Positions 1 to 64,000 of a stretch of 64,000 bases of DNA are shown here, piece by piece. The stretch is taken from contig NZ_JAAAKV010000009.1 of the NCBI RefSeq assembly GCF_009905725.1, positions 1 to 64,000 on the forward strand, written 5' to 3'. The notes beneath the pieces are model-generated. The model saw only the letters and a list, made by a program, of their open reading frames with translations, searched no databases and had not been told where the DNA came from. A program made the position numbers and the translations under genes. How positions within the stretch are numbered: position 1 is the stretch's first letter; the number at the start of each line of letters is the position of its first letter. The DNA comes from Emticicia sp. CRIBPO (GTDB lineage: Bacteria > Bacteroidota > Bacteroidia > Cytophagales > Spirosomataceae).

Positions 1-64
1 AACTTTGCAACATCAAATAAGAAGGCTCCGAAAACAGAAAAATGAAAATACAAACTAGTTAGTA

Positions 65-96
65 TTGAAACCGGACAACAAAAACAGCCAACTTTG
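65..96 (+). promoter_or_regulatory. Bacteroidota-type promoter, repeat copy 1
   Basis: TTG at 65-67 and CAACTTTG at 89-96 are separated by 21 bp. This fits the known Bacteroidota -33/-7 pattern (TTG, 17-23 bp, TAnnTTTG) except for one base in the -7 box. The same arrangement recurs 89 bp downstream. Confidence 0.55.
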
Positions 97-153
97 CAAC
101 ATCAAATAAGAAGGCTCCGAAAACAGAAAAATGAAAATACAAACTAGTTAGTA

Positions 154-185
154 TTGAAACCGGACACCAGAAAAAGCCAACTTTG
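154..185 (+). promoter_or_regulatory. Bacteroidota-type promoter, repeat copy 2
   Basis: TTG at 154-156 and CAACTTTG at 178-185 are 21 bp apart. This is the promoter copy nearest the first Cys-rich secreted protein gene; the inferred transcript would have an untranslated leader of roughly 70-75 nt before the ATG at 266. The sequence just upstream (GTTAGTATTGAA) also occurs at the promoter near 3665. Confidence 0.6.
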
Positions 186-265
186 TGAAGCCAATCAGAA
201 ACCGGAAAAGTTTCGAACCCATGAAAACAAAACTTAAATTTTTAACAGTCAAAACAAAAACAGCC

Positions 266-700
266 ATGAAAAAAACAATTGTAATGTTCAGCCTATTTTT
301 ACTTGCCGCAGCAGGCAGCGTGTTTGCCCAGGGAAAAGTTTCGATGCAGGATTTCCACTTCTTCAAAACCATACAGGCCAAAGAAGGTAACAACACGGTT
401 CAGATGGACAAGGAAGGTACACTCAGATTTGTGTTGAGAAACGGCCAGATCATGAACGTGATGCACCAGGACCCGGCGGGCAAAATCATCCGCATCGCTG
501 AAAACACCGACCCGGCAGAGCACAACCCGACACCCAACCCGACCTGTACCGGCAACCTTCGTTGTGTCAAAAATGAAGAAGCCAACACCATGGTCTGCTT
601 CTGCACACCGGACGTTATTTCATCAGGAGCCAACCCGGAGGTCCAACTCACCGTCCAGTTCACAAAACTTGCCAAAAGCACCAGGGTCGTCATCAGGTAA
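266..700 (+). CDS. small secreted Cys-containing protein, family member 1
   Basis: Encodes 144 residues. An N-terminal signal peptide ends at about residue 22 (VFAQ), so the product is exported. The mature part shares a pattern with the next two genes: KEGxNTVQ, GTxRFV, AGKIxR and then a proline-rich PTP stretch before the cysteines. It has four cysteines (C94, C100, C111, C113) that line up with four of the six in the other two proteins. The frame is open upstream to 185, but the ATG at 266 places the signal peptide at the N-terminus. I do not recognise the family and assign no function. It is the first of three tandem paralogs and lies behind the duplicated promoters. Confidence 0.8.
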   Translation: MKKTIVMFSLFLLAAAGSVFAQGKVSMQDFHFFKTIQAKEGNNTVQMDKEGTLRFVLRNGQIMNVMHQDPAGKIIRIAENTDPAEHNPTPNPTCTGNLRCVKNEEANTMVCFCTPDVISSGANPEVQLTVQFTKLAKSTRVVIR

Positions 701-824
701 TTTTCTAATCACTCATCATGTCCTGTCTTTTAACATCTTCCGGAAGGAAGCCTGCGACAGCCATGCCCATTTTCAAATATTTTATCATTAACTAATTCAT
801 TTTAAATCAATTAAAAAAAACGCC

Positions 825-1250
825 ATGAAAAAAGTAATCGTAGTTTTAACCCTTATCGTTTTCGCCTTTGCAGGCAAAGTATCCGCTCAGAGATATGAAT
901 TTGAAGATGTCATCATCTCCTCTGTTAAGCTGAAAGAAGGAGCCAACACCGTACAAATTCCTAATGGAAAAGGCACCGTCCGTTTTGTAAAAAGAGGCGA
1001 ATCTTTCTCAAACGTAGTCATCCAGGACGCAGCAGGTAAAATCCAGAGACTGAATCCGAACGACGGAACCACTGAAGGAGCACCTACACCGGTTTGTAAA
1101 TGTCCGCTTCCTGATGCCTGTTTTGCTACGGCCGATAAGAACATCGGATTGTGTATGTGCAAAGCCTGCGACTTGTCAGCCGGAGATAACGGATGGAGCC
1201 TCGCCATCAGAGGACAGGCTCAGACCATCGTGAACAATTCACCAAGATAA
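825..1250 (+). CDS. small secreted Cys-rich protein, family member 2
   Basis: Encodes 141 residues with a signal peptide ending at VSAQ (residue 22). Six cysteines (C91, C93, C99, C110, C112, C115) follow a conserved PTP stretch; the spacing suggests disulfides or metal binding in an exported domain. It is near-identical to the next gene over residues 35-117, and even the DNA of the signal peptide is almost the same, so the two arose by tandem duplication. It ends in a short polar tail that is unlike that of member 3. No promoter match is visible in the 124-bp gap, so it is probably co-transcribed from the promoters before 266. Function unknown. Confidence 0.8.
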   Translation: MKKVIVVLTLIVFAFAGKVSAQRYEFEDVIISSVKLKEGANTVQIPNGKGTVRFVKRGESFSNVVIQDAAGKIQRLNPNDGTTEGAPTPVCKCPLPDACFATADKNIGLCMCKACDLSAGDNGWSLAIRGQAQTIVNNSPR

Positions 1251-1341
1251 CCAACACGTATTCTAATCAACGTTAGCTTTAATAATCAATCAGTTTTTAA
1301 ACAAATCAATCAATTTTCAAATCAGTTAAATTTTAAACGCC

Positions 1342-1779
1342 ATGAAAAAAGTAATCGTAGTTTTAACACTTATCGTTGTAGCTCTCATAGGAAATAATGC
1401 TTCTGCACAGGGTTACGAACTTGAAAATGTACTCATCTCTTCATTGAAAATGAAAGAAGGGGCGAATACCGTACAAATCCCGAATGGAAGAGGTACCATC
1501 CGTTTCGTCAAAAGAGGCCAATCGTTTTCCAACGTGATCTTCCAGGATGCTGCCGGTAAAATCGAAAGACTGAATCCGAATGACGGAACCACGGAAGGAG
1601 CACCGACCCCGGTTTGTAAATGTCCGCTTCCGGATGCCTGTTTCGCTACTGCCAACAAAAACATCGGATTGTGTATGTGCAAAGCTTGTGATCTGACGAT
1701 CGGAGAACCTGACAGCTGGAGCATCGGACTATTGCTCCCTGCAGTTCAGAAAGTCCGCGAAGCTGCCGCCAGAAACTAA
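1342..1779 (+). CDS. small secreted Cys-rich protein, family member 3, with unusual C-terminal tail
   Basis: Encodes 145 residues: signal peptide (to NASAQ, residue 23), the shared KEGANTVQ/GTIRFVKRG/AGKIERLNPNDGT core, and six cysteines (C92, C94, C100, C111, C113, C116). The last 16 residues, LLLPAVQKVREAAARN (130-145), replace the unrelated tail of member 2. This tail resembles the pseudopilin-like segment found near the N-terminus of planctomycete DUF1559 proteins, which is surprising at the C-terminus of a Bacteroidota protein. A strong terminator follows, so the three genes form one unit. Function unknown. Confidence 0.8.
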   Translation: MKKVIVVLTLIVVALIGNNASAQGYELENVLISSLKMKEGANTVQIPNGRGTIRFVKRGQSFSNVIFQDAAGKIERLNPNDGTTEGAPTPVCKCPLPDACFATANKNIGLCMCKACDLTIGEPDSWSIGLLLPAVQKVREAAARN

Positions 1780-1787
1780 TCATCCTG

Positions 1788-1820
1788 AGCTGCGGGCACC
1801 GAAAGTGTCCGCAGCTTTTT
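1788..1820 (+). terminator. intrinsic terminator after the Cys-rich trio
   Basis: An 11-bp stem (AGCTGCGGGCA / TGTCCGCAGCT, one G-T pair) with a 7-nt loop is followed by TTTT. Confidence 0.85.
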
Positions 1821-1925
1821 CATCCCGTTATCAGGTCCCGCCATTTAAGCCATAAACATAACAGTATATCATTTAGCGTTAGAAACAATCAACCAGTCAG
1901 ACATTTATTTTATAGCCGTAAAATC

Positions 1926-3419
1926 ATGAAAACAATAGCCATCATAGGAGCAGGCGTCAGTGGCCTGGTCACCGCCAAAACACTAAGAGAACACGGATTT
2001 GAAGTGGTTCTCTTCGAAAAAGAAACCGAACTGGGAGGGGTATGGATCTCTACCCGCAGATACCCGAACGTCACCACCCAGAACACCCGCGACACTTACA
2101 CGTTCTCGGACTTCCCGATGCCCAAACATTACCCGGAATGGCCGACGGGCGTACAGGTGCAGGAATACCTCACCAATTACGCCACACATTTCGGCATCAT
2201 GCCCTACATCAGGTTCAACACCAAAGTAGATAAGGCCCTGCCCACAGAAAACGGCTGGAACATTTCCGTCACTTCTGACGGCATTTCAGAAACCATCAAC
2301 ACGGATTTCCTGGTGGTTTGCAACGGTACTTTCAGCGAGCCGAACATGCCGAAAATGAAGGACCAGGAGTTGTTCAGGGGCAAAATAATGCACAGCACGC
2401 ACTTCAGACAGGAAGACCTTGAAGCCTCAAAAAACAAAAAAGTGGCCGTGGTAGGTTTTGCCAAATCTGCCCATGACATCCTGGCCCAGGTGAGCAAAGT
2501 GTCTGAAAAGCCGGTATGTATTTACCGCGAAGCCAAATGGAAAATGCCGAAGATATTCCTGGGCCTCAACTTCAAATACCTGCTTTTACACCGTTTCGGC
2601 GAATCTCTGTTCCCTTACCGCAACTTGTTTGGTATCCATAAATTCCTGCACGGTCCTGCCGGAAAACCGGTCACCAACGTTATCGTGGCCACGCTCGGGA
2701 AACTGGTAGCTAAACAACTCAAAATGAAGCAAAGCGGCCTGCTACCCGACAAACCTTTCGACAGCATCACCAGCTGTTCCATCGGCCTAACTTCCGAAGA
2801 CTTCTACGACAAAGCCGCCAGTGGCGAAATCGTACTGGAGAAAGGGGAAATCAACCGTTTTGAGGCCGATGGCGTCATTTTAAGCAACGGGAAGAAAATA
2901 TTCGCCGACATGTTTGTATTTGCCACCGGGTTCAGACAGCGGGTTCCGTTCTTTGACCAGGAAACCAGCGAGAAACTGATCAATCATAAGGGTTTGTTCC
3001 AATTGTACCGCAATGTGCTACCTGCTGAAGTCAAAAACCTGTCATTTGTGGGTTATAATCCCTCGCTGTTTTCTCCGTTTACTTCTGAACTGGCTGCTCA
3101 CTACACCGCCCAGTACATCAAGGGCCAGCTGAACCTCCCCTCAGATGAAAACATGAAAAAAGAAATCGCTACGCACCAGGAATGGTTGCTGAAAAGGGCT
3201 CCGAACAACCACGCTTCGGGTACCTGCATCATCCCGTTCTCGTTTCATCATGCCGACGAACTCATGCGTGACATGGGCCTTAAAACCAAAAGGACCGGCA
3301 ATCCCCTGAAAGAATTCATGAGCCCTTTCAACCCCGGCATCTACAAAGGCCTGACGGAAGAACTCAAAGCCCTGCACGGCGAAGCGAAATGGTCCAGGAG
3401 AGAACATGCTTATGCATGA
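1926..3419 (+). CDS. flavin-containing monooxygenase (FMO-like, FAD/NADPH)
   Basis: Encodes 497 residues. An N-terminal FAD-binding motif GAGVSG (residues 8-13) is followed by FEKETELGGVW. FRGKIMHSTHF fits the FMO fingerprint FxGxxxHxxxF. A second nucleotide-binding segment (VAVVGFAKSAHD) follows, and a FATGF motif near residue 337 is typical of the family. These enzymes use NADPH and O2 to oxygenate soft nucleophiles (N or S) or, in Baeyer-Villiger members, ketones; the substrate here cannot be read from sequence. The length matches the family and there is no signal peptide, so it is probably cytoplasmic. It follows the Cys-rich trio after a terminator, so it is likely its own unit. Confidence 0.85.
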   Translation: MKTIAIIGAGVSGLVTAKTLREHGFEVVLFEKETELGGVWISTRRYPNVTTQNTRDTYTFSDFPMPKHYPEWPTGVQVQEYLTNYATHFGIMPYIRFNTKVDKALPTENGWNISVTSDGISETINTDFLVVCNGTFSEPNMPKMKDQELFRGKIMHSTHFRQEDLEASKNKKVAVVGFAKSAHDILAQVSKVSEKPVCIYREAKWKMPKIFLGLNFKYLLLHRFGESLFPYRNLFGIHKFLHGPAGKPVTNVIVATLGKLVAKQLKMKQSGLLPDKPFDSITSCSIGLTSEDFYDKAASGEIVLEKGEINRFEADGVILSNGKKIFADMFVFATGFRQRVPFFDQETSEKLINHKGLFQLYRNVLPAEVKNLSFVGYNPSLFSPFTSELAAHYTAQYIKGQLNLPSDENMKKEIATHQEWLLKRAPNNHASGTCIIPFSFHHADELMRDMGLKTKRTGNPLKEFMSPFNPGIYKGLTEELKALHGEAKWSRREHAYA

Positions 3420-3490
3420 TGGAGGCTGTTAGCTATTAGCCGTTAGCTTTTAGCCATTCCAGCCATGGGCCTGAAGGCCGCCTTAGATAA

Positions 3491-3534
3491 TGTCTTCTGT
3501 AGATACGCACGGCCGTTCGTATCTGCAGAAGACA
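3491..3534. repeat. REP-like palindrome, copy 1
   Basis: A 44-bp near-perfect inverted repeat centred on GGCC at 3511-3514, with the core AGATACGCACGGCCG. The same core recurs at 63187-63226 and 63392-63423, so it is a dispersed palindromic element in gene-free DNA. As RNA it would fold into a long hairpin. Confidence 0.85.
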
Positions 3535-3664
3535 TCCCGATTTAATGATAACCCACAAACAGACGTTGCCTGTAACGAATCTACTAAGCCACGTCTACCC
3601 AGGGCGAAGCCCGGGTCGGGCAAGCATTCACTCATTCAAAATTGAAAATACAAACAAGTTAGTA

Positions 3665-3696
3665 TTGAATCCAGCCCCCTCTATCCCCCATCTTTG
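3665..3696 (+). promoter_or_regulatory. promoter of the barrel/Ig locus 1
   Basis: TTG (3665-3667), 21 bp, CATCTTTG (3689-3696). Upstream and across the TTG, AAAATACAAACAAGTTAG plus TATTGAA is nearly the same as in the 89-bp repeats at 1-178, and the spacing is identical. This suggests a shared upstream element and shared control with the Cys-rich genes. Confidence 0.6.
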
Positions 3697-3803
3697 TATC
3701 ATCAACCGGAACACCGTCCGGACGACATCACAGGGGTTCTGAAAACCCTCCCGATAACAGCCAGAAAACAAAACAAACCGTTGATTATTAATAATTAACA
3801 GCC

Positions 3804-5591
3804 ATGAAAACTATGCCGTTTTTTATCGTCGCCAGTATCATCATTGCAAGCATCTTCATGCCGGAAAACCTGAAAGCCATGCAGGACTCCGTCATCGTCC
3901 ATGTCCCGAAAGACACGCTCGCCACCAACAGCCCGGACAGTTCATCAGCCGACGCTGTCAAAGTAAAAACTGACACCCTCGCCAAAGCCAGAACCAAAAG
4001 CTGGGTGATCAGGGGCGAGGTCAATATCTCGACCGGATTCTACCGGATGACGGGATTGGACGCTCCCAGGGGACAAATGTTGCCGTGGGGTTTTACAGGC
4101 AAACTAACCCTGGCTTCAAAATCAGGCTGGATCATCCCCGTCACAGGCATTTACAGCAGCCAGAGCAACCGCTTCAGACAACCCTACAACCAGGTCGGGG
4201 CAAGTCCTGTATTTAAAGAAAAACTCATCCTGCATGCCGGATACCGCAATGTCTATTTCTCTCCCCTGACTTTGGCAGGGCATACATTCCTGGGAGGCGG
4301 GGCCGAGCTTCAGCAGAAAAAACTCCGGCTGGGGTTTGTTTACGGCAAGTTCAACAGGGCCATTGAATATAACCTGGCCCAACCGGACATTATCCCCTAT
4401 TTTAAACGCACAGGATTTGCCGCCAGGGCGGGTTTCGGCACGAAAGTCAGTTTCCTGGACCTCATCGTCATGAAAGTCGCCGACGATGTAAACTCCATCA
4501 ACACCCTGCCGGAAGAACAGGCGGTGAGCCCGGCCGAAAACCTGGTGATCGGACTCAGTTCCAGGGTTAGGATCAAAAAGAAATTCACTTTCGAAATGGA
4601 CGGATCCACCAGTGTTTTCACCCGCGACACCCGTGCTGAGGCCATCAGTGATTTCGTCAGCATTCCTTATTACGATGTCATTAAGAAGGTAGTTGTACCG
4701 AGAATATCCACCCAACTGAGTACCGCTTTTCAAACGGCGATAGGTTACAGGGCCAGGCATTTCAGCGGCAGGCTCCAGTACAAACGCATCGAGCCTGATT
4801 TCAAAACCATGGGGGCCTACTATTTCCAGAACGACATCGAAAGTTATACGGCCTCGCCTAACCTGACCTTGTTCAAGAGCAAGCTGAAGCTCAACACCAG
4901 CATCGGCCTTCAGCACGACAACCTCCTCAACCAGAAAAAAGCACAGACCAACCGCCTGATCGGCTCTGCAGCTTTGGTTTATGCCCCGGACGAAAACCTG
5001 TCGCTCGATGCCTTTTATTCCAACTATGGCATCACCCAGAAAGCCGGGTACATGCCTATCATCGATACCCTCAGAATATCGCAGAACAACAGGACCTTAT
5101 CTGCCAACGGCATTTACATGAAGATGGGAGAAACCACTGTAAAGACCTTTACAGCTACGGCCATCTACCAGGAACTCCAGGACCTGAACAGCCATACCTC
5201 GGCTTTCAACGAAAACAAAAACTGGAACTACAGTGCGAGCTACACCTACCAGGACCTCGTCTCGGATTTTGATTTCAGCCTTAACTATTCCTATACGCTG
5301 ACCAAAGCCGAAGACCTCAACAGCCTTTTCCACGGGCCAACCCTCAGCCTCAACAAAAGGACGCTCAAGTCTAAAAACATGCTGTTGAGTGCCAATGCAG
5401 GCTACATATTCAGCGAACAGAATATTTATGAATTCATCGAAAAAGGCGGCGTGCTCAATGCCTCCGCATCGGTTTCCTACACGCTTTTTGAACACCACAA
5501 CCTGTCTCTCAACTGGAGCATGATCAAAAGCACAGGCGGCCAGGCTTTTTCAGAAAACCGTGGCACCGTAGCTTATCAATTAACATTTTAA
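3804..5591 (+). CDS. outer-membrane beta-barrel protein, locus 1
   Basis: Encodes 595 residues. It has an N-terminal signal segment (about 1-25), a Ser/Thr/Asp-rich linker to about residue 65, then alternating amphipathic strands ending in the terminal pattern AYQLTF, as expected for an outer-membrane barrel. It is paralogous to the 559-residue barrel at 55247-56926: FRQPYNQVGASP (about residue 124), GYRNVYFSPLTLAGHTFLGG, GKFNRA and MGAYYFQNDI (about 336) have clear counterparts there. The gene is 11 bp upstream of an Ig-like secreted protein gene, the same order as in the second locus. No named family is recognised; it is not an obvious SusC or PorP/SprF protein. Role inferred as a surface or transport partner of the Ig-like protein. 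Confidence 0.8.
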   Translation: MKTMPFFIVASIIIASIFMPENLKAMQDSVIVHVPKDTLATNSPDSSSADAVKVKTDTLAKARTKSWVIRGEVNISTGFYRMTGLDAPRGQMLPWGFTGKLTLASKSGWIIPVTGIYSSQSNRFRQPYNQVGASPVFKEKLILHAGYRNVYFSPLTLAGHTFLGGGAELQQKKLRLGFVYGKFNRAIEYNLAQPDIIPYFKRTGFAARAGFGTKVSFLDLIVMKVADDVNSINTLPEEQAVSPAENLVIGLSSRVRIKKKFTFEMDGSTSVFTRDTRAEAISDFVSIPYYDVIKKVVVPRISTQLSTAFQTAIGYRARHFSGRLQYKRIEPDFKTMGAYYFQNDIESYTASPNLTLFKSKLKLNTSIGLQHDNLLNQKKAQTNRLIGSAALVYAPDENLSLDAFYSNYGITQKAGYMPIIDTLRISQNNRTLSANGIYMKMGETTVKTFTATAIYQELQDLNSHTSAFNENKNWNYSASYTYQDLVSDFDFSLNYSYTLTKAEDLNSLFHGPTLSLNKRTLKSKNMLLSANAGYIFSEQNIYEFIEKGGVLNASASVSYTLFEHHNLSLNWSMIKSTGGQAFSENRGTVAYQLTF

Positions 5592-5602
5592 AACTCAAAA
5601 AC

Positions 5603-6454
5603 ATGAAAAAATACCTCATTATCCTTCTCCTGATCTCAGGCGGCCTCCGTGCCCAACAGGTCACGGTCAATGTCTCTGTAGCCCCGCCGATGACCCCTTA
5701 TCTGCTCGACAATATTTTCAAAACCGGCAAGTTCAGCATCCAGATCAAAAACAACACCCGGGAAACAATCCAGTTGAAACTGACCGGCAGCATCGCCGGG
5801 GACAACGGACTGTGGCTCAAAACCAAGCCCAATTACCATCCTCCGAAACCTATTATTCTGAATCCGAACGAGATCAGAATCCTTAAAAACTGGCAGGAGT
5901 TGCAGGATTTTCTGGACGGCAACAATGTCGATTACTCAGAAATTGACCCGCAGACCATCGCCCGGAATGGTTTTCCTGAAGGCACTTACAACATCTGTGT
6001 AAAAGCCCTGGACTACCTGACCAACACTCCGCTGTCATTCGAAGAACCCCTGGGCTGCAGCAATGCCATCCATGTGCGTTACACCGAGCCGCCGGTCATC
6101 CTCTCGCCTGTTTGTGACGAAGAGGTACATGGGTCCAACCTCATTTTCAGATGGTCAGGGGTTGTCGGAGCTGCCACAAAAGTGACTTACTCACTAAAGA
6201 TCGTCGAATTACCTTTTCCGGAAGCAGATCCGAATGTCTTCATTGATGCCGTTGAAGTACCGTTTTTCGAACAGAAAGAACTGAACATCAACAACCTGGT
6301 ATACAATGCCTCCTTGCCTAAATTAAAGCCGGGCAAGTCCTATGCCATCAGGATCAAAGCCACAGACCCGCAGCATAAACTCATATTTTTAAACGAAGGC
6401 AAAAGTGCCGTCTGCAAGTTCATGGTCACAGATCTTCCCCATGAAAGCCATTGA
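5603..6454 (+). CDS. secreted Ig-like protein, short paralog of the giant protein's N-terminus
   Basis: Encodes 283 residues. The signal peptide ends at LRAQ (residue 18). The rest aligns with residues 20-290 of the 2048-residue protein at 49088: VTVNVSVAPPMTPY, TGSIAGDNGLW, the GxPEGxYxxCV motif, a second conserved Cys in PLGC, EPPVI, then a TYSLKIVE/PFFE segment and a GKSYAIRIKATD strand. This suggests two beta-sandwich domains, the second FN3-like. It stops where the giant protein continues for another 1750 residues. It follows the barrel gene by 11 bp and is almost certainly co-transcribed with it. Function unknown; inferred periplasmic or surface partner of the barrel. Confidence 0.8.
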   Translation: MKKYLIILLLISGGLRAQQVTVNVSVAPPMTPYLLDNIFKTGKFSIQIKNNTRETIQLKLTGSIAGDNGLWLKTKPNYHPPKPIILNPNEIRILKNWQELQDFLDGNNVDYSEIDPQTIARNGFPEGTYNICVKALDYLTNTPLSFEEPLGCSNAIHVRYTEPPVILSPVCDEEVHGSNLIFRWSGVVGAATKVTYSLKIVELPFPEADPNVFIDAVEVPFFEQKELNINNLVYNASLPKLKPGKSYAIRIKATDPQHKLIFLNEGKSAVCKFMVTDLPHESH

Positions 6455-6518
6455 AAATATCATAGGCATTCTGTCATCTTTTTTTCTTATTTTTGGCCAT
6501 TCAACCAAAATTATACTC

Positions 6519-7208
6519 ATGAAAAAAAGTTGTTTTTCGCTGTTTGTTTTCATTCTGTTCATAACCACCGCGGCCAGTTCGCAGACACGCAGCCTCTTTA
6601 ATTTCAAAAATTTTGATGGCTGGCACATAGACGTCCCTGAAATGGACGGCAAGCCTGATGTAAAAAGCCCTTTTATTATCAGAAACGGCCTGTTAGTGAG
6701 CCTGGCCAAACCGCAGGGACACCTCATCACTGATGCAGTATATGAAAACTATCGGCTGACGATTGAGTACCGTTTTGCGGGCGTTCCGGGCAATTGCGGG
6801 GTGATCCTCCACGCTTCTACTCCCCGTGTGCTGTATAAAATGTTTCCGAAATCGATAGAATCGCAGCTGATGACCAAAAACGCAGGCGATTTCTGGCTGA
6901 TCCACGAGGACATCACCGTTCCGGACATGGAAAAACGCCGCGGCCCGAAAGAAAACTGGGGATCGGTAGACGGCAAGGAAAGGAGAATACCGAACCTGAC
7001 CGACGGCTCTGAAAAACCGGTAGGAGAATGGAACCAGATGGTGGTGGAATGCGTAGGCCGCTCTATCAAGGTATGGGTAAACGGCGACCTCGTCAATTAC
7101 GGCTACGACTGCTCCGTCTCAAAAGGCAACATCGCCCTGCAGGCCGAGGGCTCGGAAGTTGAATTCAGGAAAGTGGATTTTACGCCTATTAAGAAACTGA
7201 CGGAATAA
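6519..7208 (+). CDS. DUF1080 secreted 3-keto-glycoside hydrolase-like protein
   Basis: Encodes 229 residues. The signal peptide ends at ASSQ (about residue 21). The body has the DUF1080 jelly-roll (lectin-like) pattern: FNFKNFDGWHI, YRLTIEYRFAG with NCGVILHAS, ESQLM, GEWNQMVVECVGRSIKVWVNGDLVN, and GNIALQAEGSEVEFRKV. This domain is known from 3-keto-disaccharide hydrolases, which cleave glycosides oxidised at C3. The frame is open upstream to 6405 but that part overlaps the preceding gene; the ATG at 6519 starts the signal peptide. A TATTTTTG box at 6488-6495 may be its -7 element. The exported Gfo/Idh/MocA protein at 8539 could supply the C3 oxidation. Confidence 0.85.
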   Translation: MKKSCFSLFVFILFITTAASSQTRSLFNFKNFDGWHIDVPEMDGKPDVKSPFIIRNGLLVSLAKPQGHLITDAVYENYRLTIEYRFAGVPGNCGVILHASTPRVLYKMFPKSIESQLMTKNAGDFWLIHEDITVPDMEKRRGPKENWGSVDGKERRIPNLTDGSEKPVGEWNQMVVECVGRSIKVWVNGDLVNYGYDCSVSKGNIALQAEGSEVEFRKVDFTPIKKLTE

Positions 7209-7230
7209 ATATTTAGCATTTTCAGTCTTC

Positions 7231-7266
7231 AAAAGCCTTGTGCCTTAACGGCACGGGGCTTTTTTC
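7231..7266 (+). terminator. intrinsic terminator after the DUF1080 gene
   Basis: The stem GCCTTGTGCC / GGCACGGGGC (with G-T pairs) is flanked by AAAA upstream and a T6 tract downstream. Confidence 0.85.
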
Positions 7267-7416
7267 GAAGGGACCGGTTATGGATACCAGCCAAAAGCTC
7301 GTTCATACCGGCTCGAAGCCCCTTTGTATGATCCGGATTAAAATGAACAAATAATAATAATTTACCGGGAATTGTTTAATAAAAGTCGCAATTCCAACCC
7401 CAATCGACAGGTCATA

Positions 7417-7794
7417 TTATGCGTTATTCTTCCGCATCAGCTGGAAAACGTTCCCCTCAATGTCTTCTCCGTCACAAAGCAGGTAATCGAAGCCCTCGTA
7501 AGATTTGACTTCACGCATGACGGCCCCGGCTTCTATCAAAGCGGCCCGTGTTTCGAAGATATCAGACTCTGTTTCAAAAACTATTTTGGTATTGCTTTCT
7601 GCCCGGAACTTACCTTCAGTGCGATATTCTGCCCCCACCCTGTGAAAAGCAATTTCAATGGTTCCGGCATTCAGGACCACCCATTCATCTTTAATTTCCT
7701 CCACCAGCGGTAACTCAAAAAGACTGACATAGAAATTTTTCAGTCCTTCGACATCCTGACTGTACAGTATGATTCTGTTTAATCTGACTTTCAT
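7417..7794 (-). CDS. VOC (glyoxalase/bleomycin-resistance) family protein
   Basis: Encodes 125 residues and starts with MKVRLNRIILYSQDVEGLKNFY, the usual opening strand and helix of a VOC module. GTIEIAFHR and the C-terminal EGNVFQLM supply candidate metal-ligand positions (a His and a Glu). VOC proteins may act as lyases, isomerases, dioxygenases or drug-binding proteins, and the substrate cannot be inferred. It is alone on the minus strand, between the DUF1080 gene and a lipoprotein gene. An AGGAGG-like sequence lies upstream of the start. Confidence 0.8.
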   Translation of the reverse strand: MKVRLNRIILYSQDVEGLKNFYVSLFELPLVEEIKDEWVVLNAGTIEIAFHRVGAEYRTEGKFRAESNTKIVFETESDIFETRAALIEAGAVMREVKSYEGFDYLLCDGEDIEGNVFQLMRKNNA

Positions 7795-7861
7795 CTTAAT
7801 TTATGGCTTGGATTGACCTCCTAAATTAATGATTATTATTGTAGCAGGGAAATAAAGTTCA

Positions 7862-8314
7862 TCAGTCAAACTTCACAGAATCAAATATCCGGAGTACCGT
7901 GTCCTCATTTTTACTCACACCAAGCAGGTTAAACTTATTCTGCTGGTCTACCTTAATATAGACACCGATGATGCCCTCACCCGTTTTTTTGGGTCTGACG
8001 ATGTAAGCATCCAATCCGTTGATCTTTTTGGTCGATTTGTGATAATCTGCCGCGGGAAGTTGCTGCAGATCATTGGAATACCAGCCATAATCATAGAAAA
8101 GGCTGTCTTTACCGTCAGTTATGCCACCTACCTGTGAATCAATCCCCTGAAGCTTAAAGCTGGCCCACTCATCCGGAACATTCAGCTTAAACGCTCCGAA
8201 GTCGATCTCTTTCGGATAAGATTCACCGCTCACGTCCTGGTCTTTGCAGGCCATCAACAGCACGCCGGAGACAGCAAAACAAAGAGGTAAAACCCTTAAA
8301 AAGTAATTTGTCAT
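7862..8314 (-). CDS. hypothetical lipoprotein
   Basis: Encodes 150 residues. The hydrophobic leader ends in a lipobox-like LLMAC with Cys at residue 23, so the mature protein is probably lipid-anchored. The mature part has FKLNVPDEWASF and a repeated beta pattern ending in RIFDSVKFD, similar in style to small lipoproteins that carry PsbP/DUF-like folds, but I cannot name the family. It lies 67 bp upstream of the VOC gene on the same strand and may share its transcript. Confidence 0.7.
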   Translation of the reverse strand: MTNYFLRVLPLCFAVSGVLLMACKDQDVSGESYPKEIDFGAFKLNVPDEWASFKLQGIDSQVGGITDGKDSLFYDYGWYSNDLQQLPAADYHKSTKKINGLDAYIVRPKKTGEGIIGVYIKVDQQNKFNLLGVSKNEDTVLRIFDSVKFD

Positions 8315-8538
8315 GGTTGAAAAAACAGGTTTAAAAACATTGCTCTTTTATGACCCTTAAAACGCTCGTATGGTTGCAGTTTATTTTGCATCTTAACAAA
8401 ATAGTGACGCCCCGTACTATAAATTCTCTGATTTTATCTATACTTTTCGTCAGTCAATTGCTTATTCGTCGATTTTTTGTTTAATTAGACAAAAATCCGG
8501 TAAAACCTGATCTCATTAATTCAACCTTTACGCTTACA

Positions 8539-9906
8539 ATGGAAAATCTGAATCTCAACCGCCGCCGCTTTTTACAGGGAGCTTCGGCCACACTCGCCCT
8601 CACCACGCTGGGAGCCAACGGCATGGAAATCATCCATCCGGCCAAAACCCTCAAGGTAGCCCTCATCGGCACCGGATGGTATGGCAAAAGTGACCTTTTC
8701 AGGCTCATACAAGTGGCCGATGTCGAGGTCGTTGCCCTGTGTGATGTGGACAAAAACATCCTGGATGCTGCGGCAAAACTGGTCAGCCAACGCCAGAAAT
8801 CCGGCAACACTCCGAAACTGTACGGAGATTACCGCAAACTGTTATCTGAAAATCAACTGGATATCGTATTGATAGGCACCCCGGACCACTGGCATGCCCT
8901 GCAAACCATCGACGCCATCAAATCGGGAGCCAATGTGTATGTCCAGAAGCCTATCAGCGTGGATGTTATCGAAGGCGAATCTATGGTGGCAGCAGCCAGG
9001 AAATATAACAAAGTGGTGCAGGTAGGTACGCAGAGAAAAAGTACGCCTCACCTGATAGACGCCAAAAAGAACATCGTGGATGCCGGCTTATTGGGAAAGA
9101 TATCGCATGTTGAAATGTGCTGTTACTATCACATGAGAAACAACGGTAACCCTCCTACCCAGGCTGTACCTGATTTCTTTGATTATGAAATGTGGACCGG
9201 ACCTGCCCCGCTCAGACCTTATGACGGCATTCCCCACATCCGCTGGTGGAGAACCTTCGAAGAGTACGGCAACGGTATCATGGGTGATATGTGTATTCAC
9301 ATGTTTGACACCGTCAGATGGATGCTGAAACTGGGATGGCCTAAGAAAATTACTTCTACAGGAGGAATCTATGTACAAAAAGAAGGCAAATCGAATATCT
9401 CGGATACACAGTCGGCCATTTTTGAATACGAGGAACTCAACTGCGTATGGCAGCACCGCACCTGGGGAACTCCGGCCAACCCTGATTATCCTTGGTCATT
9501 TACTTTATATGGCGAAAAAGGAACCCTGTTTGCCAGCACAATGGCCTATGACTTTGTGCCACTGGGCAAAGGAGATAAGATACACAAGGATGTGGTTTAC
9601 GAAAAAGAGAAATATCCTGAAGACAATACCGAAGAGAGGATTGAGCTGAACGCGGCTCCGGCTACCCGTTTGCACATGAAAGACTTCCTGGCAGCGATAG
9701 ACAACAAATCAAAACCTGTTGCAGATATCGAAGAAGGGCACATTTCTACGGCGAGTTGCCTGTTAGCCAACATATCAATGAAAATCGGAAGACCCGTGGT
9801 TTATGATCCGGTCAAAAGAGTAGTGGTGGGCGACAAAGAAGCCACCAAGCTTCTGCGAAGGGCTTACCGTGGTCCGTGGTCACACCCGGAGCCGCATAAG
9901 GTATAA
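8539..9906 (+). CDS. Tat-exported Gfo/Idh/MocA family oxidoreductase
   Basis: Encodes 455 residues. The N-terminus NRRRFLQGASATLAL is a twin-arginine export signal. The Rossmann fold starts at KVALIGTGWYG (about residue 40), and the family signature VYVQKPISVD carries the catalytic Lys. GTPDHWHAL and the C-terminal alpha/beta domain with GDMCIHMFDTVRWML complete it. Such proteins use a tightly bound NAD(P) in the periplasm to oxidise or rearrange sugar substrates. It is on the same strand as the DUF1080 gene 1.3 kb upstream, which suggests a role in 3-keto-glycoside metabolism (inference). A stem-loop follows the stop codon. Confidence 0.85.
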   Translation: MENLNLNRRRFLQGASATLALTTLGANGMEIIHPAKTLKVALIGTGWYGKSDLFRLIQVADVEVVALCDVDKNILDAAAKLVSQRQKSGNTPKLYGDYRKLLSENQLDIVLIGTPDHWHALQTIDAIKSGANVYVQKPISVDVIEGESMVAAARKYNKVVQVGTQRKSTPHLIDAKKNIVDAGLLGKISHVEMCCYYHMRNNGNPPTQAVPDFFDYEMWTGPAPLRPYDGIPHIRWWRTFEEYGNGIMGDMCIHMFDTVRWMLKLGWPKKITSTGGIYVQKEGKSNISDTQSAIFEYEELNCVWQHRTWGTPANPDYPWSFTLYGEKGTLFASTMAYDFVPLGKGDKIHKDVVYEKEKYPEDNTEERIELNAAPATRLHMKDFLAAIDNKSKPVADIEEGHISTASCLLANISMKIGRPVVYDPVKRVVVGDKEATKLLRRAYRGPWSHPEPHKV

Positions 9907-9916
9907 ATTATTTATT

Positions 9917-9952
9917 AAGAAGCTGCACAATCACTTTGATGTGCAGCTTCTT
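9917..9952 (+). terminator. stem-loop terminator
   Basis: A perfect 12-bp stem (AAGAAGCTGCAC / GTGCAGCTTCTT) with a 12-nt loop starts 10 bp after the oxidoreductase stop. The following T-rich stretch is short. Confidence 0.7.
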
Positions 9953-9983
9953 TGTTTCTGGAAAACTCATATAATTTCATTGA

Positions 9984-10199
9984 CGGAACAATTTACACAT
10001 CAATAATGAAAAAGAAGGTGGTTACATGGTAATAATCCCGAGTCTTCCAGGCTGTATTACTTACGGGAAAGACATCAATGACGCACTCACAATGAGCAGA
10101 GAAGCAATAGAACTATACATTGATGAGATGGAAGAAAGAGGAATAATATTAATAGATGACAGCGAATTAATGGAATACACAATGACCCTGGAAATTTGA
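9984..10199 (+). pseudogene. HicB-type antitoxin remnant, 5' truncated
   Basis: From 10002 the frame reads NNEKEGGYMVIIPSLPGC, then ITYGKDINDALTMSREAIEL and YIDEMEERG. This matches the HicB antitoxin fold: EEGGY, PxLPGC, and a helix with AxxxAxEAIELY. A stop lies just upstream (9981) and no ATG precedes GGYM, so the usual first strand is missing. Translation could only begin at the ATG at 10026, giving 57 residues. No HicA toxin gene is present on either side. I read this as a degraded antitoxin left after loss of a HicAB module; a very short functional protein is less likely. Confidence 0.65.
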
Positions 10200-10234
10200 C
10201 AAACCAGTTCTTGCTCATAAACATAATATTATAA

Positions 10235-10267
10235 AAGAGGCTGCCCGGATAATCTGAGCAGCCTCTT
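10235..10267. terminator. stem-loop AAGAGGCTGC
   Basis: A 10-bp perfect inverted repeat (AAGAGGCTGC at 10235, GCAGCCTCTT at 10258) with a 13-nt loop, following the HicB remnant. It lacks a clear T tract on either strand. Confidence 0.5.
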
Positions 10268-10276
10268 AACCATATC

Positions 10277-10315
10277 AAAAAAACCTGAACATCTGAAAAT
10301 GATTTCAGGTTTTTT
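10277..10315. terminator. bidirectional terminator
   Basis: A-rich AAAAAAACCTGAA pairs with TTCAGGTTTTTT across a loop of about 14 nt. It can terminate transcripts from both sides and probably ends the minus-strand GH43 unit. Confidence 0.75.
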
Positions 10316-10326
10316 GATTTTCTGAT

Positions 10327-10572
10327 TTACTCACTTTTAAGCAGACGCACAGACCCCGGCAAACCAGATGGCAGCAGTTCCCATTCCTTCTTCATCGTAA
10401 TATTGGTTTTTGTAAAACGCTCGCTTTGCGGCTTATCCAGATCTCCCACCAGGCGGGTTTTCCAGGTGTATTGCTGCTTCCGATTTTCAAAAAGTGTTTC
10501 AGAAATCCTGTCCTGGGCCAACAGCCCCGATCCTGAAATAAGAAATTTAAATACCGGTAATTTCAATCGCAT
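10327..10572 (-). pseudogene. remnant of a large glycoside hydrolase (GH106/GH2-like C-terminus)
   Basis: An 81-codon frame. It begins like a secreted enzyme (MRLKLPVFKFLISGSGLLAQ, a signal peptide ending in AQ) but then jumps to a sequence resembling the extreme C-terminal beta domain of large rhamnosidase-like glycoside hydrolases: TRLVGDLDKP, SERFTKTNI, WELLPSGLPGSVRLLKS. In those families the corresponding text is roughly NRLIGD, RFTxTN and LLPSGLLGPVRLL. The simplest reading is an internal deletion that fused the start and end of a gene of about 2-3 kb. It starts 25 bp after the GH43 stop, in operon order. Family assignment is from memory of motifs and is moderately sure. Confidence 0.5.
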
Positions 10573-10597
10573 GTTAAGTGTTTTTGTTTAAAGCCCT

Positions 10598-11659
10598 CTA
10601 ATTGCCGGAGGGTACTTCGATTTCTTCGTCTAAACAGACCGGCTTACCGAACTGTGGGACGCCGTCTTTGCTCCATCCGAACTTCTGCATCCTGGGCGAT
10701 CTCTTGTCACGGCAACCCTGGTTCTCTTCAGGATTGGCGTGGTAGATGATCCAGTCTTCCTTCCCGTCTTTCGACTTGAAAAAAGAATTATGCCCCGGTC
10801 CGTAGGCTTTACCTTCCGGGTTTTTCTGAAACACAGGCACCGGACTTTTCTTCCAGGAGAAAGGCTTCATCAGGTCGCTTCCGGCATCTGCCTCCAGCAA
10901 ACCAAGGGCATAGTTATCCGTCCAGCAACCGCTGGCGGAGTACACCACAAATACCTTTTTACTCTTGTCTGATTGTCTCAGAAACTGTGGTCCTTCATTA
11001 ACCACCGGTAAGCCGTTGCCGGATCCCGTTTTTTCCCAATCCAGCTCCGGTTTTGAAATCAAGACACGTTCTCCCTCAATGGTCCACGGGTTCTTCAGTC
11101 TGGCCAGGTAAATATTCTGGCTCACATTGACAGCTCCTTCCCAACCCGACCACATCGCGTATAATTGTCCTTTTACCTCAAAAACACTCATATCTATGGC
11201 CCAGCGGTCGCTCGGGTCACTGATTTTACCTTTCAGGGTCCAGTTTTGAGATAAAGGGTCTTTATCGGGATTCTCCAGCACCCACATCCGGTGGTTGTCG
11301 TTTTTGCCGTCATCTGCCGCCACATAGATATACCATTTACCTCTCAGAAAATGCAGTTCGGGAGCCCAGAGTTCTTTCGAATTCATACCCGAAGCGGGTG
11401 GAACCCAGGCGACTGTTTTTTCAGCTTCCGCAATATCCTCCAGATTTTTGGTCTTCCAGAGCGTAACGTTCCTTCCCGTGGTATGACAATAATAATACAC
11501 CCCGTCTTTAGCCAGTACCCAGGGATCAGGCCCGGAGGGTAAAAGGGGATTTTTAAATGTTTTCTTAGCTATCCCGCTGGAATCAGCCGGATTACCGTAA
11601 GCAGAAATAAGGGGGAGCATCAGCAGTACCCGGCAAAAAAGCTTGAATTGAGAAGTCAT
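10598..11659 (-). CDS. glycoside hydrolase family 43 enzyme
   Basis: Encodes 353 residues. A signal peptide covers about residues 1-21. The five-bladed propeller motifs of GH43 are present: GPDPWV with the likely general base D45, LWAPELHF, WAIDMSVF with D156 as the pKa-modulating Asp, and NEGPQFL with E212 as the likely general acid, followed by GPGHNSFF. Such enzymes remove arabinose or xylose (sometimes galactose) residues from polysaccharides. The frame is open to 11809, but that part reads through a terminator; the ATG at 11659 begins the signal peptide. The gene appears intact while its neighbours (SusC, SusD and the next hydrolase) are fragments. Confidence 0.88.
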   Translation of the reverse strand: MTSQFKLFCRVLLMLPLISAYGNPADSSGIAKKTFKNPLLPSGPDPWVLAKDGVYYYCHTTGRNVTLWKTKNLEDIAEAEKTVAWVPPASGMNSKELWAPELHFLRGKWYIYVAADDGKNDNHRMWVLENPDKDPLSQNWTLKGKISDPSDRWAIDMSVFEVKGQLYAMWSGWEGAVNVSQNIYLARLKNPWTIEGERVLISKPELDWEKTGSGNGLPVVNEGPQFLRQSDKSKKVFVVYSASGCWTDNYALGLLEADAGSDLMKPFSWKKSPVPVFQKNPEGKAYGPGHNSFFKSKDGKEDWIIYHANPEENQGCRDKRSPRMQKFGWSKDGVPQFGKPVCLDEEIEVPSGN

Positions 11660-11692
11660 CAGGTTGAATTTTGATATGACCAGAAATATAAA

Positions 11693-11730
11693 TAAAAAAT
11701 CAGGCCCGTCCAACCAGTGCCGGGCCTGAT
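11693..11730 (-). terminator. terminator after the SusD fragment
   Basis: On the minus strand ATCAGGCCCG pairs with CGGGCCTGAT and is followed by a T6 tract. It lies just downstream of the SusD-like stop and upstream of GH43. Confidence 0.85.
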
Positions 11731-11736
11731 CAGTGA

Positions 11737-11829
11737 TTATTTCGGAATCAGATCCTGTTCTCTCATCGGATAAGCATACAACGTTTTCAAATCGCTGTGA
11801 AAGCCGCAATCACATAGGGTTTGGCCGCT
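11737..11829 (-). pseudogene. SusD-like C-terminal fragment
   Basis: On the minus strand the frame ending at 11737 reads HSDLKTLYAYPMREQDLIPK then stop. This resembles the extreme C-terminus of RagB/SusD glycan-binding lipoproteins (xLYPIPxxEIDxNPN). Nothing upstream encodes the rest of a SusD. It follows the SusC fragment directly, in the usual SusC-SusD order, and ends in a strong terminator. The fragment is short, so the assignment rests on the pattern and the context. Confidence 0.5.
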
Positions 11830-11858
11830 TTTCCCTGGCCGCATGGGCGGTCATTGTT

Positions 11859-12168
11859 TCAGTTACCTTCCCCTGTGCCTTTGATCACGACACTTACACC
11901 TGGCTGGCCTTCCCCGCTTTGGGAATCGGTTACCCTCCCGGCAATGGACGCCTCGTTAGCCTGACCCGGGTAATTCTCAAGACAGGACAAGGTAAGAAAC
12001 TTACTCTCAATGGCTTTGGCTTTCTTTTACTCAGGAATATCTGCCCGTTAAACTCCTCATACTTAATATTCAGGGGCAATAAAATTTTAGCCGGCACAGA
12101 CGACAGCACCTCATTCTGTGCGGTAACGCTGACGGGATGGTTCAGCTTGATCACACTGCGGCTGCACG
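11859..12168 (-). pseudogene. SusC-like TonB receptor N-terminal fragment, frameshifted
   Basis: On the minus strand one frame reads LLPLNIKYEEFNGQIFLSKR, the end of a secretin/TonB short N-terminal (STN) domain. After a frameshift near 12010-12025 another frame reads NEASIAGRVTDSQSGEG then QPGVSVVIKGTGEGN and stop. That is the start of the carboxypeptidase-like domain that follows STN in SusC-type receptors. The plug and barrel (about 2.5 kb) are absent, and a SusD tail comes next. This is a clear relic of a polysaccharide utilization locus whose middle was deleted. Confidence 0.75.
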
Positions 12169-12194
12169 CAAACCTGACCTAGGTGCCCCCCTTC

Positions 12195-12228
12195 TCCGTT
12201 TGAAAAAAAATGATTTTTTTCAAACGGA
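12195..12228. repeat. inverted repeat TCCGTTTGAAAAAAA
   Basis: Arms of 15 bp (TCCGTTTGAAAAAAA and its complement) are separated by 4 nt, between the SusC relic and the hexapeptide-repeat gene. It could act as a bidirectional terminator; the GC content of the stem is low. Confidence 0.7.
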
Positions 12229-12313
12229 CTTTCCGTAATGCTCAAAATGATCCGGGTTTATTATTTATTTCATTATATTTGACCGGAAGCAAAACCCTAA
12301 AACCTGTCGTTCA

Positions 12314-12892
12314 ATGAGTGTTTTACAAAATATTCACCCGTCTGCCATCCTGATGAAAGGCGTTGTGCTGGAGGGTGATATCACGATCGGAGAAAATTCC
12401 TATATCGGGGCAGGAACGGTATTGGTAGCCAATGGCGGTAAAATAGAAATCGGAAAAAATACGGTCATCATGGAAAACGCAGTGATCAGAAGCTCTAGAA
12501 GCTTTGACTGCCGTATCGGGGATCATGTTCTTGTTGGTCCCAAAGCCAGTATAACCGGCAGTCAGATTGCCGATGCCTGCTTTATTGCTACCAATGGTAC
12601 GATATTCCACGGATCAACACTTGAAACCGGAACGGTGCTGGCGGTTAACGGCATTATTCATATCGATACCCATTGCCCGGAAAACACATTTATTCCTATA
12701 AATCACATCGGGTTCGGCAAGCCTGCCAGGGTATATTCTCCTGCAGAAATCCCTGACTTTCATGCAGAACTACGAAAAACCGGGTTTGTGAAGTATGTGT
12801 ATGGCATAGACACGCAAGGCCTGAGCAATCCCGAGGTTTATCAGCAAATGACGGAGAAATTTTTAAGTAACTTAAAAGAGACTCAGAGCTGA
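12314..12892 (+). CDS. left-handed beta-helix hexapeptide protein (gamma-carbonic anhydrase/acyltransferase-like)
   Basis: Encodes 192 residues. Repeated hexapeptides of the [LIV]-G-x-x-x-x type (DITIGENSYIGAGTVLV, KIEIGKNTVIMENAVI, CRIGDHVLVGPKASI) indicate a trimeric left-handed beta-helix. The protein opens with HPSAILMKGVVLEGDI, as in YrdA/PaaY-type proteins, and has scattered His residues (H69 region, H118, H131) that could bind metal between subunits. Known relatives are gamma-carbonic anhydrases and acyltransferases; the substrate is unclear. TATATTTG at 12274-12281 fits a -7 box. The stop codon overlaps the ATG of the next gene. Confidence 0.8.
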   Translation: MSVLQNIHPSAILMKGVVLEGDITIGENSYIGAGTVLVANGGKIEIGKNTVIMENAVIRSSRSFDCRIGDHVLVGPKASITGSQIADACFIATNGTIFHGSTLETGTVLAVNGIIHIDTHCPENTFIPINHIGFGKPARVYSPAEIPDFHAELRKTGFVKYVYGIDTQGLSNPEVYQQMTEKFLSNLKETQS

Positions 12893-13365
12893 TGTCCATG
12901 AATTTTCTGCAGAAAAACAAAACAATGATCCTTTACGGCCTTTCTCTGGCCTTTCTGTTGTATTTTCTCAGATGGCTGGAACTCCGGGTGGTGATCATCA
13001 ACAATGCCTTTGAAATTTATGCCGGGATCATCGCCGTTTTGTTTACAGGACTTGGGATCTGGCTGGCTATCAAACTGACCCGCCCGAAAACCGAGACAAG
13101 GATTATTGAAAAAGAGGTTTACAGGAACAACGATAGTGATTTTGTACTGAATCAGAATGCTTTTGAACAGTCAGGTCTGAGCAAACGCGAACTGGAGGTG
13201 CTCGGGCTGATGGCCGGAGGACTGAGTAACCAGGAAATCGCCGATACCCTTTTTGTATCTTTAAACACCATCAAAACCCATACCTCCAGCCTGTTTGAGA
13301 AAATGGAAGTGAAACGAAGAACCCAGGCCATCGAAGCAGGCAAAAGACAGGGTTTGATTCCATGA
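12892..13365 (+). CDS. membrane-anchored LuxR-type HTH regulator
   Basis: Encodes 157 residues. Two transmembrane segments (about residues 12-30 and 43-62) are followed by a short linker and a C-terminal GerE/LuxR helix-turn-helix: LSKRELEVLGLMAGGLSNQEI then NTIKTHTSSLFEKM and VKRRTQAIEAG. There is no receiver domain, so the DNA-binding part is tethered to the membrane. The start overlaps the previous stop (TGATG). This gene sits before a DUF4199 gene, a pairing I recall from other Bacteroidota genomes. An inverted repeat immediately after the stop could be its operator. Confidence 0.85.
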   Translation: MSMNFLQKNKTMILYGLSLAFLLYFLRWLELRVVIINNAFEIYAGIIAVLFTGLGIWLAIKLTRPKTETRIIEKEVYRNNDSDFVLNQNAFEQSGLSKRELEVLGLMAGGLSNQEIADTLFVSLNTIKTHTSSLFEKMEVKRRTQAIEAGKRQGLIP

Positions 13366-13372
13366 GAAAATT

Positions 13373-13424
13373 CATACTTTTGGGTGAATTCACGGGGGAA
13401 ATTCAAAAATCACCCGAAAGTATG
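13373..13424. repeat. inverted repeat between the LuxR-type and DUF4199 genes
   Basis: CATACTTTTGGGTGA (13373-13387) and TCACCCGAAAGTATG (13410-13424) are complementary at 14 of 15 positions with a 22-bp spacer. It begins 8 bp after the regulator stop and ends about 24 bp before a CAACTTTG box (13448-13455). It may be a regulator-binding site or a weak terminator. Confidence 0.75.
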
Positions 13425-13488
13425 AGCGGTTTGCGGATAAGCCGCGGCAACTTTGTGTCACTTTCAAACCAAATTAAACAAAACTGAC

Positions 13489-14010
13489 ATGAAAAAAAGT
13501 ATCATCATTTACGGCATTATCGCCGGGGCAATCACAGCAAGCTGGTTTATCATTTCACTCGCCATTTACAAAGGCAACGAAGAAAAGCAGTTTGAAAACG
13601 GCATGTGGTACGGCTACGCCTCTATGCTGCTGGCTTTTTCCCTGATATTTGTCTGCATCAAAAACTTCCGCGATAAACATAACCAAGGTTTTATCTCTTT
13701 CGGCCAGGCTTTTAAGATCGGGTTATTCATTACCCTGATTGCCTCAACGATCTATGTGGTCAGCTGGCTGATCGACTATTACTTTTTCATTCCCGACTTT
13801 ATGGAAAAATATTCCGCCATCATGATCAACAAAATGAAGGCCGAAGGAGCAAGCCAGGCAGAAATCAGCAAAAAAACCATAGAAATGGCGGAATTCAATA
13901 AGATGTATCAGAATCCTTTCTTTAACGCCCTGCTTACCTACGCGGAAATATTTCCGGTGGGATTGATCGTCACATTAATCAGCAGTTTAATTCTCAAAAA
14001 AAACCAATAA
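13489..14010 (+). CDS. DUF4199 membrane protein
   Basis: Encodes 173 residues with four predicted transmembrane segments (about 5-24, 40-58, 73-95 and 145-167) and a charged loop containing MEKYSAIMINKMKAEG, which matches the DUF4199 family. The function of this family is not known. The frame could open at a TTG at 13453, but the ATG at 13489 gives the normal MKKS start. CAACTTTG at 13448-13455 is a possible -7 box. The next gene begins 1 bp after its stop, so the two are co-transcribed. Confidence 0.8.
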   Translation: MKKSIIIYGIIAGAITASWFIISLAIYKGNEEKQFENGMWYGYASMLLAFSLIFVCIKNFRDKHNQGFISFGQAFKIGLFITLIASTIYVVSWLIDYYFFIPDFMEKYSAIMINKMKAEGASQAEISKKTIEMAEFNKMYQNPFFNALLTYAEIFPVGLIVTLISSLILKKNQ

Positions 14011-14011
14011 C

Positions 14012-14374
14012 ATGTCAAAATTAGTAACCGGTATAGGAGGATTTTTCTTCCGCTCTAGCCAGCCGAAAGAACTCGGTCTTTGGTATGAAAAACATTTCGG
14101 CATCAACACGATGCAAAGTGGCGAAGTATGGAAACAGGAACACGGACCAACCGTTTTTATGCCTTTCAAAGCCGACACTACCTACTTCGGAACCAGCCAG
14201 CAATTTATGATCAATTTCAGGGTCAGTGATCTGGATGAGTTGTTAACCCGTCTGGAAGCGGAAGGGGTCAGAATTGATGAGAACAGGATGGACGACAGCA
14301 TCGGGAAATTTGCCTGGGTTTATGATCCTGAAGGCAATAAAATTGAACTCTGGCAACCGGCGGACGAAAGCTGA
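14012..14374 (+). CDS. VOC family protein
   Basis: Encodes 120 residues. VTGIGGFFFRSSQPKELGLWY then EKHFG is the opening of a VOC module; MINFRVSDLDELLTRLEAEG and the C-terminal YDPEGNKIELWQP carry the second half, with the Glu in the usual metal-ligand place. The enzyme activity cannot be inferred. It follows the DUF4199 gene by 1 bp. Confidence 0.85.
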   Translation: MSKLVTGIGGFFFRSSQPKELGLWYEKHFGINTMQSGEVWKQEHGPTVFMPFKADTTYFGTSQQFMINFRVSDLDELLTRLEAEGVRIDENRMDDSIGKFAWVYDPEGNKIELWQPADES

Positions 14375-14409
14375 TGCGACATAACCATTAAATAAAGGAA
14401 GGCTTAAAC

Positions 14410-14988
14410 ATGACTACCCATAAAAAGATCCTGGACCTCATTTCAAACCATATCAGTCCTGATAAGGAAGAGACGGAACTGGTTACAGCACTGTTCGAAC
14501 CTTTTTCATGTGAGGCCGGCACGTTGCTTGAAAAGGAAGGGAAAACCGCAAAATATCTCTATTTCGTCAATTCGGGATTTATCAGGACCTTTCATTTTAT
14601 GGAAGGTTCTGAAATCACCACCCACATCAATTGCCCGCCCGGGTTTATTACTTCATTCCACAGTTTTATCAGCGAAACTCCGGCATTCGACAATGTTGAA
14701 GCCGTTACCTCCGCTGATCTTTTAAGAATCACAAAACAAAACCTGGATCTGCTTTACGGCCAAAGCAATGGCTGGGCCGAATTCGGAAGGGCCGTTTACG
14801 AGAAATCGCTGGGCTATAACGAAGCCAGGTCCAGAGACATGATCACCCTTTCTGCCGAACAACGCTATCTGAAACTCCTGGAAAAACAACCGGAAATCGT
14901 CAGGAACGTCCCTCTGAAATACATTTCTTCTTTCCTGGGCATTGAACCACAGTCGCTCAGCAGGATCAGGAGAAAAATCACTTCTTAA
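14410..14988 (+). CDS. Crp/Fnr family transcriptional regulator
   Basis: Encodes 192 residues. The cyclic-nucleotide-binding-type barrel spans about residues 25-115 (LLEKEGKTAKYLYFVNSGFIR), followed by a long helix. The C-terminal segment VPLKYISSFLGIEPQSLSRI is the recognition helix-turn-helix. Bacteroidota have many such small Crp-like regulators with unknown effectors. It may control the SDR gene 65 bp downstream, though no operator can be read. Confidence 0.85.
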   Translation: MTTHKKILDLISNHISPDKEETELVTALFEPFSCEAGTLLEKEGKTAKYLYFVNSGFIRTFHFMEGSEITTHINCPPGFITSFHSFISETPAFDNVEAVTSADLLRITKQNLDLLYGQSNGWAEFGRAVYEKSLGYNEARSRDMITLSAEQRYLKLLEKQPEIVRNVPLKYISSFLGIEPQSLSRIRRKITS

Positions 14989-15053
14989 CATTTGTTCAGT
15001 AGCTTTTATTTTTCCCGGCGGACTTTTGCTTCATCATTAAAACAAATCATGTG

Positions 15054-15845
15054 ATGAAAAACTTAAAAGGAAAAACAGCCCTCGTCACCGGGGCATCTTC
15101 AGGGATAGGCAGGGCATTTGCTATTGAACTCGCTAAAAAAGGGGTTAATATTATCATTACGGCCAGGTCTGAAAACAAACTGGAGCAACTGGCTGCCGAA
15201 ATCAGGAACGAATATCATGTCCGGGTCCTGGTAATAAGCGGTGATCTGAGTCTTAAAGAAACACCCGGATTCATCTTCAAAACTGTTACAGAAAAAGGCT
15301 GGGAGCCGGATATCCTGGTCAACAATGCCGGATTCGGAAAATGGTCCGGGTTCCTGGACACCAGCCGGGAAACTTATGAAGAAATGCTGATGCTGAACAT
15401 CAACGCATTGGTAAAACTGACCCACTTCTTTATTCCGGCCATGCTTAAAAATAAAAGCGGGGGAATCATCAACATTGCCTCTACCGGTGCTTTTCAGCCC
15501 TGCCCTTACATTGCGGTCTATTGTGCGAGCAAGGCTTTTGTCCTGTCATTTTCAGAAGCCCTGTATGGTGAATACCACCCAAAAGGAGTAACGGTAACCG
15601 TAGTATGTCCCGGCAATACCTCCACCGGGTTCCAGGAAACGGCCGGGGCCGACATCACCGGCATGTCGTCAGATACACCTCAGAAAGTAGCCATCGAAGG
15701 GATTGAAGCCTTCATCAAAGGAAAAAATTACAAAATAAACGGCATGTCAAACTACCTGCAGTCTTTTCTGCCAAGGCTTTTACCCAGAAAAACGGTGATT
15801 GGTATTGTAGGGAATATGATGAAGGGGAGAGTGAATGGGAAATAG
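15054..15845 (+). CDS. short-chain dehydrogenase/reductase
   Basis: Encodes 263 residues. The classical SDR motifs are all visible: TGASSGIG cofactor loop (about residues 13-20), NNAG (about 92), INIAS with the catalytic Ser, and Y-C-A-S-K carrying Tyr and Lys. VCPGNTSTGF follows. The enzyme uses NAD(P)H to reduce or oxidise a small carbonyl or alcohol substrate; the substrate is unknown. A GTG lies one codon upstream at 15051; I take the ATG at 15054. It follows the Crp/Fnr gene by 65 bp. Confidence 0.88.
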   Translation: MKNLKGKTALVTGASSGIGRAFAIELAKKGVNIIITARSENKLEQLAAEIRNEYHVRVLVISGDLSLKETPGFIFKTVTEKGWEPDILVNNAGFGKWSGFLDTSRETYEEMLMLNINALVKLTHFFIPAMLKNKSGGIINIASTGAFQPCPYIAVYCASKAFVLSFSEALYGEYHPKGVTVTVVCPGNTSTGFQETAGADITGMSSDTPQKVAIEGIEAFIKGKNYKINGMSNYLQSFLPRLLPRKTVIGIVGNMMKGRVNGK

Positions 15846-15872
15846 TGTTAACATAAAGATGTATTAAATAAC

Positions 15873-16130
15873 CTAATAATGCCCCTTTAATGAATGGATG
15901 ATTATTAAGTTGTTGGAAATTTCATAAATTAATCTGTGTTCGCTATCAATCCTTCTTGACCATTTACCTGATAATTGATATTTTAATGGTTCCGGTTTAC
16001 CTATCCCTTTGTATGGAGACTCAAGTATGGATGATAAAAGCTCCCTGATCCTTTTCAATATCTTTTCATTTTTAGTTCTTTTCCAATAATCAAGATCAAC
16101 CTCAGCCTTGGCGGTTATCTCTATTTCCAT
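15873..16130 (-). CDS. yoeB: YoeB-family toxin (RelE superfamily mRNA interferase)
   Basis: Encodes 85 residues, the usual length for YoeB. The C-terminus YQLSGKWSRRIDSEHRLIYE followed by IIHSLKGHY carries the family's catalytic arrangement (Glu, Arg, His and terminal Tyr residues). YoeB proteins bind the ribosome and cut mRNA. The start overlaps the end of the antitoxin gene by 10 bp, the normal order of antitoxin then toxin. The pair sits in a visibly AT-rich stretch (15846-16545), which suggests transfer. It looks intact. Confidence 0.9.
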   Translation of the reverse strand: MEIEITAKAEVDLDYWKRTKNEKILKRIRELLSSILESPYKGIGKPEPLKYQLSGKWSRRIDSEHRLIYEISNNLIIIHSLKGHY

Positions 16131-16315
16131 ACATCGTCAAGGTTGAGTTTGCGGCTTCTGCCTTCTTTAAAATCTTCTTCTGACTCCTGAATTTTCTTTA
16201 CAAAATCAGCATCATATTCGTCATTTGTAATTTCAAATGAGATTTTCAAAGCATTTAAAAAAGCCCTTAATGCTTCCATTTTTTCACCTTCTGTCTGAAC
16301 TATTATTGTCGTCAT
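16121..16315 (-). CDS. antitoxin of the YoeB pair
   Basis: Encodes 64 residues: MTTIIVQTEGEKMEALRAFL, then an acidic C-terminal half (DEYDADFVKKIQESEEDFKE) that would wrap around the basic toxin. It is similar to the short DUF2683-like antitoxins found with Bacteroidota YoeB toxins rather than to a canonical YefM. It probably represses its own promoter, as type II antitoxins do. It overlaps the toxin gene by 10 bp. Confidence 0.82.
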   Translation of the reverse strand: MTTIIVQTEGEKMEALRAFLNALKISFEITNDEYDADFVKKIQESEEDFKEGRSRKLNLDDVWK

Positions 16316-16545
16316 TTTTCTCTATTTTTCAGATAAAACGTCACTGATTGGAATTAATTCCTTTTTCGATGACAAATATAAGTTATTGAAATCAAATCTG
16401 TTCATTTCAGGATTTAAAGTAAATGAATACATTTTAATTCTATTAAATTTATCTCAAAAACAATCAAATTACAATTCAGAAAATCCGGTCAATCAATTTA
16501 TATCCCTAAATTTGTACACTTTCAAACCTCAAAATCAATTCCGTT

Positions 16546-17124
16546 TTGTTTGATCTCATCAATAAGAATGTCAGCAGGTATGTGTCTTTTACTCAGGCTG
16601 AGTTAAAGATTTTCAACAGTTTTCTGAAACACAGCCATGTACCTAAAAAAAGTTTCCTGCTTCAGGCCGGAGAAATATGTCATTTTGAAGCGTTTGTAAG
16701 CAAAGGGTGCATCCGCAAATATTACCTGGACTCCAACGGGTTTGAGGTCATCATCCAGTTTGCGATTGAAAACAACTGGGTGAGCGACATCGCCAGTTTT
16801 TCTGACCAGAAACCCAGTCATCTTTTCGTAGAAACCCTGGAAGACTGCGAAATCCTGACCCTGAGCCCGGCCGCCAAAGAAGAACTCCTGGCCAGGATCC
16901 CGAAGTTTGAAAGGGTGTTCAGGATCATGGTGCAGCGGAATCTTTCCCTGACCCAGGACAGGCTCTTCAACACCATCTCCAAGTCAGCCATGGACAAATA
17001 CCTCGATTTTCTTGAACACTACCCTACCATTCCGCAAAGGGTGGCACAGCATTATATAGCCTCGTACTTGGGCATTTCAGCAGAATTTCTCAGTAAGGTT
17101 AGGGCCAAACTGGCGAAGCAGTGA
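16546..17124 (+). CDS. Crp/Fnr family transcriptional regulator, TTG start
   Basis: Encodes 192 residues. The cNMP-binding-type barrel covers about residues 30-115, and the C-terminal HTH includes RVAQHYIASYLGISAEFLSK. No ATG is available upstream in frame, so a TTG at 16546 is the likely start. TAAATTTG at 16507-16514 fits a -7 box and would give a leader of about 25 nt. The effector and targets are unknown; the mhqOD-like operon is the next gene group downstream. Confidence 0.82.
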   Translation: MFDLINKNVSRYVSFTQAELKIFNSFLKHSHVPKKSFLLQAGEICHFEAFVSKGCIRKYYLDSNGFEVIIQFAIENNWVSDIASFSDQKPSHLFVETLEDCEILTLSPAAKEELLARIPKFERVFRIMVQRNLSLTQDRLFNTISKSAMDKYLDFLEHYPTIPQRVAQHYIASYLGISAEFLSKVRAKLAKQ

Positions 17125-17455
17125 GGGTGAGCGGTTGGCTTTTAGCATTTAGCTTAAGGATTAAAGAAGATCGAATGAAATTGTATTGATTTTAAGTTTT
17201 GCTTCCGGTTAAATAGATCTCAAATGAGAGCTTGCCTCATCTAAAAAGACGTAGCCTCGAAAGTCTGGCTATCATTCTTAATCAGTCCAGGTCCGGACAT
17301 TCACTCATTCATTCAATCAATCATTCATTCATTCAATCAATCATTCATTCAATCATTCACACATTCACTCATTCAAAATTACTTTCTTGTCCTAGTTCAA
17401 TGCACAGCCATTTTTCGTGCCGTAGTTTTGTAACATCAATTTAACAATTACAATT
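17125..17455. other. intergenic region with simple-sequence repeats
   Basis: A 331-bp gene-free stretch. It contains about 78 bp of 4-bp-register ATTC/AATC repeats, a 19-bp sequence shared exactly with 3625-3643, and a TAGTTTTG box (17423-17430) in front of the VOC dioxygenase gene. No matching TTG is found at the usual distance. Confidence 0.7.
17298..17375. repeat. ATTC/AATC simple-sequence repeat
   Basis: About 78 bp made of CATTCA, CAATCA and CATTCATT units in a 4-bp register, ending in CATTCACTCATTCAAAATT. It lies 50-125 bp upstream of the -7 box of the mhqO-like gene. Slippage could change promoter geometry, but the repeats are outside the -33/-7 core. Confidence 0.85.
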
Positions 17456-18391
17456 ATGGAAAACAGAATATTGGGTCTTCATCATATTACCGCCATCGCC
17501 GGCGACGCCAAAAGAAATTTCAACTTCTACTCTAAAGTATTAGGCTTGAGATTCATCAAAAAAACCGTCAACTTTGACGATCCGGGTACTTACCACTTCT
17601 ATTTCGGCGACGAATCAGGAAGTGCCGGAACCATCCTGACCTTTTTCCCGTGGGGCAACGGCATTCCGCAGGGACGCAAAGGAGCCGGTATGGCCACAGA
17701 AATCGGTTATTCAGTTCCGCAAGGCAGCCTTGAAAAATGGGTGGAGCGTTTTGAAAAATACAATGTGATTTATAACAAGCCGGCCGTAAGGTTCGGGGAA
17801 AGGTACCTGACTTTCAATGATCCCGATGGTTTGAAACTGGAACTGATCGAGTCCAAAACGCCTGATACCCGCACACCGTGGGAAACAGATGAAGTAAAAG
17901 CCGACATGGCCACCAGGGGTTTTCATAACATCACATTGACGCTGAATGATGTTGAAGCCACTGCTGCCGTGCTGACAGTATTCGGTTACAAGCTGATCGA
18001 AAAAGAAGCCAACAGGTATCGTTATGCCACTGATGCGGTCGAAAATGCAGCCATCGTAGACCTGGTGGAACTACCTACTGAAAAACGCGGACATGTAGCC
18101 AACGGAACCGTGCACCACGTAGCTTTCAGGGTTAAAAACGACGAGGTGCTGGCAGAATTCAGAAATAAAATCATCGATCTGGGGCTGAACATCACACCGC
18201 AGATTGACCGTAACTACTTCCACTCGCTTTATTTCAGAGAGCCGGCCGGGGTGTTATTTGAAATCGCAACTGACAATCCGGGTTTCATGGTGGATGAATC
18301 TCTGGAAGAATTGGGACAAAACCTGAAACTTCCGGCACAATATGAGTCGAGAAGAAAAGAAATAGAAGCCACTTTGGTACCTTTAAATTAA
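17456..18391 (+). CDS. mhqO: ring-cleaving dioxygenase, two-VOC-domain (MhqO-like)
   Basis: Encodes 311 residues with two VOC modules. The first opens with LGLHHITAIAGDAKRNFNFY and ends with PDGLKLELIE; the second opens with RGFHNITLTLNDVEATAAV and continues with NGTVHHVAFRV and YFREPAGVLFEIATD. This double layout and the LHHITAIAG opening match the MhqO/catechol-dioxygenase-like proteins of the quinone-detoxification pathway. A metal (Fe or Mn) would be held by the His and Glu residues at these positions. It is followed within 5 bp by an MhqD-like hydrolase gene. Confidence 0.85.
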   Translation: MENRILGLHHITAIAGDAKRNFNFYSKVLGLRFIKKTVNFDDPGTYHFYFGDESGSAGTILTFFPWGNGIPQGRKGAGMATEIGYSVPQGSLEKWVERFEKYNVIYNKPAVRFGERYLTFNDPDGLKLELIESKTPDTRTPWETDEVKADMATRGFHNITLTLNDVEATAAVLTVFGYKLIEKEANRYRYATDAVENAAIVDLVELPTEKRGHVANGTVHHVAFRVKNDEVLAEFRNKIIDLGLNITPQIDRNYFHSLYFREPAGVLFEIATDNPGFMVDESLEELGQNLKLPAQYESRRKEIEATLVPLN

Positions 18392-18396
18392 GCATC

Positions 18397-19023
18397 ATGA
18401 ATTACGAACCATTAAAATATATCTATCAACCTTCAGGAAATCCGGAAGCAGCGACCCTGTTGCTGCTTCACGGAACCGGGGGAGATGAACGGGACCTTTT
18501 GCCGCTGGCCAAAAACTACGGCACACATTTCAACATCCTGAGCCTCAGGGGCAACGTTTCAGAAAACGGGATGCCCAGGTTCTTCAAACGTCTCGGCATG
18601 GGAATATTTGATGAAAAAGACCTGGATTTCAGAACACATGAAATGGTCTCTTTTATCAGGCAACTGGCTGAAAAAGAAAACTTTGATCCGTCAAAAATCA
18701 TTGCACTGGGTTATTCCAACGGAGCTAACATAGCCGGAGCAACCTTGGTTTTATATCCTGATTTCCTGGCCGGGGCGATTTTGTTCAGACCTATGAAACC
18801 TTTCAAGGCCATCAGCGACTGGCAAACCGGCACAAAAGCACCGGTCTTTATCAGTACCGGAAAGTCCGATCCGACCATCAGGCCTGAAGACACCCTCGAA
18901 TGGGTAAGTTTACTGGAAAAAGCCGGTTTCGACCTCACTCATTTTGAACTGAACAGCGGTCATAACCTGACCAGCCAGGACTTACAGTTATCTGTAGACT
19001 GGTTTAAAAAGCATTTCGTATGA
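18397..19023 (+). CDS. mhqD: alpha/beta hydrolase, carboxylesterase (MhqD-like)
   Basis: Encodes 208 residues. LLLLHGTGGDERDLLPL is the oxyanion strand-loop, GYSNGAN holds the nucleophile Ser, SDPTI follows the Asp strand, and NSGHNL carries the catalytic His. This is the phospholipase/carboxylesterase subfamily. It sits between the MhqO-like gene and a cupin gene with which its stop overlaps, so the three form an operon. The neighbours suggest a role in quinone or electrophile detoxification (inference). Confidence 0.87.
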   Translation: MNYEPLKYIYQPSGNPEAATLLLLHGTGGDERDLLPLAKNYGTHFNILSLRGNVSENGMPRFFKRLGMGIFDEKDLDFRTHEMVSFIRQLAEKENFDPSKIIALGYSNGANIAGATLVLYPDFLAGAILFRPMKPFKAISDWQTGTKAPVFISTGKSDPTIRPEDTLEWVSLLEKAGFDLTHFELNSGHNLTSQDLQLSVDWFKKHFV

Positions 19024-19382
19024 CAGATTATTTTGCAGTAACAAGGATATATGCGGATGAAAATGGCGAAACGCATTTTGCAGCACTCAACATCCCCTTA
19101 AAAAATGGCGGAGAGATCGGTTTTCTCTCCGAAGCCCAGCAAGCCGGGAAAGTGATTTTCAGGAAAGTCGTAGAGCAGTATGATTATGATTTCCACAATG
19201 CTCCCGCCCGTCAATACATAGCTTTGCTGGACGGAGAAATTGAAATTGAAACATCAGATGGCGAGAAAAGAATCTTCAGACCCGGCGAAGTACTGCTGGT
19301 AGAAGATGTAGCAGGTAAAGGACACAAAACCCGGAACCTGCGACCCGAAGTCAGGTCTTCCATGTTCATCACTTTAGACTAA
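19020..19382 (+). CDS. cupin-domain protein
   Basis: Encodes 120 residues. The cupin motif is visible in ARQYIALLDGEIEIET, DGEKRIFRPGEVLLVEDVAG and GHKTRNL. The metal-binding His set is only partly present. The ATG overlaps the TGA of the hydrolase gene (ATGA), which ties it to the mhqOD-like operon. A strong terminator follows. Its role may be to bind or oxidise a small aromatic product. Confidence 0.8.
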   Translation: MTDYFAVTRIYADENGETHFAALNIPLKNGGEIGFLSEAQQAGKVIFRKVVEQYDYDFHNAPARQYIALLDGEIEIETSDGEKRIFRPGEVLLVEDVAGKGHKTRNLRPEVRSSMFITLD

Positions 19383-19413
19383 AAAATGCCGGAATTACCT
19401 TCCGGCATTTTTT
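19381..19413 (+). terminator. terminator of the mhqOD-like operon
   Basis: AAAAAATGCCGGA pairs perfectly with TCCGGCATTTTTT around a 7-nt loop, directly at the cupin stop codon. Confidence 0.92.
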
Positions 19414-19570
19414 GCACAAAACCGGGCTTTTCTGCTCCGGATGAAGACATAACACCGTATCATTGAATGCACAAGTGCACTTTTTCACTTAATTAAGTTT
19501 TTATATTATTTTTTTAATATAGTTTTTCTATATTTGGATGCACTTTCGTTACACTCTAAATTAAACAACT

Positions 19571-19813
19571 ATGGAATTAGTATGGTTTTTGGTCATTGGG
19601 GCGGTTTCTGGCTGGTTAGCCGGGCAACTCTGGAAAGGTTCCGGATTTGGCCTCATCGGAAACATCATCGCAGGTATTATCGGTAGTTTCGTCGGTGGAT
19701 GGATTGCCGGTAAACTGGGCATCGGAGGGGGCGGCCTGCTCTGGCAAATCCTGGTTTCGGCCGGAGGGGCCTGGGTCGTTCTGTTCCTCATCAGTCTGGT
19801 CAAGAAAGCCTGA
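19571..19813 (+). CDS. GlsB/YeaQ/YmgE-family stress membrane protein
   Basis: Encodes 80 residues that are almost all membrane segments rich in Gly: VSGWLAGQLWKGSGFGLIGN, IIAGIIGSFVGGWIAGKLGI, then a third helix. This is the typical transglycosylase-associated family (YeaQ/YmgE), which is linked to stress responses. TATATTTG at 19529-19536 fits a -7 box. A clear terminator follows, so it is a single-gene unit. Confidence 0.92.
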   Translation: MELVWFLVIGAVSGWLAGQLWKGSGFGLIGNIIAGIIGSFVGGWIAGKLGIGGGGLLWQILVSAGGAWVVLFLISLVKKA

Positions 19814-19820
19814 AACACTG

Positions 19821-19852
19821 AAAAAGAGATGAGCAATCATCTCTTTTTCTTT
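19821..19852 (+). terminator. terminator after the YeaQ-like gene
   Basis: AAAAAGAGATGA / TCATCTCTTTTT with a GCAA tetraloop, followed by CTTTT. Confidence 0.92.
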
Positions 19853-19915
19853 TAGATTTAATCCGCCTCCTCATTTTACTTTATTGTTTATCTTTGGAGT
19901 CCAAACCAACAGGAT

Positions 19916-20449
19916 ATGTCAAGAAAAGTAATTCTCTACATTGCGATGAGCATCGACGGCTACATTGCCAAAGATGACGACAACATTGATTTTCTTTCTA
20001 CCGTGGAATGGCCTGATGAGGACTACGGCTACGCTGCTTTTCAAAAAGAGGTAGACACGCTCATATGGGGCAGGAAAACCTATGATAAGGTGTTGTCATT
20101 CGGCATAGAATTCCCGCACAAAGACAAACGCTGTATCGTTTTATCAAACAACCTTAAGGGAAAAGACGAAAATGTTGAATTTTACGGCGGTAATTTAAAC
20201 GACCTGATCGCCCAGTTAAAATCAGAGGAAGGCAAAGATATCTATTGTGATGGTGGCGGGGAAGTGGTTTTTGAACTCCTGAAACATGGCCTGATCGACA
20301 AAATGATCATTTCCGTCATTCCGCACCTCGTAGGCAAAGGCGTGAGATTGTTTAAAGACGGGCGGCCCGAACAGTCCGTTAAACTGCTGAAAAGCATTAC
20401 TTATCCTTCCGGACTGGTACAATTGTGGTATGACCGGAAAAATGTCTGA
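19916..20449 (+). CDS. dihydrofolate reductase-family (RibD C-terminal-like) protein
   Basis: Encodes 177 residues. KVILYIAMSIDGYIAKDDDNIDFL is the opening of the RibD_C/DHFR-like fold; LIWGRKTYDKVLSF, CIVLSNN, IYCDGGGEVVFELLKHGLID and the final strand follow. These yyaP/yhjB-like proteins have the DHFR fold but an uncertain substrate. TATCTTTG at 19889-19896 fits a -7 box. The stop overlaps the start of the AraC gene. Confidence 0.87.
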   Translation: MSRKVILYIAMSIDGYIAKDDDNIDFLSTVEWPDEDYGYAAFQKEVDTLIWGRKTYDKVLSFGIEFPHKDKRCIVLSNNLKGKDENVEFYGGNLNDLIAQLKSEEGKDIYCDGGGEVVFELLKHGLIDKMIISVIPHLVGKGVRLFKDGRPEQSVKLLKSITYPSGLVQLWYDRKNV

Positions 20450-21360
20450 TGAGCAGCAAGGACGTCAAAACATATAACACCGAAGCTTTCAAAGACAGGT
20501 TTATGCAGCATCAGGACCAGCTGGAAAACATGCTGAGGAATGATTTCGGGAAATTTTTCATGGTGCGGGTCGAAGAGATGTTCCGGCTGATGAAACTGCC
20601 GGTGCCACCTACCAGGGCCACTACCCACACCATCATCTTCATTACAGAAGGTGAAGCCAATATGCACATTGGCAGTGAAACCTTTAAAATATTCAAAAAC
20701 GAATGCCTGGTTGTTCCTGCGGGACAGGTCTTTTCCTTTGCCAGTCCGGATGTCAACAAAGGTTATCTATGTAACTTTCACCATGATTTTATCATCGGTA
20801 AATTCGGAAAAAGTGAATTGCTCAAGGATTTTGAGTTCCTGACGGTCTGGGGCAACCCGCACATCAGACTGAGTGCCGAAAATGCAGATTTTACAGAACA
20901 GCTTTTCAAAAGGATCCTGCGTGACTATCTCGAAAACGGCTTAAAGAATATCGATATCCTTCAGTCGTCTTTCATTGCTATCCTTTGTGAACTGAATCAC
21001 GCCTATAAGCCCCTGTCTGACAGTACCCAGACTTTTGCTGTGAACATTACGGTAAGATTTAAAGCATTGCTCTCTGCTCATTTTAAGTCTTCCCAACAGG
21101 TTTCAGATTATGCCGTGATGCTCAGCATTACGCCTAACCACCTGAACAAATGTCTCAGAACCATCACCGGGAAATCTCCGACCAAGTGGATAGATGAAGC
21201 CATCATCCTGGAAGCCAAAGTACTGCTGAGCCAGACTGCCCTGAGTGTCAATGAAATCACGACAGAGCTGGGGCTCAGCGATCCCTCCTATTTCAGCCGT
21301 TTTTTCAGAAAATATGAAGGACGTACGCCGCTGGAATTCAGAAAACACATCGGACACTGA
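20449..21360 (+). CDS. AraC-family transcriptional regulator
   Basis: Encodes 303 residues. An N-terminal cupin-like sensory domain (about 45-150; FITEGEANMHIGSETFKI, NECLVVPAGQVFSFASPD) is followed by two helix-turn-helix units (QVSDYAVMLSITPNHLNKCL and VNEITTELGLSDPSYFSRFF) with KYEGRTPLEFRK at the end. The start overlaps the stop of the DHFR-like gene, so the two are translationally coupled. The inducer is unknown. Confidence 0.92.
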   Translation: MSSKDVKTYNTEAFKDRFMQHQDQLENMLRNDFGKFFMVRVEEMFRLMKLPVPPTRATTHTIIFITEGEANMHIGSETFKIFKNECLVVPAGQVFSFASPDVNKGYLCNFHHDFIIGKFGKSELLKDFEFLTVWGNPHIRLSAENADFTEQLFKRILRDYLENGLKNIDILQSSFIAILCELNHAYKPLSDSTQTFAVNITVRFKALLSAHFKSSQQVSDYAVMLSITPNHLNKCLRTITGKSPTKWIDEAIILEAKVLLSQTALSVNEITTELGLSDPSYFSRFFRKYEGRTPLEFRKHIGH

Positions 21361-21437
21361 GAAAACCGGCCAACTAAACCATTCATCCGAAAATATTACC
21401 ATTCATCACAATTTCACAGTTTACAAGCTACAATGTA

Positions 21438-21468
21438 TTGCAAAGTACCATCTATAGCATTATCTTTG
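21438..21468 (+). promoter_or_regulatory. promoter of the DUF998 gene
   Basis: TTG (21438-21440), 20 bp, TATCTTTG (21461-21468): an exact match to the Bacteroidota promoter consensus. Transcription would begin near 21475. Confidence 0.75.
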
Positions 21469-21512
21469 TTTCAGAATCAGGAAAAGGATTAAACCTCAAG
21501 AGATTCTGAAAC
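21468..21512. repeat. leader inverted repeat before the DUF998 gene
   Basis: GTTTCAGAATC (21468-21478) and GATTCTGAAAC (21502-21512) are perfect 11-bp inverted copies with a 23-bp spacer. They start at the end of the -7 box and lie before the ATG at 21518. This could be an operator, or a leader hairpin that covers the ribosome site. Confidence 0.8.
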
Positions 21513-21517
21513 AAATT

Positions 21518-22549
21518 ATGAAAAATATAAAAAAGCCCGGGTATAAAAGCCTGGCGATGTTGTTACTTATTTTAGCTTCATCCTGGGGAGTTTTTGCCGA
21601 ACAGAAGCTCCCCATGATTAAAGCTGATTCCAAAGAAGTCAGGATCAGGATAAGCGGAGACCCGGAACTGAAGGACTGGTACCTGATGCCTCAAAAGAAA
21701 CCGGATGTTTATACCCTCCCGAGATTTACAAGCCCGAAAGACGTCACTTTTATTACCCATAGAGATTCCATCACTTTTCATGTAAAACCCGGAGACCAAT
21801 TTGATTTTATTATACTTTTAAACGATACTGTTCGCTGTTACACCAGAGTCAACACCTTAAAACTGCCCTATTTACTGCATTTCAATATTGGATTGACGGT
21901 ATTGATGGGCTTAATCCTGATCACTTTCACGGGCTATGTCCGGCGTGATATTGTGCCTGTCAGACAATTACTGTCCCTGGGTATATTGGGTCCCGTTTTC
22001 TTTTGGATCGCTACCCTATGTGGCGGACTGATACATGGTCAGTATGATCATTTTAAGAATGTCATCAGTGAACTGGGAGCTCTGGGTCGACACTCCGAAC
22101 TTTTTATGACCGGGGCAGAAGTGCTTATTGCGATATTTTGCTTCTTTTTTTCTTTCGGACTTTACAGAATCTGTAAAAAATCCGGGCTGAGTGTTATCCC
22201 GGTATTTCTGACGCTCAGCATGCCAGTTTCAATACTCTGGGCAGCTGTTTTTCCGATGGGGCATGAATGGCACGGCATCCTTGGACCACTCCCCTTGTTG
22301 ATGAACTTAGGAGCTTTACTGGCATTTTTTCTCTGGAAAAAGAACAAACAGACTTCACAGGTCCGCATGTTTTCGCTGGCAGGGTTTCTGGTCATGTCGC
22401 TTATACTGACCCGTTTTATTCCGGATTTCGACAGCCGTTATCCGGGTCTGGTCCAGCGGTTTTTCTACCTGGGATGGACCATCTGGTATCTTGGAATGGC
22501 CTCAGGATTTATGACGATCGCCGATAAAAAACAGAAATATTACTTATAA
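21518..22549 (+). CDS. DUF998 membrane protein with periplasmic N-terminal domain
   Basis: Encodes 343 residues. A signal peptide (to about residue 28) is followed by a beta-rich exported region to about 115, then six or more transmembrane helices. The segment NVISELGALGRH matches the DUF998 signature (xSELG). DUF998 proteins have no settled function. The exported domain in front of DUF998 is unusual to me and may be specific to this group. It has its own promoter and a hairpin in the leader. Confidence 0.75.
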   Translation: MKNIKKPGYKSLAMLLLILASSWGVFAEQKLPMIKADSKEVRIRISGDPELKDWYLMPQKKPDVYTLPRFTSPKDVTFITHRDSITFHVKPGDQFDFIILLNDTVRCYTRVNTLKLPYLLHFNIGLTVLMGLILITFTGYVRRDIVPVRQLLSLGILGPVFFWIATLCGGLIHGQYDHFKNVISELGALGRHSELFMTGAEVLIAIFCFFFSFGLYRICKKSGLSVIPVFLTLSMPVSILWAAVFPMGHEWHGILGPLPLLMNLGALLAFFLWKKNKQTSQVRMFSLAGFLVMSLILTRFIPDFDSRYPGLVQRFFYLGWTIWYLGMASGFMTIADKKQKYYL

Positions 22550-22587
22550 ATACTGCTCCGGAAACGGGGCCTTTAACAAATACAATT

Positions 22588-22974
22588 ATGAAAAAGAACA
22601 TTCTTTTAGTTATGTGTGCTTTCCTGATGGCCGGTTCAATGAGCTCATGCTGGCTAAACCGCATGAACAACGACGACCTGTCTATATCTGTCACTGATGC
22701 TGATGACTACTACAAAATCAAAGCTGAATACGATGAAGACAGAACCGGGGAAGTACAGACATACCTGAACAAAAACTTCAGCCCCAACGACATTTTCGCT
22801 TCTGAAGATGATTACATGGACATCAACACGGAGCTTTCCGACCATACCAAACTTTACCTGAAGTCTTCACCCGGAAAAATCCTGATCAGACTCAACAAGG
22901 ATGAGAATTCAAAAGAATCATACGAACGCATCAAAAAAATAGGAGAAGGACTAAAAGCAGAATTAGCTGACTGA
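22588..22974 (+). CDS. hypothetical lipoprotein
   Basis: Encodes 128 residues. The leader ends in a lipobox MSSC (Cys about residue 21). The mature protein is acidic and has DEDRTGEVQTYLNKNF and a C-terminal helix ERIKKIGEGLKAEL. I do not recognise the family. Its TGA overlaps the ATG of the serine hydrolase gene, so they are co-transcribed and may act together at the envelope. Confidence 0.72.
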   Translation: MKKNILLVMCAFLMAGSMSSCWLNRMNNDDLSISVTDADDYYKIKAEYDEDRTGEVQTYLNKNFSPNDIFASEDDYMDINTELSDHTKLYLKSSPGKILIRLNKDENSKESYERIKKIGEGLKAELAD

Positions 22975-24359
22975 TGACGAATATCAAAACTTTACTGGCC
23001 ACACTTGTGCTGTTATCATGGGTGAGTGTTGCCAAAGCTCAAAACACCCGGATAGATGATCTGATGACCAAAGCCCATAACATAGGCTTGTTTAACGGTA
23101 ATGTCCTTGTCGTTCAAAAGGGGAAGACGGTCTATGAATCTTCGTTTGGTTATGCTGATGGAGCCAAAACCAGGAAACTGGACAAGAACTTCCTCTTTAA
23201 CATCGGTTCTATCGGGAAGGAATTCAACGGTGTGGCCATCATGATGCTCAAAGAGCAGGGTAAACTAAGCCTGGACGATAAGGTTTCGAAGTATTTACCG
23301 GAATTACCTGCGTGGGCAGCTAAAATCAGCATCAAAAACCTGCTGCAGTATACCAGCGGCTTACCGGATGTCAAATGGCAGACCATCAAAAGCGATGCAG
23401 ACATCATGAATGACATGAAACAGCTCACGGCTCTCAACTCTGAACCGGGCACCAATTACCACTACAACAACAGTAATGTGTTTTTGCAACGCCGGATCGT
23501 TGAAAAGATATCAGGAATGGGCTTCAATAAATTTGTTGAGCAGAATATACTGCTGCCATGCCGGATGACGGCCTCGGAAGTAGACCCGGATATGGGCAAA
23601 GCCAATGTGGCCGTGTCATTCAACAATGACAGGGTACAGTCACCGAGACAGTTTGCCTATGTCATGACAGGCTGGACGTCGGTAACTGCCCGTGACCTGT
23701 ATCAATGGAATCAATGCCTGCATGGCTTTAAAATTATCTCGGAGCCTTCCGTACTGGAGATACTTCAGCCCTTTGCCCCTAACAAACAGTCGAGCCTGGG
23801 TGGGGGAAAGATAGAAAACGGGGAGATCATCACCCACGAACATCACGGGTCCAGTGCAGACTTTGAGGCCCTGATGTACAGCGATCTCACGAAAGATATT
23901 TCAGTCATCTTATTGACCAATAACATGAATTTCAAGGTTTTTGACCTCAAGGATGCCATCCTGAATATCCTTGACCATAAACCTTATGTGGTGCCTAAGA
24001 AATCTTTACTGACTGTTTTAAGAAAATCACTGGATACACAGACCATCGAAGAAACCCTGGTTCAATACAACGACTTAAAGAAAACGCAATCTGAGGTCAT
24101 CAGTTTTGAAGAACCTGAGCTGAACGGCATCGGTTATTTTCTACTGGGTAAGAAACGTTTTGCTGATGCAGTAAAGGTATTTGAGCTGAATGTCAGGCTG
24201 TTTCCGGAATCAGCCAATGCCTACGACAGCCTGGCTGAAGGATACTACAATGCTGGTAATAAGGCCCTTGCTCTGCAGAATTACAAAAAATCACTGAGCC
24301 TGGACCCGAAAAACAACGGGGCGAAAGAAATGATAGAAAAAATAGAAAAGGGAAACTGA
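22974..24359 (+). CDS. secreted serine hydrolase (class C beta-lactamase fold) with TPR tail
   Basis: Encodes 461 residues. A signal peptide ends at AKAQ. The beta-lactamase-related fold has the SxxK motif at S79-K82 (NIGSIGKEF), a Y164-N-N motif (YHYNNSN) and HxG in EHHGSS. A C-terminal TPR region (about 380-460; ELNGIGYFLLGKKRFADAVK, AYDSLAEGYYNAGNKALALQ) follows. Such proteins are often esterases or D-aminopeptidases rather than true beta-lactamases. It overlaps the lipoprotein gene by the ATGA stop-start. Confidence 0.88.
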   Translation: MTNIKTLLATLVLLSWVSVAKAQNTRIDDLMTKAHNIGLFNGNVLVVQKGKTVYESSFGYADGAKTRKLDKNFLFNIGSIGKEFNGVAIMMLKEQGKLSLDDKVSKYLPELPAWAAKISIKNLLQYTSGLPDVKWQTIKSDADIMNDMKQLTALNSEPGTNYHYNNSNVFLQRRIVEKISGMGFNKFVEQNILLPCRMTASEVDPDMGKANVAVSFNNDRVQSPRQFAYVMTGWTSVTARDLYQWNQCLHGFKIISEPSVLEILQPFAPNKQSSLGGGKIENGEIITHEHHGSSADFEALMYSDLTKDISVILLTNNMNFKVFDLKDAILNILDHKPYVVPKKSLLTVLRKSLDTQTIEETLVQYNDLKKTQSEVISFEEPELNGIGYFLLGKKRFADAVKVFELNVRLFPESANAYDSLAEGYYNAGNKALALQNYKKSLSLDPKNNGAKEMIEKIEKGN

Positions 24360-24363
24360 AATG

Positions 24364-24385
24364 ATCCGGCCGCTCAGGGCCGGAT
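24364..24385 (+). terminator. terminator after the serine hydrolase gene
   Basis: ATCCGGCC / GGCCGGAT with a 6-nt loop, followed by TTATTTTTT. Confidence 0.82.
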
Positions 24386-24525
24386 TTATTTTTTGAAACT
24401 CAGCGGATTATATTTAATTTTAGTTTTATAATTCAGAGAATTTACTAATTTTATCGGGCAAACCAAATAGCCTTAAACCAAACCGTAGTCGAAGAACTTA
24501 TAGTTCCAGACTTTTTTAACTGAAA

Positions 24526-24960
24526 ATGGATAAAATTGAAATTACTAATGCTGAGAAGGTATTGAATGTAAACAGTGCCTGCCTTGATGATTCTACTTTT
24601 ACAAATGTTAGTTTAAGCAAAGTTTTACTGGAAAATGTGGCCCTTGTCGACACAAAGATAACCGACGCCAATCTCAGCGGCCTCGAAATCGACGGTGCAC
24701 AATGGGGCGGTGCCTACTTTCATAATATAGGACTCCCTCCTGAAGGTCACCCGGCTTATGATCCTGAGGCAGAGCAGAAAGCCCTCAGGTTTGAAGATTG
24801 CGACCTTCATAACAGCCTCATTGAAGACTGTAACCTGAGTGGTATTGAGATCGTCAACTGCACCACCACGGGCATGAAGATCAACGGAGTGCTGATCAGC
24901 GAGCTTTTCAAAGCTTATGAAAGCAGCCGCAGATCGTTTCAGCTGAGCTCCGGTTTGTAA
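24526..24960 (+). CDS. pentapeptide-repeat protein
   Basis: Encodes 144 residues. A series of A(D/N)LxX-like steps is visible: FTNVSLSKVLLENVALVDTK, ITDANLSGLEIDGAQWGGAY, FEDCDLHNSLIEDCNLSGIE. These form a quadrilateral beta-helix interrupted by a loop (PPEGHPAYDPEAEQ). Function unknown; some pentapeptide proteins bind gyrase but that is not implied here. The AraC gene follows by 15 bp. A second pentapeptide-repeat protein is encoded at 43665. Confidence 0.82.
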   Translation: MDKIEITNAEKVLNVNSACLDDSTFTNVSLSKVLLENVALVDTKITDANLSGLEIDGAQWGGAYFHNIGLPPEGHPAYDPEAEQKALRFEDCDLHNSLIEDCNLSGIEIVNCTTTGMKINGVLISELFKAYESSRRSFQLSSGL

Positions 24961-24975
24961 AACGGCCAGCTTCGT

Positions 24976-25821
24976 ATGACCATGATAGTAGAACCCGATA
25001 CAAACGAACCAACGGAATATATTTCAGTGTCTGTCAAAGTACCTGAAGAGTTCGGTGATTTGTTTACGCATTTCTATTATGCAGCCAATCATGGCCAGGA
25101 GCCTGTGCACAAAAAGCTGGTACCCATGTTCAGAACCATTATGGTTTTTAACCTGGGCAGCCAGATCAACGGGGCTTTTGAAGACGAGCTGCCGTTTGAT
25201 CTGCCGGACAGCCTGATCATCGGGCCGCTTAAAAAGTCTTTACAATATACCCTCCATCCCGGGGCTGAAATGCTCGTTGCCAATTTTAAATGGGATGCTT
25301 TCTACCGCTTTTTCGGGCAATCCCTGCAATCATTTTCTACTTTCATAGCTGAGCCTCGGGCATTAACCGGTGATGAATGCTTCACCCCGCTGTGGCTCAA
25401 ACTGAAAGGAACACCGGCACTTGAAGATAAAGTAAAACACCTGCTCGATTTCAGCCTGCCCTACCTCAGGGCCAGGGAAGAAGCCTCTGCCAGAATCATA
25501 GGGCTCAATGTAGCCACAGACACTTTTAATCCCGTCAAAAAAATCGCTGCGGAAAGCGGTTACAGTGAGCGGAGCGTACAGCTGAGTTATAAAAAATACC
25601 TGGGCTTCAGCGACAAGGAAGTGACCCGCTACCAGAGGTTTATGAAGGCCGTTGAGCTGCTGATGAGTTCCACGGAAATAAAAACAGACTGGTTTGAAAT
25701 AGCTGAATCGTGTGGATATTATGACCAGAGCCACATGATCCATGACTTTAAGCATTATCTTCATCTCAGCCCGACGCAATTTCTCAAGCTACAGGAAAAC
25801 ATGTGCGTCTCTGCCTGGTGA
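24976..25821 (+). CDS. AraC-family transcriptional regulator
   Basis: Encodes 281 residues. The C-terminal half holds the HTH pair: PVKKIAAESGYSERSVQLSY then FEIAESCGYYDQSHMIHDFK with the ending HLSPTQFLKL. The N-terminal 150 residues (LVPMFRTIMVFNLGSQINGA) resemble the ligand domain of Bacteroidota AraC proteins that start with a beta-rich segment. It is 15 bp after the pentapeptide-repeat gene. A second ATG at 24982 would shorten it by two residues. Confidence 0.88.
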   Translation: MTMIVEPDTNEPTEYISVSVKVPEEFGDLFTHFYYAANHGQEPVHKKLVPMFRTIMVFNLGSQINGAFEDELPFDLPDSLIIGPLKKSLQYTLHPGAEMLVANFKWDAFYRFFGQSLQSFSTFIAEPRALTGDECFTPLWLKLKGTPALEDKVKHLLDFSLPYLRAREEASARIIGLNVATDTFNPVKKIAAESGYSERSVQLSYKKYLGFSDKEVTRYQRFMKAVELLMSSTEIKTDWFEIAESCGYYDQSHMIHDFKHYLHLSPTQFLKLQENMCVSAW

Positions 25822-25893
25822 CTTCGTTTTCTTACAATAGCAGGCCGCGTGCCCCAACTAGTTTTGTGATGTTAAATCAAACCAGAAAACATC

Positions 25894-26466
25894 ATGAAAC
25901 ATCTCATTATTTATGCTCACCCTCATGCAGGCAGCCTTAACCATGTCATCCTTGAAACAGCCGTCAGTTATTTACAAAAGCCAGGAAACGAAGTAGTGGT
26001 CAGAGACCTTTATGCCTTAATGTTTGATCCGGTATTATCACTTGAGGACATGGCAGGGCAAAGAAAAGGACAAGTGGATGAAAAAGTAGCCGCTGAACAG
26101 GAATTTATACAATGGGCAGATGCCATCACCTTTATTTACCCGATCTGGTGGACGGGCCTGCCCGCCATCATGAAAGGATATATCGACAGGGTGATGTCTT
26201 ATGGTTTTGCGTACCGGTATGATCAGGGTATCCAAAAAGGATTGCTGACGGGCAAAAAAGCCTACATTTTCAACACCCACGGAAAATCAAAGGAAGAATA
26301 TGAAGCCACAGGTATGGATCAGGCCCTGTTGCTGACTTCTGATAAAGGCATCTACACTTACTGCGGACTTGAGATAAGAAGTCACCTGTTTTTTGATAAA
26401 GCCGACCGTGCTGGAGAAGAGGCCATTGAGAAATGGAAACTTGAAATAAAAAACGCATACATATAA
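25894..26466 (+). CDS. NAD(P)H-dependent oxidoreductase, flavodoxin-like (quinone reductase type)
   Basis: Encodes 190 residues. KHLIIYAHPHAGSLNHVILE is the phosphate-binding start of Flavodoxin_2, DAITFIYPIWWTGLPAIMKG is the classical FMN/FAD-site loop, and YIDRVMSYGFAY follows. Relatives (MdaB, KefF, NQO-type) perform two-electron reduction of quinones or other electrophiles. TAGTTTTG at 25859-25866 fits a -7 box. Together with the MhqOD-like operon it suggests that this genome handles quinone stress. Confidence 0.88.
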   Translation: MKHLIIYAHPHAGSLNHVILETAVSYLQKPGNEVVVRDLYALMFDPVLSLEDMAGQRKGQVDEKVAAEQEFIQWADAITFIYPIWWTGLPAIMKGYIDRVMSYGFAYRYDQGIQKGLLTGKKAYIFNTHGKSKEEYEATGMDQALLLTSDKGIYTYCGLEIRSHLFFDKADRAGEEAIEKWKLEIKNAYI

Positions 26467-26537
26467 ATTCCTTATTTATAGAAGTTTAACACAATAAAAC
26501 CAACCTTACCTTCAAAAAAATCAACAAAATAATTTGC

Positions 26538-26580
26538 GTAACCGATCGATTACATATAAATTTATAACCAATCAGTTACA
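26538..26580. promoter_or_regulatory. tandem operator candidate upstream of the arsR-type gene
   Basis: Two 17-bp sequences, GTAACCGATCGATTACA (26538-26554) and ATAACCAATCAGTTACA (26564-26580), are imperfect palindromes of the form TAACC-n-ATC-nn-TTACA repeated with a 26-bp period. They lie directly before the ATG at 26587. A self-binding site of the ArsR-type regulator is likely. Confidence 0.65.
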
Positions 26581-26586
26581 AATAAA

Positions 26587-26898
26587 ATGAGAAGAGACGT
26601 TTTCCAGGCCATTGCCGACCCTACAAGGAGAGAGATCATCAACCTGATTGCTTATCAATCCATGAATCTCAATGCCGTAGCAGATAAGTTTGAAGTAAGC
26701 AGGCCGGCCATTTCAAAGCATATCAAAATCCTGACGGAATGTGGCCTTATTGTGATCAGGCAACAGGGAAGAGAGCGGTATTGCGAAGTGCAGCTGAGCA
26801 AACTGAAGGAAGTTTCAGACTGGACAAAACAGTACAGAGCCTTCTGGAATGAGAAACTGGATGCCCTGGAGGAATTCCTCGCGAAAACCCCGGATTGA
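26587..26898 (+). CDS. ArsR-family winged-helix regulator
   Basis: Encodes 103 residues. VFQAIADPTRREIINLIAYQ is the family opening, and VADKFEVSRPAISKHIKILT is the recognition helix, followed by the wing (IVIRQQGRERYCEV). No metal-binding CxC motif is seen, so this is the subgroup that often pairs with SRPBCC (AHSA1) proteins. It is followed by such a gene after 28 bp, and two palindromes precede its start. Confidence 0.92.
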   Translation: MRRDVFQAIADPTRREIINLIAYQSMNLNAVADKFEVSRPAISKHIKILTECGLIVIRQQGRERYCEVQLSKLKEVSDWTKQYRAFWNEKLDALEEFLAKTPD

Positions 26899-26926
26899 AA
26901 ATTATTTAACCAAAAAAATAAGGATT

Positions 26927-27358
26927 ATGACCATCAAACCTTTTGTGATAGAAAGACTGTTGAATGCCCCGGCAGAAAAAGTGTGGCAAGCGATTACGGA
27001 CAAAAACCAGATGAAAGAATGGTATTTTGACCTGGAGGAATTCAAACCTGAAGTGGGTTTTGTGTTTCAGTTTACCGGCCGAGGCAAAGACGAACACAAA
27101 GAATATCTGCATATCTGTGAGATAACGGAAGTTGTTCCTCTTAAAAAACTGACCTACAGCTGGCGGTATGAGGGCTATTCCGGTAATTCGTTCGTTACTT
27201 TTGCATTGGCTGAAGAAAACGGCAAAACATTGCTGACGCTTACGCATGCAGGACTTGAAACATTCCCTGTTGAAAATCCTGACCTTGCTCCGCATAATTT
27301 TGCTGAAGGCTGGACGCATATCATCGGGACATCGCTGGTGAATTATTTCGAAAAATAA
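26927..27358 (+). CDS. SRPBCC/AHSA1-like protein
   Basis: Encodes 143 residues. FVIERLLNAPAEKVWQAITD is the SRPBCC opening strand and helix; MKEWYFDLEEFKPEVG and the C-terminal helix (HNFAEGWTHIIGTSLVNYF) follow. The fold binds hydrophobic ligands. The start is fixed by AAGGA 6 bp upstream; the frame also runs back into the arsR gene. Its partner is the ArsR regulator 28 bp upstream. Confidence 0.9.
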   Translation: MTIKPFVIERLLNAPAEKVWQAITDKNQMKEWYFDLEEFKPEVGFVFQFTGRGKDEHKEYLHICEITEVVPLKKLTYSWRYEGYSGNSFVTFALAEENGKTLLTLTHAGLETFPVENPDLAPHNFAEGWTHIIGTSLVNYFEK

Positions 27359-27403
27359 AGATTCCGTTTTAAAACATTTCGTCCATCTTAAGTAAATTAA
27401 AAT

Positions 27404-27799
27404 ATGAGGGCAAGAATAAATTTTATTACACTGGCGGTAAATGACCTGAGGATATCTTATGAATTCTATGCAGGCTGTATGGGCCTGAGAGCCTCCAAAG
27501 TGCCTGAAGAAGGGGATGATCACCTTTTGTTTGAACTTGAAAACGGGTTTAGCCTGGTGCTTTACCGCCGGAAAGACTATCTGAATTTTGCGGCAGACCC
27601 GGACCAGGCTTCCTCTTCCGCAGGATTTATTCTCAGTCAATACGTTGACAGTAAAGAAGAAGTGGACGACATACTTGCTTTAGCCCTGCTGGGAGGAGCA
27701 AAACCCGCCGGAGAATACCATGATGAGCCCTGGGGTTATACCGCGGGCTTTTCTGACCCGGATGGACATCAATGGGAGATATTTTATCGCAGGGACTGA
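27404..27799 (+). CDS. VOC family protein
   Basis: Encodes 131 residues. RINFITLAVNDLRISYEFYA opens the VOC module, GFSLVLYRRKDYLNF continues, and AGFSDPDGHQWEIFY ends it with the Glu in the usual metal position. Substrate unknown. It follows the ArsR/SRPBCC pair by 45 bp on the same strand and may belong to the same transcript. Confidence 0.87.
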   Translation: MRARINFITLAVNDLRISYEFYAGCMGLRASKVPEEGDDHLLFELENGFSLVLYRRKDYLNFAADPDQASSSAGFILSQYVDSKEEVDDILALALLGGAKPAGEYHDEPWGYTAGFSDPDGHQWEIFYRRD

Positions 27800-27810
27800 G
27801 TTTACGGTTT

Positions 27811-27840
27811 ATCATCCCACAGATTAATCCGTGGGATGAT
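27811..27840. terminator. stem-loop between convergent genes
   Basis: A perfect 10-bp stem ATCATCCCAC / GTGGGATGAT with a 10-nt loop, between the VOC gene (+) and the DinB gene (-). It could end transcripts from both sides. Confidence 0.75.
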
Positions 27841-27872
27841 TTATAAGTATTGCTTTTGGTGTAGAAAGGGCC

Positions 27873-28379
27873 TTAATACCTGTCCCAGAATCCAGGAGGT
27901 TCAATCCCCAGAGCTCTTAAATAGACATATCCTTGTCCGCGGTGATGGATTTCGTTATCTACCCAATAGAGCATAATACCGGGCACCTCTCCTTCATATT
28001 CACCGAAGGCTTTTACGACCTCACCGAATTTACCCTCAGGAATCTGCGGCCAGTAGTTTTCAATGATTCCGGTAACCTCATCCCAGTAATCCAGTAGCTC
28101 CTGTTTGGTACTGAAAGTGCTTTTTCCTGAATGATGACCGAGTTCCTTTACGTGGGTCCAGTGGCCTGTCACCACACCATTCATGCCGTGAGAGGCCATA
28201 GAGGCCATTTCAAGGACCATTTCAGCGAAAGGCCGCATGCCGCCGATAGAGAAAGTAAAGAACTGGTCTTCCGGAAATGCCTCGATTACTTTCCTGGTCA
28301 GTTTGCGGTGTCCCTGCCAATGGTCTAAAAAAGCACTGCTTTGAATGACGGTTTCTTCATTTGCTGTTACATTTTTCAT
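27873..28379 (-). CDS. DinB-like (DUF664) four-helix protein
   Basis: Encodes 168 residues. The helical pattern and the metal-ligand histidines are visible: FLDHWQGHRKLTRKVIEA, MASHGMNGVVTG, and NEIHHRGQGYVYLRALG. DinB-superfamily proteins act as thiol transferases or have unknown functions. It stands alone on the minus strand. A second DinB-like protein is encoded at 31478. Confidence 0.87.
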   Translation of the reverse strand: MKNVTANEETVIQSSAFLDHWQGHRKLTRKVIEAFPEDQFFTFSIGGMRPFAEMVLEMASMASHGMNGVVTGHWTHVKELGHHSGKSTFSTKQELLDYWDEVTGIIENYWPQIPEGKFGEVVKAFGEYEGEVPGIMLYWVDNEIHHRGQGYVYLRALGIEPPGFWDRY

Positions 28380-28666
28380 CTGATAAGAGGTTTAGTGTTG
28401 CTTAAATTTCATTTGATGGTACAAATAAAACGGGGGCTACTGTCAACCCTATGTCAGTGGGATTTATGGGATTAAAAAAACTTTTTTTATAAAAACTTCA
28501 AAAACATGGTGCACATATTCAACTTGAGATCGCTAAAATTATCAACTTCCGGTTTTAATGCTTAACTTTTAGCCAAAATCAGCCTTCTTTTTTTAAAAAA
28601 ACTTGGGAAGCTACCTATTTTACAGGAATATTATCATAAACCGGGAGCTATAATTAACATCAAAAA

Positions 28667-29743
28667 ATGGAACATTCAGATCCCGGCAAATCGCTTAACC
28701 GGGCCATTGTTTCTTTAAAAATGCTGGGCATTTTACTTTTAGTAGTCCTGTTTCTCGGAATATGGCTGATCATCTCCCCTTACCTGAAAATCTCCGGAAA
28801 AAACAGTACCCGTCCCGAAGTCGCCATTATCCCGGCAGATGCAGACTTCACCAACTTATGGACCGCTCCGGATGAATGGAGAATGATGAGGCTTGAGCCT
28901 GAAGAGCAGGAAAGGATTAAATATGGAAAAGACCTGATTGCACACACTTCCAAATACCTGGGACCAAAAGGAAGTGTAAGCAAAATATCCAATGGAATGA
29001 ACTGTCAGAACTGCCACCTCAATGCAGGTTCTCAGCCCTGGGGCAATAACTATTTTGCGGTACAGGCCACATATCCGAAGTTCAGGGAACGGTCCGGTAC
29101 GACGGAAAATCAGGTCAAAAGGATAAATGACTGCCTCAGAAGAAGCCTCAACGGGCAAGCCCTGGATTCCACCTCAAGGGAAATGAAAAGCATCCTGGCC
29201 TATCTCAAATGGCTAGGATCAGATGTAACCAGGAACAAAATACCCAAAGGATCAGGGATTTATAAACTGAAACCTTTAAACACTGCCGCTGATCCGGGAA
29301 AAGGCCGTCTGGTTTATCAGGCCAGATGTCAGAGTTGCCACCAGGAAAACGGGGAGGGTGTTTTAGCCATGGATAAAAAAGAATATATTTACCCTCCGTT
29401 GTGGGGCATCCATTCTTACAACACCGGGGCCGGGCTGTTTCGCTTGTCCAGCTTTGCAGGATATGTAAAAATGAACATGCCCTTTGGGGTTACTTATCAG
29501 AAACCTCAGCTGAGCGATGAAGAAGCCTGGCATGTGGCAGCATATGTAAACTCCATGCCGAGGCCCGGAAAAGACCTTTCGGAAGATTGGCCTGACATTT
29601 CAGGGAAGCCGTTTGACCATCCTTTTGGTCCTTATGCTGATCCATTTCCGGAAGAACAACATAAATACGGCCCTTTTAAGCCGATCAGGGACTGGATAAA
29701 GAAAAACAAAAAAGTCAAAAACGCTATAATTACAAAATCATGA
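28667..29743 (+). CDS. tsdA: membrane-anchored diheme cytochrome c (thiosulfate dehydrogenase TsdA-like)
   Basis: Encodes 358 residues. An N-terminal transmembrane anchor (about 17-39) is followed by two cytochrome c domains with CQNCH (C113, H117) and CQSCH (C221, H225). C156 in KRINDCLRRSLNG lies about where TsdA enzymes carry a Cys heme ligand, and NMPFG offers a Met ligand for the second heme. PPLWGIHSYNTGAGLFRL matches the TsdA second domain. TsdA couples two thiosulfates to tetrathionate with electron release. The next gene overlaps its stop by 4 bp and encodes a DsrE-like protein, which strengthens a sulfur role. Confidence 0.75.
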   Translation: MEHSDPGKSLNRAIVSLKMLGILLLVVLFLGIWLIISPYLKISGKNSTRPEVAIIPADADFTNLWTAPDEWRMMRLEPEEQERIKYGKDLIAHTSKYLGPKGSVSKISNGMNCQNCHLNAGSQPWGNNYFAVQATYPKFRERSGTTENQVKRINDCLRRSLNGQALDSTSREMKSILAYLKWLGSDVTRNKIPKGSGIYKLKPLNTAADPGKGRLVYQARCQSCHQENGEGVLAMDKKEYIYPPLWGIHSYNTGAGLFRLSSFAGYVKMNMPFGVTYQKPQLSDEEAWHVAAYVNSMPRPGKDLSEDWPDISGKPFDHPFGPYADPFPEEQHKYGPFKPIRDWIKKNKKVKNAIITKS

Positions 29744-30156
29744 AATTCAGAATTTATCATTTGGCCATTCTCCTTTTTGCAGGATCCCTGACTGTCAACG
29801 CCCAGGAACGTGAACATAAGATCGTATTTCAGCTGACCACCTCCGATACCACGGTTTACCGGTCTCTGACCAGGCAACTCAACAATGTGTTGGTGCACTG
29901 GCCCAAGGCGAAACTGGAGGTGGTGATTTACGCCAAAGGCATCGGATTTGTGAGAAAAGACCAGAGCGTTTACGAAGCTGAAATTGCAGAATTAAAAAAA
30001 AGGGGTGTCACCTTGGCCGTTTGTGAAAACACTATGAAACAGCAAAAACTCACCAAAGACCAGGTATTGAACTCTGTCATTTATGTTCCGGTAGGTATTG
30101 CCGAGATCGTAACCAAACAGGAAGAGGGTTGGTCCTACATTAAAGTAGGTATATAA
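29740..30156 (+). CDS. secreted DsrE/F-like protein
   Basis: Encodes 138 residues. A signal peptide ends at VNAQ. The DsrE fold is seen in KIVFQLTTSDTTVYRSLTRQ, WPKAKLEVVIYAKGIGFV and KKRGVTLAVCENTMK, with C95 at the position of the conserved active cysteine. DsrE-like proteins carry persulfide sulfur. The ATG overlaps the TGA of the cytochrome gene (ATGA), so both are co-translated and likely function together in the envelope. Confidence 0.85.
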   Translation: MKFRIYHLAILLFAGSLTVNAQEREHKIVFQLTTSDTTVYRSLTRQLNNVLVHWPKAKLEVVIYAKGIGFVRKDQSVYEAEIAELKKRGVTLAVCENTMKQQKLTKDQVLNSVIYVPVGIAEIVTKQEEGWSYIKVGI

Positions 30157-30189
30157 AGCGACAAAGATTTTTCGTAACAATTTCAGCCA

Positions 30190-30239
30190 TGATTAGTTAT
30201 TACCTCACCGGGAGTATTTACCCCGGAATCAACTAATCA
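30190..30239. repeat. compound inverted repeat
   Basis: TGATTAGTT (30190-30198) pairs with AACTAATCA (30231-30239), and inside lies CCGGG...CCCGG. This nested hairpin sits between the DsrE-like gene and the next gene (start 30250) and may be a terminator or a leader structure. Confidence 0.6.
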
Positions 30240-30249
30240 GTAAATTGGC

Positions 30250-30708
30250 ATGTATACCCTTGAAACGAGTCAGAAAATTCCTGCTTCGCAAGCCGAAGTC
30301 TGGGATTTTATATCTTCCCCTGTCAACCTGAAATACATCACCCCTGCCTACATGGGTTTTGATATCACGAGCCGGAACCTCCCTGATAAAATGTACCCTG
30401 GCATGATCATCACTTATAAAGTCAGTCCCTTGTTCAATTTTAAAATGGACTGGGTAACAGAGATTACGCACGTGGCTGATCAGCAATATTTTGTGGACGA
30501 GCAAAGAATCGGCCCCTACAGCATCTGGCATCATCAGCACCATTTAAAGAGCATTGCAGGCGGGGTTGAGATGAACGACATCGTCAGTTACCTCCCTCCG
30601 TTTGGTCCCCTGGGCAGCATCGCCAACAGGCTTTTTATCCGAAAGAAACTGAAAGAGATATTCGATTTCAGGACAGCGGCGATTGAAAAGAAGTTCGGTA
30701 AATACTGA
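30250..30708 (+). CDS. SRPBCC family protein
   Basis: Encodes 152 residues. YTLETSQKIPASQAEVWDFI and SSPVNLKYITPAYMGF match the SRPBCC group that resembles cyclase/dehydrase and cell-division-inhibitor-like proteins. DWVTEITHVADQQYFVDEQR and DIVSYLPPFGPLGSIANRLF follow, ending in a long C-terminal helix. Ligand and role unknown. It is followed by a flavin reductase gene 43 bp away. Confidence 0.85.
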   Translation: MYTLETSQKIPASQAEVWDFISSPVNLKYITPAYMGFDITSRNLPDKMYPGMIITYKVSPLFNFKMDWVTEITHVADQQYFVDEQRIGPYSIWHHQHHLKSIAGGVEMNDIVSYLPPFGPLGSIANRLFIRKKLKEIFDFRTAAIEKKFGKY

Positions 30709-30751
30709 ACCATTTCCTCTTTTTTTATTTCATAAAAGTAATAACCGGAAA

Positions 30752-31390
30752 ATGACAAAAATATACTCTGAAAAAGATATTCTGAACATGGAAACCCGTT
30801 ACAGGGCTTCTTTTATTAATTCGCTGGGAGGTTTTAAAAGTGTGGTGATGGTCGGGACTAAAAGCCATTCGGGACAGGAAAACCTGGCTGTTTTCAATTC
30901 TTTATTTCATCTCGGGGCGAACCCTGCCCTTTGCGGCCTGATCGTAAGGCCTGATATTTCTCCGAGACACACCCTTCGTAACATCCTTAAGACAAAATTT
31001 TACACCATCAACCACCTGAACGAAGAAATCTTCAAAGCGGCACATCAGACCTCTGCGAGATATCCTGAAGACGTTTCGGAATTTGAAGCAACAGGACTGA
31101 CACCTCAGTACATTTACCCGATTACTGCTCCGTTTGTGAAGCAAAGTCTCGTAAGATTTGCCTGTGAACTTCAGCAGCATATCCCTCTCAAAATCAACGG
31201 AACTACCTTGCTTATCGGTAAGATCATCCATGCAAACATTCCCGAAGACGCCCTTCAAAAAGACGGCTTCATAGACCTTGAACTGGCGGGAAGTTTAACG
31301 TGCAGCGGACTGGACAGTTACCACAAAACCACTAAAACAGCCCGTCTCTCATATGCTAAGACAGACAAACCCCTGACAGAGCTGGAATAA
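30752..31390 (+). CDS. flavin reductase-like FMN-binding protein
   Basis: Encodes 212 residues. After IYSEKDILNMETRYRASFIN the split-barrel pattern of the flavin reductase-like family is visible: FKSVVMVGTKSHSGQENLAV, FHLGANPALCGLIVRP, FYTINHLNEE. The start at the second candidate (ATG 30752) matches the family; the frame is open back to 30683, inside the previous gene. The partner enzyme is unknown. Members bind FMN and can reduce it with NAD(P)H. Confidence 0.85.
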   Translation: MTKIYSEKDILNMETRYRASFINSLGGFKSVVMVGTKSHSGQENLAVFNSLFHLGANPALCGLIVRPDISPRHTLRNILKTKFYTINHLNEEIFKAAHQTSARYPEDVSEFEATGLTPQYIYPITAPFVKQSLVRFACELQQHIPLKINGTTLLIGKIIHANIPEDALQKDGFIDLELAGSLTCSGLDSYHKTTKTARLSYAKTDKPLTELE

Positions 31391-31477
31391 GTTCAAAATC
31401 AAAGGACGACGAAAATCCGCCGAACTTTCTCAATTTTAAAGCGGAATATTCTATATTTGAGCCAAAAAAGCTTTCTC

Positions 31478-31954
31478 ATGAATATATACATCGATCTCAT
31501 CAGGGCTTCCCGGAAAAAACTGCTTGGCTATCTTGACGGATTAAGCATCGAACAGGTCAATACCATTCCCGAAGGCTTCAACAACAACCTGGCCTGGCAT
31601 GTAGGTCACCTGCTGGCCAGTCAGCAGATTTTGTGTTACCGGTTTTCAAACAATGAGCCGGCCATCGACGATGAAATAATAGACAGGTATAAGAACGGAA
31701 CCAAACCGGAGTCTTTTGTCGATACAGATGAATTTGAAAGACTGAAAGCTTACCTCACCACCACCCTGGACATCATGGAAGAAGATATTGAAAACAACAT
31801 TTTCAGCCAGTTCAAAGCCTTCAACACTACTTTTTTTGACGGACTGAGATTTGAAAGTTTTGAAGAAATCATCACTTATCTTCCAGTCCATGAAGGTCTT
31901 CACCTTGGATTCTGCATGGCTCTGAAACGTGCTCTGATCCAGCAGGGCTACTGA
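31478..31954 (+). CDS. DinB-like protein
   Basis: Encodes 158 residues. LIRASRKKLLGYLDGLSIEQ, NNLAWHVGHLLASQQILCYR and VHEGLHLGFCMALKR are DinB-superfamily helices with the three histidine ligands (in HVGH, and in HEGLH near the end). TATATTTG at 31452-31459 fits a -7 box. The last 7 bp overlap the convergent symporter gene. Confidence 0.87.
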   Translation: MNIYIDLIRASRKKLLGYLDGLSIEQVNTIPEGFNNNLAWHVGHLLASQQILCYRFSNNEPAIDDEIIDRYKNGTKPESFVDTDEFERLKAYLTTTLDIMEEDIENNIFSQFKAFNTTFFDGLRFESFEEIITYLPVHEGLHLGFCMALKRALIQQGY

Positions 31955-32928
31955 GGCCTTTTTTCCAGCCGCTGAGCCATGACACTGGCTGCAATAAGCT
32001 GTAAGGCGTGATACAGCATCAACGGCAGCAGCACGATGCCGGCTGCAGGACTGTTGGCAAACAATACTTTTGACATCACGGTGCCATGTACAAGCGATTT
32101 TTTGGAACCGCAAAACATCAGCGTAATGGTATCCTCCATATTGAATTTCAAAGCCCCGGCTATCAATCTTGTGATGAAAATCACCAGGAAGAAAAACCCA
32201 AGCAGACCCGCCATAAGCAGCAGGACTTCCGATACTGAAAGGTCATCGAAAAGATGGAGGGAAAAAGATTTACAAAAAGAAGTATAAATGATGATGAGGA
32301 TAATGCTCTGGTCAAAAAACTTCAGCGGGGTCTTATAGCGGTCGGCGTATTTGCCATAACGGGGGTTAAGCAGCATCCCGATGATCAGCGGCAGCAGCAC
32401 CTGCAGACAAAGCTTTCCGATGACGCTCCAGGTATCCAAACCACCTGTATCTGCCGAAATAAACAAACCTACCCACAAAGGCGTAATGAAAATACCCAGC
32501 AGACTGGAAATGCTGGCATTGAAAATAGCCGCGGGCACATTTCCCCTGGCTATGGAAACCATCACAACCGACGAAGAAACCGTGGAAGGCAATGCCGCCA
32601 GGTAAAAGACACCCAGCCAGAGGTTTTTTAGATCATCAGTACCGAAAAGAGGTTTGACGACCAGCACAAGGACCGGGAACAGCAAAAAAGTAGTTAACTG
32701 AACCACCACATGCATTCTCCAGTTCAAAAGCCCGTTTTTCAGTTTATCCGCACTGAGTTTCAGTCCGTAAAAAAAGAAAATGCCGGACACCCCGTAACTG
32801 GCCAGTTCTTCGAGGCTGACCGGCTCCTGCATTAAACCTAAAGCCGGGAAATACCTGGCCATAATGACCATAATAATGATGGCAATCAAAAACCAGTCGA
32901 GTCCGAAACGTGCGAGAAGTTTATTCAT
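31948..32928 (-). CDS. bile acid:sodium symporter family protein (SBF-like)
   Basis: Encodes 326 residues with about nine or ten transmembrane helices: WFLIAIIIMVIMARYFPALG, YGVSGIFFFYGLKL, LAALPSTVSSSVVMVSIARG and MFCGSKKSLVHGTVMSKVLF. The sequence pattern places it in the SBF-like family (YfeH type). Such carriers exchange organic anions with Na+; the substrate cannot be read. Its 3' end overlaps the DinB gene on the other strand by 7 bp. Confidence 0.9.
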   Translation of the reverse strand: MNKLLARFGLDWFLIAIIIMVIMARYFPALGLMQEPVSLEELASYGVSGIFFFYGLKLSADKLKNGLLNWRMHVVVQLTTFLLFPVLVLVVKPLFGTDDLKNLWLGVFYLAALPSTVSSSVVMVSIARGNVPAAIFNASISSLLGIFITPLWVGLFISADTGGLDTWSVIGKLCLQVLLPLIIGMLLNPRYGKYADRYKTPLKFFDQSIILIIIYTSFCKSFSLHLFDDLSVSEVLLLMAGLLGFFFLVIFITRLIAGALKFNMEDTITLMFCGSKKSLVHGTVMSKVLFANSPAAGIVLLPLMLYHALQLIAASVMAQRLEKRPQ

Positions 32929-32987
32929 AACGTAATTCTACATCACAAAAGTAAGCAATTATAGCCATTGAAGCTTCAAAACGATGA

Positions 32988-33017
32988 TTGTTCCTATTTT
33001 AAAAGGGTTTATCTTTG
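32988..33017 (+). promoter_or_regulatory. promoter of the kinase-like gene
   Basis: TTG (32988-32990), 19 bp, TATCTTTG (33010-33017): an exact Bacteroidota consensus. The ATG lies at 33035, which gives a short leader. Confidence 0.7.
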
Positions 33018-33034
33018 GATAATCTTCAACCATT

Positions 33035-33823
33035 ATGGGCGTACCTCAGCATGTAATCAGATCTTTCGGACTCAGCGGCCTGCCAATACCGCTGCCGGGT
33101 GGTGAAAACCGTTCATTCCTGGCGGATGATCACTTGCTGAAGCCCGTTGACAACGTCCCTTTAGCAGAATGGGCCGGCACCGCCTGGTCCGGATTGACTC
33201 CTGAGCAATACAGGATTTCCAGGCCTCTGAAATCAGGCAAAGGTAAATTTATTGAAGATGGCTGGTCGGCCTCCCGGTTTGAAAAAGGGCAGCATAAGAA
33301 AGGACATACAACGGAAAAGCTGGCTGTCTGCAGGGCTTTGCACACCGGCCTTTCAAGGTTAAACCCCGGTGAAATGCCCGAAAACAATGACCCCTGGGCA
33401 AGGGCCCACCGGGTGGCCTGGCAAACGGATGAACTGCCTCAGGATTTACCCCCACATGCCGCAAAAATACTCCGGGGACTTTTAGATAAAGTGTCACCCG
33501 GGGCCATGGGATTTCCCCAGATCATCCATGCCGATCTCTGCGGGAATATCCTGTTTGAAGAAGGACAGTTGCCTCTGGTTATTGATTTTTCTCCTTTCAA
33601 GGCACCGGCGGCTTATGCCGAAGCCATTCTTATCTGTGACGGTATAGCCTGGGAAAACAGCCCTCTGTCTTCCATTTCCCTGCTTCCGGATACCCCTTAT
33701 TATAAAGAAATGCTGACCAGGGCCGCCTTGTTCCGTCTGACCGTCGCTGCCATTCTTCATGGTGAAAGTGGTTTTGCGGAAGAATTTCATAATTTCAAGG
33801 CCATCACGGATGCTTTGAATTGA
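33035..33823 (+). CDS. aminoglycoside phosphotransferase-like kinase (TIGR02569 type)
   Basis: Encodes 262 residues. The catalytic loop IIHADLCGNILF (H165, D167, N171) and the metal-binding VIDFSP (D184) belong to the APH/choline-kinase fold. The first part (SFGLSGLPIPLPGGENRSF, HLLKPVDN) is the nucleotide-binding lobe. This layout resembles the TIGR02569 proteins. Phosphoryl acceptor unknown. A full promoter lies 18 bp upstream of the start. Confidence 0.8.
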   Translation: MGVPQHVIRSFGLSGLPIPLPGGENRSFLADDHLLKPVDNVPLAEWAGTAWSGLTPEQYRISRPLKSGKGKFIEDGWSASRFEKGQHKKGHTTEKLAVCRALHTGLSRLNPGEMPENNDPWARAHRVAWQTDELPQDLPPHAAKILRGLLDKVSPGAMGFPQIIHADLCGNILFEEGQLPLVIDFSPFKAPAAYAEAILICDGIAWENSPLSSISLLPDTPYYKEMLTRAALFRLTVAAILHGESGFAEEFHNFKAITDALN

Positions 33824-33901
33824 ATAGAAGGGCGATGATGTGAGGATTATTTAAATTATTATTATCTTCAAAGATTATTCAGCCAAAATTAAATATACCC
33901 G

Positions 33902-35026
33902 ATGAAACCTTTTAAAAACGTACAGATTGTCTGCCTGTTATTGCTGTTTTACATCCTGGCTCCGGGTGTTTCCCAAGGACAGGCCCCTTCCTCAAAACCA
34001 CTCCGCCTCGTGGTGATAGGCTCCTCTCACGGCCATGTCGGCTGGATTCTGAATCATAAAAACAAAGCCGAGATTGAACTGGCAGGCGTGTATGAACCCA
34101 ACCAGGAGCTGGTAGACCGTTATGTCAAAAATTACAAACTCAGCAAAGACCTGTTTTACAACGACCTGGAAAAAATGCTCACAACTGTTAAACCAACAGG
34201 TGCTGTAGCATTCGGGTCTATTTATGAACACATGGCGGCGGTTGAAGCCTGTGCTCCCAAAGGCATCCACGTGATGGTGGAAAAACCCCTGGCAACCAAC
34301 GTAGCCCACGCAGAAAAAATGCTGGCCCTGGCTAAAAAGCACAATATCTACCTGCTCACCAATTACGAAACTTCCTGGTATCCGGTTACAGAGAAATCTT
34401 TCCAGCTGATCAATGACAGTTCATTTGTCGGGAAAGTCAGGAAAGTGGTCATCCATGACGGACACGAAGGGCCTAAAGAAATCGGCGTCAGCAAGGAGTT
34501 CCTGGGCTGGCTGAGTGACCCGGTCCAGAACGGCGGCGGGGCTTTGGTCGATTTCGGTTGTTATGGAGCCAACCTCATGACTTACCTGATGAAAGGAAAG
34601 CAGCCTTTGTCGGTGACGGCCGTGACGAGACAATTCAAACCCGAAATATATTCCAAAGTAGATGACGAGGCCACCATTATTGTGAGCTATCCGGATGCCC
34701 AGTGCATCATCCAGGCTTCATGGAACTGGCCTTTTGGCCGCAAAGACATGGAGATTTACGGCGAAACCGGATACATCATCACCGAGAACAACAATAAGAT
34801 GAAAGTCCGCAATAAAGCCAACAACAAGGACCGCTACATGAACCTGACTCCGGAAGAAACCGGGGTGTACGTTGATCCATTCCTCTATTTCAAACAGGTG
34901 ATCGACGGCAAAATCAAGACCGGACCTTACGGGCTTTATTCTATGGAAAACAATCTTGTGGTCGTAAAAATACTCGAAGCCGCCAGAGAATCTGCGAAGA
35001 CGGGAAAGACGGTGGTGTTGAAGTAG
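33902..35026 (+). CDS. exported Gfo/Idh/MocA family oxidoreductase
   Basis: Encodes 374 residues. A signal peptide ends near SQGQ. The Rossmann part is seen in LRLVVIGSSHGHVGW and GAVAFGSIYEHMAAVEACAP, with the family motif MVEKPLATNVAHAEKM. The C-terminal domain includes GGGALVDFGCYGANLMTYLM. It differs from the Tat-exported paralog at 8539 by using the Sec route. Substrate unknown; a sugar or sugar acid is probable. Confidence 0.87.
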   Translation: MKPFKNVQIVCLLLLFYILAPGVSQGQAPSSKPLRLVVIGSSHGHVGWILNHKNKAEIELAGVYEPNQELVDRYVKNYKLSKDLFYNDLEKMLTTVKPTGAVAFGSIYEHMAAVEACAPKGIHVMVEKPLATNVAHAEKMLALAKKHNIYLLTNYETSWYPVTEKSFQLINDSSFVGKVRKVVIHDGHEGPKEIGVSKEFLGWLSDPVQNGGGALVDFGCYGANLMTYLMKGKQPLSVTAVTRQFKPEIYSKVDDEATIIVSYPDAQCIIQASWNWPFGRKDMEIYGETGYIITENNNKMKVRNKANNKDRYMNLTPEETGVYVDPFLYFKQVIDGKIKTGPYGLYSMENNLVVVKILEAARESAKTGKTVVLK

Positions 35027-35048
35027 CAGGGAAAAGGAGTAAAGGAAA

Positions 35049-35078
35049 AGGGTGAAAGGACAAAGGGTGAAAGGACAA
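35049..35078. repeat. 15-bp direct repeat
   Basis: GGGTGAAAGGACAAA occurs twice head to tail, followed by a third GGGTG, just after the oxidoreductase stop. Nothing else is seen in this gap. Confidence 0.85.
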
Positions 35079-35249
35079 AGGGTGTCATGTCCTGAACTAG
35101 CATGCAAGAAATCACGTAGACAAATACAACTATCGCTTATCGCTCACTCCTTCCATACTCCTTTTTCCATCCTCCATTCTGCCTTCTCCACAAAAAAGAA
35201 CTAAACTCCAACATTATATGTTACTACATTAATTAAAAATGTCAACAAC

Positions 35250-36125
35250 ATGAACAGAAAGACTTTTTTACAAGCTCTTTCGGTGATTCCTTTAAGCAGT
35301 TTAGCAATGAATATAAAAGAATTTGGCAACACTATAAAAGACCAGGCATTGACAGAGAAAATGCCAGTGTTGTTTGTTGGTCACGGCAACCCGATGAATG
35401 CCATCACCGACAACATCTACAGTAAAACCTGGAAAGAAATAGGTCAGAAACTGACCCCGCCCAAAGCCGTCCTGGTAATTTCAGCCCATTGGCTCACAAG
35501 GGGCACAGCGGTAACCATGACCGGTAAACCTGAAACCATTCACGATTTCGGTGGTTTCTCCGACGAACTGTTCAGACAGCAATATCCCGCTCCCGGAGCT
35601 CCGGATTATGCTAAAATGGCTATTGAAAGTATCCATTCTACCGTCGTACATGAGGATTTTGAATGGGGACTGGATCACGGGGCCTGGTCGGTGCTGCAGA
35701 ACATGTATCCCAAAGCCAATGTTCCTGTTTTCCAGATGAGCATCGATTACCACCAGTCGCCTGAATATCACTTCAACCTGGCTAAGGAACTGGCCGTGCT
35801 GAGGTCAAGGGGAGTGCTGATCGTAGCCAGCGGCAACGTGGTGCATAACCTCCGCATGGTAAAATGGCAGGGAGACAAAACCCCTTATGATTGGGCTATT
35901 GAGTTTGATCTGCTGGTTAAAAAGAGTATTGAGGAAAACAACCCGGCACCGCTGATCAATTATCAGAAACTGGGTCAGATCGGCTCACTCGCCCACCCTA
36001 CCAATGACCACTACCTGCCATTGATGTACGCCCTCGGTTTAAGGGAGAAAACAGATAACTTTGAGTTTTTCAACGATACTTTTGATATGGGTTCTATCAG
36101 CATGAAGAGTGTTATTTTTAGTTAA
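35250..36125 (+). CDS. ygiD: 4,5-DOPA extradiol dioxygenase family (YgiD)
   Basis: Encodes 291 residues. MPVLFVGHGNPMNAI, VISAHWLTRGTAVTMTGKPE then TIHDFGGF, LDHGAWSVLQNMYP and VASGNVVHNLRMVKW are the YgiD/LigB-type zinc-site segments with the expected His residues (in GHG, SAHW, DHGAW, HNLR). The first 20 residues resemble a Tat-like or leader extension (NRKTFLQALSVIPLSSLAM). The reaction is extradiol cleavage of catechols such as DOPA. A strong stem-loop follows. Confidence 0.9.
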   Translation: MNRKTFLQALSVIPLSSLAMNIKEFGNTIKDQALTEKMPVLFVGHGNPMNAITDNIYSKTWKEIGQKLTPPKAVLVISAHWLTRGTAVTMTGKPETIHDFGGFSDELFRQQYPAPGAPDYAKMAIESIHSTVVHEDFEWGLDHGAWSVLQNMYPKANVPVFQMSIDYHQSPEYHFNLAKELAVLRSRGVLIVASGNVVHNLRMVKWQGDKTPYDWAIEFDLLVKKSIEENNPAPLINYQKLGQIGSLAHPTNDHYLPLMYALGLREKTDNFEFFNDTFDMGSISMKSVIFS

Positions 36126-36188
36126 ATGCTGGAGAGGAGAAAGGAAGAATGGATTAAGGAGAACGATTACTACATCTTTAAATGATAG

Positions 36189-36228
36189 AAAAAGGGTTTC
36201 AGAATGAAGATTTTGAAACCCTTTTTTT
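36189..36228 (+). terminator. terminator after ygiD
   Basis: AAAAAGGGTTTCA pairs with TGAAACCCTTTTTTT around a 12-nt loop, and the T tract continues. Confidence 0.92.
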
Positions 36229-36336
36229 GTGCCCTGATCTTTCCTGTTAAAACCTGAATAAAAAAATACCTGGTTCATTTTGTCCAATTCCGGAAAGCCG
36301 GTTGTCATACAACGACTTTAAACAAAATGAAACAGT

Positions 36337-37344
36337 ATGCATACAGGTAAATCCTACAGATTATCGGAGTTTCTTGTCTGGACAAGAAAGAGTATTTACG
36401 AATTACTCGTCATGGGGAGTTTACCCGTCATCCTCTACCAGGTGGCTGATTTGAAATGGCTGGTGATTCCCTGGACGGTGGTCGCACTTTTAGGAACAGC
36501 CACGGCTTTTATCGTCGGCTTTAAAAACACACAGACCTACAGCAGGACACTCGAGGCCCAGCAAGTCTGGATTTCTGTCCTCAACAGCAGCAGGGCCTGG
36601 GGACTGATGAGCCGCGATTATCTCAAAAACTATGAAAAATCTACAGAGCTGATCTATCGTCATTTTGCCTGGCTGACGGTCATGAGATATAAAATGAGGC
36701 GGGAAAGACCCTGGGAAAGTACCGGTAAAAAACCTAATGCCGAATATCAGAAATTCTATACAATTCCGGAAAAAGAGACCCCGCTGGAAACTGAACTGTC
36801 GAAATATTTATCCGCGGAAGACCTCAGCTACATTCTTGCCACAAAAAACAAGGCTACCCAATTGATGAGCCTTCAGAGCAAAACCCTCAGGGAGCTTCTG
36901 GACCGGAATGAAATCGTGATCAACTATTTCCTGGAAATGGAAAAAGCCGTCAGGGAATTCCTGGAACAGCAGGGCAAAAGCGAAAGGATCAAAAACTTCC
37001 CTTACCCGAGACAGTACTCTATCATCAACACCCTGTTTGTAAGGTTTTTCTGTTTTCTGCTTCCGTTTGGAATGCTCAGGGAGTTCGATCAGTTGAATGA
37101 GCGGGTAAGCGGCCTGATGGCGGGGCATATGATCTGGCTGGTGATTCCTTTCAGTGTGATTATTTCATGGATGTACACTTCGCTGGAACAGGTGGGAGAC
37201 AGCACTGAAAACCCGTTTGAAGGAGGAGCCAATGATGTACCCATATCGCAGATCAGCCGGATGATAGAAATCGACCTGAGAGAAATGCTCGGAGAAGCGG
37301 ACCTTCCTCCTTTGCTGAAACCCAAAAACAACATCATCCTGTAG
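36337..37344 (+). CDS. bestrophin-family membrane protein
   Basis: Encodes 335 residues. Helices: SIYELLVMGSLPVILYQVAD, WLVIPWTVVALLGTATAFIV, LFVRFFCFLLPFGMLREFDQ and MIWLVIPFSVIISWMYTSLE. FKNTQTYSRTLEAQQVW and the C-terminal NPFEGGANDVPISQISRMIE match bacterial bestrophins (UPF0187). Bestrophins form pentameric anion or, in bacteria, cation-selective channels. It is monocistronic as far as can be seen. Confidence 0.9.
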   Translation: MHTGKSYRLSEFLVWTRKSIYELLVMGSLPVILYQVADLKWLVIPWTVVALLGTATAFIVGFKNTQTYSRTLEAQQVWISVLNSSRAWGLMSRDYLKNYEKSTELIYRHFAWLTVMRYKMRRERPWESTGKKPNAEYQKFYTIPEKETPLETELSKYLSAEDLSYILATKNKATQLMSLQSKTLRELLDRNEIVINYFLEMEKAVREFLEQQGKSERIKNFPYPRQYSIINTLFVRFFCFLLPFGMLREFDQLNERVSGLMAGHMIWLVIPFSVIISWMYTSLEQVGDSTENPFEGGANDVPISQISRMIEIDLREMLGEADLPPLLKPKNNIIL

Positions 37345-37448
37345 GTTAAACACCCGTTTTTTCCGGACAGAAAAAAAAAGATCAGCAAAATGTCCAATCC
37401 TGAAAAGTCACTTGTCAATAGTATTTACAACATCAAATTTTAAAACAA

Positions 37449-37901
37449 ATGGAACAGAGAATCAACGTCCACGAAAAAGGACAAAATGCATTAAAGACTT
37501 TATATGGTGTGGGTGGCTACCTTAAAAAATCATCCATTGAAATCGAATTGAGAGAACTGGTTTGTTTCAGGGTGTCTCAGATTAACCGTTGTGCGTATTG
37601 TCTTGACATGCACTACAAAGACGCCCGTGCCAAAGGCGAGACCGAGCAACGCCTGTACGGCCTGAGTGCCTGGCATGAGTCTCCTTATTATACTGAGCGT
37701 GAAAGAGCCGCCTTTACCTGGGCCGAAGCCCTCACAGCATGCCATGTACCTGATGAAGTATACCTTGCGGTTAAGAAACATTTTTCAGATGAAGAACTGA
37801 TCGACCTCACCTTTGTCGTCACCAATATCAATACCTGGAACCGCATCAACCTTGCGTTTCCCAACACACCCGGGACTTATGTTGTCGGACAGTTCGGTTG
37901 A
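37449..37901 (+). CDS. carboxymuconolactone decarboxylase/AhpD-family protein
   Basis: Encodes 150 residues. The CxxC...H catalytic motif is in RCAYCLDMHYKDARAKGE, the AhpD-like alkylhydroperoxidase pattern. RAAFTWAEALTACHV and LTFVVTNINTWNRINLAF follow. Such proteins protect against hydroperoxides via their redox-active Cys pair. It comes before a small acidic ORF, a YCII gene and an ECF sigma factor gene on the same strand. Confidence 0.9.
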   Translation: MEQRINVHEKGQNALKTLYGVGGYLKKSSIEIELRELVCFRVSQINRCAYCLDMHYKDARAKGETEQRLYGLSAWHESPYYTERERAAFTWAEALTACHVPDEVYLAVKKHFSDEELIDLTFVVTNINTWNRINLAFPNTPGTYVVGQFG

Positions 37902-37923
37902 TCACAATACAATGCATAAAAAT

Positions 37924-38064
37924 ATGACAGACCCGGGAACAGTAACCAGACCAGGCGAAGAAACGGCCGAAGAACAGGAGCATACGCACGATGAAAGTGA
38001 GGGAAGTGAATTCCTGGATGATCCGCTTCGCATGACCGATCAGCCTCTTGTGATAAAAGAATGA
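37924..38064 (+). CDS. small acidic hypothetical protein
   Basis: A 46-codon frame (TDPGTVTRPGEETAEEQEHT then ESEGSEFLDDPLRMTDQPLV) rich in Glu/Asp and His. It sits between the AhpD-like gene and the YCII gene with 22 bp before and 40 bp after, on the same strand. An in-frame ATG at 37912 would add four residues. Compositional bias and position suggest a real gene, but no family is recognised. Confidence 0.4.
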   Translation: MTDPGTVTRPGEETAEEQEHTHDESEGSEFLDDPLRMTDQPLVIKE

Positions 38065-38104
38065 TGTTTTTTGAATAATTTAGCAAACCATTAACAAAAC
38101 AGTT

Positions 38105-38452
38105 ATGAATGAGTTTTTAATCGCGATCCACAGGGATCTGACAAGTGAGAACGCAAGCCCGTCACCGGAGCAGATGCAGGCGGCCATCAAGCCTTTCCAG
38201 GACTGGATCGGTGGTATAGCGGCCCAGAACAAACTGGTAGCCCCTCCTAAAAGATGGGACCTGGGTGGCAGGGTGGTAAGACAGAACAACACCGTCACGA
38301 ACGGTCCGTATGCGGAAATCAAGGAATCATTAGGCGGTCTTTTCCTGATCAGGGCTGAAAGCTATGAGGAAGCCGTGGAAATCGCAAAAGGATGCCCGGT
38401 ATTGCAATATGGAGCTGTGGTGGAAGTACGGATGGCTATTCCGGCTTCCTGA
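38105..38452 (+). CDS. YCII/DGPF-domain protein
   Basis: Encodes 115 residues. RWDLGGRVVRQNNTVTNGPY and AEIKESLGGLFLIRAESYEE match the YCII-related (DGPF) family, with the NGPY segment in place of DGPF. It lies 52 bp upstream of an ECF sigma factor gene of the type known to be associated with these proteins (ECF42). Role unknown; probably part of the sigma factor's target set. Confidence 0.9.
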   Translation: MNEFLIAIHRDLTSENASPSPEQMQAAIKPFQDWIGGIAAQNKLVAPPKRWDLGGRVVRQNNTVTNGPYAEIKESLGGLFLIRAESYEEAVEIAKGCPVLQYGAVVEVRMAIPAS

Positions 38453-38504
38453 TAGATTAAGTAAGATTGTCTTCGTATTTTTGCCCGGGCATTCTTATTG
38501 ACTG

Positions 38505-39746
38505 ATGGAAGAAGAAGTTATTTTACCGCATTTATTCAGGACAGAGTACCGGAACATCGTTTCGGTACTCTGTTATTTATTCGGTATAGAGCACATTGAG
38601 ATTGCGGAAGACATCGTAAGCGATACATTCCTCTCAGCTACAGAACTGTGGGCTACAAAGGGAATACCGGAAAATCCGGCAGGCTGGCTTTATACGGTGG
38701 CTAAAAACAAAACCAAAAACTACCTGAAACGGAACACGGTCTTTGAACAGAAACTTTCGGCCGAAATAAGATACAGCACTCCCAGAACCGAAGAATTTGA
38801 AATCGACCTGTCCCATAAAAACATTGCCGACAGCCAGCTGGCGATGATTTTCACGGTTTGCGACCCCTCTATCTCTGATGAGTCGCAAATTGCCCTTGCC
38901 CTCAATTTACTCTGCGGTTTTGGAATCCAGGAAATCGCCGACGCGTTTTTAACCGGCAAGGAAGTTATTTACAAAAGACTGAACCGGGCCAAGGAAAAAC
39001 TCAGGGAAAGCCGGATAAAAATTGAACAGCCCTCCATTTCAGAAATAAACGAAAGGCTCGAAACGGTCCTGACGACCTTGTATCTTTTGTTTTCCGAAGG
39101 TTATTATTCCACCAGTCCGCTGGCTCAGAACGCCACCCTCCGAAAAGACGTATGTGAAGAAGCCATGAGGCTGAATTACCTGCTGATAGAAAGCCCGGCC
39201 ACCAATCAGCCGGCAGTCAATGCCCTGTATGCCCTGATGTCGTTCCATGCCTCCCGATTTGATGCGAGGACCAATGAAAACGGAGAGAACATTTTGTATG
39301 AAGACCAGGACGAAACACGCTGGAACCGGAAGCTGATTGACCAGGGTACGCATTTCCTGATCCAGGCCTCTACGGGAAATAAGGTTTCGAAATTTCACCT
39401 GGAAGCAGGCATCGCGTTCTGGCATACCCAGAAAGAGAGTACTTCAGAAAAGTGGGAGAATATCCTGGAGTTGTATAATAACCTTCTGATGCTCGAATAT
39501 TCCCCTATTGCCGCATTGAACCGGACATTTGCTTTAGCCAAAGCAAGAAGTAAACAGGAAGCCATTATCGAAGCAGAAAAGCTGAACCTCACCGGAAATC
39601 ATTTCTATTATTCTTTGCTGGGTCATCTCTATACCGGCATTGACCATGACAAAGCCCTGAGACATTTTCAGACTGCACTGGAACTGACGACTTCCAAAGC
39701 CGACAGGAGCACTATTCTTAAAAATATAGAACGGCTAAACTCCTGA
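38505..39746 (+). CDS. ECF sigma factor with C-terminal extension (ECF42-like)
   Basis: Encodes 413 residues. Region 2 is in VLCYLFGIEHIEIAEDIVSD followed by TFLSATELW, with NPAGWLYTVAKNKTKNYLKR. Region 4 is in LALNLLCGFGIQEIADAFL and VIYKRLNRAKEKLRE. The rest (about 180-413) is the long helical extension with TPR-like pairs (YYSLLGHLYTGIDHDKALRH). ECF42 factors lack a cognate anti-sigma factor and are linked to YCII/DGPF genes, exactly as here. TATTTTTG at 38476-38483 fits a -7 box. Confidence 0.88.
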   Translation: MEEEVILPHLFRTEYRNIVSVLCYLFGIEHIEIAEDIVSDTFLSATELWATKGIPENPAGWLYTVAKNKTKNYLKRNTVFEQKLSAEIRYSTPRTEEFEIDLSHKNIADSQLAMIFTVCDPSISDESQIALALNLLCGFGIQEIADAFLTGKEVIYKRLNRAKEKLRESRIKIEQPSISEINERLETVLTTLYLLFSEGYYSTSPLAQNATLRKDVCEEAMRLNYLLIESPATNQPAVNALYALMSFHASRFDARTNENGENILYEDQDETRWNRKLIDQGTHFLIQASTGNKVSKFHLEAGIAFWHTQKESTSEKWENILELYNNLLMLEYSPIAALNRTFALAKARSKQEAIIEAEKLNLTGNHFYYSLLGHLYTGIDHDKALRHFQTALELTTSKADRSTILKNIERLNS

Positions 39747-39814
39747 CAACAACCGTCAGGGACACTTGTTTGGCATGGTTCTCCTGCATATATTCGCCCC
39801 ATAAAAACCTGGCT

Positions 39815-40315
39815 ATGCATTTAACTTCCGAAAGATTAAAATTTCACGCCTGCACCGAAGCAGATTTAGAATATTTCCTGGACCTCGCCATGCGTGAAGA
39901 AGTCATGAGATTTATCACCGGCCGTGCCCTCACCCGGGAAGAGGCCACCGAAAGGTTTGCGAACAATCTCAGGATTAACCGCGAAGACCCCAGCTACGGC
40001 TTTTTCATAGCTTTATCGAAAGAAGACGGCTCGCTGGCAGGCTACGCAAAACTGGTAAAAGACACGGAAAATGAATATGAAGCAGGCTACAGTTTACACC
40101 CCGGCTTCTGGGGGAAAGGATATGCGACGGAAATTCTCGGGACCCTGATTGACTATGCCTCCAAAGATCCGGCAATCAGGAGCCTCATGGCTAAAATCAC
40201 CCCGGAGAATAACGCCTCCAGAAGGGTACTGGAAAAGAAAAACTTTGTTTCTTACCTGTTTGAAAAAGGTGAATCGGGAGATACGGAATATTTCAGACTG
40301 ACATTAAGACCATAA
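39815..40315 (+). CDS. GNAT family N-acetyltransferase
   Basis: Encodes 166 residues. LTSERLKFHACTEADLEYFL opens as in RimJ/RimL-type enzymes; YEAGYSLHPGFWGKGYATEI carries the acetyl-CoA-binding loop (GKGYAT), and NNASRRVLEKKNFVSY ends the motif. The frame extends to 39770, but the ATG at 39815 gives the normal MHLTSERL start. Substrate unknown. Confidence 0.88.
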   Translation: MHLTSERLKFHACTEADLEYFLDLAMREEVMRFITGRALTREEATERFANNLRINREDPSYGFFIALSKEDGSLAGYAKLVKDTENEYEAGYSLHPGFWGKGYATEILGTLIDYASKDPAIRSLMAKITPENNASRRVLEKKNFVSYLFEKGESGDTEYFRLTLRP

Positions 40316-40320
40316 ACAGA

Positions 40321-40342
40321 AAAAGCCCCGTAGCGGGGCTTC
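40321..40342 (-). terminator. terminator between the GNAT and TonB receptor genes
   Basis: AAGCCCCG TAGC GGGGCTT; on the minus strand the stem is followed by TTTTTC, so it serves mainly the receptor gene and may also stop the GNAT transcript. Confidence 0.82.
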
Positions 40343-40369
40343 TCTGCTTAACAATCAATCCTATACTAA

Positions 40370-42931
40370 TCAATAAGTATATCTTAAAGTCACACCGTAG
40401 GTACGCTGATCTCCAACGATACCGGCATATTGTCCTGCACTACCCGGAGCAGCGAGTAGTTGCTCATAATAATTTTTATTGAAGACGTTTCTTCCCCAGA
40501 CAAAAACAGTAAGACCGTTAGAAGCTCTGAAACCAAGTCTGGCGTTAGTCAGTGCATAGCCGTCGATGTTCAGATACTCTGAAGGAGAAGGGCTTGAAGA
40601 GAACTCAGAACGAAGGAACTCGTCAACTCCAAGGAAGTAGTTACCTTTAAGGCTGATCAATGTACCTTTGAAAGTCAGCTCACCACCTATCGAACCTGAC
40701 CATTTGGAAATACCCGGAAGTCTTCCGCCTGAAACATCTTTGAAAGCCTGAGCACCGCCAACTTCTTCCAATGGCACAGGAGCATTGACGAAGCTTACGT
40801 ATTTACCATCTGTGTAGGCCACGGCTGCATTCAGGGTGAGGTTTGAGAAACGGATGTTACCGTCCAATTCGGCACCTTTAACACGTACTTTTTCTGCATT
40901 TGCCAGGTATCCTCTGTTTACACCAGGCTCAGGAGTCTGTACCTGTGTCTGATAATCCCTGATATCAGTCTGGAAGAAGGTCACGTTCAACACTGAGTTT
41001 CCTGAGGGCTTGGTTTTGATACCAAATTCCTTGTGATCCACATACTCAGGTTTTACGTTCGCAAGGTCAATTAACACCGCACCGTTGGCTGTTGGCAGAC
41101 CACCTACGTTAACACCGATTGGCTTGTAACCGATCGAGTAAGTAGCATAGGCGTTCACGTTAGCCGTTGCTTTGTATTGAAGGGAAAGCTGACCTGAGAA
41201 GTTTCCTTTTGCATAATTTGTATTGAATGCCTGGTTGCTGTACACCCCGTTTTTCAAGGCGATCAACGCTGCATCAGTAGTCTGCAATCCTCCGTAAGTC
41301 TGTCTTTTGTAATCCACTACTTTTTTGTCGTAGTTATAACGCACACCCGGCAACACGTGCAGTTTGCTGGTGATGGCCCAGTCAGCCTGTGCAAACAAAG
41401 CTAAACTGGTACTTTTAATTTCATTGGTGGTACGGATACCAAAGTTGTCAAACAAGCCCGGAGTTTTCCATAAGGCACTGGTTGAGCTCTGTGCAAAACG
41501 CCATTGTGCCGAACCTGCTTCTTCCGTCTGTACCGGATCTGAGGTCAGATCCTGCCAAAGTCCGAATGCACCTACCACACCGCTCAGGTTATCCGAAAGT
41601 TTTCCGGCATAACGAACTTCCTGCGACAACTGATTGTGTTTCGAGTTTCCTGAAGAAATTGTGAATACCGGCAGACCGATGTAATCCCTGTCGTTTAACG
41701 GTACCCATTTCCAGTAACGCCACGCCGAAGTAGAAGTAAGCGTCCCTTTGCCTATTTTAAAGTCGGCATTGACCGAAACACCACCTAGCTGGTTGTCTGC
41801 TTTGGAAGGTGTGTCCAGATCCAGTTTACGTTCGAAGGCACTTTTGTAAGGAATAGTATAACCCAGGTCAGCAATGATGGCATTGAATTGTCTGTAGGCT
41901 GCTCTTTTGGTCACTACGACTCCTGCCACCGGCCAGCCGTATCCTGTTGGTTTCTGATCTGAAATATCGCCGGTCACGGTCACATTGATGTGTTCTGTAG
42001 GTGTATACAGGAACTGTCCTCTCACACCAATGTTGTTGATGTCGTTGATAGGCAATTGTGTATGCTCATTGAAGAACGTACCATTTCTTTGTGTACCTGT
42101 AAATGAAAGACGTGCCGCCAGTTTTTTGCTCAGGGGTCCTGTTATGGAAGCTTTCGCCTGGATGTATCCCAGGTTACCATAACTCAGTTCAAAGTTAGCT
42201 CCCGGAGTAAAACTTGCCGCTCTTGTAGAAATGTTAAACGCACCCGCTGTGGTGTTTTTTCCGAAAAGTGTTCCCTGGGGTCCACGCAATACTTCAACTC
42301 TCTCGATGTCAATAAAATCAAGGGCTGTAGCAGCCGGACGGGCATAATAAACGCCATCTACATAAAAGCCCACACCCGGGTCAACACCGTCATTGGTCAA
42401 TCCGTAAGTTGATCCCAATCCACGGATGTTCAATGTTGTATTTCTTGCATTCGAAGCGTACAACTGCACGGTAGGAACCAGCTCCTTCAGACGGTTAACA
42501 GTAAACGCACCTGCATCGTCAGCCCTTGTTCCGCCGATGACAGAAATCGGAATCGGAATCTCCTGGATGGATTCCTGACGACGACGGGAAGAAACAACCA
42601 CGTCAGCCAGCTGGGTGTTGTTTACTTCAAGCTGGATTTCAACCTTGCTTTCGTTGATCAGGATCTCTTTTTTAAGATAGCCGATATATGAAACGATCAA
42701 TGTAAACGGTAATTTCTGGCCGGTAATCAGGCTGAATTCGCCGTTGGCATCTGTCGAAGATGTATTGGTGGTACCTTTGATGGTTACAGTAGCCCCTACC
42801 AGTTTTTCAGTGGTTTTGGCGTCTATCACTGTACCTCTCACGGTAGCATTGATGGTGGGCTCCTGTGCTGATGACAGGAAGGGCAGCAGAATCACTGCCA
42901 GGAAAAATGTCGATTGGAAAAATTTTTTCAT
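40370..42931 (-). CDS. TonB-dependent outer-membrane receptor with carboxypeptidase-like N-terminal domain
   Basis: Encodes 853 residues. A signal peptide ends at LSSAQ. A CarboxypepD_reg-like domain (about 28-110; VRGTVIDAKTTEKLVGATVT) is followed by the plug (about 120-230) with NIRGLGSTYG, VGFYVDGVYYARP, and RVEVLRGPQGTLFGKNT, then a 22-strand-type barrel ending in GVTLRYTY. TonB energises uptake of a ligand such as a siderophore, vitamin or sugar. No SusD gene or other partner is adjacent, so the ligand is open. It is alone on its strand. Confidence 0.92.
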   Translation of the reverse strand: MKKFFQSTFFLAVILLPFLSSAQEPTINATVRGTVIDAKTTEKLVGATVTIKGTTNTSSTDANGEFSLITGQKLPFTLIVSYIGYLKKEILINESKVEIQLEVNNTQLADVVVSSRRRQESIQEIPIPISVIGGTRADDAGAFTVNRLKELVPTVQLYASNARNTTLNIRGLGSTYGLTNDGVDPGVGFYVDGVYYARPAATALDFIDIERVEVLRGPQGTLFGKNTTAGAFNISTRAASFTPGANFELSYGNLGYIQAKASITGPLSKKLAARLSFTGTQRNGTFFNEHTQLPINDINNIGVRGQFLYTPTEHINVTVTGDISDQKPTGYGWPVAGVVVTKRAAYRQFNAIIADLGYTIPYKSAFERKLDLDTPSKADNQLGGVSVNADFKIGKGTLTSTSAWRYWKWVPLNDRDYIGLPVFTISSGNSKHNQLSQEVRYAGKLSDNLSGVVGAFGLWQDLTSDPVQTEEAGSAQWRFAQSSTSALWKTPGLFDNFGIRTTNEIKSTSLALFAQADWAITSKLHVLPGVRYNYDKKVVDYKRQTYGGLQTTDAALIALKNGVYSNQAFNTNYAKGNFSGQLSLQYKATANVNAYATYSIGYKPIGVNVGGLPTANGAVLIDLANVKPEYVDHKEFGIKTKPSGNSVLNVTFFQTDIRDYQTQVQTPEPGVNRGYLANAEKVRVKGAELDGNIRFSNLTLNAAVAYTDGKYVSFVNAPVPLEEVGGAQAFKDVSGGRLPGISKWSGSIGGELTFKGTLISLKGNYFLGVDEFLRSEFSSSPSPSEYLNIDGYALTNARLGFRASNGLTVFVWGRNVFNKNYYEQLLAAPGSAGQYAGIVGDQRTYGVTLRYTY

Positions 42932-43297
42932 TGAAATTATAAATGTTAAATTTTTAATTAAAGGGACCTTAACAGGTAATTATGGTTTGTTTTTTTCCGG
43001 AGGTATCACTCATATCCATGCCGGAGAGCTTTTTCAGAGACAACATCGTTTATGCATTCTTTAATATTTTTCACAATATTAACAAAGCCTATATACTCTA
43101 TCAAAATAGTAGATTAATAATTTTTGATTTTTTAGTGATTTTCTTTGAAAAATATAATAGTTAAACAGAAATATTCAATTGTAGGCTTTAAAGAAAGCCC
43201 ATTTTGCTGATTTTTCAGCTGGGTTTTCAGATTTTATAAGGGGAAGAGGGATAAATTGAAGAATTCCTACCCCTTTCAAAACCAGCAAATGTAAAAC
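42932..43297. other. intergenic region upstream of the TonB receptor gene
   Basis: A 366-bp AT-rich stretch between the receptor start (-) and the stop of the short DUF4287-like gene (-). I see no exact TAnnTTTG promoter and no coding sequence. One weak hairpin (GCTGATTTTTCAGC) occurs near 43206-43219. Confidence 0.55.
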
Positions 43298-43501
43298 TCA
43301 GCCCTTCTTAAGATAAAGCGTAGTCAGCGTCCTGGCCCAGTAGCGGGGAACATTGTATTGGTTTTGCAGCAGGGCCACGGATTCATTTGATTTCTTTTCT
43401 GCGGCTTTGAAATCGTCCAGGATTTTTATCCATGAGGCTATGTCTTTGCCCGTTTTTTCGATGACCTGTGCGTCTTCCACTTCCCAGTATTCTTTCTTCA
43501 T
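43298..43501 (-). CDS. DUF4287-like small protein
   Basis: Encodes 67 residues: KTGKDIASWIKILDDFKAAE then NQYNVPRYWARTLTTLYLKK. This fits the DUF4287 pattern (TGKxxxxWxxLL...VPxxWAxxLTxxY). The function is unknown; the domain often occurs alone or beside DUF5655. The start is well placed 4 bp after a short AT-rich leader. Confidence 0.8.
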   Translation of the reverse strand: MKKEYWEVEDAQVIEKTGKDIASWIKILDDFKAAEKKSNESVALLQNQYNVPRYWARTLTTLYLKKG

Positions 43502-43664
43502 TGTTGCTTTTTTAGTGGGTCAAATGTAGTGTGAAATTAAGATTTCTCCAAGTGATTCATCACCCTTAAACAGGCGGAATTTGTGGATTAAATTAAGGTA
43601 AATTTTCAGATTCGTCAGGCATTATCGCTTATTTTTGTAATAAAAAAGATAAAGAACTTCGCAG

Positions 43665-44228
43665 ATGAGAAACCAGAAAATCAAAGAAAAAATAAGCCAG
43701 ACAGACTTTACAACCCAAAGAATGGACAGGGAAGAATATGAAGGGGTTGAGTTTTCCAACTGTATTTTTCCGCCCGTCATTCACGTCAATTTGATGGATT
43801 GTGTGTTTGTCAATTGTAACCTCAGCAACGTCAGATTTAACAACGGCTTTCTTCAGACTATCACGTTCCGGGATTCCAAACTGATGGGGGTGAATTTCTC
43901 CGGCGCGAGGGATTTCGGCCTGGAGCTGCATTTTGAAGGATGTATTCTTGATTATGCGTCTTTCGACAAGAAAAAACTGAACAAAAGCTCTTTTAAAAAC
44001 TGTAAGATTCACGGGGCCAATTTCACCCAAGCCGATCTGAGCAAATCCCTGATTTCTGCCTGTGATTTTTATGATTCGGTCTTTGCCGGAACCAACCTGA
44101 GCGGGGCGGACCTGAGCACCAGCCGTAATTTCCTGATAGACCCTGAACTGAATAATATCAGAAAAGCAAAATTCAGTTTAAACAGCCTGCCGGGTTTGTT
44201 AAGCAAGCATCAGATCGTGGTGGAATAA
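43665..44228 (+). CDS. pentapeptide-repeat protein
   Basis: Encodes 187 residues. The repeat pattern is clear: CVFVNCNLSNVRFNNGFLQT, FRDSKLMGVNFSGARDFGL, FKNCKIHGANFTQADLSKSL and FAGTNLSGADLSTSRNF. The quadrilateral helix is of the type seen in YjbI/Qnr-like proteins. TATTTTTG at 43630-43637 fits a -7 box. Function unknown. It is followed by a GNAT gene and a Pr6Pr membrane protein gene on the same strand. Confidence 0.9.
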   Translation: MRNQKIKEKISQTDFTTQRMDREEYEGVEFSNCIFPPVIHVNLMDCVFVNCNLSNVRFNNGFLQTITFRDSKLMGVNFSGARDFGLELHFEGCILDYASFDKKKLNKSSFKNCKIHGANFTQADLSKSLISACDFYDSVFAGTNLSGADLSTSRNFLIDPELNNIRKAKFSLNSLPGLLSKHQIVVE

Positions 44229-44263
44229 ATGCCGTAAATTATCAGTATATTGTGACAGAAAAT

Positions 44264-44716
44264 ATGATCTTACGCTCATTGGGACAGGAAGAAGCCCTTC
44301 CGGTCGACTTGTTGTTGCTGGCTGATCCTTCAGAAGAAATGCTGGGCAAATACCTGGAAGGCTCAGAAATCCTGGTGGCAGAATCCGGTGCAAACATCCT
44401 GGGCGTTTGTGTGATTTATGCGGAAGATGGACTTACGGCTGAAATCAAAAACATCGCCGTATCAGAAGAACACCAGGGAAAAGGCATCGGCAGGAGTTTG
44501 CTGAATAAAGCGACCTTAACCGTCAGGGCAAAAGGTTTTAAGAACCTGGTTATCGGGACGGGGGATACGGGTTACAAACAAATCCGTTTGTATCAATCCG
44601 CCGGATTTGAAATAAGTGATGTAAAAAAGAATTTCTTTGTCGACCATTATCCGGAACCCTTGTATGAAAACGGAAACCTGATAACAGACATGATCATATT
44701 GAGTAAACCTCTGTAA
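44264..44716 (+). CDS. GNAT family N-acetyltransferase
   Basis: Encodes 150 residues. IAVSEEHQGKGIGRSLLNKA is the acetyl-CoA-binding motif (QGKGIG), and LVIGTGDTGYKQIRLYQSAG completes the fold. A GTG four codons upstream (44252) is a possible alternative start. Substrate unknown. The next gene starts 26 bp later. Confidence 0.88.
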   Translation: MILRSLGQEEALPVDLLLLADPSEEMLGKYLEGSEILVAESGANILGVCVIYAEDGLTAEIKNIAVSEEHQGKGIGRSLLNKATLTVRAKGFKNLVIGTGDTGYKQIRLYQSAGFEISDVKKNFFVDHYPEPLYENGNLITDMIILSKPL

Positions 44717-44742
44717 ACAGCCCTGAAAAACCATTATTAAGC

Positions 44743-45375
44743 ATGAAAACTAATCTAAAAAAGCCCGAGAAAATCTTTTTAGCCCTGGGTACCCTTACCT
44801 CTTGGACAGCCGTCATTCTTCAGTTCGGCCTCATTATTTACAACAGGACAGATTCTGTACCTATGACGATCCTGAGGTTTTTCAGCTATTTCACGATCCT
44901 GTCCAATATCCTGGTAGCCTTGTGTTTTTCCTACCTGTGGCTCAGGCCTCAGAAGGCCAACCTGTTTGCGAAGCCTGCCAACATCACCGCTGTGGCTGTT
45001 TATATCACCATTGTCGGGATCGTTTATAATACGGTGCTGAGAAGCTTATGGCAGCCGCAGGGACTGCAATATTATGTGGATGAACTGCTGCACTCCGTTG
45101 TGCCGATTATGTTTGTGTTGTACTGGCTGGTATTTGCTCCAAAAAACAAACTGGAATGGAAAAATGCTTTTTCATTTCTCCTTTATCCTTTGGCTTATAT
45201 GGTGTATATTTTTGTCAGAGGGGCCATTTCAGGCGAATACCCCTACCCTTTTGTAGATGCCAATGCCCTGGGTTATGAGCATGTGATCATCAACTGTGCC
45301 TATCTTTTTGTAGCATTTCTATCCTTTTCATTGGCTTATATTGCCATCGGCAAGCTGATCGAGAAAGTTTTCTGA
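44743..45375 (+). CDS. Pr6Pr family membrane protein
   Basis: Encodes 210 residues with six transmembrane helices: SWTAVILQFGLIIYN, FFSYFTILSNILVALCFSYL, AVAVYITIVGIVYNTVL, LLHSVVPIMFVLYWLVFAP, FSFLLYPLAYMVYIFVRGAI and YLFVAFLSFSLAYIAIGKLI. The FSYFTILSNILVA and LLHSVVPI motifs match the Pr6Pr (FAR-17a/AIG1-like) family. Function unknown. It converges with the lipoprotein gene at 45398, with 22 bp between the two stops. Confidence 0.9.
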   Translation: MKTNLKKPEKIFLALGTLTSWTAVILQFGLIIYNRTDSVPMTILRFFSYFTILSNILVALCFSYLWLRPQKANLFAKPANITAVAVYITIVGIVYNTVLRSLWQPQGLQYYVDELLHSVVPIMFVLYWLVFAPKNKLEWKNAFSFLLYPLAYMVYIFVRGAISGEYPYPFVDANALGYEHVIINCAYLFVAFLSFSLAYIAIGKLIEKVF

Positions 45376-45397
45376 TCAGCTTGCTTCCGGCTTTTGT

Positions 45398-47041
45398 TTA
45401 ATCTTTTCCTGTTGACAGTTGCATGACATTTCCGTAACTCGTTACTCCATTCGAGATGACATAAGCCCTGTAGAAATAGAATATTCCTCCTGTAACCACT
45501 GGCAGGTTCATAGAATAGTTGAATGGATAAGATCCCGGGTTGCTGTTCGATGACAGCTTGGAGTTGGCAGTAGTCGGAGTACTTGTGGCAGTTGAATAGC
45601 AAATGCCATATTCACTGACACCATAGCTTCCGCCGTTATCTATCCGGCCTGAGAACCGCATACCTTGTCCTCCTAGAAAAACCCCTCCGACGGTCGTCAC
45701 ACTGGCATTGACGACCACCGCTGTCCTGAATGACATGTTGTTTCCATAGATCGTCACGCCGTTGGAAACCACGTAAGCCCGGTAGTTATAAGCAGTGGAT
45801 GGCGTTAAACCTGTAGCATCTACACTGAAACTTGACGGAAAACCGCCCGGGTTACCGAACCGCTGCGACTTGGTATCTCCGGTGGTCGGATTAGCGTTGG
45901 TTGACCAGCAGATACCATATTCCGAGATCGGGTAAGAACCTCCCGAAGTAATGGTACCGTCGAGCCTGGCATAATTGACACTCACTGAACCTGAACCTCC
46001 CGTTGAGATTCCCGGATAAACCACATCGGAAGTTCTGAAGGTCAGGTTGGCTCCGTAAGTGGTCACACCATTCGAGATGACGTAAGCCCTGAAGTGGTAA
46101 GTGGTAGACGGATTCAGTCCGCCTGCATCCTGTACAAAGGTGTGAGGGAAGCTACCCACATTGCCAAACACCTGCGACTTGCTGTTTCCGGTGGTAGGAT
46201 TCGGGTTCGTTGACCAGCAGATGCCATGCTCGCTGATCGGGAATGACCCTCCGGATTTCAGGGTACCGCTCAGTTTGGCTGAATTTACCGATACTGAACT
46301 TGAACCGTCGGTGGTGATATCCGGCTGAACAATCACCGGTGTCTTGAAGGTCATGGCTGCACCGTAGCTGGTCACACCGTTCGAGATCACATAGGCCCTG
46401 AAGTTATAGGTGGTATTCTGTGTGAGGTCCCCGGCACTCAGGATGTAGGTATTCGGGAAAGTGCCGACATTGCCTGAATTGGAGGCTTTGGTATCTGCTG
46501 TGGTCGGGTTGGCATTGGTAGCAGACCAGCAAACCCCATATTCAGAAATCGGGAAGGTTCCTCCCGAAAGCAGCGTACCACCGATTCGGGCAGAATTGAC
46601 GGTGATGGCCGTGGCCGCATCCGTTCTGATGCCCGGCTGAATGATATTCAGTGTTTTAAAGGTGACCACTTCGCCGTAAACCGGTCCGCTGGCAATCGTG
46701 GCATACGGCCTTACATTGTATGAGGTATTGATCTTCAGTTCTTCTATCCTGTCCGAAAAACCAATCGGAGTCGGTGTCGTGGGATTTATAGCACCGTTGA
46801 CCGTTTTTAAGTCGCTCACCGTCGGTGCGGTATTGGTTTCAGAATAAACAAAACCGTGTTCCAGGATATCCTGGTTACCGGAATGACTGATGTTGGATGT
46901 CAGCACGGCCGCAGCGGTGGTGATACCCGACACCGACACAGGAGCCATGGTAGGTGGCGTAAGCGGCTCAGTCTTTAACTCGCATGACTGAAGTGTCATC
47001 ACCCACAGGGTGATGAACGACAAGATTAATTTAAGTTTCAT
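45398..47041 (-). CDS. surface lipoprotein with five tandem FN3-like repeats, locus 2
   Basis: Encodes 547 residues. The lipobox LQSC (Cys 20) is followed by five tandem units of about 95-100 residues (starting near 34, 136, 236, 335 and 436). The unit pattern is SGGxxPISEYGICWST, NPTTxxSK, GxFPxxF, then TxYxFRAYVISNGVTxYG and FxT. The middle three are the most alike, also in DNA. Such repeats build stacked beta-sandwiches on the cell surface in Bacteroidota. It is the last of the four-gene run that begins with the barrel at 56926, and lies 14 bp after the FN3-like protein gene. Role inferred as a surface component of locus 2. Confidence 0.85.
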   Translation of the reverse strand: MKLKLILSFITLWVMTLQSCELKTEPLTPPTMAPVSVSGITTAAAVLTSNISHSGNQDILEHGFVYSETNTAPTVSDLKTVNGAINPTTPTPIGFSDRIEELKINTSYNVRPYATIASGPVYGEVVTFKTLNIIQPGIRTDAATAITVNSARIGGTLLSGGTFPISEYGVCWSATNANPTTADTKASNSGNVGTFPNTYILSAGDLTQNTTYNFRAYVISNGVTSYGAAMTFKTPVIVQPDITTDGSSSVSVNSAKLSGTLKSGGSFPISEHGICWSTNPNPTTGNSKSQVFGNVGSFPHTFVQDAGGLNPSTTYHFRAYVISNGVTTYGANLTFRTSDVVYPGISTGGSGSVSVNYARLDGTITSGGSYPISEYGICWSTNANPTTGDTKSQRFGNPGGFPSSFSVDATGLTPSTAYNYRAYVVSNGVTIYGNNMSFRTAVVVNASVTTVGGVFLGGQGMRFSGRIDNGGSYGVSEYGICYSTATSTPTTANSKLSSNSNPGSYPFNYSMNLPVVTGGIFYFYRAYVISNGVTSYGNVMQLSTGKD

Positions 47042-47055
47042 GTTGTTAAGTTGTT

Positions 47056-49038
47056 TTAGAAGTTGAGCAATAAAGGTTCCGTCCGGTTACCTTCTTTGCC
47101 ATTGAGGTCAACGGTTGAAAGCACATAAATGTAACTTTTGCCTTTTTTGACCGTAATGTCTTTGAATTTCCTGAGTTTCCTGTCCAGCGTTGTGATGAGC
47201 TTTATCTGCCCGTCATCCTCTGCCCTGTATATTCTGATGCTTTTCAGCCTGTCAGTATCCACTTCTGTCCATTTCAGGGTAATGCCCTTGGGATCCATCT
47301 CATATCCGACTTCGTCCGGGACCATCACGAACATTCCGTTTAAATCCAGTTCCACAGGCGTACTTTTAGGACTGAAGTGTTCTTTGCCGTCTGTACTGAC
47401 TACGACATACTGGAATTTCAACGCAGAGGTCAGCAGAGAATCGGACCAGTAATTGTGGTAAAACGGCAGGGGCCTGGGCGTAATCAGCTTATATTCTTTT
47501 TCTGATTCCGATTTTCTGTAAACCTGGTAGCCCAGCACATCTGGCGAGGTATCATTGACGTTTTCCCAGGTAATTTTAGCTTTGTTATCCCTGAACACCA
47601 CGTTGATGTCATATGGCGGCTTTAACAAGCCCGTTTTTTCCGTGGCTGCCGGGCGATAGGATACGGTATCTGAAAAACCGCTTTTGTCATAGGTGTCACT
47701 CTCCGATTTAACGGCATAAAAATAATAGGACTCAGGATTCAGTCTTGTGGTATCTGTAAAACTCCCTTTTCCGTCCCTGATCAGAAGTATCGGTGACACC
47801 TGGGCAAATTCTCCGTCCAGGTCTTTTTTCCTGAACACATAAAAACCACGTGTTTTCTGGTCGGAAGACACCCAACTTAATGCCGGTCCGGCAGGCCCTG
47901 CGACCAGGTCCAGGTTCAAAGGGGCTGTCGGAACATATTTACCTTCGTACACATTCTGGTATTTGATGGTCTTTTTTACATTTCCGAACACATCACTGAC
48001 CTCAAAATAATAAAAATAAAGCTCGTTGGCTACCTGAATCTGGTCTTTGTAAGAAAGCTCATCTTTGTTAAACCTCGAAACGGCTTCGTATTTGCCGTCG
48101 AACTCCCTGCTGCGGTACAGGGTCACATTCTGTACAATATCTTTGGAAGTCAGATCCCAGCTGATGTTCACAAACCTTTCATCTTTTACCGGCTCGATTT
48201 TCACATTAAATACCTCGGGACCGGCCAGTTGCGGAATGTTCTGTCCTTCGAAATAGTAAACTGCGGTATCTTTGTTTCCGAATATATCACTCAATTTAAC
48301 CTGGTAATTGTATTCTCCATAGGAATCCAGCAAAGTGTCGGTAATCACTATCCCAGATTTTTTCGGGTCTTTCTGAAGGCTGACAGCGGGTTTTATCCGG
48401 CGGTATTCAGAGGTCTCCTGTGAGATATTCTTGCGGCTTACCTGGAAAACCGTGGTTTGAAACCATTGGACAGGATAGTTGCATTCCAGAACAACAGATT
48501 TATTGAGTTTTGTTGAAGACAAATTCTGTAGCACAGGAAAACGTCTCAATTTACGGTATTCAAAGGGGAACTTAGTGGCCATTAAAACCGTCCTGCCTTC
48601 TATCAGCTGATACTGATATTTTTCTCCGGGTCTTGTTTCCTTATCAAGATAAGCCAGACCGAAAATGTACTGAAGCTGCGGCAGAACGGATATGGCTCCA
48701 TACATCTGCTTGTCTTTTGCCTGGTACTTCTGCCAGATATTTTCAAGACCCGTTTCCGAAGGCCTTGCTCCTTCTTCAAAAATCCCGGCGGCTTCAGCTA
48801 TTTTACTTCTGACCAGCCCTATTTCACCGGGAGGGCTTAAGCGGGCAATGGTTTTAAATGCAGTTTCACCGGCCTTTTTCCTTTGCAATTCCAGGGTTTT
48901 TCCGACCAGGTCTATTCTCCCGCACTCTACAAATATGCCATTCGGAGTGAGGTTCAGTTTTAAGGGCTGCGGTGCCTTCTGGGCCATGGCACCGGACATC
49001 GCAAAAATCATAAAACCCAGGTATCTCAATATTTTCAT
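47056..49038 (-). CDS. secreted multi-FN3-like protein, locus 2
   Basis: Encodes 660 residues. A signal peptide ends at GAMAQ (about residue 20). From about residue 170 on there are repeated FN3-like units: GYQVYRKSESEKEY and GFYVFRKKDLDGEF show the typical interdomain strand followed by YxFYAVKSES or FQYVVVSTDG. The first 170 residues are not recognised. The frame also opens at a TTG 24 bp upstream (49062), but the ATG at 49038 gives a proper signal peptide. The distance to the giant protein gene is 49 bp and to the lipoprotein gene 14 bp, so it belongs to the same run. Function unknown. Confidence 0.82.
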   Translation of the reverse strand: MKILRYLGFMIFAMSGAMAQKAPQPLKLNLTPNGIFVECGRIDLVGKTLELQRKKAGETAFKTIARLSPPGEIGLVRSKIAEAAGIFEEGARPSETGLENIWQKYQAKDKQMYGAISVLPQLQYIFGLAYLDKETRPGEKYQYQLIEGRTVLMATKFPFEYRKLRRFPVLQNLSSTKLNKSVVLECNYPVQWFQTTVFQVSRKNISQETSEYRRIKPAVSLQKDPKKSGIVITDTLLDSYGEYNYQVKLSDIFGNKDTAVYYFEGQNIPQLAGPEVFNVKIEPVKDERFVNISWDLTSKDIVQNVTLYRSREFDGKYEAVSRFNKDELSYKDQIQVANELYFYYFEVSDVFGNVKKTIKYQNVYEGKYVPTAPLNLDLVAGPAGPALSWVSSDQKTRGFYVFRKKDLDGEFAQVSPILLIRDGKGSFTDTTRLNPESYYFYAVKSESDTYDKSGFSDTVSYRPAATEKTGLLKPPYDINVVFRDNKAKITWENVNDTSPDVLGYQVYRKSESEKEYKLITPRPLPFYHNYWSDSLLTSALKFQYVVVSTDGKEHFSPKSTPVELDLNGMFVMVPDEVGYEMDPKGITLKWTEVDTDRLKSIRIYRAEDDGQIKLITTLDRKLRKFKDITVKKGKSYIYVLSTVDLNGKEGNRTEPLLLNF

Positions 49039-49087
49039 TTTAAAACAGTTAAATCTTTTCAAAAAATTAGTCTCGGATCAGTGTTTA

Positions 49088-52000
49088 TCATTGCAGCTTC
49101 TGCACCGGCATACCGTTTCCGCAGTTGCCGAAAGAGAAACTCAGATCCACTTTGGGTTTGGTGGTCAAGTTCACCGAAAAATCCTTGCCTACGTCAAAGC
49201 CTGCACATTCATCTACTTCACCCAGCGGCCCAAGGTCCACTTTAATACAAGCTCCGAGGTTGAAAGACGCACCAACGCTTCCACAACCGCTAAGACCAAG
49301 GCTTTTTAATGTATTTTTGATACTCGCAAAATTCAGCCCTACCTGCGGCGAGGCCTCAGAAGTGAGGGCCACCTGGGCGTTGAACTTCACTCCCCCGCTG
49401 ACCCCGATACCTAAGATACTGGCCTCTCCGCCAACGTCAAACCCGGCTATGGCATACGCCCCCAGCTTGATGTCACATTGGGTGAAACTTCTGAAATTGA
49501 CAAACGATCTGAATTCCATCGCCCCACCTACTTTCGCCCAGCATTTGGCCACCGCAATTCCTCCGTCAAAACCGAAACTTTCATCAAATGGCGTAAAATT
49601 GACATTCACAGAATTGTAGACTCCCTGGATACCACTGGCCAGTTCGACTGGTAAAGACTTCTGAACAGACAAATCAGTAATGATCATCCTGTCTTCGTCA
49701 TAAATCGGTTTGGTGTAGTATCCGGCCAATACCGTTGACGCGGCATCCACAGGAATAGGCAGGCTGAACAGGGCCACTTCGCCCGTGCCGTTCAGCATGG
49801 TATACATGCCGTTGGTGCCTATCACCATCGATACGTTTCCTGAGGTGATGTTGACAATACCACAGGCAATCGGCACCGGAGGCGTGAAAGTAAACTGCCC
49901 CCTGACTTCCTGTCTGACGAAATTATAGAACAAAGTCACCCGCCCGATACCCGTTTCCATGCCTTTGACCCCGATACCGCTCTGGTCGTCGTTCATGTCT
50001 GTCACAATAGCTCCTTTAACCACCAGCACGAGCGTCCGGTCTTTTTCATCATCTTTCATATGTGAAAACCCTTTGTCTCCGGTAGGAAGCAAGGTCCTCA
50101 GGCTGAGGTTGTCCCAGGCTCCGCCGACCACCTTCATACTGCTGTTGGCCAGTCCCGGTTTTATCTCAAGATATTTCGATTCAAGAGGGACTTTCTGGTT
50201 TTCCAGCACTTCCACAGAGGTGCTGTAACCGTCTTTTGTCTTCTGATGCTTCAGCAATGTCTGCAGTAAAAACGACTTTCCGCTCGGCGAGTCATATACT
50301 TTCAGGGTTCCTTTCGCAGTATACAGCCCGCTGGAGATTGACTGACTTTTAGCGTCATCATCCGCATGGAATGACACCTGGCCTTTGCCCTCAATGTCAA
50401 AGAACAACGGTTTGATATCGGCTTTTACCTGTCCTGAGGCATTCTTGGAATATACAATCTGGCCCACTATACCTCCTCCGGCATTGTTCATATTCGGGAT
50501 GTCCATAGAAGCCTGCCCTACCAGTGTAAAGAAGTTGTTTCCTACATCAATGGTATTAAGGGCCAGTTTGAGCACCTTAAACAGCGTGATCTGCTTGGCA
50601 GAAGGCCCGTTGAGCTGTTGCTGGTTGTCAGAGAAGAGGTTCATGGAACCAAACTCCAGCTTCTGTCCGTCGTCCAGCCCGTCCAGTTTTGTCACCCTGG
50701 CAGCCACCTCTGCCCCACCTTTGCTGAGGACAGAGAGTTTCCAGTGCGGCTTATTGTCGTGATAGCAATTGGGATCATAAGAGAACAAGGTCTGCGAGCC
50801 GGGCAGGATTTCGAGCGGCACAATGCCCCCGAGTGAGAAAGCCGACGCATCTTTGCTGTCAAGCTCGAGCTTATCCGCAATGAGCTTGTCAGGCTTGATG
50901 ATCATGTTTTTAAGGTTAACGGAAATAATCCCGGTATTGACCACAGCCTTCTCAATCATGATACCGCCGTTGTTGTTGTCATATTTCCAGACCATGTTGC
51001 CGGTACCTTTCTGACCTACCACCTTCCATTTTTCAAGAGAAAAACTGATGTCGTCGCCCCCTTCAAAGGGCACTATTTTGTCCGGTAAAGCGGTGATATA
51101 CCCTGCTTTGAGGGCAATGTCTGCCGGAGAAACATCCTGGATGTTGGTATGAAGAATGGTATAGAACCTGACCGAGTCTCCATAAATGTAAGATTTGGCC
51201 ACATCCGCTTCGGCATTGAATTTATGTACTTTAAACTTCAGGTTGGCCATGGAAGTGTTGGAAACCGAACTGCCTATATTAAGCTTCCTTTTTTCAGCCG
51301 ATCCGGCTTTGAAGATCATAATATTGCCAGGGTTGCCGTTTTCACCCAACTCCACTTTACCTGAGAGCTGATAAGCCCCCTCAAAGGAAGACAACTGAAG
51401 CTGGACGGCCGCCCTGATCTCTCCTTTACCGTCACTGGCTTTCTGGGCATATAGCTTAGGAAAAGTGAGCCCGATGGCCGGTGCCGAAAGTGTATTTACA
51501 TTGGCTGTTCCCTGTAAACCTTTACCGATTTTCACAGGGAAGGTCTTCTGTTGGAGTTCCAGTTTATCTGACTGCGGCTGGTGCGTGTTGTTTCCGGCAG
51601 CAGTTTTGACGAATTTAATTTTCTTAAAGTCAAGCCTGTTCTGAGCATCTATTGAAGCAAAACTTCCGTTATCAGGCAGGTCATGCAGCGATCCGGACAA
51701 AAGGAATGAGCCGTCAGCCTGGGCCTCCACCACTTCTATATGTACCGGGAAACCCCACACATCTTTAACACTGAAATCCTTTTTAAAATCAAGCTTAAGA
51801 GCCACTTTGGACTGAAACTGACCGTTAAACCAATAGGCTTCCTTCTTCTCTCCGATATAATTTCCGGATTTATCTTCATTCGGAGAAGTCGCTCCTTTTA
51901 AAGGGTCCGGTCCGTTGGGCTTCTGAATAACCTGACCTGTTTTCACTCCAGGGTCTATGGTTCCTTTAAAATCCCTGACTCCTTCCTTCAGTTCATCTCC

Positions 52001-55000
52001 CACATTTTTGGACACGTAAACCTCCACATTGTTTTCCGCGACAGGAATGCCCCTGAGGCTGCAGTTTCCGTTGGCGTCTGTAAAGCATTCTGCATAATTG
52101 GCACTGCTGTTACCCCAACCGTTTTTCAGGGTTTTAACATATACTTTCGCTCCTTTGGAAGGCTGCGTCTTACCTTCTTTGACTTCCGTTACCGAAGCCA
52201 GGATTTCCTTGGCCGGAGTCAGGTCTACGACCTTATTGACCGGCTTTTTAGTGATTGGAATAATCACTTCCTCTTCCCAGTGAGAGAAATTATCTCCGGG
52301 GGCCGGTTTTACTTTTACGATGAATGAGGTTCCGGGGCTTTCAAATGTAATGGTGGCAATCCCTTTGGAGTCTGTTTTAGCGGTTACCTTGTCCTTGATG
52401 GTCACGGTAGCTCCTTCAAGCGGCATGACATCATTGCCCTGTTTGCCGTTCACTTTCACATTGATCCGGTGTTTCCGGCGAAGCACCACGAGCGTCCCGC
52501 CAGGAATGGTCGTGAGTCCGTCTTCCTTGATATCATAAATGAACTCTCCCTCGTAAAATTCAGAAGACCTCGGGAAAACTTTGATTTTCCTGGCTTTTCC
52601 ACCCGGTGCCGGGAATGAGGCACAACCTCCCAGGAGTCCGCTTGCTTCACTGGTCTTGTAAAGAGCTCCGTCTTCTACCTGCACGTCAGCCAGTACTTTA
52701 TTTCCGTCTTCGTCCGTCACACAGGCTAATATCGTGCCTGACGGCTGCATGGTGATTTCGTTGGTTTGCAGCAACTGCCCGCTCAGCAAGCTGAACGGCT
52801 TGTTATCAGCATTGAATGTTTTTGTCTTATAGCCGGATTTCTGGAATTCCAGGATATAATCACCCGGTGAGAGGTCTTTAAACTCAAAATAACCGTCGGC
52901 TGTAGTAGACTGGGCAGCTATGATATTGAATCCTGTCGTGACGTTTGTCTCTGTCAGGAATCCGAGAGGGTCCATTTTCTTTTCAGTAATGGTGGTCTGT
53001 TTCGCCTTTAAGAACACCGTCACACCTTTCAGTCCCATATTTTTCTCTACCACCTTGCCTTTCACCACGGGCTTTTTGGAGATCATCAGGACATCAATGA
53101 CCTCATTTGTGTATTTATAAGCGGAATTAAATTCCAGGTTTTCATCAAAGTCTCCGTCAAAGCCATTGGAATAAATGCCATTGCTGCTGTAGCTGTCTAT
53201 GGCTTTGATCCCATCCTTTTTATTGTAGTTCCCGACGTTGGTGTCTGAATAGGTATGAGCAATAAACACATCGTCTTTTTTGCTGCCGATCCTGATCACC
53301 CTCGGGATTTTCGCCACACCTTTGGCGTCTGTTTTACCCAGGGCCACCACCCTGGCCACTTTGCTGATCGGATAAATCCAGGAATACTCACCCATTTTGA
53401 GAGATTGTACCGAAGAGGCCGGCAGGTTTTGTCCCTCATTTTCAGGCAGTGAAATATCCATCGGGGTCCTTCTGAAAAGTTCCACGTTTATATTTTCCAG
53501 TCCACCCGACTTTCCTCCCATCTGGCCCTCTGCATCATTATTTTTAGCCGTAAGATGCATTTCAAAACTTTTTACCAGACCCACCATATCTGGTAGCATG
53601 ATGTTGTCTTTAGGCCTCGGATCGACCATCATAAAAGGGCTGCAATAATAAGGGCTTTCAACGATCAGGATGCAGGTTTTACGCATAAGCTTACCATTTA
53701 CGAGGGCTCCTTTTTCGACGATGGTAGTGTCTTCGCCGGTAGGACTCTGGTAAGAGGGCAGGTAGGTTGCCTTATCCGGCTCTTTGATGTTGAAGCTGAC
53801 GATAGAGGCTGTGTCCTTAAGCAGGAATCCGAGGTTAAACTCGCCGTTGTCGTTGGTATAGCCCGTAGCCAGGACCTTCGTCAGGGGCTGACTTTCAATG
53901 TTCTTATTATTCACGGTATAATCAACGAGGTCGGTTTGCCCGAGGCTGGTCAGTATCTTCCACCCGTTTCCTGCGTCGTACAGCGGAATCAACCCGCTGA
54001 GGTTCTGATCTTCACTTTTAAAAGCATACACCATCACCAGGTTCACTTTCACTTTTTTCATCGGTTTGGCCGATGGTGTGGGATTGAGGTGTGAGGCTGT
54101 TGAATAAAACGGATGCAGGAGATCTCCGGGCCTGTTCTGCTGTTTTGTGGTAAAATTACTTTTGCTGAGCACTTTCGTTGATCCCGAATAAGTATCCATT
54201 TTGTAATCTTCCGGGTACGCATACAGCAAACGGCCGCTTACCGAAGTAAACAGGTTCTTGATCTGGATATTCGGATCATATTTGAAGTCCTTCGGTGTCA
54301 GCGGGGTCTTTTTCTTGCCGGTCAGAGGCTCCTTAAAGTCAACCTTGGTGGCTTCCTTCTGTTTATAGGTAAACGCCCTGATCTCACTACGCCCCCCGTT
54401 TCTGAAAGCCGTCCCCTCACTGGTGGTGCGTTCAGCACTGAGCCTAATCTGGTCCAAAGCGGTGACAGCCCAGGCGTACTTCCGGCCGTTGACCAGCTGA
54501 GGATCTGCCGGACCATACACGTAAACATTGCCGGATACCACTTTTTCAAAAAACGGTGGCTGTGTAGATGAAAGGTAGGCGTCGTTCGGATTGCGTTTTT
54601 TATCAAATATCTCGACAATTTTCAACTTATATTGTGTACCCGGAGGAGCTCCGGCGGGCATTGTCCAGCTAAAAATCATGTTCTGAGGCTGAAAAGAAGC
54701 CACGTCCTCGTCTTCAAAAGGCTTAACCAGCATCGGCGGCTCCAGACGCGTCAGCCTGATGGTCGTACAACCCATCGGGGCTTCCGGAGAAAGCGGCACG
54801 GTCTGCCTGCTGAAATCATAGGCTCTGACACAAACCTGGTAAATGCCTTCAGGCAGCCCGTTTTTACGTTCGATATCCGACATTGAGATTCCCCTGGTGT
54901 TCAGCTGGTTCACATCAAATACATCCTGCAGATCACCTACGGTTAAGGTAAAAGGAATATTAGGCTCAAGGGTGATGCCCCTGGCAGGTCTGTAGTTGGG

Positions 55001-55234
55001 ATTGGTAAACACCAGGATGCCGTTGTCACCCGTAATGGTGGCTCTCAGGTAAACGGTTACAGCCCTTGGTTGGGTGTTTCTGAGGGTTACCAATGCCTTA
55101 CCCGGATTATTGGCATAATCGCTCAGGCGGGTCGAATAAGGGGGTACCAGGTTAATGCTGACACTGACCTGCGTTTGAGCCGACGCCAGCAGGGAGCTCA
55201 GAAGGAAAATCAAAAGTATAATTTTATTTTTCAT
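49088..55234 (-). CDS. giant secreted multidomain protein (2048 residues), locus 2
   Basis: A signal peptide ends at LASAQ (residue 20). Residues 20-290 are paralogous to the 283-residue protein at 5603 (TGDNGILVF, GLPEGIYQVCV, PMGC, EPPMLV, YKLKIVE, PPFFE). Next come an unassigned part to about 720 and several carboxypeptidase-regulatory-like beta sandwiches (about 722-810, 830-900, 920-980, 1010-1080; KGVTVFLKAK, GYFEFKDLSPGDYILEF, DANGNCSLRGIP). The second half (about 1130-2048) is beta-rich and repetitive, without a domain I can name. No typical T9SS C-terminal sorting domain is visible; the end is GNCGNGMPVQKLQ. It is 12 bp downstream of the barrel gene. Inferred cell-surface or periplasmic partner of the barrel. 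Confidence 0.85.
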   Translation of the reverse strand: MKNKIILLIFLLSSLLASAQTQVSVSINLVPPYSTRLSDYANNPGKALVTLRNTQPRAVTVYLRATITGDNGILVFTNPNYRPARGITLEPNIPFTLTVGDLQDVFDVNQLNTRGISMSDIERKNGLPEGIYQVCVRAYDFSRQTVPLSPEAPMGCTTIRLTRLEPPMLVKPFEDEDVASFQPQNMIFSWTMPAGAPPGTQYKLKIVEIFDKKRNPNDAYLSSTQPPFFEKVVSGNVYVYGPADPQLVNGRKYAWAVTALDQIRLSAERTTSEGTAFRNGGRSEIRAFTYKQKEATKVDFKEPLTGKKKTPLTPKDFKYDPNIQIKNLFTSVSGRLLYAYPEDYKMDTYSGSTKVLSKSNFTTKQQNRPGDLLHPFYSTASHLNPTPSAKPMKKVKVNLVMVYAFKSEDQNLSGLIPLYDAGNGWKILTSLGQTDLVDYTVNNKNIESQPLTKVLATGYTNDNGEFNLGFLLKDTASIVSFNIKEPDKATYLPSYQSPTGEDTTIVEKGALVNGKLMRKTCILIVESPYYCSPFMMVDPRPKDNIMLPDMVGLVKSFEMHLTAKNNDAEGQMGGKSGGLENINVELFRRTPMDISLPENEGQNLPASSVQSLKMGEYSWIYPISKVARVVALGKTDAKGVAKIPRVIRIGSKKDDVFIAHTYSDTNVGNYNKKDGIKAIDSYSSNGIYSNGFDGDFDENLEFNSAYKYTNEVIDVLMISKKPVVKGKVVEKNMGLKGVTVFLKAKQTTITEKKMDPLGFLTETNVTTGFNIIAAQSTTADGYFEFKDLSPGDYILEFQKSGYKTKTFNADNKPFSLLSGQLLQTNEITMQPSGTILACVTDEDGNKVLADVQVEDGALYKTSEASGLLGGCASFPAPGGKARKIKVFPRSSEFYEGEFIYDIKEDGLTTIPGGTLVVLRRKHRINVKVNGKQGNDVMPLEGATVTIKDKVTAKTDSKGIATITFESPGTSFIVKVKPAPGDNFSHWEEEVIIPITKKPVNKVVDLTPAKEILASVTEVKEGKTQPSKGAKVYVKTLKNGWGNSSANYAECFTDANGNCSLRGIPVAENNVEVYVSKNVGDELKEGVRDFKGTIDPGVKTGQVIQKPNGPDPLKGATSPNEDKSGNYIGEKKEAYWFNGQFQSKVALKLDFKKDFSVKDVWGFPVHIEVVEAQADGSFLLSGSLHDLPDNGSFASIDAQNRLDFKKIKFVKTAAGNNTHQPQSDKLELQQKTFPVKIGKGLQGTANVNTLSAPAIGLTFPKLYAQKASDGKGEIRAAVQLQLSSFEGAYQLSGKVELGENGNPGNIMIFKAGSAEKRKLNIGSSVSNTSMANLKFKVHKFNAEADVAKSYIYGDSVRFYTILHTNIQDVSPADIALKAGYITALPDKIVPFEGGDDISFSLEKWKVVGQKGTGNMVWKYDNNNGGIMIEKAVVNTGIISVNLKNMIIKPDKLIADKLELDSKDASAFSLGGIVPLEILPGSQTLFSYDPNCYHDNKPHWKLSVLSKGGAEVAARVTKLDGLDDGQKLEFGSMNLFSDNQQQLNGPSAKQITLFKVLKLALNTIDVGNNFFTLVGQASMDIPNMNNAGGGIVGQIVYSKNASGQVKADIKPLFFDIEGKGQVSFHADDDAKSQSISSGLYTAKGTLKVYDSPSGKSFLLQTLLKHQKTKDGYSTSVEVLENQKVPLESKYLEIKPGLANSSMKVVGGAWDNLSLRTLLPTGDKGFSHMKDDEKDRTLVLVVKGAIVTDMNDDQSGIGVKGMETGIGRVTLFYNFVRQEVRGQFTFTPPVPIACGIVNITSGNVSMVIGTNGMYTMLNGTGEVALFSLPIPVDAASTVLAGYYTKPIYDEDRMIITDLSVQKSLPVELASGIQGVYNSVNVNFTPFDESFGFDGGIAVAKCWAKVGGAMEFRSFVNFRSFTQCDIKLGAYAIAGFDVGGEASILGIGVSGGVKFNAQVALTSEASPQVGLNFASIKNTLKSLGLSGCGSVGASFNLGACIKVDLGPLGEVDECAGFDVGKDFSVNLTTKPKVDLSFSFGNCGNGMPVQKLQ

Positions 55235-55246
55235 GTCTTGGTTGAT

Positions 55247-56926
55247 TTAAAAGCTTAATGTGTAACCGAATTCACCCGTAAACTCCGAAAACCTGCCCGC
55301 CCCTCCGGACACTTCCTCGTCCGGTTTGTTACTCAGAGAATTGACCCTGAGGCTGAACCGGTGCTTCGGAAAAGGCTGATAGGCCACATTCCCTCCGAGG
55401 TTGATAATCGTGTTATTTCCCTGGGGCAACTTACTGATGATGTAGGAGTTGCTGCTGCTGACCTGCAATTTGTTTTTAAGAAAACCTTTGGAGGCCCCCA
55501 GCGTAAAACCCATGTTGTCAATGGTCTGATCTGCGAGTTTATTGGTCGTATAATTGACTCCCGACATGATCGTCAGGGCTATTTTATTGAGGGTGATGTT
55601 ATGATTCAATAAAGCCACACTTGAATTGATGTTATTCGTGATCTTGGTTTCATCGTTGACATCCACGAGATTACTGACATTATAAGAAAGTAGAAACACG
55701 TTGGTGGTGTTGACATTGGCCAGCACCAGCCTCGGGTTCACGGAAATATTACTGGTGGTCTGGGTCAGCAGGTATTTGTTCTGCACCAGTGCCACGGTAG
55801 GTTCTGAATTGGAAGAGAAATTGGTATAGTTGGCATCGACCCCGAATTTCTCATTGACATCGTAGGAAAGATTGAGCAGTCCGATTACCCTTTTGGTGGT
55901 GGCTTGTTTCTGTTGTTTGGTATTGTCCTGCTGTAAACCCAGGCTACCCATCAACCGAAGTTTACCTTTGAGGGCATTGAAAGTGGGAGATATCGTGAAA
56001 TTTTTTATATCATTCTGGAAGAAATAAGCCCCCATCGACTGAAAATCAGGATCGACATACTTATAGGCCAGCTTGAGTCCGAAGTTCTTTTCTTTGTAGC
56101 CCACCCCTCCGCTATAGGCCACATAGTATTCTGACGTTCCGTTGAGTTTGATCAGTTTGTTTAAGGTATTCAGGACTTTCAGTGAATCTGTACTGATGGC
56201 CATGGAAGAGTTAAAATCACGGGTATAAACACTGATGCCTACATCCGCAAAGACGAAGATTTTCTTCACGATCATCAGCTTCAGATCTCCGCCCACCACC
56301 ACGTTGGCTGCGGGTCTTACCTGGCTGGTGGCGAGGTCACCTTTGAAATCTTTTTCCCGGTCTTTGGCACTCAGGAAACTCAGGTCAAAATGATTTTCCT
56401 CCGTACCGTAACCGATCTTGGCGGCATACCCGAACCGTGAAAAACTATAGGGCTGGACGGCCCCGGTAGTGGTATCTACCGTGGTGGCCCGGTTCAGACG
56501 GCCGGCCATAAAACCAAACCTGAATTTTTTAGGATTAAGCTCCACCCCTGCTCCGAGCATGGTATAACCGGCCAGTGTATAGGGCAAAAAGCTGACATTC
56601 CTGAAACCCACATGGGCAGTGGCCCATTTGTAGGTCGGACTCATCCCGAACTGGTTAAAAGGCTGGCGGAACGATCTGTCCTGCTCACTGTAAGTAAATG
56701 AAAGGGGAATGGCGATGCCATAGAGTGACACCGTCGGACTTCCTGATATGATGTACATGAACGGGCTCCGGCGGGCAGCTATTCCGCTGGCCGAATAACC
56801 AATGCCTCGGATATCCAGTGAGCCGGTGATAGCAAAGGGTTTTTGTTTCGCTATGTTTTCAAGATCCTGTGCGTACATCTCCTGAAAACAAAGGATTAAA
56901 ATCCCTATTTTCATCAGTTTTCTCAT
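55247..56926 (-). CDS. outer-membrane beta-barrel protein, locus 2
   Basis: Encodes 559 residues. A short signal segment ends at MYAQ (residue 20). FRQPFNQFGMSP (about residue 86), GFRNVSFLPYTLAGYTMLGA, GRLNRA and SMGAYFFQNDI (about 298) are shared with the 595-residue barrel at 3804, as is the rhythm of short amphipathic strands. The last residues (FGYTLSF) form the aromatic C-terminus expected of outer-membrane barrels. It is the first gene after a consensus promoter at 56999-57029. A second ATG (56914) is possible. Not an obvious PorP/SprF or SusC protein. Role inferred as the membrane partner of the giant protein. Confidence 0.82.
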   Translation of the reverse strand: MRKLMKIGILILCFQEMYAQDLENIAKQKPFAITGSLDIRGIGYSASGIAARRSPFMYIISGSPTVSLYGIAIPLSFTYSEQDRSFRQPFNQFGMSPTYKWATAHVGFRNVSFLPYTLAGYTMLGAGVELNPKKFRFGFMAGRLNRATTVDTTTGAVQPYSFSRFGYAAKIGYGTEENHFDLSFLSAKDREKDFKGDLATSQVRPAANVVVGGDLKLMIVKKIFVFADVGISVYTRDFNSSMAISTDSLKVLNTLNKLIKLNGTSEYYVAYSGGVGYKEKNFGLKLAYKYVDPDFQSMGAYFFQNDIKNFTISPTFNALKGKLRLMGSLGLQQDNTKQQKQATTKRVIGLLNLSYDVNEKFGVDANYTNFSSNSEPTVALVQNKYLLTQTTSNISVNPRLVLANVNTTNVFLLSYNVSNLVDVNDETKITNNINSSVALLNHNITLNKIALTIMSGVNYTTNKLADQTIDNMGFTLGASKGFLKNKLQVSSSNSYIISKLPQGNNTIINLGGNVAYQPFPKHRFSLRVNSLSNKPDEEVSGGAGRFSEFTGEFGYTLSF

Positions 56927-56998
56927 GCGGGTAAGGGGTTGGAAAGTAAATTTTATTCTATAATGGCAATTCTTGTATTCTTTAAATCTAAACTATGA

Positions 56999-57029
56999 CA
57001 AAACTAATGCTTCCCTTGGAGCCAGTCAA
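56999..57029 (-). promoter_or_regulatory. promoter of the locus-2 operon
   Basis: On the minus strand TTG (57027-57029), 20 bp, TAGTTTTG (56999-57006): an exact Bacteroidota consensus. The inferred transcript starts near 56990 and the barrel ATG is at 56926. It lies just downstream of the response regulator gene, so the structural genes have their own promoter. Confidence 0.75.
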
Positions 57030-57057
57030 TAACGGAAAACCGTGATTCTGAGGCCCT

Positions 57058-57690
57058 TTAAATCAATTTATCACGAAAAGCCTTGGTTATGGCCTCTCCT
57101 TTTGAGTTGACCTGTAATTTCTGATAGATGTGCAGGATGTGTTTTTCAACGGTGTTGATGCTGATAAAAAAGTGGGCTGCAATGAGTTTATAACTGTCGC
57201 CTTCCACCAGCCTGCGTAACACCCCGACTTCACGGGTGGTCAGGTCATAAGGGTTGGCCTTAGGCTCCTGGAAAGAACTCAGCACTTTAAGAGCAATCGC
57301 CGGACTCATGGCCCCTCCACCCTTCGAAACGTCCCTGATGCCTTCTATGATCTTCTCCCCGGAGGTATTCTTGAGCAGATAACCCACTGCTCCGGCTTTA
57401 ATAGCCTCAAAAATCCTGCTGGTGTCTTCAAAAACCGTAAACATGAGTATTTTCGGCAAATGCGGGGATTTCTCAGAAATCAGTCTTACGGCATCAATTC
57501 CAGTCATCTGCGGCATTTCTATGTCCATCAGCACCACGTCAGGCAACTCATTTTTCAGATCTTCTATCACTTCGGTGGCGTCAAAGTGCACCCCCACCAA
57601 TATAAAGTCTTCGCAGGACTCTATAATCCAGGTTAATGTTTCGCTGAGCCGGGCGTTATCTTCGTAAAAGGAAACTCTTATCTTTGACAT
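57058..57690 (-). CDS. NarL/LuxR-type response regulator
   Basis: Encodes 210 residues. The receiver has the acidic pair E10/D11, the phospho-acceptor D56 (VVLMDIEMPQMTG), and FEAIKAGAVGYLLKNTSGEK. The DNA-binding domain is at the C-terminus (LTTREVGVLRRLVEGDSYKL, ISINTVEKHILHIYQKLQV). The start at 57690 follows an AGCAGGA-type ribosome site; a TTG upstream (57717) is less likely. The gene is 63 bp downstream of a TPR histidine kinase gene. The promoter of the barrel operon is the nearest downstream target. Confidence 0.9.
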   Translation of the reverse strand: MSKIRVSFYEDNARLSETLTWIIESCEDFILVGVHFDATEVIEDLKNELPDVVLMDIEMPQMTGIDAVRLISEKSPHLPKILMFTVFEDTSRIFEAIKAGAVGYLLKNTSGEKIIEGIRDVSKGGGAMSPAIALKVLSSFQEPKANPYDLTTREVGVLRRLVEGDSYKLIAAHFFISINTVEKHILHIYQKLQVNSKGEAITKAFRDKLI

Positions 57691-57753
57691 AATTCCTGCT
57701 TGAAATTGAATAAACAAAAGTAAAAGAACGATCTCTCACAAAAAATGACGGAT

Positions 57754-59670
57754 TCATGTAAGAGCAAAGCTCAGCGTGATCCTGGAACCCTCGCCCGGAG
57801 AAGATTCAACATCCAGCTTTCCCCCGATTTCTTCCGCTCTTATTTTCATGTTTTTCAAGCCGTTCCTTGAAGTATTCGCTGCCCAGTCAAACCCTTTGCC
57901 ATTGTCTGAAATGATCACCTGCATCACTTTCCTGGTCCTGGAAAAGCTCAGGGCCGCTTGTGTGGCTTCTGAATACTTAATCAGGTTGTTGATCGCCTCT
58001 TTCGAGATCAGGTACAGGTTTCTCCTGATTTCCATGGGCAACATCAATTGTTCAATATCCTTATCAGAGTGAAACTCGAAGGACATATTTTTTGATTCGG
58101 CCAGCGGCAGGGCATATTCCCTCAGTCTCAGCAAAATACCCTGCAGCGAGTCATTCACGGGGCTCACCGACCAGATGATTTCATCCACCGACTCCACAAT
58201 GTGCTGTGAGTCGGAGTGTATCTTGGAGAACATCCTGTTGCTTTTTTCTCCCTGATTGTCGGCTTTGGCCATACCGCTGATCAGCAGGATACTCGAAAGC
58301 GTACTCCCGATTTCATCATGCAGGTCAGAGGCAATTTTATTTCTCAGGGTTTGCGACTCCTCCAGGCGTTTCAGCTTGCTTCTGTTCATCAGGAAAACGA
58401 CGAAGGTTCCGGCCAGGAGGATCAGTAACACACCGCCGATCAGTATGCTTTTGTTCTGAAGGTTGGCTTTGGCATTTTTCTCGTTCAGCAAGGCGATTTC
58501 CTGTTCTTTTTCTTTGGTTTCATACTCCGTCAGGAGTTTTTGTGTGATCTCTTCCGTCTCTATCTTATAGGTCGAATCCTTCGCGGCTTCGGCATCCAGG
58601 CTATACTCGTAGGCTTTCTTATAGTCTTTTATCCCGGCATAATATCCGGAAAGGGCCGAGTTGGCGGCGAAAAGATGTTCGGGATCAGCCAGTTCTTTTG
58701 CTATTCCCAATGATTCCAGGTAACACTTACCGGCCTGGTCATATTTTTTTTGCTCAATATAAAAATCGCCTAAATTACTAAGGAGAACCCTGAGTGAGCT
58801 CCTGGCGTCTAACTCCCTTGCCACTTTTTCACTTCTTTTAAGATAATATTCTGCTTTATCCCAGTTTTTCTTATCAGTGTACAGCCGCCCGAGATTCGTC
58901 AGCAAGTCGGTTTGAAGCAACTCATAATTGGCCTTTTCAGCATAGCTCAAGCCGAGGTCAAAATGCCTGATGGCTTCATCAGGCTGTTTCATCAGTTCGT
59001 AGACATTACCGATCCTGTTTTCGGCGATGGCCATATTGACCAGGTCTTTATACTCCGTTTCGATCCGAAGTGATTTCTGATAATAAGCCATCGCTTCCTT
59101 ATACTTTCCTGCAAATGCCAGGTTATCCGCTATCTGATCATAAGGGCTTGTTTTTAAGGGATAAAGTTTATGCTTCTCCTGGTATTCGATCAGCTTCATG
59201 GCATATTCAGTCGCTTTTTTGCGGTCGCCCATCTGTGAATAAATGATGCTGATATTATTAAGTATATTCTGATAATAGGCTTTGGAGAGCTTATATTTCT
59301 CGATGATCCTCAGGCATTCCGTAAAATACTCCAGGGCTTTCCGGGAGTTTTGCTGCGAGTATTCCTTTACTCCCCTGAGGTTGGTCGTTTTGTAATATCC
59401 GGAACCATAGTCAGCCTTTTCAGACATGGCGGCCATCACCTTAATGACCGAATCAGCCAGTTTAAAATCACCTTCCTGTATCAGCAGAAAACCGTACTCG
59501 TTAAGGGCCAAAACATAGGTGGTGTCTTTCGGATGCGTTTTGAGATATACTTTTAATGAATCAATGGTAGAGGGAAACTGAGCAAAGGCAGAAGATGACA
59601 AAAGGCTGATAAATGCCACTACCCATAGAAGGCTGCATTTTTTACCGGGGCACCTCAGCTCTGGAAACAT
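57754..59670 (-). CDS. TPR-containing sensor histidine kinase (HisKA_3 type)
   Basis: Encodes 638 residues. A signal peptide (to about residue 31) leads to a periplasmic TPR superhelix (about 45-370; KALEYFTECLRIIEK, KEAMAYYQKSLRIE, DEAIRHFDLGLSYAE). A coiled coil (about 370-405) and one transmembrane helix (about 408-428) follow. Then come the dimerisation helix with the phospho-acceptor H451 in DLHDEIGSTLSS, and a HATPase domain (SKEAINNLIKYSEATQAALS, ISDNGKGFD, NGLKNMKIRAEEIGG). The NarX-like class pairs with NarL-type regulators such as the next gene. The N-terminal TPR array may sense a peptide or protein signal (inference). Confidence 0.92.
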   Translation of the reverse strand: MFPELRCPGKKCSLLWVVAFISLLSSSAFAQFPSTIDSLKVYLKTHPKDTTYVLALNEYGFLLIQEGDFKLADSVIKVMAAMSEKADYGSGYYKTTNLRGVKEYSQQNSRKALEYFTECLRIIEKYKLSKAYYQNILNNISIIYSQMGDRKKATEYAMKLIEYQEKHKLYPLKTSPYDQIADNLAFAGKYKEAMAYYQKSLRIETEYKDLVNMAIAENRIGNVYELMKQPDEAIRHFDLGLSYAEKANYELLQTDLLTNLGRLYTDKKNWDKAEYYLKRSEKVARELDARSSLRVLLSNLGDFYIEQKKYDQAGKCYLESLGIAKELADPEHLFAANSALSGYYAGIKDYKKAYEYSLDAEAAKDSTYKIETEEITQKLLTEYETKEKEQEIALLNEKNAKANLQNKSILIGGVLLILLAGTFVVFLMNRSKLKRLEESQTLRNKIASDLHDEIGSTLSSILLISGMAKADNQGEKSNRMFSKIHSDSQHIVESVDEIIWSVSPVNDSLQGILLRLREYALPLAESKNMSFEFHSDKDIEQLMLPMEIRRNLYLISKEAINNLIKYSEATQAALSFSRTRKVMQVIISDNGKGFDWAANTSRNGLKNMKIRAEEIGGKLDVESSPGEGSRITLSFALT

Positions 59671-59901
59671 ACTTTAACAACAAACAGGATTAGGTAATTA
59701 ATAATAAAGCTATACTCAAAACCCGTCATAAAACACAACGGATTTGTCTTTTTGTAAATATAAAAACCAGCTATAATACAATCTAATTTTAGCAAAGTGT
59801 TTTATTTTACGGTCATCTGCCGGCTTAAAGTAAAGTGCCTGCATTCCCGTTTGAAACGGAAACACAGACACCTCTGATTAAATATATTCTCCCAAATATA
59901 T

Positions 59902-60450
59902 TTACTTTTCAAACTCCAGTGTTCCGGACAAGGTCCCGGTTTTACTGAAGGCTCCGGTATTCAGACTCGGAAAAATAGGATTCTCACCAGTACTTGGTTT
60001 CAGGGTTATCCCGGTCAGGTCAGCAGTTACTTTATTTCCGCTGACCACCAGCGTCAGTTTTCCGGAAGTATTGGTTGAAGTATATTCAAACAAACTGCTT
60101 CCCCGTATTTCAGTGATGTTCATCCTGATATGGGTCGGGTCTTCGTCATTCACGTCATCCACAAGGGTATAAGTTGTTGTTTTAGCCGGCGGGTTATCTA
60201 TGTTGAAAAAAACAGAAAATGTTTTCAGGTTATTACCGGCGTCATTGGCACCGATATATTTCGTCCCCAACGCCGAGGCCCAGCCACAGGGTCCGGTAAT
60301 CTTGTACTGCTCACCACCTGCTGTTAAAACAATGTTTGCTTTGCCACCTCCGGCATTTTCATCGTCATTGGCTATTTCTTCGTCTTTCTGACAAAGCTCC
60401 AGGGAGAAGGTCATCATCACATGTAATAAAATAAATCCCAGTGTTTTCAT
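59902..60450 (-). CDS. hypothetical lipoprotein
   Basis: Encodes 182 residues. The leader ends in SLELCQKDEE (Cys about 20), an atypical lipobox followed by the acidic-polar stretch common after the lipidated Cys in Bacteroidota. The mature part is beta-rich: GGKANIVLTAGGEQYKIT, YTSTNTSGKLTLVVSG and TGTLSGTLEF. I do not know the family. It lies upstream of the kinase gene on the same strand, separated by 231 bp, without visible coupling. Confidence 0.7.
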   Translation of the reverse strand: MKTLGFILLHVMMTFSLELCQKDEEIANDDENAGGGKANIVLTAGGEQYKITGPCGWASALGTKYIGANDAGNNLKTFSVFFNIDNPPAKTTTYTLVDDVNDEDPTHIRMNITEIRGSSLFEYTSTNTSGKLTLVVSGNKVTADLTGITLKPSTGENPIFPSLNTGAFSKTGTLSGTLEFEK

Positions 60451-60685
60451 TTCTTTAATTTTTTAAGTTGTTATCAAATGTTTATCGACGTGTCAAAACT
60501 AGTACATCTTCTGTTGCCTGTCAATTACGGGATTCCGTGATTTTATCATTAAGAATCTGGTTTCACGGCATTTATTTACAACTGTTTACTGGCTTTGAAA
60601 CCATTCATTATTTAACTTTAAAATGAGAATCAGGGCAAGGCAGCAGATGTTTGGCCGGATGATTCAAACCAGATACTTTTATCCT

Positions 60686-61084
60686 ATGAGAACGGGAATC
60701 ATCAACCAGGAAGTTATTATCAACACCACACCGGAAGAAGCATGGGAGCTATTCATGGATGCGGATAAACACAGCGACATCACCGGGGCAGAAGTAGAAA
60801 TGAGCCGGGAAATTGAAGGAACCTTCGTGATTTTTGACGGCTATTGTCACGGTTACAACATAGAGCTTGTTCCCGGCAAAAGAATTGTACAGGCCTGGCA
60901 CTTTGAAGAAGACGGCTGGCCTGAGGATCATTATTCCATCTGTATTTTTGTTTTCGAAACCCACCCGATGGGTACCAGGCTTATCTTTACGCAGACGGGT
61001 ATTCCGGAACACAAAGTAAAAGCCCTGGAGTCGGGCTGGAACGAATACTACTGGGAAGCCATCAAAGATTATCTTGCATCATAA
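60686..61084 (+). CDS. SRPBCC/AHSA1-like protein
   Basis: Encodes 132 residues. INQEVIINTTPEEAWELFMD is the SRPBCC opening, and HSDITGAEVEMSREIEG, YNIELVPGKRIVQAWHF, GWPEDHYSICIF and GWNEYYWEAIKDYL match the AHSA1-type group. The frame is open to an ATG at 60623, which would add 21 residues that the family lacks, so I prefer 60686. Ligand unknown. The SDR-like gene follows 14 bp later. Confidence 0.87.
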   Translation: MRTGIINQEVIINTTPEEAWELFMDADKHSDITGAEVEMSREIEGTFVIFDGYCHGYNIELVPGKRIVQAWHFEEDGWPEDHYSICIFVFETHPMGTRLIFTQTGIPEHKVKALESGWNEYYWEAIKDYLAS

Positions 61085-61098
61085 ACTGACACCTTAAG

Positions 61099-61956
61099 AT
61101 GAAAAAAGTAATATTGTTCGGATCCACCGGCAACCTCGGCAAAGCCATCGCCAAAGAACTCAAAGACAGGAAATATGACCTGACCGCCGTAGTCAGAAAC
61201 AGGAAAAAGGGTGAAGAGTTGTCCGAAATAGCCCACCGCTATGTCATCGCAGACATCTCTGACAATGAAGCCTTATCCGGTATCTGTGAAGGTTTTGATG
61301 TGGTAATTTCCGCACTCGGCAAAAGCGTCTCGCCCTTCGAAAGAAGCAAACCCAGCTTTAAGCAGATCGACTTTGAAGCCAATACCTGCATCCTGAGTGA
61401 GGCCATCAAAAGCAAAGTCCCGAAGTTTGTCTATATCTCTGCCCTGCACTCCGAGAAGTACCCTGAACTGGAGTACTTCAGCGTCCATCATCAGTTTTCA
61501 AAGCAACTGATTTCATCTGGGATAGATTATTCGATCATCAAACCACCAGCTATTTTCAGTGCTTTCAAAGATATGATTTACATGGCTAAGAACGGCCTGC
61601 TGGTTAATCTCGGTAAAGGCGATAAACTGACCAACCCGATCTTTGAAGGTGATCTGGCTAAAATTGTTGCAGACTCCATTCCGGCTAAAAATCAGGTCAT
61701 TGAGGCCGGCGGAAAGAACATTTACAGCCGCAGACAACTCAACGAAATCATCCTCAAAGAAATAAAACCGGGATCAAAACTGCGTTCAGTACCCCTGACA
61801 CTGGTAAAACTATCCCTTCCGCTGATGAAGATCGCAGACCGCAACGCCTTTGACAAAATGTCCTTTTTTGTTGAGGTCATGCAGCATGACACCATCGCCC
61901 CGCAGATCGGCGAAATGAGTTTTGAGGAGTATGTTGCTTTACAGGAAATAGGATGA
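61099..61956 (+). CDS. NAD(P)-binding atypical SDR
   Basis: Encodes 285 residues. KKVILFGSTGNLGKAIAKEL holds the GxxGxxG nucleotide-binding loop; DVVISALGKSVSPFERSKPS, VPKFVYISALHSEKYPELEY and DYSIIKPPAIFSAFKDM follow the NmrA/atypical SDR pattern. The classical catalytic YxxxK is not evident, so it may bind NAD(P) as a regulator or act on an unknown substrate. It is 14 bp after the SRPBCC gene. Confidence 0.87.
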   Translation: MKKVILFGSTGNLGKAIAKELKDRKYDLTAVVRNRKKGEELSEIAHRYVIADISDNEALSGICEGFDVVISALGKSVSPFERSKPSFKQIDFEANTCILSEAIKSKVPKFVYISALHSEKYPELEYFSVHHQFSKQLISSGIDYSIIKPPAIFSAFKDMIYMAKNGLLVNLGKGDKLTNPIFEGDLAKIVADSIPAKNQVIEAGGKNIYSRRQLNEIILKEIKPGSKLRSVPLTLVKLSLPLMKIADRNAFDKMSFFVEVMQHDTIAPQIGEMSFEEYVALQEIG

Positions 61957-62071
61957 AAGCCCGCCCCGGCCTGACTGCCAGGCCGAAAGGGGAAAACGGA
62001 AAGGATGAAGGGAGAAGGGATTCATTGTAAAGGCCTATCTTTTTAGAATGTAACACTGAATTCTAAAGGTA

Positions 62072-62932
62072 TTATTTCAGCAATTGTTCCCCGGTAACCA
62101 CCTCGAAAAAAGGATGGGATTCCAGCATGTCCTGTAAGATCTTAACATGCCCGGCTCCGATGATGACCAGCACTTTCTTGTCAAACGGACCTATTTTTCC
62201 TAATATATTCTGGAGAATCCTGGCATTCCGGTAATATTCTTTGGAAGTCAGTTCAGCCCCGACGCCGTTGGTATTCTGGTCCATCCAGGCCATCACGTTG
62301 ATGTAATGAAGCGACGCTATACTTTCTTTCTCATTCATACGGATGAGCTGTTGTGTTATTGAAAGACCCTCCCAAGAATTGTATCTGGACATAAAATCAT
62401 CAAAGGCTCTTTTAGCGATCGGATTATGTTTAAAAAAAGCATCGTAAGTAGGTGTCCTGGCATTCACCGCCTGGGAGTAAAAATAATACAGAGAATCTGC
62501 CCTATGCCGGGCTCTTCTTAATTGTCCGTCCATTTCAGGATGCATGTAATTGACACATATCACCCCAAACTTGTTGTTCAGTTTTTTAGCCAGCTTGATA
62601 CCGACCTGGAAAACCTCATTTTTCTCAGAGGAAGGATTCGTTGGCTTGATACCCCTGAGCCAGTCGCTGTAGACTTTGTCCCAATACCGCTGGGTATCCG
62701 GAGTATTTTCGACGAAAATTTTATCAGGATAATATTTTGCCAGCTGATCGGTCAGCTCATCCAGCTCTTTCTGTCTCGACGGGGTCAGCAAGCCCTCCAC
62801 CTCACCGCCTTTGTAGTCAGTGGTTTCACCAAAATGGAAAGTGCCCAGGATCGCCACTTTGATTTTATCATGCGACTGCCCCTGAACAAGATACCCGGAA
62901 AAGAAAAGAAGTAACAGATAAAAAATCTTCAC
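62072..62932 (-). CDS. DUF5694/TraB-like exported protein
   Basis: Encodes 286 residues from a GTG start. The leader KIFYLLLLFFSGYLVQGQ is a signal peptide. KVAILGTFHFGETTDYKG and LVIIGAGHVKILQDMLES are the two paired motifs of the TraB/ChaN-like fold (GTxHF and GxGH), with DKIFVENTPDTQRYW between them. The frame continues for about 100 codons upstream of the GTG, but that part runs through a repeat-rich non-coding region. TATGTTTG at 62975-62982 on this strand fits a -7 box and supports the GTG. Function unknown. Confidence 0.78.
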   Translation of the reverse strand: MKIFYLLLLFFSGYLVQGQSHDKIKVAILGTFHFGETTDYKGGEVEGLLTPSRQKELDELTDQLAKYYPDKIFVENTPDTQRYWDKVYSDWLRGIKPTNPSSEKNEVFQVGIKLAKKLNNKFGVICVNYMHPEMDGQLRRARHRADSLYYFYSQAVNARTPTYDAFFKHNPIAKRAFDDFMSRYNSWEGLSITQQLIRMNEKESIASLHYINVMAWMDQNTNGVGAELTSKEYYRNARILQNILGKIGPFDKKVLVIIGAGHVKILQDMLESHPFFEVVTGEQLLK

Positions 62933-63090
62933 TACAAATAAATTTAAGATTTCGCCGCACAGGCCTTCGTAAACCAAACATAATGAATAATTCCGAGGAA
63001 TGTACAGGGCTGAACGGTTTGTTTGGACAGATGCGTCAATGTTTTTCAATACAACCCTATGCCTCGTCCACAAAAAACACGAAAAGCATG

Positions 63091-63107
63091 CGACCCTGTT
63101 TGGGTCG
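63091..63107. repeat. CGACCC/GGGTCG hairpin, copy 1
   Basis: CGACCC TGTTT GGGTCG; the same arms recur at 63335-63351 with a different 5-nt loop, and both copies have an adjacent GCATG. Confidence 0.8.
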
Positions 63108-63186
63108 TTGTACACGGAGAAACCATTTATACTATAAACATGTGATTCCTTCGGATTCATTCTCCGCAAACGCATTCGCCAATTAC

Positions 63187-63226
63187 ATTTTCGCAGATAC
63201 GCACAGCCGTGCGTATCTGCGAAAAT
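63187..63226. repeat. REP-like palindrome, copy 2
   Basis: A perfect 18-bp stem (ATTTTCGCAGATACGCAC and its complement) around AGCC. It shares the GATACGCAC core with the copies at 3491-3534 and 63392-63423. Confidence 0.9.
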
Positions 63227-63334
63227 AAAACACCAACTCGCCAAAAGTGATTCCTGACCTCTTTTATACGTTTAGGCATCATAACCCCGAAGCGGGTCAA
63301 ATATTTATAGAAAACAATCAATAATCCCGTATTT

Positions 63335-63351
63335 CGACCCTAAAGGGGTCG
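63335..63351. repeat. CGACCC/GGGTCG hairpin, copy 2
   Basis: CGACCC TAAAG GGGTCG followed by CATG, matching the hairpin at 63091-63107. Confidence 0.8.
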
Positions 63352-63391
63352 CATGATTGCGGGTGGTTATGTAGATGAATCTTCATTTCAG

Positions 63392-63423
63392 TTGTAGATA
63401 CGCACGGCCGTGCGTATCTACAA
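63392..63423. repeat. REP-like palindrome, copy 3
   Basis: A perfect 32-bp palindrome centred on GGCC with arms TTGTAGATACGCACGG. It is 26 bp from the sufB terminator. The core is identical to that of copy 1 at 3491-3534. Confidence 0.92.
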
Positions 63424-63448
63424 TGATAATCATTTCAAAATAATGCAT

Positions 63449-63475
63449 AAAAAAAGCCACCCGAAGGTGGCTTTT
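63449..63475 (-). terminator. terminator of the sufB transcript
   Basis: AAGCCACC CGAA GGTGGCTT, with a T7 tract on the minus strand. It follows the sufB stop by about 23 bp. Confidence 0.9.
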
Positions 63476-63497
63476 CATTTATAAAATCCAATATTTC

Positions 63498-64000
63498 TTA
63501 TCCTACTGATCCTTCCAGAGAGATTTCAAGTAATTTCTGAGCTTCTACGGCAAACTCCATCGGAAGCTGGTTCAATACTTCTTTCGCATATCCGTTGACA
63601 ATCAGGGCAACTGCGGTTTCACTGTCAATTCCCCTTTGATTACAATAGAACAACTGATCTTCTCCGATTTTTGAGGTCGTGGCTTCGTGTTCTACAGAAG
63701 CGGTCGAGTTGTTAACCTCAATATATGGGAAAGTATGGGCTCCGCATCTGTCACCCAGCAACATAGAGTCACACTGAGAGAAGTTACGGGCGTTGTCGGC
63801 TCTTTTCGAGATTTCAACCAGACCACGGTAAGAATTCTGGCTTCTTCCTGCAGAAATACCCTTGGAAACGATACGGCTCTTGGTATTTTTACCCAGGTGT
63901 ATCATTTTCGTTCCGGTATCTGCCTGCTGGTAATTGTTGGTCACCGCCACAGAATAGAACTCACCGATAGAATTATCTCCTTTCAGAACCACCGACGGAT
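63498..64000 (-). CDS. sufB: SufB, Fe-S cluster assembly scaffold protein (3' part)
   Basis: The last 167 or so codons of sufB; the gene continues beyond the right edge. [40 protein letters not shown] and [19 protein letters not shown] are strongly conserved SufB segments, including the Cys/Glu region of the SufB-SufD interface and the Cys in DRCGAHTFP. SufB forms SufBC2D, which assembles Fe-S clusters. The C-terminus ends normally in [10 protein letters not shown] and a terminator follows. The remainder of a suf operon probably lies upstream, outside the window. Confidence 0.95.

What the first reader, a model, noticed from the sequence alone, without database searches (positions are those of the whole stretch)
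45398..56926. Candidate undescribed surface system: barrel, giant protein, FN3-like protein and repeat lipoprotein, duplicated in short form at 3804-6454
Seen: four minus-strand genes with gaps of 12, 49 and 14 bp encode an outer-membrane barrel, a 2048-residue secreted protein, a secreted FN3-like protein and a lipoprotein with five tandem repeats. The barrel and the N-terminal ~290 residues of the giant are clearly paralogous to the barrel and the 283-residue protein at 3804-6454, in the same gene order. Inferred: the barrel and the Ig-like N-domain form a conserved pair (an interaction module), and locus 2 is an extended version with stacked extracellular domains. I know no named family that covers both. 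Function (adhesion, export, nutrient capture, gliding) is open.
Basis: partly seen in the sequence, partly recalled or inferred. Interest (0 to 1): 0.85.

Follow-up and report, generated by a model that had tools for sequence, protein, structure and literature searches.

The report
Swappable surface-protein cassette of Bacteroidota
Two neighbouring genes, an outer-membrane barrel and the front end of a giant secreted protein, travel and evolve together in many bacteria of one phylum while the rest of the giant is exchanged together with a third gene, which suggests a dedicated docking or export device for interchangeable surface proteins and toxins.

Summary
The N-domain is a diverged TANFOR domain (TIGR02542, under its cut-off), reported in 2020 as the N-terminus of Bacteroidetes polymorphic toxins and guessed to be exported by T9SS. 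That paper's main text names no barrel. New here: the barrel is a near-obligate partner of TANFOR. Of 99 relatives, 33 have both and 65 neither; the one barrel-only genome has a divergent TANFOR gene beside its barrel. In 80 of 80 named loci (picked by barrel similarity) TANFOR is the next gene. Of 395 Bacteroidota genomes, 87 have a strong barrel and all 87 have TANFOR. Seven loci fuse TANFOR and barrel in one ORF. In 78 loci barrel and N-domain distances correlate at r=0.90, barrel and giant body at 0.53. Body family changes 23 times on the barrel tree, 22 on the N-domain tree, 4 (the minimum) on the FN3-protein tree. So the cassette is two exchangeable modules, barrel + N-domain and body + FN3 protein; the border lies inside the giant gene. 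Locus 1 is the front module alone; the lipoprotein is an accessory. Best reading: the barrel docks TANFOR and exports or anchors changeable payloads. Pairing is well supported; export is inferred; T9SS help is not excluded.

The parts
55247..56926 (-). Outer-membrane barrel of locus 2 (559 aa): front module, part 1
   Evidence: AF2 model with about 25 long strands, most barrel blocks at pLDDT about 90 or more; best Foldseek matches MtrB and FimD/PapC ushers; no Pfam match at E<=1 and one NCBIfam match far under its cut-off
54335..55234 (-). TANFOR N-domain plus adjoining Ig/FN3-like stretch of the giant (about residues 1-300): front module, part 2
   Evidence: TIGR02542 E 6e-13 over residues 22-142, under the cut-off; its family's distances correlate with the barrel's, r 0.895
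49088..54334 (-). Exchangeable body of the giant (about residues 301-2048, body family T0/type A): back module, part 1; CarboxypepD_reg-like domain near residues 771-807
   Evidence: low-confidence AF2 model of residues 1085-2048
47056..49062 (-). FN3-like protein FN3P, signal peptide by eye (ORF 668 aa; 660 aa and end at 49038 if it starts at the ATG of codon 9): back module, part 2
   Evidence: FN3P family follows body family with the minimum of 4 changes in 78 loci; Met 9 invariant in 50 sequences
45398..47041 (-). Lipoprotein (by eye) with about five 103-residue fn3-like repeats; accessory, close relatives only
   Evidence: Pfam fn3; repeats; family at +3 from the barrel in the window and 6 of the 49 relative loci in which the script found a barrel; called in 11 of 80 named loci, downstream of the barrel in 9 of the 11 plus L172
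3804..5591 (+). Outer-membrane barrel of locus 1 (595 aa)
   Evidence: 32% identical to the barrel of locus 2, E 4e-78
5603..6454 (+). Stand-alone TANFOR N-domain protein of locus 1 (283 aa): front module without body or FN3P

Best explanation
The cassette consists of two exchangeable modules. The front module is the barrel gene plus the TANFOR N-domain at the start of the next gene; the back module is the rest of that gene (the body) plus the downstream FN3-like gene. Proposed mechanism: the barrel (about 24-26 strands, no plug or POTRA recognised) binds the TANFOR/Ig-like N-domain from the periplasmic side or inside its lumen and thereby exports or anchors the attached payload at the cell surface; FN3P is the cognate partner of the body (assembly, stabilising or display). 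Locus 1 is a front module without payload. Shown by the calls: pairing, order, natural fusions, correlated divergence, body exchange. Inferred: physical binding, direction of export, surface exposure, role of FN3P.
For: 33 of 99 relatives with both, 65 with neither, 1 barrel-only, whose neighbour gene is a divergent TANFOR (E 4.6e-27). 80 of 80 named loci have TANFOR right after the barrel (76 by ORF script, 4 read from tblastn and ORF positions). Phylum sample of 395: 87 barrel genomes at E<=1e-30, all 87 with TANFOR at E<=1e-8, 10 TANFOR-only. Seven single-ORF TANFOR::barrel fusions (hhalign of the seven 99.9% and 100%). Distance correlation barrel-N 0.895, FN3P-body 0.85, barrel-body 0.53, barrel-FN3P 0.45. 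Body-family changes 23/22/4 on barrel/N/FN3P trees. One genome (bacterium A37T11, L146 and L148) has two cassettes with barrels 89% and N-domains 86% identical but bodies 11% and FN3P 20%; blastn similarity between the two 21.7-kb loci covers only barrel + N-domain.
Against: No docking was shown: the joint model has pTM 0.64. Linkage alone could make neighbouring pieces swap together. Body and FN3P distances are near saturation (medians 0.87 and 0.81), which depresses their correlation with the barrel. 36 of 454 locus pairs with FN3P identity of 25% or more have different body families. All 97 TANFOR genomes of the 395 also carry the T9SS pore SprA, so export may need T9SS. No experiment bears on location or export.
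Confidence: 0.6

Rival explanations
1. TANFOR proteins are T9SS substrates, and the barrel is a T9SS shuttle or surface anchor working like PorP/SprF, but for an N-terminal signal.
For: 97 of 97 TANFOR genomes against 206 of 298 others have SprA, p 9e-14; a SprB-repeat protein family stands at -1 in 16 of the 49 relative loci in which the script found a barrel, and the one member scanned carries a type A CTD exactly at the cut-off; PorP/SprF barrels pair with type B CTD cargo (abstracts only).
Against: No T9SS CTD in 104 TANFOR C-termini (E<=0.001) or 50 FN3Ps (E<=0.01); no detectable kinship of barrel and PorP/SprF (hhalign 1.6%; the 4 PF11751 genes of the own genome are others). SprA is near universal in relatives (97 of 99) and the phylum result is confounded by phylogeny.
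Confidence: 0.25
2. The pair is a surface sensor: the TANFOR protein and the barrel report an outside signal to regulators.
For: Remote cousins in which a barrel of about 800-900 aa lies beside FecR-domain and CHASE2-cyclase genes (Pfam in L210 and L211), with a TANFOR-like gene detected in L211 and L212; a two-component system lies upstream of locus 2, and its response-regulator family stands at -1 in the window and 5 relative loci; the barrel NsrA feeds CHASE2 cyclases in S. meliloti (passages of PMC13001267).
Against: FecR or cyclase genes were not recognised among the window proteins scanned, and exchangeable payloads of about 2000 aa do not fit a plain sensor.
Confidence: 0.1
3. A nutrient-uptake pair, such as a porin with a surface binding protein.
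For: The fn3-like lipoprotein partly matches an arabinosidase model, far under its cut-off (NF049889); the barrel is large.
Against: No plug, TonB or SusD-like domain was recognised in the window's cassette proteins; toxin-like C-termini occur in the class.
Confidence: 0.05

Closest known systems
TANFOR polymorphic toxins (Jana et al. 2020, PMC7073777)
   Same: N-terminal TANFOR domain, large secreted protein, variable rest, SprB/CTD genes nearby in some loci
   Different: Its main text has 0 hits for barrel, porin and usher; the window's giant has no recognised C-terminal toxin, and no immunity-like gene was recognised among the two genes downstream
PorP/SprF shuttle with type B CTD cargo (T9SS; abstracts of PMC12618676 and PMC9143113)
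   Same: Barrel gene often linked to its cargo, a surface protein
   Different: The shared part here is N-terminal; barrel about 560 aa with about 25 strands; no sequence kinship detected
Two-partner secretion, TpsB/TpsA (recalled, not tested against its sequences)
   Same: Barrel gene beside a giant with a conserved N-terminal domain of about 300 aa and variable bodies, adhesins or toxins
   Different: No POTRA or haemagglutinin-type TPS domain recognised; larger barrel; Ig/FN3-like N-domain
MtrB and chaperone-usher barrels (fold only)
   Same: Best Foldseek matches of the model, MtrB E 1.8e-10, FimD E 6e-9
   Different: Modest TM-scores (0.34-0.48 by target length for 6r2q_B, 3rfz_B, 2vqi and 3ohn), about 10% identity; no usher domain recognised

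Membership tests
TANFOR proteins (TIGR02542) | TANFOR domain over the curated cut-off (67 bits) | tested here: not met
   48.9 bits in the giant, 25.8 in the short protein, E 6e-13 and 8e-6: a diverged relative. The model finds 10 of 395 genomes at E<=1e-5 against 97 for our profile at E<=1e-8
TANFOR polymorphic toxins | C-terminal toxin domain, or toxin and immunity genes just downstream | tested here: not met
   No family in the last 320 aa; downstream genes are FN3P and the lipoprotein. An undescribed toxin cannot be excluded
T9SS substrates | C-terminal sorting domain TIGR04183 or TIGR04131 | tested here: not met
   None in the window proteins, 104 TANFOR C-termini or 50 FN3Ps
PorP/SprF | PF11751 match | tested here: not met
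   No match at E<=1; own-genome PF11751 genes lie on other contigs; hhalign probability 1.6%
Two-partner secretion | POTRA-bearing TpsB barrel and TPS-domain cargo | tested here: not met
   No such Pfam or NCBIfam match at E<=1
Any export system | Barrel needed for surface display of the giant | not testable with these tools
   Needs a deletion and a surface assay

The most novel reading that the evidence does not exclude
Barrel plus TANFOR N-domain is a self-contained outer-membrane secretion and display system of Bacteroidota, a two-partner-like pathway with an N-terminal Ig-like signal and an MtrB-sized barrel, serving exchangeable payloads with a cognate FN3 partner and not needing the T9SS translocon.
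Probability: 0.3. Interest if true: 0.9.

Novelty: new variant of a known kind. Interest (0 to 1): 0.72.

Why it matters
The 2020 paper left open how TANFOR toxins leave the cell and only hypothesised T9SS. A near-obligate barrel partner, sometimes fused to the TANFOR domain, gives a direct candidate and a simple genetic test. The module border inside the giant gene also explains how one docking end can serve several unrelated payloads. In the sampled genomes the class looks commoner than its library model shows (97 against 10 of 395 genomes, at different E limits).

Tried and rejected
PorP/SprF membership of the barrel: rejected. T9SS CTD on giant or FN3P: none found. Toxin at the giant's C-terminus: none recognised in the window; in four close relatives the match to the window's body stops about 60 residues before the end, too short a tail for a convincing toxin domain. 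A fold for the body: the model is poor (pLDDT 76.4, pTM 0.49) and Foldseek gave TM-scores near 0.1 for the top matches, so I draw nothing from it. Docking of barrel and N-domain in one model: inconclusive (pTM 0.64). Solved relatives by sequence: none at E<=1 for barrel or body; for the N-domain seven weak matches, the best to titin (E 0.0067). T9SS co-occurrence as a discriminator: weak in relatives (97 of 99 have SprA), significant but confounded by phylogeny in the phylum. Chance co-occurrence: excluded (p 1.7e-25 and 9e-77; relatedness is not corrected for, and the 1e-30 limit of the latter was chosen after looking; other limits are). An early note that the weak 800-aa barrel matches are TonB receptors was dropped after four of them were read.
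Full report
Observation. The giant-FN3P gap of 49 bp assumes the ATG at codon 9, supported by a Met invariant in 50 FN3Ps. Paralogy of the two loci is solid: barrels 32% identical, E 4e-78; N-domain 35% identical, E 1e-41. In the own genome (6.06 Mb, 39 contigs) the searches show no third copy of barrel or N-domain and only one FN3P and one such body.

Names. NCBIfam places the N-domain in TIGR02542, the TANFOR domain, below the curated cut-off. I read parts 1-3 of 6 of the one relevant paper and searched its main text (PMC7073777). It reports TANFOR at the N-terminus of polymorphic toxins, finds SprB-repeat and CTD genes enriched nearby, and hypothesises export by T9SS. Barrel, porin, usher, two-partner and outer membrane protein have no hits in its main text. 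Full-text searches for TANFOR, T_forsyth_147 and TIGR02542 as whole words in the open-licence library found that paper, one that lists TANFOR as a trafficking marker (one passage read, PMC11796102) and one unrelated by its title. So I found no report of the barrel partner there; supplements, preprints and most subscription papers were not searched.

Pairing. In 99 genomes (own included) the barrel is found in 34 and the N-domain in 33; all 33 have both; Fisher p 1.7e-25, not corrected for relatedness. The one barrel-only genome (G001) carries a divergent TANFOR gene next to its barrel (L109, E 4.6e-27). Of 63 barrel match rows (two genes, in G053 and G082, fill two rows each), 45 have the N-domain match within 512 bp downstream on the same strand, one at 1063 bp, six rows at 7.2-8.6 kb downstream, two have it upstream or on the other strand, one is the G082 fragment, and eight have none within 20 kb on that contig. 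Conversely, 19 N-domain rows have no barrel row within 20 kb on their contig, some of them at contig ends. Three of the eight have a TANFOR gene next to the barrel by profile (L104, L108, L109). Of the other five, L107 (G025) has an opposite-strand neighbour and four were not examined further.

A scan of GTDB contigs with a barrel alignment gave 258 relatives, of which the tool kept the best 80. My ORF script found the barrel in 76, and the next ORF is TANFOR on the same strand in 76 of 76, with gaps of -95 to +154 bp. In the other four the script dropped the barrel ORF, but the tblastn match and the TANFOR ORF lie side by side. FN3P is among the next four genes in 63 of 76; several of the 13 misses have little room left on the locus. 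This set was picked by barrel similarity. Record titles name Emticicia, Dyadobacter, Spirosoma, Hymenobacter, Pedobacter, Sphingobacterium, Mucilaginibacter, Chryseolinea, Flavobacterium and Bacteroidales MAGs among others.

In a phylum sample of 395 genomes the barrel profile reaches E<=1e-30 in 87 and the N-domain profile E<=1e-8 in 97; all 87 are among the 97. Only 3 and 6 candidates per genome were scored, so counts are lower bounds. At looser barrel limits barrel-only genomes appear: 3 at 1e-25, 9 at 1e-20, 58 at 1e-8. Four weak matches that I read (L209-L212) are remote cousins of about 800-900 aa. The library model TIGR02542 finds 10 of the 395 at E<=1e-5, none over its cut-off.

Fusion. 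Of 20 stretches fetched because of odd arrangements, long frames or weak matches, seven hold one ORF of 863-1016 aa with TANFOR at the N-terminus and the barrel at the C-terminus (L199-L205). Comparison of the seven with the two profiles gives 99.9% and 100%. Because the N-terminus of an outer-membrane barrel is normally periplasmic (general knowledge), the TANFOR domain in these fusions should lie in the periplasm or the lumen.

Two modules. I took 78 loci with a barrel of 480-700 aa, a TANFOR ORF of at least 1300 aa directly next, and FN3P within three genes (86 found in the window, L064-L117 and L118-L197; 8 duplicate barrels dropped; shorter TANFOR proteins, toxins among them, and split arrangements are thereby left out). 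Pairwise distances correlate: barrel-N-domain 0.895, FN3P-body 0.85, N-domain-body 0.55, barrel-body 0.53, N-domain-FN3P 0.46, barrel-FN3P 0.45 (Spearman 0.80, 0.44, 0.24, 0.23, 0.11, 0.09). N-domain and body are one polypeptide, yet the N-domain follows the neighbour gene. Bodies fall into five families (29, 21, 14, 11, 3; phmmer single linkage), some remotely related by profile. On quick trees body family needs 23 changes on the barrel tree, 22 on the N-domain tree and 4, the minimum, on the FN3P tree (shuffled mean on that tree 41.6, 0 of 200 as low; shuffles were not run for the other two). Among 576 locus pairs with barrels at least 42% identical, 358 have different body families; among 454 pairs with FN3P at least 25% identical, 36 do. 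Within the 2238 pairs of different body family barrel and N-domain identities still correlate at 0.86.

The clearest case is one genome, bacterium A37T11: L146 and L148 share by blastn only 2.5 kb, from the barrel start to the end of the N-domain (79% DNA identity), with bodies 11% and FN3Ps 20% identical. In the Spirosoma loci L195 and L185 and in L076 (unnamed, same family as the window's genome) barrels are 86-88% identical and bodies belong to three families. Two Larkinella loci (L183, L188) match from upstream genes through the N-domain and then part. The 283-aa protein of window locus 1 ends where this border lies, so locus 1 is a front module alone; L091, L108 and L109 have similar short forms.

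Structure. AF2 on barrel plus N-domain (one chain, 123 rows) gives mean pLDDT 86.5, pTM 0.64 and about 25 long strands in the barrel, hence a barrel of about 24-26 strands. Foldseek ranks MtrB (E 1.8e-10) and FimD (E 6e-9) first, with modest TM-scores. A pore of this size could hold an Ig-like domain; that is inference. The body model is too poor to interpret.

Payloads. Of 104 TANFOR C-termini of 320 aa (44 from the window and relatives' loci, 60 from named loci; truncated, short and duplicate ones dropped), Pfam finds at E<=0.001 B_lectin in 2, VgrG3-like C-terminus in 2, CHAT, WHH, DUF3289 and DUF6795 in 1 each, and five beta-sandwich families (CarboxypepD_reg and others) in 1 each; NCBIfam finds a putidacin-like lectin bacteriocin in 2; none has a T9SS CTD. 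So toxin-like domains are seen in a few of this set, most have no recognised domain, and the window's payload is not a recognised toxin.

T9SS. SprA is present in 97 of 99 relatives and in 303 of 395 phylum genomes. All 97 TANFOR genomes have it, against 206 of the 298 others (p 9e-14). Of the 20 SprA-negative genomes listed (of 92), 14 belong to one family, so this is confounded, but it leaves T9SS help open. A SprB-repeat family stands at -1 in 16 of the 49 relative loci in which the script found a barrel.

Verdict. A well-supported organisation of a known protein class for which I found no report in the searches named above; mechanism proposed, with export and surface display inferred.

Noticed in passing
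It looks like a surface-sensing system built on the same barrel.
   Followed up: partly
window 57058-59670 (-): LuxR-type response regulator and TPR histidine kinase directly upstream of the barrel operon; the regulator family stands at -1 also in L064, L072, L075, L079 and L083.
   Followed up: partly
gene at -1 in L098 and 15 other relative loci: A SprB-repeat protein family stands just upstream of the barrel in 16 of the 49 relative loci with a barrel; the one scanned (L098) has a T9SS type A CTD exactly at the cut-off. It fits the T9SS neighbours of the 2020 paper.
   Followed up: partly
L087, L100, L103, L106, L114: Split arrangement: barrel, body-only protein, FN3P, then a separate TANFOR protein (cut off by the contig end in L114; VgrG3-like C-terminus in L100 and L106). 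By profile the body-only proteins match the post-TANFOR part of other giants, not the window's.
   Followed up: yes
L207, L208: Full barrels with a C-terminal extension of about 250 aa of unknown nature (ORFs of 815 and 819 aa).
   Followed up: no
window 185-1779 (+): Small cysteine-containing ORFs in a row with signal-peptide-like starts (185-700, 825-1250, 1342-1779); the last two are clearly alike by eye.
   Followed up: no
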